A DNA stretch of 64,000 nt from Chrysomallon squamiferum (taxonomy: Eukaryota; Mollusca; Gastropoda; Neomphalida; Peltospiridae), in contig CM022677.1 in NCBI GenBank assembly GCA_012295275.1, forward strand, positions 15,598,970-15,662,969, read 5' to 3'. Both the position numbers and the translations under genes were made by a program. Numbering within the stretch: the stretch's first letter is position 1; each line of letters opens with the position of its first letter. Below the pieces are notes generated by a model, which worked only from the letters and a program-made list of their open reading frames with translations, was not told where the DNA came from and did not search any database. This document shows positions 1 through 64,000 of the stretch, one piece after another.

Positions 1-1080
1 ACATGTGTATTTGAGTGTATGTATTTTTATATGTATGTATGCATGTGTATCAGTGTGAGTTTATATTATGTGCATTTGAGTGTGCATATATTTGTGTAAG
101 TCTGTATCTGCATGTATCTGTGTCCTTATTATGTATGCATGACTGTGTATGTATTTCTGCAGGTTTGCATGTATATGTGTCTGTGTATGTTTGTATTGTA
201 TGTTTAAGTATGTATATATGTTTGTATGTCTGTATGTACGTGTGGATATATTTGTATTATGTGTGTGCTGTATGAGTGAATTTGTTTATTTAGTCAAATT
301 ATCTAGTGATCATGAATATGTTTCTGAATGTGTGTGTATGTGTGTGTTTTAGAATGTTTGAATGTATGTACTTATATCTAAGTATGTGTTTGTATTACTG
401 TGTGTAAGTTTGGATGAAATCAATGCCAAATAAATTATTATCTGAACACCAAAAACAAAAACAAATCTGAAAATAAATAAAGTATCTACCGTGTGTGTTA
501 TGTTGTTTTTTTACCTGCTGAAATTAAAGAACAACAGAAATTGAATAAAATACCTATCTATATTTAATTATTTTAAATTTGTGTTTTTTTTTTTTTTTTA
601 AATAATTAGTTACTAATTTAAAATCAAACCACTCACATTAAAATAGAAAAATAAACATATTCCATAAACATACACAATTAAAAAAACTCATAATTCATCA
701 TAAACTAATACACACATATGCGCATACACATGCACACAGGCATACCTATAAAAAATTCCATACAAACACAGATACAAAGACACACACTCACACAGAAACA
801 CATACGCATACACACACAGACACTCAGACTTGCACATATATAGACACACTCACAAAAATACAGCCACATTCACACACACAAACATACAAACTTAATACAA
901 GACACATACAACTCACACACATATAAATACAAACATACACAGAACCATATATACAATTACATACATATATATATAACATCACCATAAAAACTCACTCTTA
1001 CACATCATGCAAAGATAATTATGTAGAAACAAAATGACACACAGTGGTATAAAGAGATAAGAGGTATATAAAAATATCAC
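1..1080. other. Low-complexity GT-rich then CA-rich DNA, no gene
   Basis: The first 420 bases are TGTATG/GTGTGT-type sequence and 660-1,000 is its CA/ATACAC-type complement. Apparent reading frames here are Tyr/Val/Cys-rich by-products of the repeat. The block is mirrored near 35,000-36,085. I see no gene. Confidence 0.7.
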
Positions 1081-1090
1081 TTGTTTGTAG

Positions 1091-1550
1091 GTAAAAAGAA
1101 GATGGAGGTAGAGCATGTCCCGGTGACAGAAGCAGAAAACACCAGTAACACAGTCAGTGAAAACACCAGTAACACAGTCAGTGAAAACACCAGTAACACA
1201 GTCAGAGAAAACACCAGTAACACAGTCAGTGAAAACAGCAGTAACACAGTCAGAGAAAACACCAGTAACACAGTCAGTGAAAACACCAGTAACACAGTCA
1301 GTGAAAACAGCAGTAATACTGTCAGAGAAAACACAGTTCAGTCAGAAACTAGCTTAAAGAGAACAGCAGTAACACAGTCAGTGAAAACAGCAGTAACACA
1401 GTCAGTGAAAACACAGTTCAGTCAGAAACCAGCTTAAAGAGAACAGCAGCACAAAGTGGTGATGAAACAACTACAGCAACAACAGCAACAACAGCAGATG
1501 TGAAGAAAACAGAATCAAGCACATTTCTGAAAATAAGAGAGAAGACAAAA
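1091..1550 (+). pseudogene. Exon-like coding segment with expanded ENTSNTVS repeats, frame broken
   Basis: The segment follows a splice-acceptor-like TTTGTAG and ends before a GTAAAC donor. In the frame starting KKKMEVEHVPVTEAEN it encodes many ENTSNTVS-type octapeptides (24-bp units), then SETSLKRTA. The repeat then re-enters in a different frame (VTQSVKTA) and reaches a stop at about 1,435. The mirror exon at 34,768-34,971 has a single unit and stays open across the same boundaries, so the left copy seems to have expanded by unequal exchange with an out-of-frame junction. The product would be Ser/Thr/Glu/Asn-rich and probably disordered. I do not recognise a family. Exon status is inferred from the paired splice sites and the conserved mirror copy. 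Confidence 0.4.
1132..1436 (+). repeat. 24-bp minisatellite (ENTSNTVS)
   Basis: About a dozen tandem units of the type AACACCAGTAACACAG plus TCAGTGAA, with two variants (ACC/AGC and AGTGAA/AGAGAA) that alternate as higher-order blocks. The mirror arm has about one unit, so the expansion is younger than the inverted duplication or was lost on the other side. Confidence 0.9.
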
Positions 1551-2610
1551 GTAAACCTATGACAAATAAATAATCATAATAATAATAATTATTATTATTA
1601 CTAACATAGTATTAATATTAATATTATTAACAATACTATTAATTACAATAATACAATAATAACAATAAATAACAACAATAACAATAACAACAATAATTAA
1701 TAAATAAAGAAAAGAAATAAAGTTCTCTATAACTTGTTTACTGATTGCTTAATCTTAGATTTACTGTTTTTGTAAAAACAATATTGTTGTCATGATCTTA
1801 TGTTTTGATTTCATCATGTGGTTTTTAATGCACAGAAAAGGTGAAAATAAAAAATCATTAAGTTGACAGCTATTTTAATATAAAATATATTTTGGTACTT
1901 TATTAAATAAGAATTTAAACTGTTTTCACTTAAATAATAATATCCATTTCAAGATGTTGCATTTTGATTTTGTCATCTTTCTCAAAGAAATTTTAAAATA
2001 ACGTGTCTGATCAAAGGATATCACTACTTTCATATAAAATTTATTTGCAAACTTTATCAGTTTGCAATAGGTCTTATAAAACCATCAGTAACCATCCATG
2101 TATGATCAATGCATCTCACTAGTTACCTACACATCAATGTCTATATAACTACCTTACATATCTATTTTTCTGTATGTCTTTCCATCTATAAACTTAAATA
2201 TATGTCTAGAGCTCAAAAACATTCTTACACATGCATATATGTTACAATATATCAAACTAGTCATTTAGCCTAACACAAAACCATCAGAAATTAGGCCTAA
2301 TGAGTAAAATGTCCTGGAATTAGGCTGAATGACTGTATTTTCCATGGTGTTGTTTGACATTCTGCCTGATAGTTATTTAGACAATAAGTCAAGCAGGTTT
2401 AATGCTTTGCAACATTATTAGTGGTTCAATTCAATTCTTTATTATTCTAAGCTTTACAGCTTATTGATATACAATGTCAATAATAATAAGAAAGAAAAAA
2501 AAGAAGAAAAAAAACAACAACAGAATTACAAATACTGACAGTATGAAAAAAGAGAAAAATCCTTTGGAGAATATTAATTGCAGATAAATTATGTCTAACA
2601 AGTCAAAACT
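1551..2610. other. AT-rich intergenic DNA, no gene seen
   Basis: AAT and ATT trinucleotide runs (1,570-1,700), then unique AT-rich sequence that is mirrored around 33,900-34,700. No supported coding region. Confidence 0.6.
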
Positions 2611-2735
2611 TTTTGACCAGTTACCACCCAAGACCAAGCTTGACCAGTTGCCACCTAAAACCAAGCTTGACCAGTTACCACTCAAAACCAAGCTTGACCA
2701 ATTACCACCCAACTCGGAACCTGACCAGCTGCTGC
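2611..2735 (+). repeat. 27-bp minisatellite (KLDQLPPKT)
   Basis: About four tandem 27-bp units around AAGCTTGACCAGTT, each reading KLDQLPPKT in one frame; the last unit drifts. The surrounding block 2,600-3,740 has no counterpart in the mirror arm, so this is an arm-specific insertion or a loss on the other side. The 60-70 codon frame across it has no family match I recognise. Confidence 0.85.
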
Positions 2736-5100
2736 CCAGTGCCAGGAGCCAGTTTGATGTGTGTCCCCAGAGACTGCTGTTGTCTCATGATGTCTCTTAG
2801 AGCAGGGCTGTCAACAGAGTCCACCGCAGGAGGAGAAGAGTTTGTGAAATGCAACTGTGAAGTGAAAAAGAGTCAAACAAAATGTTTCAAGAACAATTCA
2901 AGATGTTACCCAAGTTTGAACTGGTGTAATAAATAGAACACTACTTGTAATTTTGTCAAAATAAATGTTTTCTTGAAATTGGAAATCATTCTTTTTCATT
3001 CAGTGATTTTGCCTAATGACTAAAGGTCTGGTTACCACTTATCTACCACTCTGCATCTCTCTTTGTGTCTATATGTCAACCTGTTGAGTAACTATCTACA
3101 CACATACCTATCTGCTTGTTCTATCTTATCTAGTTTGTTTTTATCTTCTCCATGCAAGAATATTCCAATCCATCAGTAACCATCCATCAATCATCTACCC
3201 AACCTACCTACATATCTAATTATGCCAACATACCTGCATTATAACTGTATTTCTGTCTGTCCATTTACAAAAACACTCTATAAAACTTTATTTAGTTTCT
3301 CTCTCACTGTCCAAATTATTATCACTGTACCTTCTCTTTCTGTCTGTGTATCTTCCTCTCTGTCAGTTTATCTAGAGTCTGTCTTCTGTCTGTCTGTCTA
3401 TCTATATTTTATTATCCCTTTTTCTTACACCTGTCTAACTATGACTACTTGTCAACCTTCTGACACTGTTTTTCATGCAGTGTGTAATCTATGTATCAAT
3501 CCATCATCTATCTTTCTATCCATCTGTGCATCTGTTACTGGACATTTTTAAAATTTATTATTAAAGTTAAAAAACACACACGTTTATCACATAAATTTTC
3601 AATATACAATGAGCTTCTTTTTAAAGTAAATTTAATTATCTGGTATACATTTACTTTCACCGTAATATATTTATTTAAAAAGGGCACTTACCTGGAAACC
3701 ATATTTCTTCATGTCTACTGGAGTACTTGTTTACAATAACAGTTTACACTCTTCTTTTCAGTATCAATCTGTGTGTAGATAATAAAACATCTCCTTAATT
3801 TCAGGTCTTCTCACTTCTTCCTTTTAAATAGAAAAACCAAAAATATATTAATGTTCACATAAACTAACTGAGTTCTTTATAAAGCAAAAACTGAAATTTA
3901 ATTTGCTGCTACTAAAAACTTTGAAAAAGAAGCAAGAACAATATAAAAAACAAATAATAATAATAACAATAAAAAAAACAAATTCAGTATATATCACATG
4001 AACATATTTTTAAAACAGTGTTTAATCTGGCAAATGCTGTCCTAGATTCTAGTGAGAAAATGGATTCTCAAACAGGAAACTAATTTAATCCTAGGAATAA
4101 AGTGTTTATACAATTACAAAGACTTCCAGCATTATTGTTTTTCTGCTTTGCAAATTTGACAAATGTCTGAAGATGCTATGCGAGATACAGCAAAGACTCT
4201 GAGTATTTCAAAGTCCACACTGTGTGACACAGACGAAACATCTCGACGTGACCTCCAAGCCAAAGAGCAAGAATAATCTGGTTTTTAATGCAGCTACCTA
4301 AGTGTGGACAGTGTCAGAAATGTGACATACAACAGTGAAATGTACACAGTGATATAACCCATTTAGCTATTCTGGTGGAAATCACTACAAAAACTCTGAC
4401 CACTGCTGATCCCTGGCAAAAACTGCAAAGGATCACATGAAATAAATAAATAAATAAATACCCTATAGCTGCATTATGACATCTTCATTATGAAAGTTTT
4501 TATGTGTCTTATTAATCCAGTTAAAATAAATTTCAGGTCATCTTACGTGTTAAAGTTTCTTATTTCCTGTAAAATATAATTCTCTGACAAGAATAAATAA
4601 TATTACTCAAATAGAACTTACCTTTTTTTTCTCTATTGATGTCGCATGCTTTCTTCTCAAACTGTAGGAACTGTAGGAACTGCTGACAAACACATTCTGA
4701 CTGGAGTCAGTTTCTATTGTTTGTGTTAGTATTACTGACGACATTCAACATGAGATAAAATGTCAGACTCTTTCAAGCTGATAATCACACAGGCAGTGTC
4801 TGTAAGTAAAATTAAGATGAAATTAAAGTATTTAGGGAAACAAAGTTTATTTCTCTGCTGATCAGAGGTGAAAACAACACATCTTCTTATGCAGCAGGAA
4901 ACGAACAACATAGACAGAAAGCTTCATATACTCATTATCTCAGTCATAAATATATACAAAGTCATTTAACATTTTATCTGTTTTATAAAGCAATTAGCAT
5001 AGTTGAAAAACATTGAAACAAAAACTAGATCATTATATTCAAATATTTAAAACACAATTAACATCATTGTGTCAAAGTGAATGGTATCTGCATGTGTTGT
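2736..5100. other. AT-rich DNA of the left arm, no gene
   Basis: Pyrimidine-rich CTGTCTAT-type stretches (3,050-3,540), then unique sequence mirrored at 32,400-33,770. An A-rich GAATAATCT to AAATAAATAAATA tract lies at 4,270-4,460. No coding region with splice signals or a recognisable product was found. Confidence 0.6.
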
Positions 5101-5112
5101 GTGTGTGTGAGT

Positions 5113-5144
<32 letters not shown>
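5101..5144 (+). repeat. (GT)n microsatellite
   Basis: GT dinucleotide run with minor interruptions. The mirror arm has a short CA run near 32,350. Confidence 0.95.
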
Positions 5145-5266
5145 TTTTTTGTTGTGTGTAGATGTGTGTGTTCCTGTTTTTTGATCAATATTGTTCTGTA
5201 CATATTTGTTAATATTACTTTTAATTTTTTTCTTCTTATTGGTATCATCATTATCATCATCATCAT

Positions 5267-5267
5267 C

Positions 5268-5318
<51 letters not shown>

Positions 5319-5341
5319 TACTATTATTATTATTATTATTT
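5267..5341 (+). repeat. (ATT)n microsatellite
   Basis: About 24 ATT units preceded by ATC repeats. The mirror arm carries the complement with an ATG run (32,170-32,235), so the compound repeat existed before the inverted duplication. Confidence 0.95.
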
Positions 5342-5547
5342 CACATTATAGGTGAAATTTTTGTTTCTTTCTTTTTGTCTGTCTTTGATAAACGACAGAA
5401 CAAAAATAAATGTCACTGTTGGGTGTCATTCAAAACTAAATAAAGCAGAAAATACGTGAAACTACAGATATGTGTTTGTTGTTTTTGTTTTTACTATGCT
5501 AACACTAGAATCAGGTTAGAAAATTCGATGGCTAATGAAGAGTGAAC

Positions 5548-5551
<4 letters not shown>

Positions 5552-5629
<78 letters not shown>
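5552..5629 (+). repeat. (AG)n microsatellite
   Basis: About 39 AG units. Apparent Arg-Glu or Ser-Leu reading frames are by-products of the repeat. Confidence 0.95.
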
Positions 5630-5633
<4 letters not shown>

Positions 5634-7038
5634 GCTTATGATGAGAGTGTACTTTTGTATGGGTTATAAATCGACAAACAGAAAAAGATACATATGGATT
5701 TTGAAAGTTGTTATGCATGCAGGAGGCGAGTGAGACAGAAAGACTCAGAGGTAGAGAGAGTTTGATAAAGATAAAAACTTAGACAGGCTGACAGATTGTT
5801 TGTAGGACAGATAAATAGACTGATAGCAAGGAACAAAGATAAATAGAAAGCCACAGAGGAACGTACTGATAGATATAGAAATACAGAGACAGATTAAGAG
5901 ACATAACAGATGAAAGCAACTGTATGATGGTAATGTGAGGTATATAATAAAGTGTGACTATATATATGTGTGTGTGTGTGTGAAAGAGTTCTTTTTTAGA
6001 GAGTGAGGTTGATTTGAGTATTTGAGCAAGAAACTGTGTGAATATGTGTTTATGAGTTAGAGAGAAAGAATGGGTATATCATGTGTGATTTTGTGTGTTT
6101 TTCTGTGTGTTTTTGAATGTGCATATGTGTTGTAGATACATAGTTAGATAGAGGGACAGAAAGATATATGTCAATGTGAAAGATGTACATGTAAACATGT
6201 ATGGCTCTATAATATTATGTGTTTTTGTGTTAGAGAGAATGTGGATACACAGGGTATTACTACGTTTATATAATGTTTAGAAAGAATGGGTGTATTATAC
6301 AAAGAACACTCCTTTTTGAACATGCATGTATTATCTATCTTGTTCTCAAGAAGAAACACTCACTCTGTCTTACATATGCACTCCAGCTTTCACATTTGTA
6401 GACATAGCTTACCTAACAAATATATGTATACACATAAACACATTTTCATTCACACATCACCTCTCTCTAACCCTCACAAAAATAAATACTCAGTATATTC
6501 TTACACATGCCTGTCTCTAAGTAAATCTACCCCAAAATCTATATCTGAAATAAATAAACATAATCTTGTTCACGCTTATTTATTGACCCATCCTCAAATA
6601 TAAACATACTCTCATTTACACATTCATTTATACACCAATCCTCTAACATAAATACAAAACAGTATATCCATACAGATATACTCATGAATATGAACCTACA
6701 AATGCATATATTTATTTTTTGTATATATCCATCTATCTATATCTATCCTAACACACATATACATAAACCCACATTCATTCACTCATATATTTATTTATAT
6801 TTATTGATCAATCATATGATTCTCTCATCACACTATCTTTCACACATTTATATACCCATTCTCTCTAATACACACATATGCCCATATTTATACAGACAAC
6901 TATATACATACACATCAGTTGTCTATCTATCTATATGTAATTATTGTCTACCTGACCTATGGATCTATCTCTCTAGCATTGCCTAGCAATCCATCTATCT
7001 AGCTCTCTGTCAATCCATCTCGTGTTCACAAAATTAGT

Positions 7039-7040
<2 letters not shown>
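5630..7040. other. Left-arm DNA, TATC/CACA-rich, no gene
   Basis: A block at 6,280-6,500 is well conserved in the mirror arm (31,690-31,910), and the same possible peptide (MGVLYKEHSFLNMHV and on) can be read from both. The frame is open by low complexity and neither copy has splice or promoter context, so I treat it as conserved repeat DNA, not a gene. Confidence 0.5.
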
Positions 7041-7079
<39 letters not shown>

Positions 7080-7080
<1 letters not shown>

Positions 7081-7624
7081 CTATTTGCCCCATTTTTAAA
7101 ATGCATTATTTAAATACTTTTTCTTACACAAACTGACAATCCTCCTTTAACACTGCCATACAGCAATCCTCTCTAGCAAACATACAAACACATCAAGACC
7201 TCCACATTTCCCTATCCACCTCTCTATCTGTCTTTGTATCTCTATTCAAATATGTGTCTGTCTATCTGCCTATCTATCTATCTATCTATCTATCTATCAG
7301 TATATGTATTTATTTATCTATTTTATCCCATATATATAAGCAACACTCTCTCTAACACACAAACAACAGATCATTTTTTTTTACAGATGTGCAGGCATAT
7401 ACTCATGCCTCCCTCTATCTTGCTAGTTGTCTGTCTTTCTTTCTGTCTATCAACCTACATTTTTTTGTGCCCATTTGACATTTGACCATCTATCCACACT
7501 TTTTTTACACATTATACATGTGCCCTATCATATATGTGTACTCATCCTTTAATAGACATACATACCAATCACTTCCTAAAGACAGAAATACATTATCATT
7601 CCTATACAGCTGTTTCTCTGTTTT

Positions 7625-7663
<39 letters not shown>

Positions 7664-8429
7664 ATACATTAATTAATGCATATGTGTATATATGTATGTC
7701 AGTCTGTCTACAAATCAATCTACTGAACTAGTACTACACATCTACCTTCCTATCAGTTTATCTCTCTAGCTTGTATGTCTATTTTTTCAGTAACCATCTG
7801 CATATTAACTACACACTACTTCAAACCTCTGTATATCTTTCTATATAACCTATCTATATAATCTATCTGTATTTATCTCCATATCTGTATTGATCTCTGT
7901 ATATCTATCTATATAAATTATCAGTATTATCTCTGTATATCTCTCTATATAACCTATGTATTTATCTCTGGATATCTAGCTTTAAGTTATCATTTCATCA
8001 CTAACTCGATCCAAACACAGATCCAATCCTCTCTGTCTTCTTTCTGTCTCTGATTGTATTTATCTATGTACATATACATGATCATATCCACTTTACTATC
8101 ATACTTGCTTACACCTATCTTTCTATCTATCTTCCTGAATATCTATTTATCATTCAATAGGTAGATATGAACCTACTGACCTACCTGTTCTTTAGCTATC
8201 TGTAAACCCATCAATCAAACTCTAAGTAAATGCCTGCCTATATATATATTTCCCTATCCATAAATATTACAATCCATCAATAACCATCCATGAATCACCT
8301 ATTCATCTTCCTGACTATCTCCCTAAATAATTATAACTACTTTACATATCTGTCTGTATGTGTTACTGTCCATTTATAACATAAATAATTCTCATTCAGA
8401 ATTCCCATATTTAGCCATCCTTATCATTG

Positions 8430-8475
<46 letters not shown>

Positions 8476-8970
8476 CACTTTCTATGCATATGAATACAGT
8501 TGTCACCTGTCTATATATATATCTCTATATGTATGTCTAGCTACACAATTTCTCAGTCTATCTACATAAGTCTATCAGTCTATCTCTCAGTCTGGCACGC
8601 AAACACACATGACAGAAAGAAGAATACACAGAACAGACAGACAGACATTCTCATATTTACTTATGTGCCTAAATTCATCTACATGTATCAATTCATTTGT
8701 TAACTTCTACTGATCTGTCTATTAGACACTCTCTACCTGTTAACCTCCCATCAGACAGTCAGTATCACATCTCTGTCAATCAGCTCCCCATTTCTTCAAA
8801 TGGTTGGTCTCAAGTTAACTTCTAATATTCTTTATGAAAACAACTTTAAGCTGTAACCTGCTTGTTGTCTATCTGTAAATATCATTGTTCCACATATTTT
8901 CATTTCTTCTCCACTAATTTGTAAAGTAGAACCACACAGAGCTTTGGAAAATAATTCATTAGCAATATAA
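7080..8970. repeat. Left-arm-only segment rich in TCTA and CA repeats
   Basis: The mirror arm passes directly from the counterpart of about 7,045 (near 30,790) to that of about 8,975 (near 30,770), so this 1.9-kb segment is missing there. It contains (CTAT)n at 7,264-7,300, (GT)n at 7,634-7,660 and (CA)n at 8,431-8,474. Its last 200 bases (8,760-8,960) recur in direct orientation at 62,870-63,050. No gene. Confidence 0.7.
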
Positions 8971-10060
8971 ACAATGCCAGGCATTTTAGTTAAATAACTA
9001 ATTGATAAGTTCTGTCATTTATTAATTTATTAATTCTTTGAGACAAATCACTTACAATATCTGGATTTCGAACAGATTACAACAAAAATCATCTTACAAA
9101 GTTCCCCATAACTTAAGGCATGGAACAGTGTTATATAAAAAAATTTAAATATGAAACTGATCGTTTGCATCATAATAGTACGTGTTTCAGAAGTTGAATT
9201 TCTTTTGTTTTAACGAAAAAGACAAAAAAAAAATAATTTGAGGAACCTTTAATTTAACTTTTTTTTTTTTTTATTGTAAAATTGATATCAAGCAATGAAT
9301 GTGTCAAGGCAATGATTCAAATAACATGTGATCAATTTGCTTTTTATATGTAAATACCACCTCATGTATTGAAAATGGAAATAAATATTAAAATGAAAAG
9401 TTATAATGGTTTTATAACTACGTACTCAGAGCTGAAGTTTTTATGATTTACCCTGATAAAGATGGTTTTTCATATTACAAAACCATGATGTCCTGCACCT
9501 TTCCTAACTACTTTTTCAACTAAAATAAATGAAATAAATAAATAAAATTAAATGAAGAATATTAAATGAAATAGGTATTTTAGAATAATTCAATAAATAA
9601 TATTAACACATCAAAATAAACCAAAAATAAAGGAAACTGGTTATTTAAAAGTCAAAGATAACACAGGGATTGTTAATAAGCTGGTTCTGTCTGCTACAAA
9701 ACATTATACAGAATTAGTTATTTTCATCTAAAAGCACCAAATCTAATTTACCGTCATCTCGCGAGGCGTAATCTATCAGAAGGTCATGGTCTAAGGGAAA
9801 TAACTCTATTTAACATGTAGGTAAATATACCAAAAAGACTGAGTATTGAGTAAACTTTAAAAGAAAAGAAAAAGGAAAGATGGAAACCACGCAGAAACAT
9901 TTTTTTTGTTGTTGTTTTGTTTCAATAAATGAGAAAGACTAAGAAGAAACGAAAGATTACTTGTAATATCTTAAGTCTCCTGAATATGGATCATTCACTG
10001 AATTTACTAAATTTACTAAAGTGATTTTATTTAAATCTATATTATTTTTTATTTCTATTT
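8760..10060 (+). repeat. Dispersed repeat family, copy 1
   Basis: The blocks TTCTTTATGAAAACAACTTT (8,831) and GGCATTTTAGTTAAATAACT (8,981), and the GTACTCAGA-containing block near 9,420, recur at 62,870-64,000 in the same orientation. The later blocks (from 8,975) recur reversed at 29,290-30,770. A fourth partial copy, without the 5' blocks, is at 27,790-28,130. I see no coding region or terminal repeats and the family is unidentified. Confidence 0.7.
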
Positions 10061-10361
10061 AATGTAACTGTTGTTTTTTGTTTTTTTTATAATAAATATG
10101 TGTCTGAAATAATTATTTTATTTCCTTTCTTAATCTTTTCTTTTTTGCTTATTTCAGTATTCTTTCTTAATTATTATTTTATCTTTTTAAGTAGTATTAT
10201 TGCAGTTACTGTTCTTTTTTTCGTTAATGTCATGTCAGATAGTATTACTGTTGCCATTATAAAGAAAGAAACAATTACCAACAGACAGATTGATAAAAAC
10301 ACACATTATGCACACACACACACACACATAGAAAAGAAAAAGTTTGGTATTCATGTTTGCC

Positions 10362-10556
10362 TTAGAACACTGGTTTTCAACCTTATGAGCAACTCAGTAT
10401 GACCGATGACCCCTTTAACATTTTTGATTCAGTAATATATAGGGTTACCATATTTTCATCAACCAAAGACAGTGCTAAAGGAATCTAAATAACAGAGACA
10501 TAGGTACACTGAAGATAACTAGGGATGGATTTAGAGACAGACAGACATTTTACATA
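10362..10556 (+). mobile_element. Small insertion in left arm, possible hAT-like MITE fragment
   Basis: The mirror arm has a shorter, dissimilar sequence here. The insertion begins near ACTGGTTTTCAACCTTATGA and contains GACCCCTTTAACATTTTTGA. This resembles the conserved ends of small non-autonomous hAT-type elements that read CTGGTTCTCAACC and GACCCCTTT. Termini and target duplication cannot be defined by eye. Confidence 0.3.
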
Positions 10557-10984
10557 AACTTGTAACAAAGTGTTTGCACATGCGTTAATATATCATCATA
10601 TTAACCTCGTTTTTCACATTTTTTCTTTTATAGGTCACTTTAATTATTCAGTTTACTTTTGTCCTTTTTTATCTATCTTCTGTCTATCTATCGATCTACC
10701 TGTCTGTCTGTCTGTTTATCTATCCACCTACCTATCCACCTCTCAGAATGTAGTAATAAGTAGAGGGGTCGCTGTAACTATAACTTCAGTAATTTTTGTT
10801 ATAAACACTGCAAACAATATTGATAATAAAGAAGCGATGATGTTTGATCTCACTTGGAGAGATTCAGTGTATTCTGAAAATACTGAAGGATCTTCGAGAT
10901 TAATATTAATCAATTTATTTATTTATTTATTTGTCTTAATATATCCTCTCACCTTTCAATTCTACTAATCTTAACAATAACAAA

Positions 10985-11060
10985 AACAACAACAATAATA
11001 ATAATAACAATAATAATAATAATAATAATAGTAGTAGTAATAATAATAATAATAATAATG
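10985..11060 (+). repeat. (AAT)n microsatellite at inner end of left arm
   Basis: Interrupted AAT/AGT trinucleotide run at the point where similarity to the mirror arm stops. Its counterpart is the ATT run at 28,475-28,589. Confidence 0.9.
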
Positions 11061-12500
11061 TGGAAAACACTCACTATTTTTCAATGAAATAAACATACTT
11101 CACTGTTTTCTTTTCTGGAAGCTTTATAACAATTTCTGGTTGTAGCTTTCCATCTCATTTGCAAAATCACTTTCTTGACTGAAAGTATCAAAATAAACAT
11201 TTCAGATGAAAAATATAAATGTCATCATGTACAGTACTGTATTTGTTACACTACTGAAAATATTTCATTTGAAATGAAATAATTTTATTTGAGGTAAACA
11301 TCACAAAGGAAGAAGAAAAACAAATTATTACTGTAATTCAAAATAATGTTTGCAAATTTTACAAATTTAAAATCTGAGTAATATATAATGATAATAATAA
11401 AAATAAAATAAACAAAAACTAAATAATTGTGATCCTCCACCACAAAATGAGTCTTACGTACATATTTTGGGGGTTTAAGCTTTTCTAATAATACCTTTTA
11501 TGCTTTTTTTTGTTGGTGAAAACCATTTCAAAATTGAACAAATATTTCCTGAAAAAAATGGTGATTAGTTTTTGATAAAATTGCACTCAGTGGTACACAA
11601 AGTTCTTTGTAACATTTTCCTTAGCAACCATTATTGTATTTTCATGGAATTTGGCCTGCTTATCAAACTTAGTTCACTAAAGAATTCTACTGTTTGAAGG
11701 CAACATCTGTTTTACTTTTTGCAGAATATTTTATTTAAAATAAATAAAAATGCACCTTTTTACTGCATCCACAAACAAAAGGACCAACTAGATCACTGTT
11801 ACTAATTATATAAATTTTCCTAGCCAGTTAAAGAATAGTGCCACACCAAGCTTTGAACAGATCATACCATCCTGCACCCACTGATAGCAATTAAACACAT
11901 TCCTTGCCTTTCAATTTCTTTTTAAAAATTGTTATAATTAAATTTCTCTGATAAAACCTTGAATAACAAAGATATGCTACTTCCTTTATAATAGAACAAA
12001 AAACAAACTATTTTCTTTTAAGGATAACATGTATATATGTGTGGATCATGACAATATGTGACCAATTTAAGAACAGAATGTTTTCTAATATTTAATATTT
12101 TATTTACTGTTCATGCTTTCAAACAATACACTGAAATAGACTGACACACTTTGATAGTGTTACATTCTCATAATATTAATTCTCACCCCAAGAAATAATA
12201 ATAACAATTAAAAAGTAATACCGTTATTTATATGCAGTATATAGAATTGTCACAATTGTGACATGCGAACATCCAACAGTGTAATTTGAAAATAATATTT
12301 TTAACAACAGTTTCAAGTTAGTGTTAATGTAGCTGCATGTCTTGTCTAACAAAAGGTTGAATGCTGAGGTGAAGGTATTCCTGTCAGCCAGCTGGAATCC
12401 CAGGAGGGGGTATAGATTCTGGAAGTCCTGTTAGTGCCTTCACTGTTGCTGCTTTATGTTCAGAAGCACTTGATCCACAGCTAGCAAAATTTAATTCAGA
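11061..12500. other. AT-rich DNA with one weak minus-strand exon-like patch
   Basis: On the minus strand, 11,090-11,160 can be read as LQPEIVIKLPEKKTVKYVYF followed by a stop, with a CAG just upstream. This is protein-like but too short to support alone. It could be a 3' exon of the decayed minus-strand gene at 12.5-13.7 kb. The remainder shows no gene. Confidence 0.3.
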
Positions 12501-12507
12501 ATCAGTG

Positions 12508-12762
12508 TTATTTGTCACTTTCAATAACAGAAGAATCAGTAAAATAATCCTGGATAAAAGATTGTACATCTTCTGAATCAGTATTGTCCAAAATATTTGC
12601 TCTAATTGCAAAATTTAAATCCTTGGTTAAAATTTCAGCATGCATATAGTTAAATGCCATCTTGGAAATTACCTCACTTGACAGAAGTATTACATCATAT
12701 GATATTCTTGACAAGTGAGTGATGGGGATTTCCATCCTAGTAATCATTTGTTTACTGTTCAA
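12508..12762 (-). CDS. Unidentified minus-strand open segment, possible exon
   Basis: An 84-codon frame beginning MNSKQMITRMEIPITHLSRI has a balanced, amphipathic, non-repetitive composition unlike the surrounding microsatellite frames. It ends in an acidic Ser/Asp-rich tail. A second frame downstream (about 12,385-12,520) continues with an acidic/Ala-rich segment (SELNFASCGSSASEHKAAT), so the original frame may have shifted or been spliced here. It lies just downstream, on the same strand, of the exon pair at 13,328-13,682. I recognise no domain and cannot decide between a live exon and a decayed one. Confidence 0.35.
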   Translation of the reverse strand: MNSKQMITRMEIPITHLSRISYDVILLSSEVISKMAFNYMHAEILTKDLNFAIRANILDNTDSEDVQSFIQDYFTDSSVIESDK

Positions 12763-13029
12763 TTCTTATTTTGTTCTTATTCATTGATCTTCTATTTTAA
12801 ACTCAGCCAATCAAACTCTGCCGTGAAAACAAGCTTTCCACTGATACCCTGTGATTCCCTGTTACTTAGTCGAGTAAAATAAAAAAAATCAATAAATAAA
12901 ATACATATGTCATTAGATATATGTATCATTTAAAGTTTTAAATACCCAAAAAATCAATATTACTAAAAAGTGATATTTTAAATTTTTTTATTATTTTTTT
13001 ATGAAGATAAAATTTTAGAAATGACTCAC

Positions 13030-13129
13030 CAATATCAGTTTCCTGTAAACACTCAAAGTCTTCTCAAACTAACTGAATATCATGATCCACATTCTCCAAT
13101 GGAACTGGGCATCATAACTGTGATTTCCA
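13030..13129 (-). pseudogene. Exon-like segment with in-frame stop
   Basis: A good acceptor (AATTTTCAG) and donor (GTGAGT) bound 100 bases. Entered in the phase left by the preceding exon (13,328-13,452), it reads GNHSYDAQFHWRM and so on, to a TAG at its twentieth codon. A different frame reads LENVDHDIQLV, stop, EDFECLQETDIG, which looks more protein-like. Either the gene ends here or the exon has a frameshift. I favour decay. Confidence 0.35.
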
Positions 13130-13327
13130 CTGAAAATTAATAACAAGAATCAGAAATTAACAGAATTTTTGTTTTAACATAAACAATGATAAACACATTA
13201 TTCAAATAATAGTAAAAGGTAATACTGTAATAATTCAAAATATCTGAGATACATTATTCTATAATATAACAATAAATGTGCATATGTGTATGTTTTGGTG
13301 TGTTTTTTTGATTCATTAAGTTATTAC

Positions 13328-13682
13328 CCTTTAGCACTGCTATGATCCAGAATCCATGTTTTGATGATCTTCTTGTGAAAGTTCTCTTCAACAAAAGGAT
13401 CAACAGCTTTTGGATCCAGCATGTTCTTCAGTCTGATGAGATGTTCTTCTGGCTGAAAGTTAAGTAGCAACAAAACAATGTATTAGGAAAGGAAAGATGT
13501 GTTTCAAGAATTAAATAAAAATTTTGATAACTAGGACAGTATATTTACACTGTAAACAGATACTTTACATCTTAACTAAATATTAACTCAACTGGACTGA
13601 CAGAGCACAGCATTACATTTGTTGATTTAATAAACACTTACTTCAAGCTGATCACTAACTGCACTGCTAAAATACACCAAAT
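13328..13682 (-). CDS. Two consecutive in-phase exons of an unidentified minus-strand gene
   Basis: Exon 1 (13,642-13,682) follows TTATTTTAG and ends GAA before GTAAGT. Exon 2 (13,328-13,452) follows AACTTTCAG and ends before GTAATA. Both are phase-compatible. They join as LVYFSSAVSDQLE then PEEHLIRLKNMLDPKAVD, continuing PFVEENFHKKIIKTWILDH with no stop over about 55 codons. Correct splice signals at all four ends plus matching phase make chance unlikely. The chain is charged, helix-prone and soluble-looking. I do not recognise the family. The next downstream exon-like segment carries a stop, so the gene may be a relic. Confidence 0.55.
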
Positions 13683-13927
13683 CTAAAATAAAGCAGAAAT
13701 ATTTTATTTAAGAACATACACAGCATGTTTTTTTTACTAGTTTTTAATACCTTAAAAGGTAACTAACTATACAGATAATGAAAAAGAAACCCTGTTTCTG
13801 CAATATAACGTGACACCCTTTTAAACAAGAAACTAAAAATATTTTTCTAATGTACATCTTTGCACATAACAAAACAAACACATACAATCTTAGATACATC
13901 AGGCATGGATCAACAGCTAGACTGTTA

Positions 13928-14022
13928 AAAAACCTTGTTAGTCCTCTATGCAGGACTAATCCTTGAACCCAAAAGACGCTGACCATGCACTCTAACCACT
14001 GAGCCAGTCTATCCATCACTAT
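13928..14022 (-). mobile_element. tRNA-derived SINE head (pol III box A and B)
   Basis: On the minus strand the sequence reads TGGCTCAGTGGTTAGAG (box A-like), followed about 30 bases later by GGGTTCAAGGAT (box B-like). This is the split internal promoter of tRNA-derived SINEs. A second copy of the box A part lies at 23,533-23,575 without the box B. The TGGCTCAGTGG start and the lack of a cloverleaf acceptor stem argue for a SINE and against a functional tRNA gene. Confidence 0.65.
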
Positions 14023-14720
14023 AAATTTAAAAAAATGAATTAAGTGAATCCTTACTGAGAAGAGTTTCACTTATTTAGTTCTGGAGTACTGGTGAATCAC
14101 GACTCAGTTTTGTGAAGTCTATGTTTTGTTGTGTTGCTAATGGGTATTTTGTATTTTGTGACACTTACCTCCCATTACCATAGTGAGATGCTGAATTAAC
14201 ATTAATAAAAATAATAACCGTGCAATGTAAACTGTCTGCTGAAAGTTAACTCAGATGCATTCATTTAAAGATCCTTTATTGGTACATGAAATACTGACCA
14301 GTATATAAGAATCTATTAAAGCCTGAAATCCTCCATTTAAGTAATACAAATACATGTACAAAGGTCTGTACACTAAAACTGAATATTATAAATCCCAATT
14401 CTTCCAGTAAAATACATTTCATAAATTTGTATAATAAAAGATTTATACAATTTTGGCCTTGCAACATAAATTAAAAACTGTCACAAAACATAATTTCTGC
14501 TTCCTAACCATTCAGCAGCTGTCCTGTCTCTGTCAGTTTTATCATTTCAAACCAGAAGAACAGCTCTGTGAGAAAGTCTAAAAGGTTTTATTGTCTACAT
14601 CTCGCGTTTACAGGCGATCCTCCTGACTGCTGGCAGTTCCAGACTAGTAAAAATAATGTTAAACATTTTAAAGTACTCATAAAATATAATGCTTCTTCTT
14701 TTAAATTAAAGTACAGAAAT
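13972..14720 (-). repeat. Decayed tandem copy of the 3' end of the 24-26 kb gene
   Basis: Direct-orientation match to 23,530-24,710. It covers the SINE box A, the AATAAA signal on the minus strand (14,275-14,280 here, 23,815-23,820 there), the 3'UTR and the last exons. The part matching the terminal coding exons is shortened: after a CTAG acceptor-like site it reads WNCQQSGGSPVNARC and stops, where the other copy reads WNCQLSHSVTVPV. This copy can no longer encode the same C-terminus. Confidence 0.65.
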
Positions 14721-14749
14721 TCACACCAAAATAATCACATATATATGAA

Positions 14750-16790
14750 TGGAAGTGTGTGTGTGTGTATGTGTGTGTGAGACAGAGACAGAGAGAAATG
14801 TACATGATATAAAATGTAATGTGTGTTATAAAATCTTAATGTAATACAAAATGCAATTTTCTACATTAAATTAAATCAAACTTCATTAGGTTTATAATAA
14901 TAAGAAACACATAAGAAATACACAGAACTGACATAATTTAGACCTTGTACATTCATAGGTTTATAATGTATCAATTGAACATTTTATAATACATATTATG
15001 AAGCAAATAATGTCAACCATTAGCTATAGATACAGAGGTAAATAGTTTTGGATGTCATATTACTTGCATTTTAAGACTCCTATGGCATATATACACAAAC
15101 TTAAAAAAATATATATCATTTCAGTAGGTACAATAGTGTATTAATATCTCTTGTGATTATGATTACAAATTATTTATGTGCGTGTTAAATATGTTTATAA
15201 CAAATGATTTTATTAATATTTTACAGTGTCTACATATGAAATAACCTGATCATATTTTTCTTAATTTTGTATTCATCATTACTTGTTTTAAACGTTAACA
15301 TACAGCTATATAGATATTTAAATAATATGAAAGCAGTTAGGGCCCCACCCATTACAACCTTTAATATGGTTAAAAAATCATTTAAATATGTTTAATAATG
15401 TATAGGGCAAGTCAGCAATTTAACATACATCTTTTAAAAAATAAATCATAAATGAAATTACAAAATCCTGTCAAACAAAATTAGCATATTTTTTTTAACA
15501 CTTTTATTAGTTTACAGATTTTTTTTAAATTAATCGAGTGTCTTTTGAAAAAAATATAAATAAATAAATCAATAAATCAATAAATTTATAAATAAATAAT
15601 TATTGTTCCGAAATAAGATGGCTGCCATCACTTGGCTTTGACATGTAAATTATAATTAAATAAAACAAAAAAAATCTAAGTTATAATAAATAATAATACC
15701 TGTCTCCTGCACAAAATGAAATGCTTTAAGCAGCTTTTTGTTGGATCATTATGCGATTACACTAATTCTGTATAAGATTCATCGAACATCAAATAAAACA
15801 GTAAATCCGTACAGACCGACAATCATCCCGCATTTATCCGCAAATACAACACTAAAAAAATAAATAAATAAAATTCAAAACAAATAAAATAAATAAAGAA
15901 ACATAACAACCTTATTAAAATATAATTATAAATAGATGAGTTTATGTTTTTTGTTTTTGTGTTTTGTTTTGTTTTTAATCATATTATTAGCCAATCACAA
16001 AGCTTAGAACTCAATTTACAATAAGTTGCTTAGTATTGTCCAGGAATTTACCAATGTTTGATATAGGTCTGAAAAAAGATAATAATAATAAAAATAAAAC
16101 ATTTACAGCTATGACAAATACGGAAATCAATACTCTTTTTTTTTGTGTGTGTGTATATCTGCATTGTGTCTGTGTGTGTGTTAATTTTCAAAAGTACCAA
16201 CTTTATATATATAATATATAGAGACAAAACTGAAATTCCAAAATGAATTTTCTTCACGTATAGAATCACTATACTATATAATCTTGGAAAAGAAAATTTC
16301 TGAAAGTGAGTTGATATATTTACATGTAAGAAATAATGTTTGTTTCTGATGTATATTTCTGAAGTTATTGTTATTATTATTATTACTACTGTTATTTTTA
16401 TTATTACTGTTGTTATTATAATATTATTTCTATATTTATTATTATTATAGTTATTTATTATTATTATTATTTTATTACTATAGATGTTATTATTGTTATT
16501 ATCATTATTATTATTATTATTATTACTGTTGATATTGGTAATTTTTACACTCTTTTTCTTTATTCTTGACTAATTTGTAATTATTATTATTGTTCCTACA
16601 GTTGTAGCAGTAGTAGTGCTAGTAGTAGTATTAGTGTGGTTGCTATTACCCATAATAGTGGTCTTAGTAGTAAATAAATAGTATTTAGTAACAGTTTATA
16701 CAATAACATTTATGGTTAGATGTATTTATTACAATAGCAGCTGCTATTATTTTTATTTTTGTTCTAGATGTTGTACTATGTTGTTGTTGT
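14750..16790. other. AT-rich DNA, no gene seen
   Basis: Long A/T-rich sequence with a GT run (14,757-14,778), ATAAATAA tracts (15,545-15,600) and ATT trinucleotides with AGT islands (16,370-16,680). No exon with credible splice sites found. Confidence 0.6.
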
Positions 16791-16800
16791 TATAATTTCA

Positions 16801-16912
16801 GAACTGTGTAACTCCAGCAAAGTGCAAGAAAACTACAGACAAGATGAGACGAGCAAGAAAACTACAGACAAGAGGAGACAAGAGCAAGAAAACTTCAGAC
16901 AAGATGAGACAA
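16801..16912 (+). CDS. Exon-like segment with three 30-bp basic repeats
   Basis: Bounded by TTATAATTTCAG and a GTGAGA donor. It reads NCVTPAKCKKTTDKM and then basic variants of the same motif, because a roughly 30-bp unit (GCAAGAAAACTACAGACAAG) occurs three times. A second candidate segment begins after AAATTTTAG at about 17,021 and reads MEYKFGRLKVYKTDRRNITG, then an acidic/Ser tail into the TTA microsatellite. The phase between the two does not fit simply. Unknown product, weak support. Confidence 0.3.
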
Positions 16913-17160
16913 GGTGAGACAAACTGTGATTATTACATTTCCCATCTTATTAAACATTATAATAAATATTTTTACTGTTGTGTTCAGAGTTGTGACAGTA
17001 AATTTCTAAAAAAATTTTAGATTTTTCATGGAATATAAATTTGGCAGACTAAAAGTATATAAAACTGACAGAAGGAACATCACTGGTGTCAAAAGAAAAT
17101 TCAACATTTCAGATGATGACAACAGTTCTACATCAGCAGAGATTGTTACTGATGATGTTA

Positions 17161-17290
17161 TTATTATTATTATTTTATTATTTATTACTGTTATTGTTAT
17201 TATCATTATTATTATTATTTTATTATTTATTATTGTTATTATTATTATTTAAAATTATTATTATTACTATTATTATTAGTAGTAGTAGTA
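17161..17290 (+). repeat. (TTA)n/(AGT)n compound microsatellite
   Basis: Interrupted TTA runs, then AGT repeats. The apparent Ile/Val-rich frame is a by-product. Confidence 0.85.
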
Positions 17291-17615
17291 GTAGTAGAAT
17301 CATTATTAATGCTTTTCTCATTATTCTTTTTTTCTTTTTTCTTTAAATTGTTTTTTTGTCATTATTATTATTCTTGCAGTATCTGTAAAATTAATAAATT
17401 CAGTACTAGCATAATGATAGTTGACAGCAGTTATAATATATTATTATTATTAATACTTTTCTCATTACTGCTTTTCTTTTGGGGTAAATTGTTATTATTA
17501 GTGTTTTAGCAATAGTAGCATTAATCATTAAAATGATTTCTGAAGTAGTAATAGACTTATAATACAAGGTATTATCAAATATTGGACATAATCTGATTAC
17601 TATTATTATTATTTA

Positions 17616-19032
17616 TACTCTCCCCAAAAAGAAACGCAAAAGTAGATTTTATTGACACTGGAAATATCTATCTAATGGAACAACAGAAAGCAGCAGAATG
17701 TTCACATTTTACACACACTTTCGCAATTCATTAATATTGATGGTATTACCTTGAAAAGGTTAACGTTCAAGGTTATAACAGTATAATATCAATATCTTGT
17801 GTGCTAACCATGGGAGTCCAGAACTGCCTGACATCTCCTTCCCATGGCAGTAATGACATTACCAATTACACCTTGTGGAATGGTGGCCCACTCTGTCTGT
17901 AGTAATAATGCCAACTGAGCACAATTCTGTGGCTGTGGTTGATGCTGTCTCAGTCATCTATCCAACTCTTCCCATAAATGCTCTATAGGGGTCAGATCTG
18001 CAGATTTAGAGGGCCAGGGCAGGACCTGAATGTTATTGTGTAGGTACGCTGTTGTGAGTCTGGCTGTGTGTGGTCTCGCATTGTCGTGCTGGAATATAGT
18101 GTTACCATTATTCATGTAGCTGCAGAATTTCATCTCAGTATCTCTGTGCTGTTCAGTTGCTTTGGATGTGAACCAGGTTGTATGAGATTGCCACCCACAC
18201 CATCACACTACATCTGCCAAATCTGTCCGCTTCCTGATTGCAGTTTGCAGCAAAACGTTCACCAGGACGTCTGTAAACTCGACATCTTCCATCAGCTCGA
18301 CAAAGCAGAAATCGAGCCTTGTCAGTACACAGGCAGTTCTCCATCGTAATTGAGGCCAGACTCTGTGCACTTGACACCACTGACACTGTCGACGATGTTG
18401 TTGAGTCAAAACCATTCTTCTTACAGGCTGTCTAGCTCGAATACCTGCCTTGTGTAAACAATTGTGCACTGTCTGAGCTGATATTCTAAGCAGACTGGTA
18501 TTGCTGAAGCAGTAGAGGTTGCTGTGGTGGTTCTTTCCTGTAGATGAAGTACCCGTATGTAGCTGTCCTGGTCCCTGTGGTTACATGTGGTCTACCTGAT
18601 CTGGGATGGTCACGTGTTGTTTGCTGTATCTGGAACTGATACCACTATCTCAAGATGGTTCTTGGGGATACATGGAACACCCGGGCTACGACTGAGAAGG
18701 ATTACTCCAGCTTGTAAACAGCCGATGGCATTGTTTCGTTGCGGTTCACTCACTCGTGTCATTTGTTTGATGTTGGGTTAGAACAAAAATAACGAACAGA
18801 TGTATTCGAAAACCTTGCATTTTTATAACCCTTGTATTCAAGTTTCACGTGGTTTGCATGCGGGGACGTTCTGGCTAATAAACATGATCATAGCCTTTAT
18901 TTTGTGTTACCTGCTTTTTTGCAACTGTAACAAAAGCTATACATTTGAATCACCAAATGTCATTATATTCATAGTTTGTATGTGTCAGTTTACAATAGTT
19001 ATCTAAGAAATCAACCATTTTTGGGGAGAGTA
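17616..19032 (-). mobile_element. Tc1-like DNA transposon, about 1.42 kb, inactivated
   Basis: The inverted ends match exactly over TACTCTCCCCAAAAA at 17,616 and its complement ending at 19,032, flanked by TA dinucleotides as expected for Tc1/mariner insertion. Between them, on the minus strand, lies one degenerate transposase frame. Total length and single-gene structure are typical of Tc1-like elements. The last part of the element between 18,763 and the right end is non-coding. Confidence 0.9.
17804..18762 (-). pseudogene. Degenerate Tc1-like transposase (DDE family)
   Basis: It starts MTRVSEPQRNNAIGCLQAGV (helix-turn-helix region) at 18,762. Recognisable family blocks follow in more than one frame: AGIRARQPVRRMVLTQQHRR, then VYRRPGERFAANCNQEADRF with SVMVWVAIS, then QHDNARPHTARLTTAYL and LPWPSKSADLTPIEHLWEEL. 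The first catalytic Asp is in CTDKARF, the second in QHDN, and the Glu in PIEHLW. At least one frameshift lies before the first Asp. Another frame change occurs between the SVMVW and QHDN blocks, and a TGA follows LDR about 10 residues after the Glu. Thirty-three residues separate the second Asp and the Glu, one fewer than the usual DD34E spacing. It cannot encode an active enzyme. Confidence 0.9.
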
Positions 19033-21690
19033 TACAATCAGTTGTTAATCATTCTGCAATGTTAACAGTGAGTGCTATCATCCAAATATTGAACTAACAG
19101 GCTTATTGATGAAATCCCAGCCTCACCTTCTGTTCAGAATTAATTACAGAGATATAAAATTACTACTCTGTCTATTTAACTTATCATCTAATATTCTAAG
19201 ACTATTTTGAGAAAATCGCAAAATTGTGCTTAACTATATTTTTACAATAGAATAATATCAGCTCAAAATATTTGTTATTTCCAAAGATAATAACATAAAA
19301 AAATAATACTGTATCTCTTTAGGAAATAAAATTTCATTTATACAGTTTTTAAATTAATAATTCAGTAAATAAATAAATAATTCAATAAATAAATAAAAAC
19401 ATCTGCATTGTTTATGTAAACATTAGTTTAACCAATCAAATGCTGAGGTTCCGGGCACCTGCCATTGTATTCAAATGTTTTAAATCTTTGAATTAGATCC
19501 ATAAATTTGATTCTTTCCAATAAAAAAAAAAGAAATAATAATAAAATAATAATAATAATAATAATAATTTAAAAACTCGCTCATTACTGGTCCTGTTATT
19601 CAGAAAGAATATTTTGTGGAACAATATTTGAATTGGGCCTGACGACTCATTTTTAAATTTTATTTAATTTTATTTAAATTTATTTACTTATTTTTAATTT
19701 TAATTTTTTATTTGTTTTATTTCTTTATATATTTATTTGTTTTTATTATTTATTATTATATATTTATTTTATTTTATTTATTTTTTCAGTTTGTAGCTCG
19801 GGAATTTTTTGACGTCAGTTATGCGCTGTGACAACAGTTTTATTGGTGCTCCTACGCAAAGTAGCTGAATGTTTCGTAAACAAACTTTCGTAAAGAGAGC
19901 TCACATTCTTAAAATCTTTTAAAACTGTGACATACGTTTGTTGCACAAGAATTGAATTGTCAGGGTGTGTTCAGGGTGGTGCTCGCACAACCACAGAAGC
20001 CTGTACTGGAGGTTCATGTAACAGAGGTGATTATTTTAATTTATATAGCAGGAAGACATTTAGAATGATCAAGAATTACTTTCTGTGTCTGCTTTCACCA
20101 AAATTATAAATCTAGTCATATCAATAAAGTGCTTCTTAAATAGAAAAGCTTATTTTTTATAATTAGGTGAATTGAATATGTATTAAATTTGGTGAAACTG
20201 TTTGCATTTTCTGTTTAAAGTCTGAAATAAAAAGTTATGTTTTTAGCATTGATCTATGACATTGTTACTTTTACTAATAAATAAAAAAAACAAAAAAACA
20301 AACAAAAACAACAACACATTTTTATTATTGTGATTATTACAATTATTTTAATAATAATAATCTTGATAACAGTAGTAATAGTAGTGGTAATAATAATAAT
20401 AAATTTTTTACATTTACCATTTCATATGAGACATTAACTTGAAAGACTCTATCATTATCCATACAGAAATGACTGAAATAATGTTCTTAAACACTTAATT
20501 AAAATATTCATACTGTATAATTAACCAATCCATTGAAAATATTATAATATACGATGGTATAAATATAAAATTACAGTACGATTTATTTTTCATGGTCACT
20601 ATGAGCGAATTACAAAGTCAATAGTTTAAAAAAGCTAAAATAGATACATCTGTTATAAATGATCAATACAGATAGTAAACTACTTTTGATTGGCTAATAT
20701 GTCTGAGAAAATCATTTTGATTGGTTTAAAAAACAGTTGGTCACATAATTTTTGGAAATAATATCTAAATATCAAATGTGATATAAAACTGTTTTATTTT
20801 TATGTGAATATTTTTCTTTGGCTGATGTGTAGCTGGTAATTGATTAGGAACTAGATTTAAAGTCAGACTGGAAAATAAACAAAAATATCATAAAATGAAA
20901 CATCTCTTGATTTATTTACCAATTTTATTTTTGAAAACAAATGGTAAATACTGTGTTGTATTCAAATTCAGCTATAAGTTTCGGGAAAAGAAAACAGAAT
21001 CATGTGGGTTGTTGTTAACAGGTTTTTAGTAATATTTATATTATGTGTATAATCAACATACTTTTGCTGTTTTTAACCTGTCAGGCCATCTGACCTTTGA
21101 CCATGGACAGTGACTGGCCGATGCAATGTTTTAACGCAATAAGTGAACTGGAATATGGTCACATTGCATGCTTTATCTTCTCTGTGACTTCTGATGTTCC
21201 ATGCAAGGTGTGTCAGCCAAAGGGATGCAACTTGAGGTTTGTCTGCTTCAGCTTTTGGTTTCAGTTTTGGTTCACTGTTATTTGAGTTTTGGCTGTAGCT
21301 TGTAATAAACAACTTGTTCAGTCTTCACAGTTTATGTTAAAAGTGTTTATGTTAAAAACAATAATAAAGAACACAACAAATTCAAAACACACTTTTGATA
21401 TTTTTGTTTACAAATAACTGCCAGTTCACAACAACAAGGTAAGGCTATGAGTATCACAGCCAATATTCAAGTGTAAAAAGCAAATACAAGAAATCGTGAA
21501 ACAAAAAATTGCAAAAAGAAAAGAAAAAAATTATGGCTAGTGTTAATGGCTTATAGATAACACCCTATGAATTATATTTGACAAAAACTAAAAAAAAAAA
21601 TAAAAAAATATGGTTTGTTAAATGATTATAAAAATATGTAACACACATTTCAAAATCATTGGTGATAAATAATAATGAAATAGTGAAACA
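19033..21690. other. Intergenic DNA with one promoter-like island
   Basis: Mostly AT-rich (A-T trinucleotides at 19,530-19,570 and 20,340-20,400). Around 19,790-20,040 base composition becomes more balanced, with a perfect CRE. A frame of about 60 codons (19,927-20,109) with a possible GTGATT donor inside it follows, but no downstream exon could be linked. The rest shows no gene. Confidence 0.4.
19810..19817. promoter_or_regulatory. Perfect CRE palindrome TGACGTCA
   Basis: A consensus cAMP-response element (CREB/ATF family site) in a short stretch less AT-rich than its surroundings. A candidate short 5' exon lies about 110 bases downstream on the plus strand. An 8-bp match can occur by chance, so only the combination makes it worth noting. 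Confidence 0.35.
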
Positions 21691-21695
21691 TATGT

Positions 21696-21765
21696 ACAAT
21701 CTGTGTCATGTGACAGCATCACCAGGCAGATTAATACTGTGACACTGTCACATGACACAGATTGT
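21696..21765. repeat. Perfect 20-bp foldback with 30-base loop
   Basis: ACAATCTGTGTCATGTGACA at 21,696-21,715 is the exact reverse complement of 21,746-21,765. One more pair fits on each side of the stem. It is unusually GC-rich for the region. It may be the core of a small foldback element or an RNA hairpin; no flanking gene explains it. Confidence 0.85.
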
Positions 21766-21769
21766 ATAA

Positions 21770-23525
21770 GTTGTATTGTTTATTATTACTTTACCTGGAG
21801 ATGGTGGCTCCCCCTGTCTGCCTATTTTTTGTAAGTATTTGGATTTACAAAAATTATTTTAAATAAATAAATAAATTATAATAAATAAATAAATAAATTT
21901 ATATTAAAAAATAATTTTAAAAAAAGAAGAAAACAGAACAATCTAAATATGAATTATAGAACAATGAGACCAAAATATGTTGATGAAAACTGATACGTTT
22001 CAAATTTAATTACTACTAATAATAATAATAATAATTCAAGAAAGAAAATCAAAATCAAAATAGAATATTACATGTATACAAAAAAATTAGATATTGACCA
22101 GTTTTTACATTATAAATTACTATTCTCCATGCCTCCAGCTTAGTTCTCCCAGGTTTATATGCTTACAGTATTGGTGTAATCCTAATTCTAATCCTAACCC
22201 TAATCCTAATAATGCTTTATAGCATCTTTAATTTATTGTAACACTTAACCGCTTATTAAGTTTAGCAACAAATTTTCCATGAAAATTAATTAAATGCTCT
22301 AGATAGTGTTTTGACTGTACATGTATGTAATAATACATAAAGCTTAAACACTTAAATCTGAGAATAACAGATTTCAATATTTCTGGTCCATTAAATTTAG
22401 CAATGGCTTAATTTAGATTAATAATAATAATTAGCAGGGCTTTAAAAATAAGAAAATTAATAAACAAGTAGCAAGCTAAATTAACCTGCAAATAAAGATT
22501 TAAAATAAAATTTACCAGAAAAGATAATAACAAAATGGTGATTTCTAACTACCTTATTAATATCATTATTTTGATGCATGTTTCAATATGGTATACATTC
22601 TGAAAATTCTGCTTACATTCATGTGTGCACTTTGTTAAAAAATTCAAAAACTGAAATATTTTAGAATTATATTTTATATTATAATTATTAAAAACAATAA
22701 ATTACTAATCTGACATATTAAAAGAATAACTTTAATTCATGGATTTCAAAAAAGGTTTATTTTTATTTTTATTTTATTATTATTATTTGTTTTGTTTTTT
22801 AAAGTTCTACAGTCACTATTTTTTATAAGTGATGAAAATTCTATAAATAAGCAAAGTGAGAATTAATTGAAAAGCAAAAAGGTTTTTAGATAATAATAAT
22901 AATAAAGATAATAATGCTACACATTTTTTTTAAAAACCTCCAAGAACTGATTAAATTTAAAAAAGTAAAGTTAGTACAGATGACAGAATGATGAAAACAA
23001 GTGTGGTTGACTAAATGAAGAAATGATAAATATGTTTTAAACTAATGGATGATAAAATTAGTTAATTTTACTTATAAAAATTGAACTTAATGAATATGTG
23101 TGATGCTGTAATTTATATATTCCATGTTGACTGGTACCAGCATTTCCTAATAATAAAGAATAACAATATTTTAACAGGCTTGTATATAAAGGATGACTTA
23201 CCTAATATTTTATTTTATTTTTTATTTTAATTTATCTATATATCACAAAATATCAGAAATGTAAACCAAAACCTCACAGACTGAGTAAATTAGTGTATAA
23301 TGCTGGCATACTCAGTCTGTTAAAGCCATTTGTATGGAGGAATGATGTTAATGATGGAAAAATAAATATAGAGATGAAAGAATAACAAATAAATAAATAA
23401 AATAATAATAAAAATATAAGAAGAATTAAAAAAATCATAAGATAAAGAAAATATAATGATTGTGGACACCAGAAACAAGAATAAAACAATGCTAATGGAA
23501 ATATGGAAATAATGAAGTATTCTAA
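21770..23525. other. AT-rich DNA, no gene seen
   Basis: AATAAATAAATA tracts, a degenerate CCTAA/TCTAAT run at 22,176-22,210 that resembles a short interstitial telomere-like motif, and otherwise unique AT-rich sequence. Minus-strand frames near 23,274-23,546 are Leu/Phe/Ile-rich low-complexity reads. Confidence 0.6.
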
Positions 23526-23532
23526 GTTATCA

Positions 23533-23575
23533 TGCACTCTAACCACTGAGCCAGTCTATCCATCACTATAAGATT
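23533..23575 (-). mobile_element. Second SINE fragment (box A only)
   Basis: The minus strand reads GATAGACTGGCTCAGTGGTT then AGAGTGCATGAT, nearly identical to the SINE at 13,928-14,022, but box B is absent. It sits at the 3' edge of the duplicated gene end and marks one boundary of the 23.5-24.7 kb / 14.0-14.7 kb direct duplication. Confidence 0.5.
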
Positions 23576-24084
23576 AACACAGTTGATTAAGTGAATACTC
23601 TCGGAGTAGAGTTTGATTTGTTTAGTTCTGAATCTCGACTCAGTTTTGTGAAAGCTAATGAGTACTTGGTTTTCGTGACATTTGACTTCCATTACCATAG
23701 CGAGATGCTGAATTAACATTAATAAAAATAATAATAAACCCTGCAATGTAAGCTATCTGATGAAATAAATCTTCATAAGATTTAACTGAGGAGCACTCAT
23801 TTAAAATTAACTTTCTTTATTGACAGCTTCTGAAATACTGACATTATATAAGGATCTTCAAAAAACTCTGAAAGCATCCATTTTAAATAATAAAAATATA
23901 TTTACATAGGTAAAAGCATTCATCAGTCTGTACACTAAAACTGAATATTACAAATATAAATTTTTCCAGTACAATAACAAATTTCATAAATTCATATAAT
24001 AAAAGATATAATACAATTTTTTGCTTGCAATGTACATTTTTTTAACATAAAATCCTGAACCATAACTAAAAACTCTCACAAAAC

Positions 24085-24273
24085 TTACTTTCTGTTTCCT
24101 GACCATTCAGAAGATGTCAGTTTTATCAAGTGGAAATAGTTGATGGTAAGATACTGTTCACAGAATGTTTTGATGAGGTGTAGATTACATAAAGAATTAG
24201 CTATTCCTAACCCATCTTTCAAACATATCTGAAAAATAAATAAATAACAACGAGGCAATACATATTTAATAAC

Positions 24274-24322
<49 letters not shown>

Positions 24323-25739
24323 CTAACAAAAAGCCTGACCTAATAATAATAAAATACGAATTTGTCCATTATGAAACATAAAATTTAAAAACAACAAATC
24401 TGTCACTATTAACATTCATAAATTTAATGCTAAATTTTAAAGTTACCATCTGATATATTATTTTATTTACAAAAATTGTGCTACTAAACAAACCCATGAA
24501 ATTTGAGAGATTGCCGACAATTGAAACCATAGACAACAGCTACAGTACATCCATCTCCAGTGTATTTTAGTGTGTCTGTCATCACAGGAACAGTGACACT
24601 GTGTGAAAGCTGACAGTTCCATCTGGTAACAGGAAAGTTAAACATTTTAAAATACTCATAAAATATGATGCTTTTTCTTCTTTTGTTTTAACATATAGAA
24701 ATTTACCACAAAATAATCACATTTTTCAATTCTTTAACCTAAAAGATAACGGATTTGGTTTTTCGCCTAGCTTGTCCCTTTAATAAATAATGTTACCAAG
24801 TGTGAGAGAAGAATTTTCCACCTGTAAAATGTATCCAGACTGTTGATTCTGTCTGCCAAATAAACAAAATGCCTCAGTGTTACAGGTTCTTGTTTTACAG
24901 AATGATCTGGCAACACACGTCTAGTGGCAAAGTTCAAAGTTGCCAAAGTAAACAAGTCCCTTTTTTTCTTATAAAAGCCTGGAGATTCTTTTGTTAGGAG
25001 AGAATTGTGGAACCATCACTGTCCCCTAAACACACCTGGTAACTAGTTATTTATATATTTGCTGGTTTCATTGTATTAACCCATATGTGATTGATGTGAC
25101 AGATGACAATATTTCTATTTGATCTATCTTAGTCTTTACTACTGAATGTTCAACGTTAGTGCGAATACAGTTTTTAAAAGTGCTTGTGTTTGTTCTGTTC
25201 TAGTGTTATAATATATAGCATACTGATACTGACCACTAGAGCAAACCAACTCAGGTAGCACCTCCCTGAGACAGATACACATTTACAACTTAGGGGAATT
25301 CCCATGGCACCATGTAAAGCATTATAATGATAATGTTAATACTAATAATAACAATCATAATTAACAAAACAGCAAATAACTGATTATTATTACACTGTTT
25401 TATTGTTAATTAGAATTTTTCTCTAAGACATAAAATAAAATAAACTCACAATTCAGAATGTATGAGAATGGTTTCTGTAACAGCTGATTCATCCTTTTCC
25501 ATGATGTAAGTTACCTTTCTAGACAGCACCTCAGTAAAACTGAATTGACCTACAGAAAATATTTAATATCAGTAGTAAGTATAAAGTTTATTAATTTTAA
25601 TAAAAACATGATATATTTTTATCAATCTACATTTGTTCGACAAACACATTTTTCTGCTTATTATCATTTGTTCATATTTCAGTTATTTTTATTTATGGAT
25701 TAAATTAGCCAAGACACAGGTACACACACATACAGCCAA

Positions 25740-25794
<55 letters not shown>

Positions 25795-25799
25795 TATAC

Positions 25800-25832
<33 letters not shown>

Positions 25833-26106
25833 TCTCTCTCTCACACAGACATATATATATATATACACTCTCTCTCTCACACACACACATATATATATAT
25901 ACACACACTCTCTCTCTCTCTCATTGACTTTGCAGTAAAGTAATCATTATCTCTAGGTAAAGATTTAAAGCAACTAAGTAAACTTTAGTTTTGACAAAAC
26001 AGATTAGTTGTGTGTTATCACTAACAATAACAAGCTCAAAAGACAGGACAAAAATTTCAAACACGATTTGTAGAAATTCTAACTTTCAGTATACAATCTA
26101 GTGATT

Positions 26107-26154
<48 letters not shown>

Positions 26155-26253
26155 TAAAACATACCCTGGCACTGTTGAGAGATTTCTGAAAACATTCTAA
26201 CACAGACCTGACACATCTCTTGATACCAGACTGTTTGTAAGATGTTGCATCAT
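24085..26253 (-). CDS. Unidentified spliced gene, four 3' exons
   Basis: Exon candidates on the minus strand: 26,165-26,253 (TTTTCCAG to GTATGT; SYKQSGIKRCVRSVLECFQK), 25,450-25,549 (TTCTGTAG to GTGAGT; QFSFTEVLSRKVTYIMEKDE), 24,494-24,622 (GTTACCAG; WNCQLSHSVTVPVMTDTLKY) and 24,085-24,228 (TTTTTCAG to TAA; ICLKDGLGIANSLCNLHLIK, ending SSEWSGNRK). The second and third exons join in phase across a split Leu codon. The third can reach the last in phase with a weaker GTTTAG donor, giving KFHGF then ICLK. The first and second do not match in phase, so an exon between them was missed or the gene is damaged. A minus-strand AATAAA at 23,815-23,820 fits a 3' end. Cys-rich, no transmembrane segment. 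I do not recognise the family. Confidence 0.55.
24277..24320 (+). repeat. (AG)n microsatellite in last intron
   Basis: Twenty-two AG units in the intron before the last exon of the 24-26 kb gene. It is absent from the decayed copy near 14 kb. Confidence 0.9.
25742..25922 (+). repeat. Compound CT/AT/CA microsatellite
   Basis: (CT)23, (CA), (TA)14, then two further CTCTCT-CACACA-TATATA cycles. It lies in the intron between the first two exons of the 24-26 kb gene. Confidence 0.95.
26109..26151 (+). repeat. (CA)n microsatellite
   Basis: About 21 CA units, just 3' (in gene orientation) of the exon at 26,165-26,253. Confidence 0.95.
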
Positions 26254-26259
26254 CTGGAA

Positions 26260-27560
26260 AATAACATAATAATTATAAAATAATAATATTTTTTTTAACG
26301 CATTTTAATCATAGACGATGATAACAATTAATATCAATAATAACCTTAACAACAACAATAGTAGTAGTAATAGTAGTAATAATACATTAATAGTAAAAAT
26401 AGGAATAATAACACAACAATAACAGTAATAATAATTTACTATATACATTTTGAAAATGATTTTCATCAATTACTGATTATAATATTTGTTAATGAGAAAA
26501 AGAAGGAATGAATGTTTTATTCAACAACATGTATATAGCATCATATTTTTGCTTTTGTATTTAACACGTTTTATGAAGGAATGTGGTAACTATACTGTAG
26601 AAAAAAGTGTCATAACGGGAAATACTAATTTCTTCATTTTCAGAGCATTTATTTTTTCTATTTTTGATGAATAATTATAAGTTTTATATAAAGTCTGAAA
26701 TTTGAGGTAATTCAAACAAAATGACAATGCACATAATAATTAGAATATATATTTTGAAATATTTGAAATTTATAAAGAATTTTCTCCAAATGCTTTCTGC
26801 AAAATCCATGCCGGCGGTGAATTTAATTTGGCCTCGCAAACATCAAAAATAAATGTTAATAATGATATGAAGAAGAAAATGAAAAACAGTAATAATGATT
26901 TTAAAAATAATAATAATAAAAATTAAAGCTCGTAATAGTAGTAATAATAATAATAATAAAAAGAAGATGAAGAAAAAGAAAAACAACATTCCGTGGTAAG
27001 AATTTCAGCCAGGACGTGAAGTCTCTCTCTTTTAAAATTCGCGCGAATCTCCGAATCGGAGTCGCGCAAAATAAAACATCCGAATCCATTTGTATTTGCA
27101 TCATACATTTCAAAAATTCTATTAAACTGAATAATCAACAGTAAAACATTACCAAATTAAAAGCAAAAAAGTGTATTATCCATAGGAATCTGTGTATGTT
27201 CAAAACATCGTGGTTTATCGAGACTAGTCTGGCCTGAGACATAGCGGTGGTTGACCCTTTTCTATGAACCAAATTACCAAGAAACAGAACCGAAAGGAAC
27301 ATGTTTGTTTTACCGCATCTAAATTTTCGGAAGGCGAACTTCCTCGATCCCCATATGCAGAGACTTGTCCTAACCTTCCGTCAGTTGATCTTCCGCTATC
27401 TTTAATATCAACAATCATGATGTTGATGTATAACACAGATGTGGCTAAACACCTTCCAAACAATCAGAGGCTGAGAACTGCCACAGGATCAGTATACGTA
27501 CACTTCCCCTACAGAGTAATATTAGAAATTGTTATAATTCATATAATTTAAAAAAAAAAA
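26260..27560. other. AT-rich DNA plus a balanced-composition block, no firm gene
   Basis: AAT/AGT trinucleotides at 26,270-26,460 and 26,880-26,960. The block 27,220-27,480 is less AT-rich and open on both strands for about 80-95 codons, but it has no splice or domain evidence. It is followed by A13 (27,549-27,561), compatible with a short retroposed element. Confidence 0.4.
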
Positions 27561-27737
27561 AAATAGTCTTTGTGTGTTTTTAATTTTATTATGTATATAT
27601 TGATCAAAATCTGTTTTTGTTGTTTGTCAACCAGCAAAAGATAACCTCTATATATATATATATACACACACACACATTATTACACATCTTGTTCGAGTTT
27701 ATGAAAACAAACATTAAAAGCACTAGAATGAACACCA

Positions 27738-27738
<1 letters not shown>

Positions 27739-27791
<53 letters not shown>
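27739..27791 (+). repeat. (CT)n microsatellite
   Basis: About 26 CT units directly abutting the start of a dispersed repeat copy. The corresponding place in the right arm (29,418-29,453) has (GT)n. Confidence 0.95.
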
Positions 27792-27794
<3 letters not shown>

Positions 27795-28130
27795 TCAGTC
27801 TTTTTTGTCTATTGACAAACACGTAATACAGAGTTATTTCCCTTAGACCATTAATGCATATGCAATGTCGAGCTAAATTCGGTTTACTACATTTAGATGA
27901 AATCGGCTAATTCTATAAATGTTTTAGAGCAAAATATTCTAATACGATAAATTAAATTCAACAGTTAATAAAGAGCCAGTTTTCATTATTTGTTGCTTTA
28001 TCTGATTTATTATTATTACTTAATTAATTATTGAAAAATTCCTATTTCGCTTAAAACATTTAATTGTTATTTTATTTCTTTTTCGATTTGTCTCTTCAGT
28101 AAAAACAATGAATTTGTATACAACATATAC
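27790..28130 (-). repeat. Dispersed repeat family, partial copy
   Basis: Starting at ACTCAGTCTTTTTTGTCTAT, this matches 29,460-29,780 in the same orientation (and 9,850-9,530 reversed) through the TTTCCCTTAGACC block and the CTAATTCTGTATAATG-like block, with more divergence than the arm copies. Confidence 0.65.
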
Positions 28131-28471
28131 ACTATAAATCTCGAGCAGTCACGATCACTCTGGGTTTCTTCGTGTGATATCTTCTTTGGTTTTGTATAAT
28201 ATAAATAAGTGAACAGTTCTTATTTAAAACTGTCATTTTTTTTCAGTAGTAAACGTGGAATAAAAACTTATTTGTAGAAAACCCAACGTGTCACGCGAGT
28301 CTCAATTACGTCATTAGTTTTACACACTACGATGTAAAACAAGTTTCTAAGCCGGACACAATTTTGAATCCTTTTTTTAAAATAAAATAAACTATACAGG
28401 AAAAGGTGAAGATGTTGAAGTGAATATAAACTACTCTGCTGGATAAGCTTAATGTTTTTGTTTTCGTTTTC

Positions 28472-28589
<118 letters not shown>

Positions 28590-29415
28590 GAAAACGTGAG
28601 AAGAATGGTGAAAACGGAGATACACTTTACCTGAACAAGAAAACTTTGTGACATACTATATCATCGCTGCTTTATTATCAATGTTTTCTAGTGTTTATTA
28701 CTAAATTACTGAAGTTATTATTACAGCGACCACTGTACATATCTCTACAATTTGTGAGGTAGACAGGTAGACAGACGGACAGACAGAGAGAGAGAGAGAA
28801 ATAAAAAAGCCAAAACTGAACTGAGTAATTAATGTGACCAATAAAAGAAAAGATGTGAAAAGCGAGGTTAATGTGATATTATATTATAACGCTTATACAA
28901 ACATTTTCTTACAAGTTCATTTGCCTATCAAATATTACTTAACTTCATATGTAAACACCATCTCAGTTATATCAACTTAACAACATATCCTCTAAGGCAA
29001 ACAGGTATACCAAAATCTTTCTTTTCTCTCTGTGTGTATATGTTTGTGTGAGTGCGTGCGTGCGTGCGTGCGTGTGTGTGTGTCTATCTGTTGATAATTG
29101 TTTCTTTATAATGACAAGTCAATATCTGACATAACGACGTTAATGATAAAAACAACAATAATTGCAATAATACTACTTAAAATGATTTTAAAAAATTAAT
29201 AATAATAAAGAAAAAATACTCAAACAAGGGAAAAAGAAAAGATTAAGAAAGGAAATAAAATGTTATTTCAGGGATATTTTTATTATAAAGAAACAGTTAC
29301 ATTAAACAGAAACAAAAATAATAATATGTAGGTTTAAATAAAATCATTTTAGTGAAGTTAGTAAATTCAGTGAATGAAACACATTCAGGAGACTTAAGAT
29401 GCCACTAGTAATCGT

Positions 29416-29417
<2 letters not shown>

Positions 29418-29453
<36 letters not shown>
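29418..29453 (+). repeat. (GT)n microsatellite
   Basis: About 18 GT units in the right arm, next to the conserved ACTCAGTCTTTTTTGTAT block. Confidence 0.95.
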
Positions 29454-29454
<1 letters not shown>

Positions 29455-32400
29455 GTTCGACACTCAGTCTTTTTTGTATATTTACCAAAATAGTGTTAAA
29501 TAGAGTTCTTTCCCTTAGACCGGGAACTGCTGAAATAGATTATTCCTCGCATATGTGAGGTGACGGTAAATTAGAGTTGCTGCTTTAAGATGAAAAGAAC
29601 TAATTCTGTATAATGTTTTGTAGCAGACAGAACCAGCTTATTAACATTCCCTGAGTTTTCTTTGTCTTTTAAATAACCAGTTTCCTATATTTTTTATTTA
29701 TTTAATGTTATTATTATGTATTGAATTATTGTACAATGCCTATTTCATTTAATGTTTTTCATTCAGTTTTATTTATTTTGGTTGAAAAAGTAAGAAAGAC
29801 GCAAGAGATCACGGCTTGGTTATATGAATAACCATCCTTATCAGTTAAATCATAGAAGGTTCAGAAAAGAGACGTAAAATAATTGAATTTGGAAGTTTAA
29901 AAACTTCCGAGAGCTCACGGAAACTGCCGATCGAAATGCAATATGGCAACATCGAACGCCGATCAGTGTTTATGCACTTTTAAACATGTAGTCCTTTATA
30001 ATGCAGTCAATTTTATTTGGATTATGAAAAGTAATTTGTGGAAGTATGTCAAATAACCAATGCCTCTGATACATAGATGTCTACTACTGAGAAGTAATTG
30101 TTGTAAAGGTTGGAACATTTTTTTGTTGTTGTTTTAGTTTGTACCGTTGACGTAATGTACCATCTTGTATCGATTTCGTATTATGCATTTTTTCAGATAT
30201 TATTAGACGTCACCAGCGAAAAAAAAAAAAAAATTTAATAAATAAATACAAAAAAAAAAAAATACAAAAAAAATAAATAAAGAAATAAAGAAAAGAAAAA
30301 TATTAGAATAAAATTAAATAACTGAAATAAAATTTTAAAAAAAGAAAAATTTTAACTGACGCTGGTGGATTAATATTCTCTTTAGGTACCATAATGTGGA
30401 CACGTTACACTTTTAAAACTCCATAGCAGACAGCTCTGAGTACGTAGTTGTAAAACGACACTTGAAACCATTATAAATTTTTATTTTAATATTTATTTCC
30501 ATTTTCACTGCATTAGAGATGGTATTTACATGTATTAATTTTTCACTCTATTTCGTTAAAACAAGAAGCATTCAACTTCTGAAACATGTACTATCATGTA
30601 TGCAAACAATGAGTTTCCAATTTTATTTTATTTTAAATCTTAATTATGGACGGGAACTTTGTAACATAATTTTTTTTGTAAACTGTTTGAAATCCTTATA
30701 TCGTAAGTGATTTATCTCAAACAATCAATAAACTAATAAATGACAGAACTTATCATTTAGTTAAATAACGTATATACGTATATGTGTGTGTGTGACTAAT
30801 TTTGAGATAGAGTGAGATAGATTGATAGATAAATAGTTAGATAGATGGATTGCTAGATGATGCATAGAGAGATAGGTAGACAATAATTATAGATAGATGG
30901 TCAAACTGATGTGTATATGTATGAGTCTTTATAAATATGATCATAATTATGTGTTTGTATGTTAACGAGAATGGGTATATAAATGTGGGTGAAAGTGTGC
31001 TTTTTGTGGACTTTTGAGATAGTCAGATGACTGATAGAGAGATAAGTGAATGAATTTGGGTTTATATATGTATATGTGTGTTAGAGAGGATAGACGCAGA
31101 TAGATGGATATTTACAAACTACTATAATGAGTATATGTCTATGAATATATTGTTATGTATTTAGAGGATTGGTATATAAATGAATGTGTAAATGAGAGTA
31201 TGTTTATATTTGAGTATGTATGTTAAAAAGAAAGGCTAGATATAGATAGATAGATCTACTGAGAGAGAGAGACTGATATGTAGGTGTGGTTACATGTGTT
31301 TGTGTGTTATAGAGAGAGAACAGGTATTGACCTCTGTATGAAACTGAGAAGTATGCCCTGTATGATTTTTCAGTGAATGAGATAGATTAATAGATACAGA
31401 GATAGAGATAGATATAAAGATAGTTATATATAGAGATAGATAGATAAGTTTGAAAGATGAAAGGCAGATATGTGAGATAGGTGCGTGTATATATAGATAT
31501 ATATATATATATTTATATAAAGTATATATTTATTAAACAGAAAATGATGGTCAATAAATAAGTGTGAACAAGATTATGTTTATACTGTTTATTTATTTTA
31601 GATAGATTAGATATAGATTTGTGGGTGGATTTACTTACAGACAGGTATGTGTATAGGTGTAAGTATATACTGAATAGAGTTTATACTGAGTAACTATTTT
31701 TGGGAGGGTTAGAGAGAGGTGATGTGTGAATGAGAATGTGTTTATGTGTATATATATATATTTGTTAGGTAAGCTATGTCTGCAAATGTGAAAGCTGGAG
31801 TGCATATGTAAGAAAGAGTGAGTATTTCTCTTTGTGAGCAAGATAGAGAATACGTGCATGTTCAAAAAGAAGTGTTCTTTGTATAATACACCCATTCTTT
31901 CTAAAAATATACAATTTTTTCCCACAGTTTCTTGCTCAAATACTCGAATCAGATATACATATATATATATATATATATATCTATATACCAGCCTACCTAA
32001 AAGTCTCTATATTTCTGTTGGCTCTTCAATTTTCTAACCTGATTCTACTGTTAGCATAGTTAAAACAACAACAACACACACATATCTGTAATTTCACGTA
32101 TTTTCTGCTTAATTTAGTTTTGTTCTGGAGTGTTGTTTATTAAAGAAACAAAATTTCACCTGTAACGTGAAATAATAATAATAATAATAATAAATAATAA
32201 TAATAAAGATGATGATGATGATGATGATGATGATAACAATAAGAAGAAGAAAATGAAAAGTAATAATAACAAACATGAAAGACAATAACAAATGCATACA
32301 GAACAATATTGATCAAGAAACGGGTATACAATCATCTACACACAACAAAACACACACACACACACACTCATACACATGCAGATATATTTTTTGACTTTGT

Positions 32401-33518
32401 CACAGTGTTGCAGTGTGGACTTTGAAATACTCAGTCTTTGCTGTATCTCACATTGACACATAACATCTTCAGACATTTGTCCAATGTGTCAAATTTTCAG
32501 AGCAGAAAAACAACAACACTGGAAATCTTTGTAACTGTATAAGTACTTTAATCCTAGGATTAAATTAATTTCCTATTTGAGAATCCATTTTCCCACTGGA
32601 ATCTAGGACAGCATTTGCCAGATTAAACACTGTTTTAAAAATATTTTCATGTTATTACTGAATTTTTTTTATTATTCTTAATAATTTAATTCTGTTTTTC
32701 AGCTGTAGTAACACAAAAGTCAGGCAGCTGAAATTCTTGATTCTCTGGACTGCCTCTGAAATCCTGGTGATCTTCTCAAAGAGATCATTAAAAATGGAAA
32801 TGTGAGTGGTTTACAAAAATGTTGTCTTGGTGTTTCTAAGTCTGCATTATAGGTAGCTGTGATCCCATCCTCATTACATCTCAATAGTTATGTTTTTCTT
32901 TGTTTGTTTTGGGTGTTTTTTAATTCACTTTAGTCTTTTTTCTTTTGGATGACGTGAAACTAATGTAGTAATTGAGACTCGTTTCCAACTCGCATATGGC
33001 TTTGCGTCTGCTAAAAACACAAAACAAAACAACATTTTAATCTATTGAACAAGAACAGATAATTTTGAATTCACAGATAAGAAATATTCACTTATTAATA
33101 TGTTTATGACATCAAGGCTGACATCAAACACAGTAACGATACGGAACTCTCTGGTATGGAACTAGGCAAGTCTTAGATTGTAATGTTTATATCAGTTTTC
33201 ATTTTCTTAAATAACAGAAATTATACTAAATAAGAATTTTAAAAATATATATTGTTTTGTTATTTATTTATTTATTATTAACACTGAACAGTCTATGCAT
33301 TTTTCATTATCAGTAATAGAAAATATAAAAATATTGATTTTGTTTCACAAAGACAAGGAAAACAAATTTTTAAAAAAATGTTTGATGTATCAGAAGCATG
33401 AAGAAGATGCATTTTCCACAGAAAACATGAAACATATAAAATAAACCCATATTTTATAATCAACAGTGAAACAGTAAATTAAGTAAAATATTCATTTTTC
33501 ACAGTGACATATGCTTTA

Positions 33519-33554
<36 letters not shown>

Positions 33555-34767
33555 TGTGTTTTTTTTATATTGTTCTTGCTTCTTTTTCAAATATTTTGGA
33601 AGCAGCACATTAAATTTCAGGTTTTACTTTATAAAGAACTCAGTGCATAATGAGACGTGAACATTAATGGGTTTTTTTTTTTTTATTAAAAAGGAAGAAG
33701 TGAGAAGACCTGAAATTAAGGAGGTGTATTATTATCTACACACAGATTGATACTGAAAAGAAGAGGTGTAAAGGTTAAACCAACTTTTATTGGACTCATT
33801 AGGACAAAACCCTGATTGCTGTGGGTGGTATGCTAAACATTTCAACCATTAGGGCAAATGACTAGTTTGACATATTGACTGTAACATATAGACATTAAAT
33901 TCACAGCCACTCTTAATTTATCTGCTATTAATATTCTCCATAGGATTTTTCTCTTTTTTGTCACTATTTGTAATTCTTTTTTTTTTTTTTTATTATTATT
34001 ATTGACATTGTATATCAATAAGCTGTAAAGTTTAGAATAATAAAGAATTGAATTGAACCACTAATGATGTTGCAAAGCATTAAACCTGCTTGACTGATTG
34101 TCTGAATTACTATCAGGCAGATGTCAAACAATGCCATGGAAAATCCAGTCATTTGGCCTAATTCCTTGACATTTTACTCATTAGGCCTAATTTCTGATGG
34201 TTTTTGTGTTAGGCTAAATGACTAGTTTGACATATTGACTGTAACATATATGCATGTGTAAGAATGTTTTATTCTATATTTTTAGTTCTAGACATATATT
34301 TAAGTGTGTTTATAGATGGAAAGACATACAGAAAAATAGATATGTAATGTAGTTATACAGACATTGATGTGTAGGTAAGTAGTGAGATGCATTGATCATA
34401 CATGGATGATTACTGATGGTTTCTTAAGACTTATTTCAAACTGATAAATTATGCAAATAAATTTGACATGAAAGCAGCGATATCCTTTGATCAGACATGT
34501 TATTTTTACATTTCTTTGAGAAAGATGGCAAAATCAAAATGCAACATCTTGAAATGGATATTACTATTTAAGTGAAAACAGTTTAAATTCTTATTTAATA
34601 AAATACCAAAATATATTTTATATGAAAATAGCTGTCACCTTAATTATTTTTTATTTTCCCCTTTTCTACTAATATTAATACTATGTTAGTAATAATAATT
34701 ATTATTATTATGATTATGATTATTATTCTAATTATTATTGTGATTGCTTATTTGTCATTTTGTTTAC

Positions 34768-34971
34768 TTTTTGTCTTCTCTCTTATTTTCAGAAATGTGC
34801 TTGATTCTGTTTTCTTCACCTCTGCTGTTGTTGCTGTAGTTGTTTCATCACCACTTTCTGCTGCTGTTCTCTTTAAGCTAGTTTCTGACTGAACTGTGTT
34901 TTCACTGACTGTGTTACTGCTGTTTTCTGCTTCTATCACTGGCACATACTCTACCTCCATCATCTTTTTAC
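34768..34971 (-). CDS. Exon-like segment, mirror copy of 1,091-1,550
   Basis: Bounded on the minus strand by TTTGTAG and GTAAAC, it reads KKMMEVEYVPVIEAENSSNT, then SENTVQSETSLKRTAAESGD, then a Thr-rich stretch and STFLKIREKTKSK, and stays open through the donor. It contains a single ENSSNTVS unit, so it is probably closer to the ancestral form than the expanded left copy. Conservation of both splice-like borders and of the frame between arms is the main evidence for coding. Disordered, Ser/Thr/Glu-rich; family unknown. Confidence 0.45.
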
Positions 34972-34999
34972 CTACAAACAAGTGATATTTTTATATACC

Positions 35000-36130
35000 T
35001 CTTATCTCTTTATAGCACTGTGAATCATTTTGTTTCTACATAATTATCTTTGCATGATGTGTAAGAGTTAGTTTTTATGGTGATGTCATATATATATTTA
35101 TGTAATTGAATGTATGGTTCTGTGTATGTGTGTATTTATATGTGTGTGAGTGTGTGTGTGTGTGTCTCGTATTAAATTTGTAGGTTGTGTGTGTGAATTT
35201 GTCTGTATTTGTATAGTGAGTGTGTGTCTATATATGTGCAAGTCTGAGTTTCTGTGTGTATGTGCTTCTGTGTGAGTGTGTATGTATCTGTGTTTGTATG
35301 GATTTTTTTATAGGTATGCCTATGTGTGCATGTGTATGCACATATGTGTGTATTAGTTTATGATGAATTATGAGTTTTTTTTTAATTGTGTATGTTAATG
35401 GAATATGTTTATTTTTCTATTTTAATGTGAGTGTTTGATTTTAAATTAGTAAATAATTATTTAAAAAAATAAAAAAAAATTTAAAATAATTAAATATAGC
35501 TAGGTATTTTATTCAATTTCTGTTGCTATTTATTTTCAGATTTGTTTTTGTTTTTGGTGTTCAGATAATGTTTTCTGAACTAATAATTTATTTGGCATTG
35601 ATTACACCAACATACACAGTAATACAAACACATGTATTCATACACACATACTTAGATATAAGTACACATAATCCATACTTATACATACATACACTAATAC
35701 AGACACATACATACATCTACACATATATACAAACATTCTAAAACATACACATATACACACATTCAGAAACATATTCATGATCACTAGATAATTTGTGATC
35801 ACTAAATAAACAAATTCACACAAACAACACACACAAAATACAAACACACAGATACCCAAATACATTCATACTCTTACACACATATTCACACATACATCCA
35901 GACATACAAACATACAATACTTACACAGACACATATACATGCAAACATGCAGAAATACATACCTAGTCATGCACACATAATAAGCACACAGATACATGCA
36001 GATACAGACTTCCACACATACAAACACTCACAGATACACATGCACACATACATATAAAAATACATACACTCAAATACACATGTATACAGACTTACACAAG
36101 TACATACACACTCACACACACATTGAAATA
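35000..36130. other. GT-rich then CA-rich low-complexity DNA
   Basis: Mirror of 1-1,080. No gene. Confidence 0.7.
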
Positions 36131-37590
36131 TAGATAGATACTCTTATCACTGGCCCATAAACCAAAGAATGAAGAAATGTTTTTTCAGCTGTTTTATTTT
36201 AAGAGACAGATTACTGTTGTATATGTATATCATGTAGCATTACAAATCCTCAGTGCTTTATCTGTGAATGAATTTCAATTATAGCCAGTGTACAGTGTGA
36301 CTTAACAGAAACAGAAGAGTTAGCTTTTCTCTGAGATTGTAAGAATTGTCATTATTATTTACCACTGAGTAGCATGATGTATCACAGTGTTTTCAATACT
36401 GCAGCCACTAACATGTTGCTGATTATGTAAGGTTTTGTTTATAATATAGAGTGGTCTTGATAGGTTAGTTATTAAAATATTAGTAGCTTAAAGTTCTGAT
36501 GTGTTTACACAAAATACAGAACATGTAGATGATTGATACAAAGCATGACAAATACTTAGACTTTTTAACGTTATTTTTATTTATTTATATTATTTCTTAA
36601 TTATTTTTATATTTTTCTAAAAAAATGTTTTAAAGTATATAATCTGCAAAATGCCATTTTTTTTTTTTTTACGAACCTGAATGTAGAAACCAGTTATTTA
36701 TCAAGTGTGTGTGAACAGATAATTATAATAAAAGTGAGAGTTAGTAAATGATAATTACAATAATAGTAAGTAGCCTGTAGATGATAATTACAATAATAGT
36801 AAGTAGCCTGGAGATGATAATTATGATAATAATGAGCAGAGCTGTATCAATTATTTTCATTTTTCTCTGACATAATTTCCTGTTCTAACCACACCTAAAC
36901 TGTGATATATTAAAACAAACATAAAAGATAGGAAAAACACAACAATTTTATTTTATTTACAAGTGATTAGAAATGTGTTTCTTTTTGTCTTTTCCTTTTT
37001 TTCTTTTTTAATATTTTTGGGGGGTTTTGTTTTTAAAGCCATACTATGACATTTTTTGTTAAACACTGTATGTATATTGTAAATGAGAAAAAAGGGAAAA
37101 AAAGAAAAAACAACTATAACTAATTTTTAAAACTATAAAAATAAATAAATAAATAAATAAATACTTTTTTCTATAACATATGCATCACAAATATACCATG
37201 AGCCAATGTATGTTTGTGTGAGTGTTTATGTGTTTGAGTGTATATGTGGGTATTTTTTCGATGCACGTGGGTATGTATGCAGGCATGTGTTTATAGTGTG
37301 TATGTATGTATATCTATACATACATACAAATAATGAAAGAATATGTTTAGTAATGGCTTTTTATTCAGTTTAAACTGATAAGTGGTACAGAATGTATGTT
37401 ACGTTAAGATACAACAACAAAAAAAATCTAATTAACTAAAGAAATAAAGCAATAAATAAATGAATAAATAAATAATATTGCATTTATAAATAGATAATAA
37501 ATAATGAAATTAATGCTCCCGAGAAATAAAATTGTAGCCAACAGAGGAAAAGTAAAAAGAAATATAACACACTTAGTAATTTTACAGAGA
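36131..37590. other. AT-rich DNA with a 33-bp triplicated motif, no gene
   Basis: At 36,720-36,840 a unit of about 33 bp (GATAATTACAATAATAGTAA plus GTAGCCTG) is repeated about three times. The rest is AT-rich, with AAATAAATAAAT runs and a GTATGT-rich patch at 37,200-37,330. Confidence 0.6.
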
Positions 37591-37596
37591 GTAAAT

Positions 37597-37860
37597 TCAG
37601 TATTCTATTGTAGAAGAACGTAAGGAAAGCAGACTGACAGACAAATCAAATGTTTGTTTTGTTCTAATACAATAAATCTGTGAGAATATTGCACAGCTCT
37701 TTGTTCTTTCTGAGAAGCTCGTAGTAGCGTTTTGGCGGCTTCGACACTTGACACATGGACAACACCAAGACAACCACTTCATTTTTTCTACTTTTTGTTC
37801 ACTTTATAAACACAACAGCAGCTGACTTTTGTTGCTAATTGTCTAGTTGCTAATGACGTA
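37597..37860 (-). CDS. Possible small gene or first exon with promoter-like upstream
   Basis: On the minus strand a short frame begins MCQVSKPPKRYYELLRKNKE and ends about ten residues later (LCNILTDLLY, stop); an overlapping frame starts MKWLSWCCPCVKCRSRQNAT. The region is richer in CpG than its surroundings. Upstream on the same strand are an ATTGG (inverted CCAAT) box near 37,880 and a TTACGTCA-type half CRE near 37,855. The helix-prone KPPKRYYELLRKNKEL stretch looks like real protein, but no family or downstream exon is recognised. Confidence 0.3.
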
Positions 37861-38011
37861 ATAATATTCAAATTGACCAATCAGCTTCAACTTTCTGACA
37901 TCGAAGTGTTAAATATAGATAAGCTCATCATTAAAATTATTAAAGTTATCAATTTCAGATGTTTTTGTATCTTTGGCCTTCAACAGTGTAAAAGCTTGAA
38001 ACTGAATTCAA

Positions 38012-38469
38012 GGCGGACAGAGCTTTGAGGATGACCCAAGGTCTGGACAGCATGCATCTGTACCTTCCTACAAAAACGCTGACCATATATGACATATGTT
38101 AATGGATGACAGGCAATAGCTAATGTTATTGACATTTCCCATGGAAGCATTCTGCACACACAACTTGGAATGACTACAGTTTTTGCTCATTGGGTTCCAC
38201 GTCTTTCAACACTTCATCAAAAACCCATCAGGCTGGTCACATCATGGACTGTTTTGAAGCAGATCAAGCCCATTTCATTGAATGTTTCCTAACCCAGAAT
38301 AATTGCTAGGTCTACCACTGTCACGTAGACACAAAGAAGAAATGAATGCATTGGAAACAAATACTCTCACCTTCAGGATTGTTTCAGTTTTTGGGGAAGC
38401 AGAGGTATTATTTTTATAGACTACCTTCAGAAGGACTAAACCATAAACAGAGAGTACTATGCTAAATTG
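38012..38469 (+). pseudogene. mariner-type transposase fragment, decayed
   Basis: In three frames the segment reads FEDDPRSGQHAS, then ANVIDISHGSILHTQLGMTT with AHWVPRLSTLHQK, then VTSWT-type and THRRNE-type remnants, and finally GIIFIDYLQKD, stop, TINREYYAKL. These are the linker, the second helix-turn-helix motif (SHGS, WVPRL) and the region around the second catalytic Asp (IDYL) of mariner/SETMAR-type transposases. The N-terminal and C-terminal ends are missing and there are several stops and frameshifts. No terminal repeats were found. Confidence 0.8.
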
Positions 38470-39002
38470 TTTTCTGTGTGCACAAGTCTGTTTAGAACAT
38501 GTGAGTTATATAATGTGTCAAAACTTTCCTAATTATTGTTTCTTATTTAATACCGGATATCTAAATAATCTCCAGATTGAAATATATGATCAAATCAAAG
38601 ATATAGAGTAGCTATGTACTTTATTGAAAATATAATTATTATTGTTGTTGTTGTTGTTGTTAATTAATTAATTTATTTATTTATTTACTTGGAGGTTTAG
38701 GACATTAATACTGCTAATAATTTAGATTTGCAAATGTTTTGCAGTTTGTATAGTTTTGTGATGAAATAAAACACGAAAAGTGAAAAGCCTGACATTTCTA
38801 AAATTACAGTAAGACACCAACTTGATACTGAAACGAGTTCTATGTACCATTCTGCAACTCCTACAATATATTTTGTGATATATAGGTTATGGTCTTGATC
38901 ATATTCTTGTTTGTGTTTCATTAGATTTTTATTCTACGTTTGTTGGAAATGTTAGTGCACTCTGTTAAAAAAAATATATATATATATTTATAATATTTTC
39001 AG

Positions 39003-39303
39003 GTCACTAAATCTAGGTGGTATTGGTGTTGTTATTGGACATGAGATCACACACGGCTTTGGTAAACTACCAAACACATCCATACACTCACTATATACAT
39101 ACATGAATATATACATATCTGACTACAGCAATATTACCATCAACAAAAAAAAAAATTATAATAAAATAAATTAAGAAAAAACCCACAAAATTAATAAATA
39201 AATAAATAAATATATATATATTTTAAAATAACCAATGAAACAAAAATAATGAATCATGATGATGCATGATATAGCAGTGAGAGTGATGATGATGATTACA
39301 AAG

Positions 39304-39337
<34 letters not shown>

Positions 39338-41708
39338 TAATAATAATAGTAAACATATATAGAAACATTTATAAAACAAAAAATAAAAATAAAATAATAA
39401 TATTTATTTCAGGAAGTCAGTATGATGAAAATAGAAATCTGAACTACTGGTGGAATGAAACATCAATATCTATGTTTAATAAAAAGGCTCAATGCTTTGT
39501 TGATCAGTATTCAAAATATCACATGGATGGTGAACATGTAAATTAAATTATAGCTTGTTGTTAACAACTTGTAGAAAGAACAGTTATTCTCATAATTAAT
39601 AAAATTTGGTATAGCTATTTGTTTTGGTGCCAAATATCTAAATAGTTCATATTTTACCATCATCAGACCAATGCTTTAAGAAATGAGCTCTTCAAAACTT
39701 GACAAAATGGAATTCATAGTATTTTAGTTTTTCAGTTTGTTGGATTATTTAACATGGAATGACCCCATAATGTTATATACAGTATATTTGCTATCTTATA
39801 TTCTTGTCCATGCATATATACATATCTATTCATCTAGTTGTACCTGCACATATTTACACATATATAATACTAAATTAAATATACTGCTATAAACATACAC
39901 ACTGAGACAAAGATACACAAGGTGTCATTCAAATTTATTTATTTCAGATCAGAGGGAAACAAACACTTCGTGAAAATATTGCTGATAATGTTGGATTGAA
40001 AGCAAGCTACAAAGTTAGTGTAGTAGTAGTAGTGGTAGCAGTAGTAATAGTAGTAATAGTTATTGTATCAGTAGTAGTAGCTGCATCAGAAGAAGTAGCA
40101 GCAGCAGCAGTAGTAGCAACTGTAGTTCCAATAATAGTAGTATTAGTAGCAGTAGTGTTAATAGCATATATGGCAACTGTGGTGTGTTATAAAATGATAG
40201 GTTATAACATAACACTGAATAAAGCAATACAAAAGCTTTCCAATGATATCAGTATGTCTGTTTGTGATAAATTGTGGCATAATTAATTATTATTAACAGG
40301 AAATGTTATACCAAAGCACAAATTTCAGAAATTTGCATGGAAGGGATACCTATATAAATAGTATATTGTAGCAGCAGCAGAAGCAGTAAGAATAGTAGTA
40401 ATTTCAGATGTAATTTAAATAACCACTATTTATTTATTTATTTATATGTTTAAGGAATATTCATATTTTACATTCAAAATTACAGGCTCTTGAAACATGG
40501 TTAGATGAAGGGAAAGGAGAAAAGCTTCTTCCTGGACTAAACTTCACACACAAACAACTTTTCTTTCTTAGCTTTGCTCAGGTAAGATACACTTAACACT
40601 GAAGCCAGTGTTTGCAAAGCCTTTTTTTGTTTATCACCAATTTTCAAGAAATAATATTGTAAAATGGAATGCCATCCAAACTCACAATAGTTTTAGAATT
40701 AATGAATTAAACTTAAAATAATTTATTAAAGTATTAAAAACAGCACACACACAATATACAAAAATATTATCGTTTAAAGATTAATGTTCTATTGTTTATT
40801 GCCTGACATTGCCTTGCATGTTAATAAAGACTTTCTTGACTTTCCACATGCTCCCTGGGTTTTTTTCCTAATCTCTTTTTCCTCTAAGTGAACACTACAG
40901 GAACGATTAATTTTATTGAAATAGTTAAATATCCTTGATGATTTTAGGGCTGGTTCTGCCATTACAAAAGGTTACTGCTGTCAAGTCAAACAGACACTAA
41001 CTGCTCCTGCAAATGTGATACACACCAATTACCCCAAAATGGTCAAAACCCCTACCATAGCCAGTCATTTGGGTTCTACAGTCCAACCTGCCAGCAGCTT
41101 CTCTAAGCACTTATAACTGATATAATTATTCTAAACTCTTTGTTTGTACAGGTGTGGTGTTCTAAAATAAAACCGGCCAGTGCTTGATATCAGATGATTG
41201 GTGATCCACATTCTCTTAACAAGTTTAGGTAACATGCAGATTAATTATTATAATACAAATGTTTCTAAATAATAATAACTACAACAACAGCAACAACAAT
41301 AACAATAACAACAACAATAATAATAATGGTAATATGACAACAAAATAGTAATAATTTATAATAATAATAATATTAGAAATAATTATTAAAAATATGGCAA
41401 CAGTAAGAATATTTTTGTTGTTGAGATAAAGGAAATGTTCATTTATTTACTTCCATTGAAACTTTTTTGTTATAATCTTTTTTATAAATTGTATTTTGTG
41501 TATTGAATTTTTTCTTTTCTTTCATTTCTTCTTTCTTTCTTTCTGTCTTTATTTATTCATTTATTTATTTCAGTTGATTTTTATTTACTTATTTATTTTT
41601 CTTTACAGAGTTATTGGCACACTTTCGAACTCCAAGGAGTTTGCTGAACAGTTTAAATGTCCACTTGGTTCACTAATGAATCCAGAACACAAGTGTCATT
41701 TATTGTGA
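39003..41708 (+). pseudogene. Neprilysin/ECE-like M13 metallopeptidase, C-terminal exons, in-frame TGA
   Basis: Five exons join in phase: 39,003-39,063 (SLNLGGIGVVIGHEITHGF), 39,413-39,537 (NLNYWWNETSISMFN and the QCFVDQY block), 39,948-40,013 (RGKQTLRENIADNVGLKASY), 40,486-40,581 (PGLNFTHKQLFFLSFAQ) and 41,152-41,228 with 41,609-41,708 (VWCSKIKPASA ... [18 protein letters not shown]). HEITH is the zinc-binding HExxH, and ENIAD supplies the third ligand Glu and the Asp of M13 enzymes. In the exon at 41,152 the frame meets TGA right after KPASA, although YQMIGDPHSLNKF continues in frame. The last residues are KCHLL where the family ends in a Cys-x-x-Trp. Upstream exons (signal anchor, N-terminal domain) were not found. 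Probably a non-functional copy or a partial gene with one nonsense change; a sequencing error is possible. Confidence 0.85.
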
Positions 41709-43510
41709 TCTGTATAAGGCATAACGTGAAACTATTTTATCAAATATAATACAGATTATAGATCAAACAAGTAATATAATTAAATTTTGTATAAACCTTT
41801 TTCTTAATTGCAGTAGTTAATTAATGATATCACATTTTTAATATTATTTATGCCTAGCTCCATACCCAAACTACACAGAGTTTCTGAATATATATTTATT
41901 TAAAGGTTTCATTTGAAACTGAGTTTGATGATTGTGTATGAACATTAGAATTTCAGCTAATAATTTATTATACAAACTTCTTAAGAATGACTTGGATAAT
42001 TTGACTGTGTTTAAAATCTGTGAATCTTAAATTTTATTTATTTTTGATTTATTTTGATTATTATAAATGTTTTTCTGTTATTGTTATTAATTTATTTATA
42101 TTTTTATAATTTTTTTTTTATCTTTATAAACACAATAATAATGGCATAATTATACTAGCTGAAAAACAAAATGTGAATTACAGATTTGTTTCTTGTTTCC
42201 ACTGGGTTTCTGTTTTTATTTTTTTAATTATTATTTTTTAGTTTCTTTTTGGATGTGTATTATTTTGAGATATGCGCTCTGTAATCCCTAGACTAAAATC
42301 ATGCTGCGAAATTAGGTAAATTAAAAGGAAAATAATCAGGGATTACTTAAGAAAGGAAACTATTTAAGATTTGCATAAACATATAAATAATCAATACATG
42401 ATCATATATTTGAAATAAACATAATAAAGGTAAACTGATAAATTGAAAACTTTGCCAGTATAGTTGCCTGACAACTGTGGTGTGCTGATAAATGTTTTGT
42501 AAAGATAATGTAAATTTATGACAAACCACTGAGCAGAACAATAAAAAAAAGCTTTCCAGTGTTAATCAGTATGACTGTTTCTGATAAAAGATATGGCTAT
42601 TTTGCTCTCACTCAGTTTATTTACATAAGACTTACTTTATTTAATTCATTTTGTAAAAATAAACAGTGTGGATGGTGCCTTTGCAAGAAAATGATTTTGT
42701 AAACAAGCCTCAAAACTTTCTGTTACTACACTGAATCTATACATAGACTTTTGTTGTTCTGTTTTCATTCTGGAGCATATTAATTATTTCATTTCTTTAA
42801 AATGCTGACATCAGCTTACCTCTAACACCAGAGGAAAAACGTTGAAGGTACATTTTGTACAATTTCAACTTTCCACCAAGTTCTTATAGTGAGATGTTTA
42901 TTTTTAAGATTTCCATATATTAGTGGACAGTATTGGCTGCATGTTATGATTTTGAAGAAACTCGCCAACAAAATTAAAAATATCGACAGTGTTTCAAATC
43001 ATTAGTTCATGACTAGAAATGTTTTGAATAAATTCTGATATTTGCTTTGCAAAACTTCTAAATTATCACTACGTAAGTAGATCCATTATTAAGTTTCACT
43101 TTATATTTCTTTATTTATTTATTTTAAAAGAATTCAATTTAAAAAGGAAGAAAGACAGCAAGAAAGAATTCAACCAAAATATATTATATTCTCGAACTTT
43201 GAATTATTAATACATATTTTTGAAATATATAAAGTTCATCTTTCGAGCAATCTGCACAAAAATAAATAAGCATGCATGTCCAAATATGCAATGTTACTTA
43301 CATGAGGATGCAAATCAAACAGATGTATTAAGAATATACGTTTATAAACGTTAAAACTGTCGTCTGCTTTTCGTACCGGATATTGGTACGAAACCTCCAC
43401 AGTAACTTCCACCAAAAGATTACGAGCACAGCATGATTATTGTTGTCGTTATAATTAAGAAATAATAATAATAATAAAAATAAATAAATAAATTGAAAAT
43501 AAAATAAATC
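41709..43510. other. AT-rich 3' flank of the peptidase locus, no gene
   Basis: Unique AT-rich sequence with TTTATTTATT runs. No credible exons. Confidence 0.6.
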
Positions 43511-43515
43511 AATAA

Positions 43516-43543
43516 ACAATAATAATAATAATAATAATAATAA

Positions 43544-43602
<59 letters not shown>
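43516..43602 (+). repeat. (AAT)n/(AGT)n compound microsatellite
   Basis: About nine AAT units, then about twenty AGT units. The poly-Leu or poly-Thr frames are by-products. Confidence 0.95.
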
Positions 43603-43603
<1 letters not shown>

Positions 43604-44934
43604 CACTGGTAGTAATCATACTAATTGTGGGACTATACATTGTAGTGGTAGTGGTTGTAATAGTAGTTGTAGTAGTAGAACTAGTAGTAACAATTTTCAT
43701 ATTAGAAAATAAATGAATATGGAATTTTATTTTTACTTTTTATTTTATTTTATTTTATTTTATTTTTTAGACCATACGTTTATTGCATTCAGTAAAATGT
43801 TTTATCGCATCAATTTCTTGACTTTCACATTACAATTGTGCGTGCGTCTGTGTCTGTGTGTGTGTGTGTGTGTGTTTCTGATAAGTAAATTATTAAACAA
43901 TATTCCATTAATTTTTTTTTCTTTCTGTGGAGATCAAATACTGCCCCTCATAATGGATAAAATAACAATAATAATAACAATAATAATAATAATAATAATA
44001 AATCAATAAATAAATACATACATAAATAAAGAAAGAAAGAAAGAAAGAAAGAACAACAAAAGAAAGAAAAAATCTACCGATTGGATTAGCAGTATAATCA
44101 CATATACGAGATCATATTTCGTGTTCCAAAAACTATTTTCAGTGCATTGTGTATTTTAAGCTTAAAGTATGAAAAGAGTCCGTTTCGAAATTTTTTTTAA
44201 AATTATTTTATATTTTTTTAATACTTCTTTGTTAAATGTACATGTTTATTCCTTTGAAACTTCAGTATGACAGATGAAAAATAAATAAACTCTCAAATAA
44301 TATGAAAGGTCATAATGCATCATACACTGTTACCAATAGCAATACCAAGAACTAACCAACGTCTTCACTTTCGGAACTTTACAAATACACGAACAGACAC
44401 TGGTTCTTTGTTGACAGAAAAAAATTAACCACGAGAACTAGTTGTCAGGGGCATGTCTGTTATCAAACTAATGAAGCTTACGTTTCTAGGCTCCAAATCC
44501 CAGAATTGACTTTGCTCCATTTTTCCCAAAATTTTAATCAATACCTTAGAATTGTCTAAATTTTTAAATCCTCTCATAGAACTGCAATATGAAATGATAA
44601 GAGTAGTTACCCCATAATTGTTCAGTCTTCACGGCCTCAGAAATACAGGTCAGCTGGCGCTATTCTAAACAAAGGTTATTACAGATATAAGACGTTGTTG
44701 TCTTTAATTTGTTTCTTTGTTGTTCTTGTTTTTTTTCTTTGTTTAGTGAGATTTTTTATTTTATACTTTTATTTTTATTCATTTATGTTTTTTTTATTAT
44801 TTTTTTTTTTTTTATTTTTTTTATTTATTTTTTTTTTTTGTCGGTTTTCACTGAGCAGAGAATCAATAGAAATTAATGTCCGTTAGTTTAATGTTTTACA
44901 CTGTTGTCAACTTAGTTTATCCCAGAATATAATT

Positions 44935-44938
<4 letters not shown>
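43603..44938. other. Low-complexity and unique AT-rich DNA, no gene
   Basis: GTAGTGGTAGT stretch to 43,690, (TTTTA)n near 43,735-43,765, (GT)n near 43,852, AAATAAAT and GAAA repeats near 44,030. The 44,340-44,700 part is less simple but has no open exon. Confidence 0.6.

Positions 44939-44991
<53 letters not shown>
44939..44991 (+). repeat. Poly(A) run of 53
   Basis: Uninterrupted A tract. No retroposon body, target duplication or pol III box was recognised upstream, so it could be either a simple slippage tract or a poorly preserved retroposon tail. The length may be inexact in the assembly. Confidence 0.9.
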
Positions 44992-44993
<2 letters not shown>

Positions 44994-45264
44994 CACGGAC
45001 CCTTGCTTAAAGATAATTTATATAATGAAACAAAAACATTATTTCTGTTGTTTTAAAGTATCAGTTTTCTCCAAATTAAAATTATTCCGACTAAAATAAT
45101 ATTTAATATAAATGTCATATTATGCAAACATTTGTCACAAGAATAATTTAATTAACTGTATATGTATCATTAATCTTATATTTTGCTATTCAGAGGTGCT
45201 TTAAACCATCATGGAACTCCATTTAAAGTTTGTTACAGATAGTATTTCTTCTCCGTCTTCTTCT

Positions 45265-45390
45265 TATTCTTCTTCTTCTTATTATTATTATTATCATCAT
45301 CATCACCATTATTACTACTATTACTACTACTACTGCTACAACTAAGACTACTACTGCTACAACTAAGACTACTACTACTACCACAACTAC

Positions 45391-45455
<65 letters not shown>
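45265..45455 (+). repeat. Compound TTC/ATC/ACT/ATT microsatellite
   Basis: A chain of trinucleotide blocks: CTT, ATT, ATC, ACT with CTACAACTAAGA interruptions, and finally about 22 ATT units. Not coding. Confidence 0.95.
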
Positions 45456-45456
<1 letters not shown>

Positions 45457-45974
45457 TGAAATGCATCGTAAAAGAAACATGCTGAAGATACAACCACTGT
45501 GTCTGCTGACATTCAAGTATTGGTTACACGAGAAAAACAACAACAAAACATAAAAAAATATCCAGAACCTGATGCTGAATACTGCTTTCCAATCCAACCA
45601 CTCTGTTAACAAATTAAACGCTTCAGATAGGTATAAACTATTACTTCTGCGAATTGTCTAGAACAATGTCACACTAAATCATTTCTTGTCATCTTAATCG
45701 CATACCGCCTACGTTTTACCTAACAAAGTACCTTACTAAACAGACAAAGCTTCACTTCAACAGTCTTTCGTTTCTGAACCAAACAAACAAAATTTAACTA
45801 GAAAATAACATATATTAATGTTCACCATGACGATCAGTTTCAATAAAACCAAATAAGAGTAACATTTTAAATGGGTGACATCAGTTTTAAATAAAAAGTA
45901 GCCGGAATAGGTTTCACTTACACAAGCAAAAAGATGCATGCTACCGCATGTTTTCGTAATTAAACGTTCATCTC

Positions 45975-47522
45975 CTACTCGTATGAATTTATAGAGCATG
46001 GCCGTCTAAATATTTGTCCCTTCTCTCGAATCCAGTAAGTTGATACCCATTTGGAACCGACAAGAACTGGACAAGCCACATGTCTTGTTTTGGTGTCTGG
46101 TTTGCCATTACGATATAAATTATACCAAAATACTGCTGAACCTTTTACAGGTAATATTTTTACACCAAGATAGGGGAAACCTGTTGCACCTCCTTCTTCT
46201 ACGTTACTCATGTAGATTAAACATGTGGCAATTCGGTTTCCTTCCGTCGAATTACTTTCAGTGTCATCCATGTAGTCTCTATGAAGTTTATGGAACCCAC
46301 CTATTCCATAGTTTGCAACCTGCAACATTTCCGAGCTTTTCATCGATAGACCTGTGATCGCTTCAACTCTTTTCTGGATTTTCAAATCGACGGTTGTCTC
46401 GGTCGAAAATAGAAACACACTTTTTATAATTCTCAGTCTCGAAATTAACCTTTTCCCATCAATAATTACATGACCTTTTTCTAAACGTGGATTAGAGACT
46501 GTTTTAGTTTCCTCAATTTCTCTGTCGCTGACAATATCGTGATAGACAACTAGTGGTGGTGAAATATGAAGAATCTCCTATTTGGCTGGCTTCAAACCTA
46601 GGAACGGATGTTTATTATTATTATTATTGTAGTAACATTTCAGCTTGTCTTTATTTCGAATTTTAATTTCTTCTTTACCACGACATAGAGAAGTGTAAAT
46701 CATATGTTCTTCAGACTTGATTTTTTGGCCATTTGTTTTCTTCTTACCGTTTAGAAATTCTGTATATTTTATCCTTCTGTCGACTGCTTTCTGGAGATAA
46801 GGATCTGAATGTAATTGTTCATTTGTAAGTTTCAAGGCTTCTGTTATGTCTCCTTCCATTCCATTACTGCATATTCAATAATTTCTAGCCGAGACACACT
46901 TTGAATTTTTTCAGTTCTTTCTTTATTAAGAGCTATTTCCATCCAAATATATAAATATCGATACTCTGTTAAATTGTAGGCTAGCAGGCCTAGATGATAA
47001 CAGTCTTCTGAAGATAAAACATGTATATATCGTTCATTAATAAAACCCTCTGCCAATCTTGTCGCATTTAATTTGTACGTGTCTTGAAGACGAAACAGTG
47101 CTGTAGCTACACATTCCAAGTCTTCGTAATTACGAAGATTTTCACGTATCTCCTTTATTTTAAATGTACATAATTCAGACTTCATTCCCAGAGTCACAGG
47201 TGCTACTTCTTGATCCCAGTCCAAAAAGATGGCGATTCCAGTTTATAGCAAAACATTTAACAAATAAAAACGCACCAGTTGGATTGAAAATATAACGTAC
47301 TGAGTCTTCTCTCGCCTTCCAACTGTGTTCTTCTATGTTATCCGAAATTATGTTAAGTTTTCTCTATTTCTTTCCTTCAGCAAATGTACGTGTTAATTTT
47401 TTTATAGTTATTGCCAAATCTCTTTCAGCATGTAGTGCGTTATACACATGTGATGTCGACAGAAAGAGATGTGAGTTCGCGACTCCCATCATCAACAACA
47501 ACGTGAGAAAGTTCTGATACAT
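45975..47522 (-). pseudogene. Collagen prolyl 4-hydroxylase alpha pseudogene (copy A')
   Basis: Starts MYQNFLTLLLMMGVANSHLF at 47,522 and follows the intact gene at 52,179 along its whole length, but with three breaks. First, a net insertion of about 22 bases near 47,225-47,250 disrupts FTLDWD. Second, a deletion of about a dozen bases near 46,860 removes the TFGRE stretch. Third, a GAG to TAG change turns KEEILHIS into K-stop-EILHIS at about 46,576. The C-terminal catalytic half remains open and keeps the HRD motif, the distal His (TRHVACPVLVG) and the Lys (GSKWVSTYW). Intronless like its relatives. Strong resemblance to the 52,179 gene (shared HKLHRDYMDDTESNSTEGN) suggests late decay or gene conversion. 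Confidence 0.9.
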
Positions 47523-47700
47523 CTCTCTTCTTTAGAATATAATTGTTTTGGTGAACTGTTCGGATACTTGTCAGAGCAGAATACATTAAGGAAGTGTTCT
47601 TTATGAGTAAACGAAGCAACCCATATTTTAGATGTGTTTTCAAAGGTTTTTGTTTCAAGTAACATAACTAACGATAAAATTATTACTTTGAAATTAATTT
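47523..47700 (-). promoter_or_regulatory. Conserved P4HA 5' flank (copy A')
   Basis: This flank is shared, in gene orientation, by all six P4HA starts or relics (next to 47,522, 50,614, 50,979, 52,179, 54,236 and 58,204). It holds an AATAAAATTAATTT block, TTGAAAACACATCTAAAAT, an ACTTCCTTTAAGTAT block and, just before the ATG, TTCACCAAAATAATTATATT with CTAAA and AAGAGA. Conservation at all starts suggests promoter and leader, though common descent alone could also explain it. Confidence 0.5.
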
Positions 47701-47759
47701 TATCGCTGAAAAACCTGATACATAATAACCTAATGAAGAAAGCTAAGAAAAATTAAGAA

Positions 47760-49310
47760 TAATAAAATACTTATATAAAAAAGCAATAACATTTGAGAAG
47801 AAGAATTAAAATCATCGGTGTATATGTCTGTATTGTTTCTTTACTGGTGTACAATCGTTATCATTATTTTTCAATTACCTTTTTATCTGTTCTATACTTC
47901 TCACTTATAATGATGTTTTTAAAATATAGTTACTTTTGTAAAATGATTCAACGACTGAATGTGTAATGAGGATACTCAACTTAATTTTTCTTTATGTATC
48001 ATGTATAGAGTTATACGAGTTTCAAAGTAAAAAAAACAAACAAACAAAATAACAAACAAAAAACAAACAAAAAGAAAACGTAAAAATAAAAAACGGGACC
48101 ATTGAAAATCAGAACAGGACCAGTGCGACATAAAAATAATAATGAATATTCATGGCTGTAGTCATAAAACCAACATTGAGGTTAACATTACTTTTCTACG
48201 ATGTCCCTGGTAATACGGCGTTTTATGCGCAATCACGTAAAACACGATTTTCTGTGTTTATGTGTGGCGAAGATAGAAAATCTCGTTTTTCTTTAACAGA
48301 AACCCCGATTATCTATGAAACTGTGTTTCATTAGATACATTTCGTTTTTCTGTATTTCAATCAGAGAAAAGATAAAATAACGACAAATACTAAATAAATA
48401 GGTATTCATAATTTTAATCAGTAAATAAACTGACAAGCGAATAGAGCTTCGATTCCACGGTTTTCTGTTACGTCCGCAAGAATTTTATATCTACGGGCTT
48501 CGACGTTTGATTTACAAGTTGAAGTCCTGGTTTGGGAAGCGGCAAGGAGGTCAAAGAGGAATAATTTGAAATTTTGCTTTGATAAACATTTTGCAGCGAT
48601 TAAATGCTTTACTCCAGTGTTGTATTTTTATTACCAATCATTAGCTAGTCAGTCAATTTGTTCTTCTTTCTTTTATTTTTGTCTATTTATTATTATTTTA
48701 TTTTATTTTATTTTTTTATTAATTAATTAATTTATTTATTATTATTATTAGTAGTAGTATTTCTACAAGAGTTAGGTAGCACAGCTCTAAGAAAAGTTAC
48801 TGTAATTATATTATAAATACAACATTTCTAAGGTACAAGTTCTAAAACATATTCGGTGCCAAGATTTTATTTATTGTTTAGTAGAAACCAGTGATGGACA
48901 TGAGTTTCAGAAAGAAGGGTAAACTGTGGTCTATGAGTCTGAGGTTGGGGTTGACAGGGCACAGACTTTAGAAATCCTTGTAAGTCACTGTCTTATAACA
49001 AATGTGAAACAAAATTAAAACTGTTAGATCACATTTATATTGTTTTTACTTTATTTATTTATTATTTATTTATTTATTAATAGTTTTTTTTTTAATAATA
49101 GTGTGAAAATAACTAAGATCGATCTTCAGGAATTTATGGGTTTCTCGAATCTAGATAAATGCCTCAGTATCTCTGTCCAGTATTCTGGAGAAATTTGGCA
49201 GATAACTTAATTGTCATTAACATGGTGTTTATGCATGGTTAGACTAATAAGAGATTCTCATCTGTGATTTACATCAATCCACAACTTACGCTTAAAAATA
49301 ATTAGTTTCC
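47760..49310. other. Spacer between P4HA copies, mirrored at 55,780-57,700
   Basis: The reverse complement of 48,070-49,310 matches 55,780-57,660. This includes the block with CAGAGGTTGGGG-type sequence and TGACAGGGCACAGACTTTAG (48,955) and the AGATCGATCTT block. It contains the conserved 48,152-48,334 segment listed separately. No other gene. Confidence 0.7.
48152..48334 (+). CDS. Strongly conserved 60-codon frame of unknown nature, copy 1
   Basis: A 183-base open frame starting MAVVIKPTLRLTLLFYDVPG and ending IYETVFH. Its partner at 57,412-57,594 (opposite strand) differs at a single base (a Thr/Ile change), whereas the flanks differ more. It has no splice signals, no signal peptide and no domain that I recognise. 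It may be a short gene, a promoter-type element shared by the P4HA genes, or DNA homogenised by gene conversion. One nonsynonymous change in 183 bases does not prove coding. Confidence 0.35.
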   Translation: MAVVIKPTLRLTLLFYDVPGNTAFYAQSRKTRFSVFMCGEDRKSRFSLTETPIIYETVFH

Positions 49311-49315
49311 GACAA

Positions 49316-50614
49316 TTATTCGTAGTTAAAGCTACTTCTGGCAATCCTGTTTCCTTCGGTCGAAATAATTTTACTATCATCGATGTAGTCATTATGAAGT
49401 TCGTAATACCCTCCTATTCCATAGTTTGCCACCTGCAGAAATTCTGAGTATTTCATGGATAGTCCTGTGATGGCTTCGACTCTTTTCTGGATTTTCAAAT
49501 CTGAATTTGTCTGATACGGTGACAGAAATACGTTTTCGCTAATTCTGAATTTCGAAACTGAGCTTTTGCCATCAGCGTGAACAAGAGACCTTTTCAAAAG
49601 TGGATTAGAGACTGTTTTAATTTCCTCTATCTCCCTCTCGCTGACAATATCATGATAGACGATTATTGTTGGTGAAATATGAAGAATCTCATCTTTCGCT
49701 GGTTGTAAAACCAGGAACGGATGGTTGTTATTACTGTAGTAACATTTCAACTTGTGTTTATTTCGAATTTTAAATTTTTCTTTACCACGACATATAGAAG
49801 GGTAAATCATATTTTCTTGAGACTTCATTTCTTGCCCTATTGTTTCCTTTTTACTGTTTCGAAATGCTGTGTATTTTGTCCTTGTCTCGGATGCTTTCTG
49901 GAGATAACGATTTAAATATAATTGTTCGTTTGTAAGTTTCAGTACTTCTTTTATGTCTCCTTCCATTTCTCTACCGTAAATTGCATATTCAAGAAGTTCT
50001 AACCGAGAAACATTTTCAGTGTTTTCAGTTCTTTCTTTATTAAGAGCTATTTCCATCCAAATATACAAATGGCGATAATCTGTTAAATTGTAGGCTAGCA
50101 GGCCTAGATGATAACAGTCTTCTGAAGATAAAGCATGTATATATCGTTCTGTAATAAAACCCTCTGCCAGTCTTGTAGCATTTAATTTGTACGTGTCTTG
50201 AAGACGAAAGCTAGCTGCAGCTACACCTTCCAAGTCTTCGTAATTAGGAAGATGTTTACGTATCTCGTTTATTTTAAGTGTATGTAATTCAGACGTGTTT
50301 CTTAAAATTACAGGTGCTACTTCTCGATCCCAGTCCAAAGTAAAACGTTTAACAAATAAAAACGCACCAGTTGGATTGAAAATATAACGTACTGGGTCTT
50401 CCCTTGCCTTCCAGCTGTGTTCTTCAATGTTATCTGAAATTGTATTCAGTTTTCTCCATGTGTTTTCTACAGCAGTTGTACGTGCTAGTTTTCTTATAGT
50501 TATTACTATATCTCTTTCATCGTGTAGTGCGTTGTACAGATGTGATGTCGATGAAAAGAGATTTGAGTTCGCGATTGGAATCAGCAATAACAAAATCAGA
50601 AAGTTGTGATACAT
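49316..50614 (-). pseudogene. Collagen prolyl 4-hydroxylase alpha truncated by 3' deletion (copy B')
   Basis: An open frame of 432 codons beginning MYHNFLILLLLIPIANSNLF. It keeps the signal peptide, the N-terminal P4H alpha domain, the peptide-binding region (LPNYEDLEGVAA, SSEDCYHLGLLAYNLTDY) and the first iron ligands (LHNDY, H407 and D409). After GNRIA it jumps to RSSFNYE and stops. RSSFNY is encoded by sequence that in the sister gene at 54,236 lies just after the stop codon, so a deletion of about 260 bases fused the coding region to the 3'UTR. It removed the distal His, the 2-oxoglutarate-binding Lys and the final disulfide. The protein could fold in part but should lack hydroxylase activity. 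Intronless. Confidence 0.88.
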
Positions 50615-50790
50615 ATCTCTTCCTTTTAGAATATAATTATTTTGGTGAATTGTTTAGAGCAGAATGCAATGAAACGATGAAACAAGTCGTATTTCCATAT
50701 GTGTTTTCAAAGTGCGTTCTTTTTCACTTACATAAATGACGACGAAAGTATTACTTTAAAATTAATTTTATTGCTGGAAAACCTGTTACA
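50615..50790 (-). promoter_or_regulatory. Conserved P4HA 5' flank (copy B')
   Basis: Same motif order as at the other P4HA starts, ending TAATTATATTCTAAAAGGAA and GAGAT before the ATG. Confidence 0.45.
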
Positions 50791-50934
50791 GTAGTAACGC
50801 AATTAAACAAATTAAGACACATTAATGATAATAACGTGCGAAGAAGTCTGTTTTTTTTCCAGGATTTTTTATTTCTAGAAGTCGGATAAACGATCCTGTA
50901 CCCTGTTAGAGAAACTCGTCAGAGAACCTCCTAT

Positions 50935-51175
50935 GTTCGACTGGCATCATCAACAACAACATGAGAATGTTCTCGACATAATTCTTCTTTTAGTACTTAA
51001 ATATTTTGGTGAATTGTCGAGATACGTTTTAGAGCAGTATACTTAAAGGAAGTGCTTTTAATTAAGCAATGAAGCAACCCATATTTTAGATGTGTTTTCA
51101 AAGTCTTTTGTTTTGAACTAACATAAGTAACAATGAAAATATTACTTTTAAATTCATTTTATAGGTGAAAAAACC
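50935..51175 (-). pseudogene. P4HA 5'-end relic (left inner position)
   Basis: Minus-strand ATG at 50,977-50,979 followed by a shifted version of the signal-peptide region (GTTGTTGTTGATGATGCCAG at about 50,945-50,965), then similarity ends. Upstream (to about 51,175) the conserved P4HA 5' flank is present. This is the start of a lost gene. Its mirror position in the other arm holds the intact gene at 52,179. Confidence 0.7.
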
Positions 51176-51179
51176 GATA

Positions 51180-51889
<710 letters not shown>

Positions 51890-51999
51890 GCAATAACTAA
51901 AACACACTAAGTTGGATTACAATTCTAAAATAATTCTTATTTGATCTCGTTTTCGAGTTTTAATTCTTTATTACTTTATTACTTGTCATTGCATCAGAT

Positions 52000-52178
52000 G
52001 TCTCAGTAATAAAATTAACTTACAAATATATTAATTTTTTTTAGTTCACTCATATCAATTCAGAGAAATACAATACCTTGAAAACACATCTGCATTCGAT
52101 CCATTTTAGTAAAGCATTCAACTCTAAAAAAAAGTATTTGAAATTTCAGCAAAACAATATTATTCTATACCAAGAGAC
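52000..52178 (+). promoter_or_regulatory. P4HA 5' flank (copy A)
   Basis: A more diverged version of the shared flank: CAGTAATAAAATTAACTTAC, TTGAAAACACATCTGC, then TATTATTCTATACCAAGAGA before the ATG. The middle ACTTCCTTTAAG block is not clear here. Confidence 0.4.
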
Positions 52179-53708
52179 ATGTATCAGAACTTTCTCACGT
52201 TGTTGTTGATGATGTCAGTAGCGAACTCACATCTCTTTTTGTCGACATCACATCTGTATAACGCACTACACGCTGAAAGAAATTTGGCAATAACTATAAG
52301 GAAATTAGCACGTACAATTGCTGAAGAAAACAAATGGAGAAAACTAAACACAATATCAGAGAAAATGGAAGAACACAGCTGGAATGCAAGAGAAGACCCA
52401 GTACGTTATATTTTCAATCCAATTGGTGCGTTTTTATTTGTTAAATGTTTTACTTTGGACTGGGATCGAGAAGTAGCACCTGTAATTTTAGGAATCATGT
52501 CTGAATTACATACACTTAAAATAGACAACATGCGCAAAAATCTTCCTAACTACGAAGACTTGGAAGGCGTAGCTGCAGCTATGTTTCGTCTTCAAGACAC
52601 ATACACATTAAACGCGACAAGATTGGCAGAGGGTTTTATTAATGAACGATATATACATGCTTTATCTTCAGAAGACTGTTATCATCTAGGCCTGCTAGCC
52701 TACAATTTAACAGAGTATCGATATTTATATATTTGGATGGAAATAGCCCTTAATAAAGAAAGAAATGGAAAGATTCAAAGTGTTTCTAGGCTAGAAATTC
52801 TTGAATATGCAACATTCGGTAGAGAAATGGAAGGAGACATAAAAGAAGCCTTGAAACTTACAAATGAACAATTACATTTAGATCCTTATCTCCAGAAAGC
52901 ACTCGACAGAAGAACAAAATATACAGAATTTCTAAACGGTAAGAAGAAAACAAATGGCCAAAAAATCAAATCTCAAGAAGATATGATTTACACTTCTCTA
53001 TGTCGTGGTAAAGAAGAAATTAAAATTCGAAATAAAGACAAGCTGAAATGTTACTACAATAATAATAATAAACATCCGTTCCTAGTTTTGAAGCCAGCCA
53101 AAGAGGAGATTCTTCATATTTCACCACCACTAGTTGTCTATCACGATATTGTCAGCGACAGAGAAATTGAGGAAATTAAAACAGTCTCTAATCCACGTTT
53201 AGAAAAAGGTCATGTAATTATTGATGGGAAAAGGTTAATTTCGAGACTGAGAATTATAAAAAGTGTGTTTCTATTTTCGACCGAGACAGCCGCCGATTTG
53301 AAAATCCAGAAAAGAGTTGAAGCGATCACAGGTCTATCGATGAAAAGCTCGGAAATGTTGCAGGTTGCAAACTATGGAATAGGTGGGTTCCATAAACTTC
53401 ATAGAGACTACATGGATGACACTGAAAGTAATTCGACGGAAGGAAACCGAATTGCCACATGTTTAATCTACATGAGTAACGTAGAAGAAGGAGGTGCAAC
53501 AGTTTTCCCCTATCTTGGCGTAAGAATATTACCTGAAAAAGGTGCAGCAGCCTTTTGGTATAATTTATATCGTAATGGCAAACCAGACACCAAAACAAGA
53601 CATGCGGCTTGTCCAGTTCTTGTCGGTTCCAAATGGGTATCAACTTACTGGATTCGAGAGAAGGGACAAATATTTAGACGACCATGCTCCACATATTCAC
53701 ACGAGTAA
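52179..53708 (+). CDS. P4HA-like: Prolyl 4-hydroxylase subunit alpha, intact, intronless (copy A)
   Basis: Catalytic alpha subunit of collagen prolyl 4-hydroxylase, an Fe(II)/2-oxoglutarate dioxygenase that turns X-Pro-Gly prolines of collagens into 4-hydroxyproline in the ER, normally as an alpha2beta2 complex with protein disulfide isomerase. 509 residues, close to the usual 520-550. Signal peptide 1-18 (NFLTLLLMMSVANS), N-terminal dimerisation domain, helical peptide-binding region (about 140-235; LPNYEDLEGVAA, CYHLGLLAYNLTEY), then the dioxygenase domain. Iron ligands H408, D410 and H475, and K485 for 2-oxoglutarate, are all present. Cys pairs C275/C291 and C478/C503 match the two conserved disulfides. 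N-glycosylation sites NAT and NLT. No introns. AATAAA at 53,726, only 18 bases after the stop. Start chosen because the signal peptide and 5' flank are shared by all copies. Confidence 0.95.
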   Translation: MYQNFLTLLLMMSVANSHLFLSTSHLYNALHAERNLAITIRKLARTIAEENKWRKLNTISEKMEEHSWNAREDPVRYIFNPIGAFLFVKCFTLDWDREVAPVILGIMSELHTLKIDNMRKNLPNYEDLEGVAAAMFRLQDTYTLNATRLAEGFINERYIHALSSEDCYHLGLLAYNLTEYRYLYIWMEIALNKERNGKIQSVSRLEILEYATFGREMEGDIKEALKLTNEQLHLDPYLQKALDRRTKYTEFLNGKKKTNGQKIKSQEDMIYTSLCRGKEEIKIRNKDKLKCYYNNNNKHPFLVLKPAKEEILHISPPLVVYHDIVSDREIEEIKTVSNPRLEKGHVIIDGKRLISRLRIIKSVFLFSTETAADLKIQKRVEAITGLSMKSSEMLQVANYGIGGFHKLHRDYMDDTESNSTEGNRIATCLIYMSNVEEGGATVFPYLGVRILPEKGAAAFWYNLYRNGKPDTKTRHAACPVLVGSKWVSTYWIREKGQIFRRPCSTYSHE

Positions 53709-53725
53709 GACATGAAATTTTAACA

Positions 53726-53731
53726 AATAAA
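53726..53731 (+). terminator. Polyadenylation signal AATAAA (copy A)
   Basis: Canonical signal about 18 bases beyond the stop codon of the 52,179 gene. A GTTTGTTTCC GT/T-rich stretch follows at 53,750. The 3'UTR would be very short. Confidence 0.5.
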
Positions 53732-54049
53732 ACATGTGCTAACTTTCTTGTTTGTTTCCTCTGTATATTAAACTCATTCCAGCTATACAAGTATTTGCTT
53801 TTTATTTAAAATTTATGTGACTTATTTAATATGTTAGTAATATTGAGGCTATATAAAGGATACGAATTTTCTGTTAAAAAACCTTGACATTTAAGAAAAA
53901 TGTTTTAGCGATAGTAATTTTAAAACAGCAGAACAGGAAAGAAGCTGTACACCCAGATAAAGCGATAATTTATATTTCACTGGTTTAATTTTCCACCTTA
54001 TTATTGTTAATTTCTCTTTTCTTAATTACATGTCTACTCTTCCAGGTTT

Positions 54050-54235
54050 TTCGGCAATAAAATTAATTTTAAAGTGTTATTTTTGTCGTCACTTACGTTA
54101 GTTCAAAGAAAACTCTTTGATAACACACCTGGAACAACAATTTGTTTTATTGCTTCATTACATTCACTTTCCTTAAGTATTTTGCTTTGAAGAGTATCTG
54201 GATAATTAACAAAATTATATTCTAAAACAAGAGAT
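54050..54235 (+). promoter_or_regulatory. P4HA 5' flank (copy B)
   Basis: AATAAAATTAATTTTAAAGT, a GTTAGTTCAAAG block, the ACTTCCTTAAGTATTTTGCT block and AATTATATTCTAAAACAAGA GAT before the ATG, in the same order as at the other starts. Confidence 0.5.
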
Positions 54236-55765
54236 ATGTATCAGAATTTTCTCACGTTGTTGTTGATGATGGGAGTCGCGAACTCACATCTCTTTCTATC
54301 GACATCACATCTGTATAACGCACTACACGACGAAAGAGATTTGGCAATAACTATAAGAAAATTAGCACGTACACTTGTTGATGAAATGAAAAGGAGAAAA
54401 TTAAATATAATTTCAGATAACATGGAAGAACACAGTTGGAAAGCAGGAGAAGACCCAGTACGTTATATTTTCAATCCAATTGGTGCGTTCTTATTTGTTA
54501 AGCGTTTTACTTTGGACTGGGATCGACAAGTAGCTCCCATTATTTTAGGAATCAAGACTGAATTATATAGACTTAAAATAAAGGAGATACGTGAAAATCT
54601 TCCTAATTACGAAGACTTGAAAGGGATAGCTGCAGCTATGTTTCGTCTTCAAGACACGTTCAAATTAAATGCAACAAGATTGGCAGAGGGTTTTATTAAT
54701 GAACGATATATACATGCTTTATCTTCAGAAGACTGTTATCATCTAGGCCTGCTAGCCTACAATTTAACAGAGTATCGCTATTTGTATATTTGGATGGAAA
54801 TAGCTCTTAATAAAGAAAGAACTGAAACAATTCAAAATGTTTCTCGGTTAGAGCTTCTTGAATATGCAATATATGGTAGAGAAATGGAAGGAGATATAAC
54901 AGAAGCCTTGAAACTTACAAATGAACAATTATATTCAGATCCTTATCTCCAGGAAGCAGTTGAGAGAAAGAAATATTATAAAATTTTTCTAAAATATAGC
55001 AATCAAATCAGTGTCGAAAATGACCCCTCTTACCACGATATGAACTATAGTTTTCTTTGTCGTGTTAAAGAAGAAATTAAAATTCAAAATAGAGAAAATC
55101 TGAAATGTTATTTCAGTAATAATAAAAATAGTCCCTTCCTAGTTTTGCAGCCATCGAAAGAGGAGATTCTTCATATTTCTCCACCAATAGTTGTCTATCA
55201 TGACGTTGTGCGCGACAGAGAAATTGAGGAAATTAAAACAGTTTCTAATCCACTTTTAGAAAGAGCAAATATTACCGTTGACGGCAAAAGCTTCAAATCA
55301 GAAAACAGAATTAGCAAGCACGTTTTTCTATTCAAAACGGAGACAACCACGGATTTGAAAATCCAGAAAAGAGTTCAAGCGATAACCGGTCTGTCGGTGG
55401 AAAGCTGTGAAATGTTGCAAGTGGCAAACTATGGAATTGGTGGGTTTTTTGACCTTCATCGGGACTATTCAAGTAATCGTGAAAGTGTTTCTGCCGACGG
55501 AAACCGAATTGCCACATTGTTAATCTACATGAGTAACGTAGAAGAAGGAGGTGCAACAGTATTCCCCTATCTTGGCTTAAGAATATTACCTGAAAAAGGT
55601 GCAGCAGTCTTTTGGTACAACACATATCGAAGCGGTAAACCAGATACGAGGACAAATCATGCGGCATGTCCAGTTCTTATTGGCTCTAAATGGGTTTCAA
55701 CTTACTGGATTCGAGAAAAGGAGCAAGTATTTAGGCGGCCATGCTCCACAAATGCACACGAGTAA
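54236..55765 (+). CDS. P4HA-like: Prolyl 4-hydroxylase subunit alpha, intact, intronless (copy B)
   Basis: 509 residues, same architecture as the 52,179 gene: signal peptide (NFLTLLLMMGVANS), N-terminal domain, peptide-binding region, dioxygenase domain. Catalytic H408, D410 (FFDLHRDYSSN), H475 (TNHAACPVLIG) and K485 (GSKWVSTYW) are present, as are C275/C291 and C478/C503. The region around residues 250-285 (NQISVENDPSYHDMNYSF) and the stretch after the HRD motif differ from copy A, where substrate specificity might differ. It lies 527 bases downstream of copy A in the same direction with its own 5' flank, so it is a tandem duplicate and not part of an operon. AATAAA near 56,013. The mirror partner is the truncated gene at 49,316-50,614. 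Confidence 0.95.
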   Translation: MYQNFLTLLLMMGVANSHLFLSTSHLYNALHDERDLAITIRKLARTLVDEMKRRKLNIISDNMEEHSWKAGEDPVRYIFNPIGAFLFVKRFTLDWDRQVAPIILGIKTELYRLKIKEIRENLPNYEDLKGIAAAMFRLQDTFKLNATRLAEGFINERYIHALSSEDCYHLGLLAYNLTEYRYLYIWMEIALNKERTETIQNVSRLELLEYAIYGREMEGDITEALKLTNEQLYSDPYLQEAVERKKYYKIFLKYSNQISVENDPSYHDMNYSFLCRVKEEIKIQNRENLKCYFSNNKNSPFLVLQPSKEEILHISPPIVVYHDVVRDREIEEIKTVSNPLLERANITVDGKSFKSENRISKHVFLFKTETTTDLKIQKRVQAITGLSVESCEMLQVANYGIGGFFDLHRDYSSNRESVSADGNRIATLLIYMSNVEEGGATVFPYLGLRILPEKGAAVFWYNTYRSGKPDTRTNHAACPVLIGSKWVSTYWIREKEQVFRRPCSTNAHE

Positions 55766-57411
55766 CAGAAGTAGCTTTAACTACAAATACTTGTCGGAAA
55801 CTAATTATTTTTAAGTGTAAGTGATGGATTGAAGTAAATCACAGATGCGAAACTCTTATTAGTCTAACCATGCATAAACACCATGTTAATTACAATTAAG
55901 TTATCTGCCAAATTTCTCCAGGATACTGGACAGAAACTGAGGCATTTATCCAGATTCGTAAAACCTAGATCGATCTTACCTATTTTCACACTACTATTAG
56001 AAAATAATTATCAATAAATAAATAAATAGAAATACTATACATATGAGGTAAGAGTTTTTTTCTTCCACATTTGTTATGAGATACAGATCACATCAAAAGT
56101 AGATAAGATACAAGTCTGGTATAATTACTTTTTTAACCTGTGAAATTCAAGGAGAAAATGTGAGACTTTCTGTTATTAAAATGCAGTTCCACTACGCCAT
56201 TGCTATTGGTATCTATTACAAATATAAAAAAGAAGAAAAATTATAATTTCTGAATTTCAGACAAAGCAATTTCAAACTAGTAATATATTTAATTTATTAA
56301 TTAATTTTTAGTGATTTGTTTTTTCATTTTTCTGATGTACACACGATATTAAGTTCATATCTAAACATAAATATGTATTCCTTTATAAGATCAATTTAAC
56401 ACACACCACACACATACATAAATAAACAAAATAAAATGAATAAAAAAAAAGAAAAAAAAAAAGAAAAGTAGAACAAGAACGAAGACAACTAAACAAGGAT
56501 CATTTATGGAAATACTGGATATACAATGGAACACTAACAAACTGCATTTTCATATTATTTTCCGCAATAACAAACTAGTAATTTTTACAATAAGACTGCA
56601 TTAAGGGAAGTAATAGATGACTCAATATTGCCTCCTTTATCTGTCTCACAGTAACAAACTGAATTTTCATCAAATTACAGAAAATTTCTTACAAGGATTG
56701 CTAAAGTCTGTGCCCTGTCAACCCCAACCTCAGACTCATAGACCACAGTTTACCCTTCTTTCTAAAACTCATGTCCATCACTGATTTTTATTAAACAATA
56801 AATAAAGTCTTGGCACCGAATATGTTTTAGAACTTCTACCTCAAACATGTTTTATTTATAATATAATTATATGTAGTTTTTCTTAGAGCTGTACTACCTA
56901 ACTCTTGTAGAAATACTACTACTATTACTACTACAACTGCTACTACTATTACTACTAATAGTAATAATAAATAAATAAATAAATAAAATAAAATAATAAT
57001 AAATAGACAAAAAATAAAAATAAATAAGAATAAATTAACTAACTAATGATTGATAATGAAAATACAAATTAGTAAAACACTGCCTCTAATCTGTTGCCGC
57101 TGCCAAATGTGTGCTTACCAAAGCTCTGCGAAAATTTCAAATTATTCCTCAGTGACCTCCTTGTTCATCAAACGGAACCGTTGTCATGTTCAACCGTCCG
57201 TTTGTCGCTTACCAAGCCAGGACTTCAACTTGCAAATCAATCGTCGAAGCCCGTAGATATAAAATTCTTGCGGACGTAACAGAAAACCGTGGAATCGAAG
57301 CTCTATTCGCTTGTCAGTTTATTTACTGAGTAAAATTATGAATACATATTTATTTAGTATTTGTCGTTATTTTATCTTTTCACTAATTTATATACAGAAA
57401 AAGAAATGTAT
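55766..57411. other. 3' flank and spacer, mirrored at 48,350-49,310
   Basis: Contains the AGATCGATCTTACC block, GACTCATAGACCACAGTTTA (56,730) and AGT/ACT trinucleotides (56,920-56,965). It also has an insertion of about 60 bases near 57,160-57,215 that is absent from the left arm. The balanced-composition stretch at 57,090-57,280 is open in two frames for about 60 codons but these frames are not conserved in the left arm. Confidence 0.6.
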
Positions 57412-57594
57412 CTAATGAAACACAGTTTCATAGATAATCGGGGTTTCTATTAAAGAAAAACGAGATTTTCTATCTTCGCCACACATAAACACAGAAAATC
57501 GTGTTTTACGTGATTGCGCATAAAACGCCGTATTACCAGGGACATCGTAGAAAAGTAATGTTAACCTCAATGTTGGTTTTATGACTACAGCCAT
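57412..57594 (-). CDS. Strongly conserved 60-codon frame of unknown nature, copy 2
   Basis: Mirror of 48,152-48,334 with one base difference. It reads MAVVIKPTLRLTLLFYDVPG with SLIETP in place of SLTETP. Same doubts about coding. It is divergent from the P4HA relic at 58,204, as copy 1 is from the pseudogene starting at 47,522. Confidence 0.35.
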   Translation of the reverse strand: MAVVIKPTLRLTLLFYDVPGNTAFYAQSRKTRFSVFMCGEDRKSRFSLIETPIIYETVFH

Positions 57595-58014
57595 GAATAT
57601 TCATTATTATTTTTATGTCGCACTGGTCCTGTTCTGATTTTCAATGGTCCCGTTTTTTATTTTTTCGTTTGTTTTTGTTTGTTTTTTGTGTATCAATCTC
57701 TTGTAACTCTATCAATGATACATAAACAAAAATTAAGTTACCTATCCACATTATACACTGAAGTCGTTCAATCATTTTAAACAAGTAACATTCTTTCAAA
57801 AACAACATTGTAAGTCAAAAGTAGACAGAAATAATATGAAACTAAAAGTAGAGAACAGACAAAAAGGTAACTTAATAACCATTGTACACGAATAGAGAAA
57901 CAATACAGACATATATATCGATTCTTCTCAAATATTATTCCTTTTTTACATACAAAATTTGATTATTCTTAATTTTTTTTTACTTTTCTTTATTACGTTA
58001 TTATGTACCAGGTT

Positions 58015-58203
58015 TCTCAGCAATAAAATTAATTTCAAAGTAAAATTTTGATCTTTACTTATGTTAGTTGAAACAAAAATCTTTGAAATCACATCTAAAA
58101 TAGGGCTTGCTTCATTTACTCATTAAGAACACTTCCTTTAAGTATTCTGCTCTGACAAGTATCCTAACAGTTCACCAAAATAATTATATTCTAAAGAAGA
58201 GAG
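58015..58203 (+). promoter_or_regulatory. P4HA 5' flank (right outer relic)
   Basis: Full set of conserved blocks (CAATAAAATTAATTTCAAAG, ACTTCCTTTAAGTATTCTGC, TTCACCAAAATAATTATATT CTAAAGAAGAGAG) directly before a P4HA start codon that no longer leads to a gene. Confidence 0.5.
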
Positions 58204-58282
58204 ATGTATCAGAACTTCCTCACGTTGGTGTTGATGATGCCAGTCGCGAACTTACATCTCTTTTTATCGACATCACATGTGT
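58204..58282 (+). pseudogene. P4HA 5'-end relic (right outer position)
   Basis: ATG followed by MYQNFLTLVLMMPVANLHLF LSTSHV, then similarity ends abruptly at about 58,282 and the frame stops soon after in unrelated AT-rich DNA. It mirrors the start of the pseudogene at 47,522. A deletion or insertion removed the rest of the gene. Confidence 0.85.
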
Positions 58283-58475
58283 TTAAGAATAAGTATAACT
58301 TTTCCAGCAACTATTATTCATATGTTGAGAATTGAGTTAAAATTCAAAATATTCTTAGACCCAATTTTATACAATTATTGCCTTCACAAAGTTTACAAAT
58401 CATTTCATTTTATTTTGTAATTTGTCCTGTTTTGTGTGAATGAATACCCCAATTATTTATTTATCCATTTGTTAG

Positions 58476-58479
<4 letters not shown>

Positions 58480-58544
<65 letters not shown>
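58480..58544 (+). repeat. (ATT)n microsatellite
   Basis: About 21 ATT units, 200 bases beyond the P4HA relic breakpoint. Confidence 0.95.
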
Positions 58545-58547
<3 letters not shown>

Positions 58548-59214
58548 TTATGATATTATAAGCAATTGACCATGGATAATAATTTTCCTAACATAAGGGA
58601 AATAACTCTCTTTTGATAAAACTTTATTTATATTGTTAAAACATATGAAATAAATAAAGAAAGCAAATACAATTTCCCATCCAAATTAAAAACAAAATCA
58701 ATAATAATTAACACCCTGAAAACAATTTTATATCTCTTTTTTATTTACCAAGAAACAGTAACAATGAATTAAAAAATCAAATTCAACAGCAAAATTGTAA
58801 CAAATATAAAAATTAATTAATTAAAAATAACAAAAATATTGTAAAAAGAAAATATAATTTAACTACAGCTGTTACTAATTTATCACCTGTTTTAAATTAG
58901 TACATCGAATAATTCATTACTTTATTTAACAGGAGCTAGTATTAAAAATTGATCTAGACATCTGTTTTTTTTTTTATTAAAGTTTACTAAATAAATTGAT
59001 TTAATGCTTTATCTTCTGAGTTTATATTCTATTTTGTGCAGACATAAATGCATGCACTCATATAACACAAGTAAAAGACACTAAAAAAACTAACACATAT
59101 ACAAACATTACAATACTCACACAACAGAAAATATACACACACACACACACAAACATTTACTTAGGCAAAACTGACACAAACAGACATATCAACATACATA
59201 CAGACACATACACC

Positions 59215-59252
<38 letters not shown>

Positions 59253-60245
59253 CAGGCACACATATCTGCAGAGACATACTAACGTACATACTGACATACA
59301 TCTTCACACATACAGTGCAGAACATAAATGTAATACATAATAACTGATACTATCAAAAACATTTCTTATAATAATTGGCCTATGAAAACAACAAAGATAA
59401 AGATAAAACTCTGAAAAAACAGGAGCTAGTAATAAAAACTGATCTATCAATTAAACTTTTCCTGTGTATTTTAAAAATGTGGAATAAATATCAGTAAAAA
59501 ATCATACGACTATTAACTACAATTTTATAATGTTTGTTTGCACCTCTATTAAAACTAACAAAATATTGCTAAAATTATTATTATTTACCTACTACAACTA
59601 CAGTTATTTAACTCCTTTTTTAAATTAGTACTACAAATTAATTTTTTTTATCACTATCCCATTAAAACTGATCTATTATTATTATTATTATTATTATTAT
59701 TAAATTATTAATATTATTATTAAAATTATTATTTTTTTATTACTATTACTACTACTACTGTTTCTAGTTGGGTTTCTTTGAAAAGTAGTAGCTGTTATAA
59801 TTACTACTGCTGATGCTATTGCTACTATTACAGCTATTGCTGCCGATGTTTTCGGTGCTAATTACATCTCTGTCACAAATAGTAACAACTGTTTACTACT
59901 ATAAAATACGAGAAGCTATTAACAAGTGTTATTTTTCCTCCTGTGTATGTATATAGTAACAAAAATAAACATATTAAATCTCAAATATTTGCAAGCTTCT
60001 GTTTTAATATTCTGTATTAAAAAATAATTTTTTACTGAAAAATACAAAAATAATTTGTTACCTAATGAGTTTCCACTCAAGTGCTTTAACTCAGACATGT
60101 GTGCCTTTGTGGTATAATAGAACGACTAAAGACACCATCAGTTTCAATCTTAAATTTAAATAAAACTGGCCTGAGTATTTTCTACAAAGCATTTAAACAT
60201 ATAAATTGATAACCAAATATTTCTTAACACACGCACACACACACA
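58545..60245. other. AT-rich DNA with CA runs, no gene
   Basis: (CA)n at 59,136-59,150 and 59,219-59,250, ATT at 59,672-59,703, and ACT/GCT trinucleotides at 59,745-59,850. No supported gene. Confidence 0.6.
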
Positions 60246-62642
60246 CACTATTAAGATAATAATTATAACTATTGCTGATACACACACACAGCCAATTGTA
60301 AGAGTAGAAATTATCACTATTGTTGATACACTCACAGACATACACACACACTATTATCAGACTAGCAGTTATCAGTATTGCTCAAACACTCACTCATACA
60401 CATAATATTATCAGAGTAGCAATTTTCAATATTGCTGACACAGACACACACACACACACACTTACTATTATCAGAGTAGCAGTTATCAGTATGGCTGATA
60501 CACTCACACACATACACACACAATTGCTGTTACACACACATACTATTATCTCAGAAGTAATTATCACTATTGCTGACACACACTATTATCACTATTACTG
60601 ATACACACACATACACAGAACCACACACATACTCACTATTATCTGCATAGAAGTTATCACTAGTTCTGATGCAATTAAAACTATTGCTTATACACAGACA
60701 CTATCAGAGTAGAAATTATCACTATTGCTGATTCTCACGCACATACACACACTCATAGTATTATTAGTAGTTATCTCTGTTGCAGATATACACGCACACT
60801 ATTATCAGATTAGCAAATATCATTATTGCTGATACACACACAGCTACATACACACATACTATTATCAGAGAAGCAATTATCACTATTGCTCAAACACTGA
60901 TAGAAACACACACACTATTATCTAAGTAGCAATGGTCACTATTGCAGATACACACACACATTATTATTATCAGAGTAGTAGTTATCTCTTTTGCTTATAG
61001 ACACACAAACATACCTGCTATTATCACAGAAGCAATTATCACTATTGCTGATACATTCACACATACACATGTACTATTATCAGAGTAGCAATTATCACTA
61101 TTGCTGATACACGCACTCACATAATGGCTGATTTACACAGTATTATCAGAGTCGAAATTATCACTGTTGCTGATACACTCACACAAATACACACACTTAT
61201 ACTATTATTAGTAGTTAACTGTATTCCTGTTACACACACACACACACATATTATTATCAGAGTAGCAATTGTCACTATTGTTTATACATTCACACACACA
61301 CACACACACTATTATCAGAGTAGCAAATATCATTATTGCTGATACACTCACACACTCACACAGACTATTATCAGAGTAGCAAATATCATTATTGCTAATA
61401 CACTCACACAGACTATTATCAGAGTAGCAATTGTCACTATTGCTGATACACTCACACACTCACACAGACTATTATCAGAGTAGCATTTGTCACTATTGCT
61501 GATACACTCGCACACATACATACTATTATCAGAGAGGCAGTTATCAGTATTGCTGATACACACACAATATGAACAGAAAAGCAGTTATAACTATATCTGA
61601 TATACTCATACAAAAACACACCTACTATTATCACAGAAGCAATCATCACTATTGCTCATACACTCACAAACACACACACATACTATTATCATACACTGAC
61701 ACACACACACTATTATCAGACTAGCAGTTATCAGTATTGCTCATATACTCACTCATACACACATAATATTATCAGTCGCAATTTTCAATATTGCTGACAC
61801 AGACACACACACATATACTATTATCAGAGTAGCAGTTATCAGTATGGCTGATACACTCACACACATACACACACTATTGCTGTTACACACACATACTATT
61901 ATCTCAGAAGTAATTATCACTATTGCTGATACACTGACACAGACAATTATCTGAATAGCAATAATCACTATTGCTGATACACACAGACAAACATACATTA
62001 TTATCAGAGTAGTAAACTCTATTGCTGATACACACACAGAAACATACACACAAACACATATGCTATTATCAGAGAAGCAATTACCAATATTGCTGATACA
62101 CTCATACACACACTAATACTATTATCAGAGGAGCAATTATCATTATTGCTGATAAACTGACAAACACACAGGCACACACATACACACTATTATCAGAGAA
62201 GCAATTAACACTATTGCTGATACACTCACATGCACATACTATTCTCAGAGTAGAAACTATCACTCTTGCTCATACTAACATACATACAAATATGCATACA
62301 CAAACACATACTATTATCAGATTAACACTATTGCTGATACCACTCACACACAGACAGTATTATCAGAGTAGCAGTTATCACTATTGCTGATACACACACA
62401 ATTATAACAGTAGTTACACTGACACACAAACTATTATCAGAGTAGCAATTATGACACACATACTGTTATCAGAGTTAGCAATTGTAACTACTGCTGATAC
62501 ACACATACCTACAAACTATCAGAGTAGCAATTCTCTCTATTGCCGATACACTCAAACAGATACACACACACACACATACACTATTATCAGACTAGTAATT
62601 ATCACTTGTGCTGAAACACAGACACTATTATGACTATTTCTG

Positions 62643-62680
<38 letters not shown>

Positions 62681-62868
62681 TTATCAGAATAGCAGTTATC
62701 ACTATTGGTGATACACACACACACACACACACACAGACACTATTATCAGAGTAGCAGTTATCACTGTTGCTGATACAAACACATTCACAGAAAAACACAG
62801 ACACGATTACTATTATCAGAGTAGAAATTATCACTATTGCTGATACACTCACAAACACACACATATAC
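60246..62868 (+). repeat. Minisatellite array with hairpin-forming monomer
   Basis: About 2.6 kb of diverged tandem units of roughly 45-65 bp. Each has a conserved core, TATTATCAGAGTAGCAAT then TATCACT then ATTGCTGATA, followed by a variable CACACTCACACA-type spacer. Unit number is probably near 45-50, estimated from length, not counted. The core folds: TATCAG and CAAT, interrupted by a 5-base AGTAG bulge, pair with ATTGCTGATA around the TATCACT loop. The Cys/Val/Ser-rich frames in the array are by-products. Confidence 0.92.
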
Positions 62869-64000
62869 TATCTCTGTCAATCATCTTTCAATTTCTTCAA
62901 ATGGTAGCTCTCAAGTTAACTTTGAATATTCTTTATGAAAACAACTTTAAGCTGGAACCTGCTTGTTGTCTATCTGTAAATATCATTGCTCCATATCTTT
63001 TCATTTCTTCTATAATTTGTAATGTAGAAACACACAGAGCTTTTGCAGTGTCATTAGTCATTATAGTGGAAGTTTTTTTTTCCATAATAATCACGAATCA
63101 TCCACTGTTAACTATTTGAGAAGAATCAATCAATACTGACGTATATTGTCAACAACTTCTCTGTCTGGAAACTTGGTCTATATCAGTAGATATCTCAACT
63201 GTTTGAAGCAACCCTTATAGTCTTCTCCATATTCTTGTAAATGAAATTGATTCCAGAATAATGTCTTTCCTGTAGATACAATAATAACATTCAATAGAAT
63301 AATAAGTATTTTTCCATTGAGTTTGTAATGTTAGAAAGAAATTATTATAAATAAACATCATCAGTCTTATTATAATAGGGTTTAATAATAACAAATAATT
63401 TAAATATAAATTTAGATCTCTAAAAAAACAGGATCAATACAAACTGTAAATTTAAAATTCTGGTCAACTTAAAAAATGTGTTTTGTATAATCTAAATTCA
63501 TAAAGATAAGTGAAAATATTTCTTTATGAAAGATTTTCTAATGCATTGATTAGATCAAAATATTTTAAAGTTAAGCAAGACAAACATAACATGAAAATGT
63601 AATAATAACAATAATAATACAAATACCACTAATATTTCTCAAAGCTGAAATCTATAAAATTGTGAATTCTCCTCTGAATCTTCAGCACTGACCTGCCTTG
63701 TACTGTAAGGGAGAGAGTGAGATCTGAAAAACTTTGTTTTTGACCAAGTGTTTAAAAGAAATACAAAATCTGACATGGACTAGACAGTTTCCACCTGTAA
63801 ATTGAAAAGAATTCGTTATAAAAAAATGTGAGCCTATGAAAAATGTGAGGCATTTTAGTTAAATAACTAATTTTTATCTAATTTTTTTATACCACTTCTA
63901 ATGCATTGAATATGGAAATAAATATTAAAATAAAAAATTATAAATGGTTTCAAGTACTGTTTTACAACAACGTACTCAGATCTCTCTGCTATGGAGTTTT
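62869..64000 (+). repeat. Dispersed repeat family, copy 3 (runs off window)
   Basis: Starts with CTCTGTCAATCA and matches 8,760-8,960 (TTCTTTATGAAAACAACTTT, GCTTGTTGTCTATCTGTAAA). After an unmatched 790-base stretch it matches 8,975-9,010 (GGCATTTTAGTTAAATAACT) and 9,350-9,470. The last bases (CTCTGCTATGGAGTTTT) match 30,416-30,435 in reverse. The minisatellite array ends exactly where this copy begins. Confidence 0.75.

Follow-up and report, generated by a model that had tools for sequence, protein, structure and literature searches.

An imperfect palindrome of P4HA genes in Chrysomallon squamiferum, with chimeric genes and a gene-conversion tract

Genes and mirrored arms of the cluster

The DNA analysed here (the window, 64,000 nucleotides of contig CM022677.1 of the scaly-foot snail, Chrysomallon squamiferum) carries a cluster of single-exon P4HA genes, two of them intact, together with spacers, gene relics and part of a peptidase gene. 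Copies designated g are compared with them below; c2 is a second P4HA cluster. The features are as follows.

38247–45900, plus strand: flank F, the 3′ portion of a neprilysin-type (M13) peptidase gene, which meets A′ tail-to-tail; block end approximate
45978–47528, minus strand: A′, frameshifted P4HA fusion whose 5′ part is of the outer-gene (g7) type and whose 3′ part is of the A/g5/g2 type; flank F lies downstream
47206–47260, minus strand: A′ fusion scar, where a g7-type segment is followed by its A/g5-type equivalent
47529–49171, minus strand: left spacer with the outer-gene upstream region; inverted match to 55.9–58.2 kb
48117–48503, minus strand: conversion tract, left arm, presumed donor; contains the conserved block
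49172–49350, minus strand: 3′ flank of B′, common to the B 3′ flank; 92% inverted match to 55756–55934
49316–50620, minus strand: B′, P4HA fusion of an inner (g4/g1-type) 5′ part and a middle (g3-type) 3′ part, from identities, diagnostic sites and trees
50327–50348, minus strand: point where B′ changes from g4 to g3 (best single breakpoint), between gene positions 272 and 293
50938–51582, minus strand: central relic, first P4HA codons and upstream spacer, truncated
51768–51886, plus strand: (GA)n run in the centre, read directly from the sequence
52179–53708, plus strand: gene A, intact single-exon P4HA, first ATG 52179, stop 53708; right-arm inner gene, counterpart of c2 g5
54236–55765, plus strand: gene B, intact single-exon P4HA, first ATG 54236, stop 55765; right-arm middle gene, counterpart of c2 g6
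55766–57961, plus strand: right spacer; inward of the conversion tract it is 93.5% identical to c2
57244–57629, plus strand: conversion tract, right arm, presumed recipient; identity to c2 falls within it
57962–58286, plus strand: right relic, the start of the outer gene (89 coding bases) with its upstream region; it corresponds to c2 g7, and homology stops at its end

The P4HA palindrome in the window is real. Inverted matches to the right half cover 5635 of 5949 left-half bases, and none of 100 Markov shuffles gave any match. In a self-comparison of the window these matches extend over genes and spacers alike, and the arm-wide spacer similarity expected by a sequence-only reading of the locus, which had proposed the imperfect palindrome, is found in both the spacers and the gene flanks. 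Arm-to-arm identity is mostly 73–90% outside the conversion tract. The centre had been placed near 51.8 kb, but the midpoint of symmetry depends on the feature: 51.4 kb for gene starts, 52.6 kb for the 3′ flanks of the middle genes and 52.9 kb when taken from the outer spacer and the start of the outer gene. The midpoints differ along the palindrome because the left arm is shorter. Through the M13-exon flank the left arm continues to approximately 38.2 kb, beyond the extent first assigned to it. A 98-base match at 100%, next to further P4HA copies, turned out to be a (GA)n run.

The domains and active-site residues of A and B are those of ordinary P4H alpha subunits of the collagen type. In both, the P4Ha_N, peptide-binding TPR and 2OG-Fe(II) oxygenase domains score above the Pfam cut-off, and the residues HRDY at 410 and HAACPV(L)(V/I)GSK at 477 follow the active-site pattern HxD ... 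H ... K. Their relatives among solved structures are P4H alpha subunits, the best being P4H subunit alpha-2 (E 1.1e-65). The dN/dS values for intact pairs are 0.34 (B/g6) and 0.31 (g1/g4).

Flank F displays an HExTH motif near 39040 and further exons near 39415–39540 and 39950–40010; these motifs presumably belong to an M13 peptidase. Domain PF01431 is detected on 39253–39546 (27.0 bits, cut-off 24.5), and a frame at 39906–40286 scores 16.6 bits, below that cut-off.

The second cluster and the coding trees

On this chromosome, at a distance of approximately 242 kb, the c2 cluster repeats window positions 49341–58286 colinearly, with 88% identity over 9.1 kb. A third copy of the palindrome centre is also present (89%). 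As c2 repeats the window centre, the centre is older than the copying of the cluster. The right arm of the window and the left arm of c2 share the same order in mirror image at 81–82%, and c2 holds complete mirror partners with their flanks, g4 for A and g3 for B. Flank F is homologous to c2 in inverted order (82–85%), the M13 exons running in the mirrored direction on window F relative to c2 F′. In the c2 right arm a fourth gene, g8, precedes the M13 flank. Outer genes are absent from the c2 left arm, where flank F does not have the mirrored orientation. From the two clusters, which come from one assembly, it appears that the ancestral arms probably held four genes each and ended in the M13 peptidase gene; the full four-plus-four arrangement is seen in neither cluster. 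A search for the missing end of the right arm in the 10 kb that follow the window gave no c2 match above an 80-bit filter.

Mirror copies pair as sisters in their flanks, but not in trees of the 5′ and 3′ coding segments. With groups that were chosen after the identities were known, the AU test rejects B′+B+g3+g6 in the 5′ segment (p 5.05e-8) and the 3′ segment (p 0.0065), and rejects A+g5+g2 with g1+g4 in the same segments (p 1.1e-4 and p 2.2e-8); the middle segment rejects neither grouping (p 0.358 and p 0.56), and gives firm support to neither fusion nor mirror grouping. The expectation that coding sequences at mirror positions would be sisters thus fails at both gene ends. Fusions and conversion explain this split result better than absence of a palindrome. 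An origin in which genes were duplicated and inverted singly, with repeated conversion making the arms alike, would accord with the strong mixing of coding sequences and with the approximately 69 P4HA loci spread along the chromosome (C13) in both orientations. It is very unlikely, given that a common mirrored order, kept over several kilobases, takes in the M13 flank as well as spacers and gene flanks.

The history first proposed was an inverted duplication of a three-gene unit followed by simple, reciprocal loss in each arm. In that view B′ would be a truncated counterpart of B from across the centre, and the central relic a remnant of the mirror copy of A. Gene order, the mirrored spacers and the mirrored 3′ flanks fit, as does the p value of the B′+B+g3+g6 group in the middle segment. 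However, the 5′ end of B′ goes with g4/g1, the complete partners of A and B with flanks are in c2, and g8 before the M13 flank makes four genes per arm look likelier than three. The relic also is misplaced in this scheme. It is 93.4% identical to c2_relB, which has the same truncated end, 86.1% to c2_relA and 72.0% to the right relic and spacer, and its counterparts adjoin both other copies of the centre. It can be ruled out as the lost partner of A and is, on these comparisons, a separate old fragment. The three-gene origin is therefore unlikely, and a simple inverted duplication of that kind does not describe the palindrome. What stands of reciprocal loss is that an old inverted duplication has arms that lost different genes; the 'losses' of the left arm are gene fusions.

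Two chimeric genes and a converted spacer

The description of A and B as intact, B′ as truncated and A′ as frameshifted is correct, but B′ and A′ are also fusions. In B′, diagnostic sites are divided between g4 and g3 in a ratio of 101:8 before the break and 21:270 after it (0 of 1000 permutations). The 3′ flanks of B′, B, g3 and g6 form one clade (100/100). B′ switches in register between neighbours, flank included, and one gene unit is missing, which is the pattern of a tandem-array fusion. A later 3′ deletion, 256 bp by coordinates, took away the distal His and Lys. B′ keeps the Pfam N and peptide-binding domains; a Pfam search at E 0.001 gave no match to the oxygenase domain in it.

The A′ sites are divided 88:20 before the break and 39:312 after it (0 of 1000 permutations), which likewise shows a chimera. 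Its defects, from an alignment of 12 copies, are a 22-base out-of-register insertion and a 7-base deletion. An in-register switch is not seen in A′, as the junction is 22 bases out of register, and this junction looks like the product of end joining. An exchange of coding sequence between A and A′ is possible, on weak numbers (597/608 versus 592/608; A+g5 rejected at p 0.0145). Each chimera keeps minority sites of its other parent (the g3-type part of B′, for instance, has 21 sites of the g4 type); therefore, more than two exchanges between copies are likely.

The sequence-only reading pointed to a conserved 183-base block in each arm and suggested that gene conversion could pass sequence between the arms, which is supported here. 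Such a block, strongly conserved, is indeed present (48059–48348 versus 57398–57687, 97%), equated with the earlier one by position only, as no coordinates had been given for it. It falls within an arm-to-arm gene-conversion tract of approximately 387 bp, probably copied from left to right. The tract arms are identical at 379 of 386 positions (98.2%), relative to 88.0% and 86.3% outside (0 of 10000 permutations), and agree better with each other than with their c2 counterparts. The right tract is 85.4% identical to its c2 counterpart, which rises to 93.5% and 91.8% on the two sides, and two gaps of 6 and 4 bases are common to both window arms but not c2. The changes within the tract (15 AT-to-GC, 23 GC-to-AT and 15 other) show no sign of GC-biased conversion.

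Conservation of the block as a functional element, a small gene or an RNA, might be considered on the basis of an open 62-codon frame present in both arms with one residue different. That frame is broken in both c2 copies, which eliminates the small gene, c2 identity there is only 85–88%, so that the block has diverged from c2 no less than the sequence around it, and the window contains no Rfam family at gathering score. A functional element is thus extremely improbable. It is also very unlikely that the fusions or the conserved tract are artefacts of misassembled repeats in a heterozygous nanopore-based genome. The genome was indeed assembled from nanopore and Illumina reads and has 1.38% heterozygosity (PMC7142155), but B′ and A′ are several per cent different from each c2 parental type and are not direct joins of known copies. 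The A′ defects of 22 and 7 bases are not single-base homopolymer slips, and the difference of approximately 12% between window and c2 is beyond allelic difference.

Proposed history and related systems

It is proposed, with a probability of roughly 0.78, that an older palindrome of single-exon P4HA genes is present in at least two copies, the window cluster being one of them, and that fusion and conversion altered its arms there. The ancestor would have read M13 flank, outermost, outer, spacer, middle and inner gene, centre, and then the mirror order. The whole cluster would have been copied on the same chromosome to give the window cluster and c2. The left arm may then have lost gene units as same-direction neighbours fused: inner and middle genes joined in register to form B′, most simply by unequal homologous recombination, and outer and outermost genes joined out of register, in an end-joining-like manner, to form A′. 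The right arm would have been severed 89 coding bases into the outer gene. After the clusters split, the spacer tract would have been copied from left to right, direct pairing of the arms being the presumed route, and A and A′ perhaps exchanged coding sequence. Of this history, the mirror homology, the two chimeras with their breakpoints and the conversion tract are seen in the sequence itself; the number of ancestral genes, the order of events, the role of unequal recombination and the direct pairing of the arms are inferred.

A genome search for P4HA gave 91 matches at approximately 76 loci, so that a collagen-modifying enzyme family is enlarged to this number; 69 of the loci are on this chromosome, a contig accounting for 7% of the genome. 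In the open-licence literature we found no report of a P4HA expansion in Chrysomallon, none of a P4H expansion in molluscs or gastropods as far as titles and the beginnings of abstracts indicate, and none of a P4H alpha-subunit gene cluster with gene conversion. The words 'prolyl', 'hydroxylase' and 'collagen' do not occur in the main text of the Gigantopelta paper (PMC7895826). One might speculate that the chromosome is a lasting P4HA foundry, in which recombination between palindromic arms repeatedly gives rise to chimeric, catalytically dead hydroxylases (B′ would be an example), some of them retained because they regulate or partner the active copies; this is quite unlikely.

The cluster illustrates known genome processes with unusual clarity and does not represent a novel type of system. 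With c2 as an outgroup on the same chromosome, gene conversion can be separated from homologous fusion and from end joining within approximately 20 kb. The primate X-chromosome palindromes, in the parts of PMC8981503 consulted, likewise have large inverted arms between which gene conversion takes place; there it is GC-biased and holds the arms >99% identical. The snail arms differ: they are not >99% identical along their length in primate sex-chromosome style but mostly 73–90%, with a single tract at 98% and no indication of GC bias. Drosophila has at least 26 P4H alpha candidates, the family including isoforms that lack the catalytic domain, and a P4H alpha cluster at 99F8-9 is named in a reference title (passages of PMC12340787). 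This is also a large lineage expansion, likened here by description only, and those passages describe no palindrome or conversion. In a maize region (PMC2686159), end joining and homologous recombination are both reported to have been reconstructed as sources of gene-structure change within one duplicated region, as here, in a different kingdom and gene family.

Palindrome arms and a second P4HA cluster

The copies of the prolyl 4-hydroxylase alpha (P4HA) gene in the window are arranged in the order A', B', centre, A, B, with A' and B' on the minus strand. The frames of A and B are intact and each lies in a single exon; both genes contain the three expected domains and the active-site residues. 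B' has an early stop and retains the N and peptide-binding domains, and A' carries two frameshifts. When the left half is inverted and compared with the right half, 5635 of 5949 bases are covered, and none of 100 first-order Markov shuffles gave any inverted match. Features of the palindrome used below are:

48117-48503, spacer tract of the left arm
50938-51582, minus strand, central relic: a truncated P4HA start with upstream spacer
57244-57629, spacer tract of the right arm

The window lies at C13:15598970-15662969. A second cluster, c2, starts 242 kb past the window cluster on this contig and serves as an internal outgroup; the 50 kb of it that were examined contain eight genes, numbered g1 to g8. 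The whole analysis is of one assembly. Positions 30967-39863 of c2 are colinear with window positions 49341-58286 (88% over 9.1 kb), which pairs B' with g4, A with g5 and B with g6; past these the alignment takes in the spacer and reaches the beginning of g7. Another copy of the centre lies between g1 and g2 and is 89% identical to that between g4 and g5. Since there are three centre copies, the head-to-head centre is evidently older than the split of the two clusters. The central relic is an additional, older piece: it is 86.1% identical to one c2 equivalent, c2_relA. It was considered as the lost partner of A and rejected, as it is closest to the other equivalent, c2_relB (93.4%, with the truncated end in common), and only 72.0% identical to the right spacer and relic.

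Read in mirrored order, the window right arm (51960-57886) aligns with g4, g3 and the spacer of the c2 left arm at 81-82%; a stretch of about 4.2 kb separating g3 from g4 is found only in c2. It follows that A has its mirror copy in g4, and B in g3. B, B', g3 and g6 have one common 3' flank (clade support 100/100); the 3' flank of A is closest to that of g5, then to those of g4 and g1. Further out, the c2 right arm carries g7, g8 and flank F', which contains an M13 (neprilysin-type) peptidase exon, and the window left arm terminates in the same flank, mirrored in direction. The related c2 flank F sits after g2, unmirrored relative to the c2 left arm, and seemingly lacks the HExTH exon. We infer an ancestral four-gene arm, reconstructed from the window cluster and c2 combined.

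Fusion genes

B' is evidently a fusion gene with a g4/g1-type 5' part and a g3-type 3' part. By identity, its upstream and early coding sequences resemble g4 and g1, and its later coding sequence and 3' flank resemble g3. The best single break falls at gene positions 272-293, with diagnostic sites at 101:8 before and 21:270 after, a score matched in 0 of 1000 permutations. AU tests, with groups chosen post hoc once identities had been seen, reject two groupings, B'+g3 for the 5' coding segment (p 0.00018) and, for the 3' one, B'+g1+g4 (p 2e-5); these rejections are confined to the two segments and do not extend to the middle. The end of B' is gone through a deletion of 256 bp, sized from coordinates, that would have come after the fusion.

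A' is evidently a fusion of a different kind. Its 5' part resembles g7, its 3' part A, g5 and g2, and its downstream flank g2; diagnostic sites are 88:20 before the break and 39:312 after (0 of 1000 permutations matched the score). At the switch point a g7-type segment runs into its own A/g5-type equivalent, which inserts 22 bases out of register, so that the junction looks like a product of end joining. A 7-base deletion lies downstream of the switch.

The A-type gene g2 (C13:15902969-15904504) is interrupted at codon 118 by an in-frame stop and has flank F immediately downstream; it is thus perhaps a third fusion, of an inner with the outermost copy.

Exchange between arms

The two spacer tracts are identical at 379 of 386 sites; the sequences on either side are 88.0% and 86.3% identical between arms. 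The right arm is 85.4% identical to its c2 counterpart within the tract vs 93.5% and 91.8% outside. None of 10000 permutations attained the maximum-segment score, and gaps of 6 and 4 bases are common to both window arms and absent from c2. As it is the right arm that departs from c2, the left arm appears to have been the donor in this gene-conversion tract. In the 3' coding part, A matches A' at 597 of 608 sites and its counterpart g5 at 592, and an A+g5 grouping is rejected (p 0.0145), which is suggestive, though not proof, of a second exchange involving A and A' coding sequence.

The gene family and other features

The genome (404,604,130 bases, 22 contigs) has at least 91 P4HA matches by protein search, counts being lower bounds as 84 of 272 candidates were scored. 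Merging matches less than 1 kb apart gives at least 73 loci. Three of these loci each combine two adjacent genes (A/B, g5/g6, g7/g8), and the corrected minimum is about 76: 69 on C13, which is 7% of the genome, four on C9 and one each on C1, C7 and C11. The C13 loci are spread over 0.8 to 17 Mb, many of them broken; one broken copy (C13:15575821-15577335) lies outside the window, some 22 kb to its left. At least twenty-two have 95% or more query coverage without a stop (17 plus A, B, g6, g7 and g8). Intact pairs B/g6 and g1/g4 look to be under purifying selection (dN/dS 0.34 and 0.31). Among the best 120 of 2380 matches to A, the closest, at 47% identity, is a protein of the snail Gigantopelta aegis; the named ones that rank high are mostly from molluscs, with some insects interspersed. 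The scaly-foot snail assembly comprises 15 linkage groups, with seven further contigs unanchored (PMC7142155); in its main text that paper uses none of the words prolyl, hydroxylase and collagen.

Another palindrome in the window, eroded further than the first, pairs positions 1-11058 with 28474-36083 by inverted matches of 65-89%. In its left arm these cover 6616 of 11100 bases; the palindrome lacks P4HA genes, and its homology to c2 is limited to simple repeats. Two further features are:

18203-18580, minus strand, Tc1/Tc3-type transposase remnant (PF01498, 32.0 bits, cut-off 31.5)
60184-62900, divergent satellite array (repeat unit about 56 bases) just beyond the right end of the cluster
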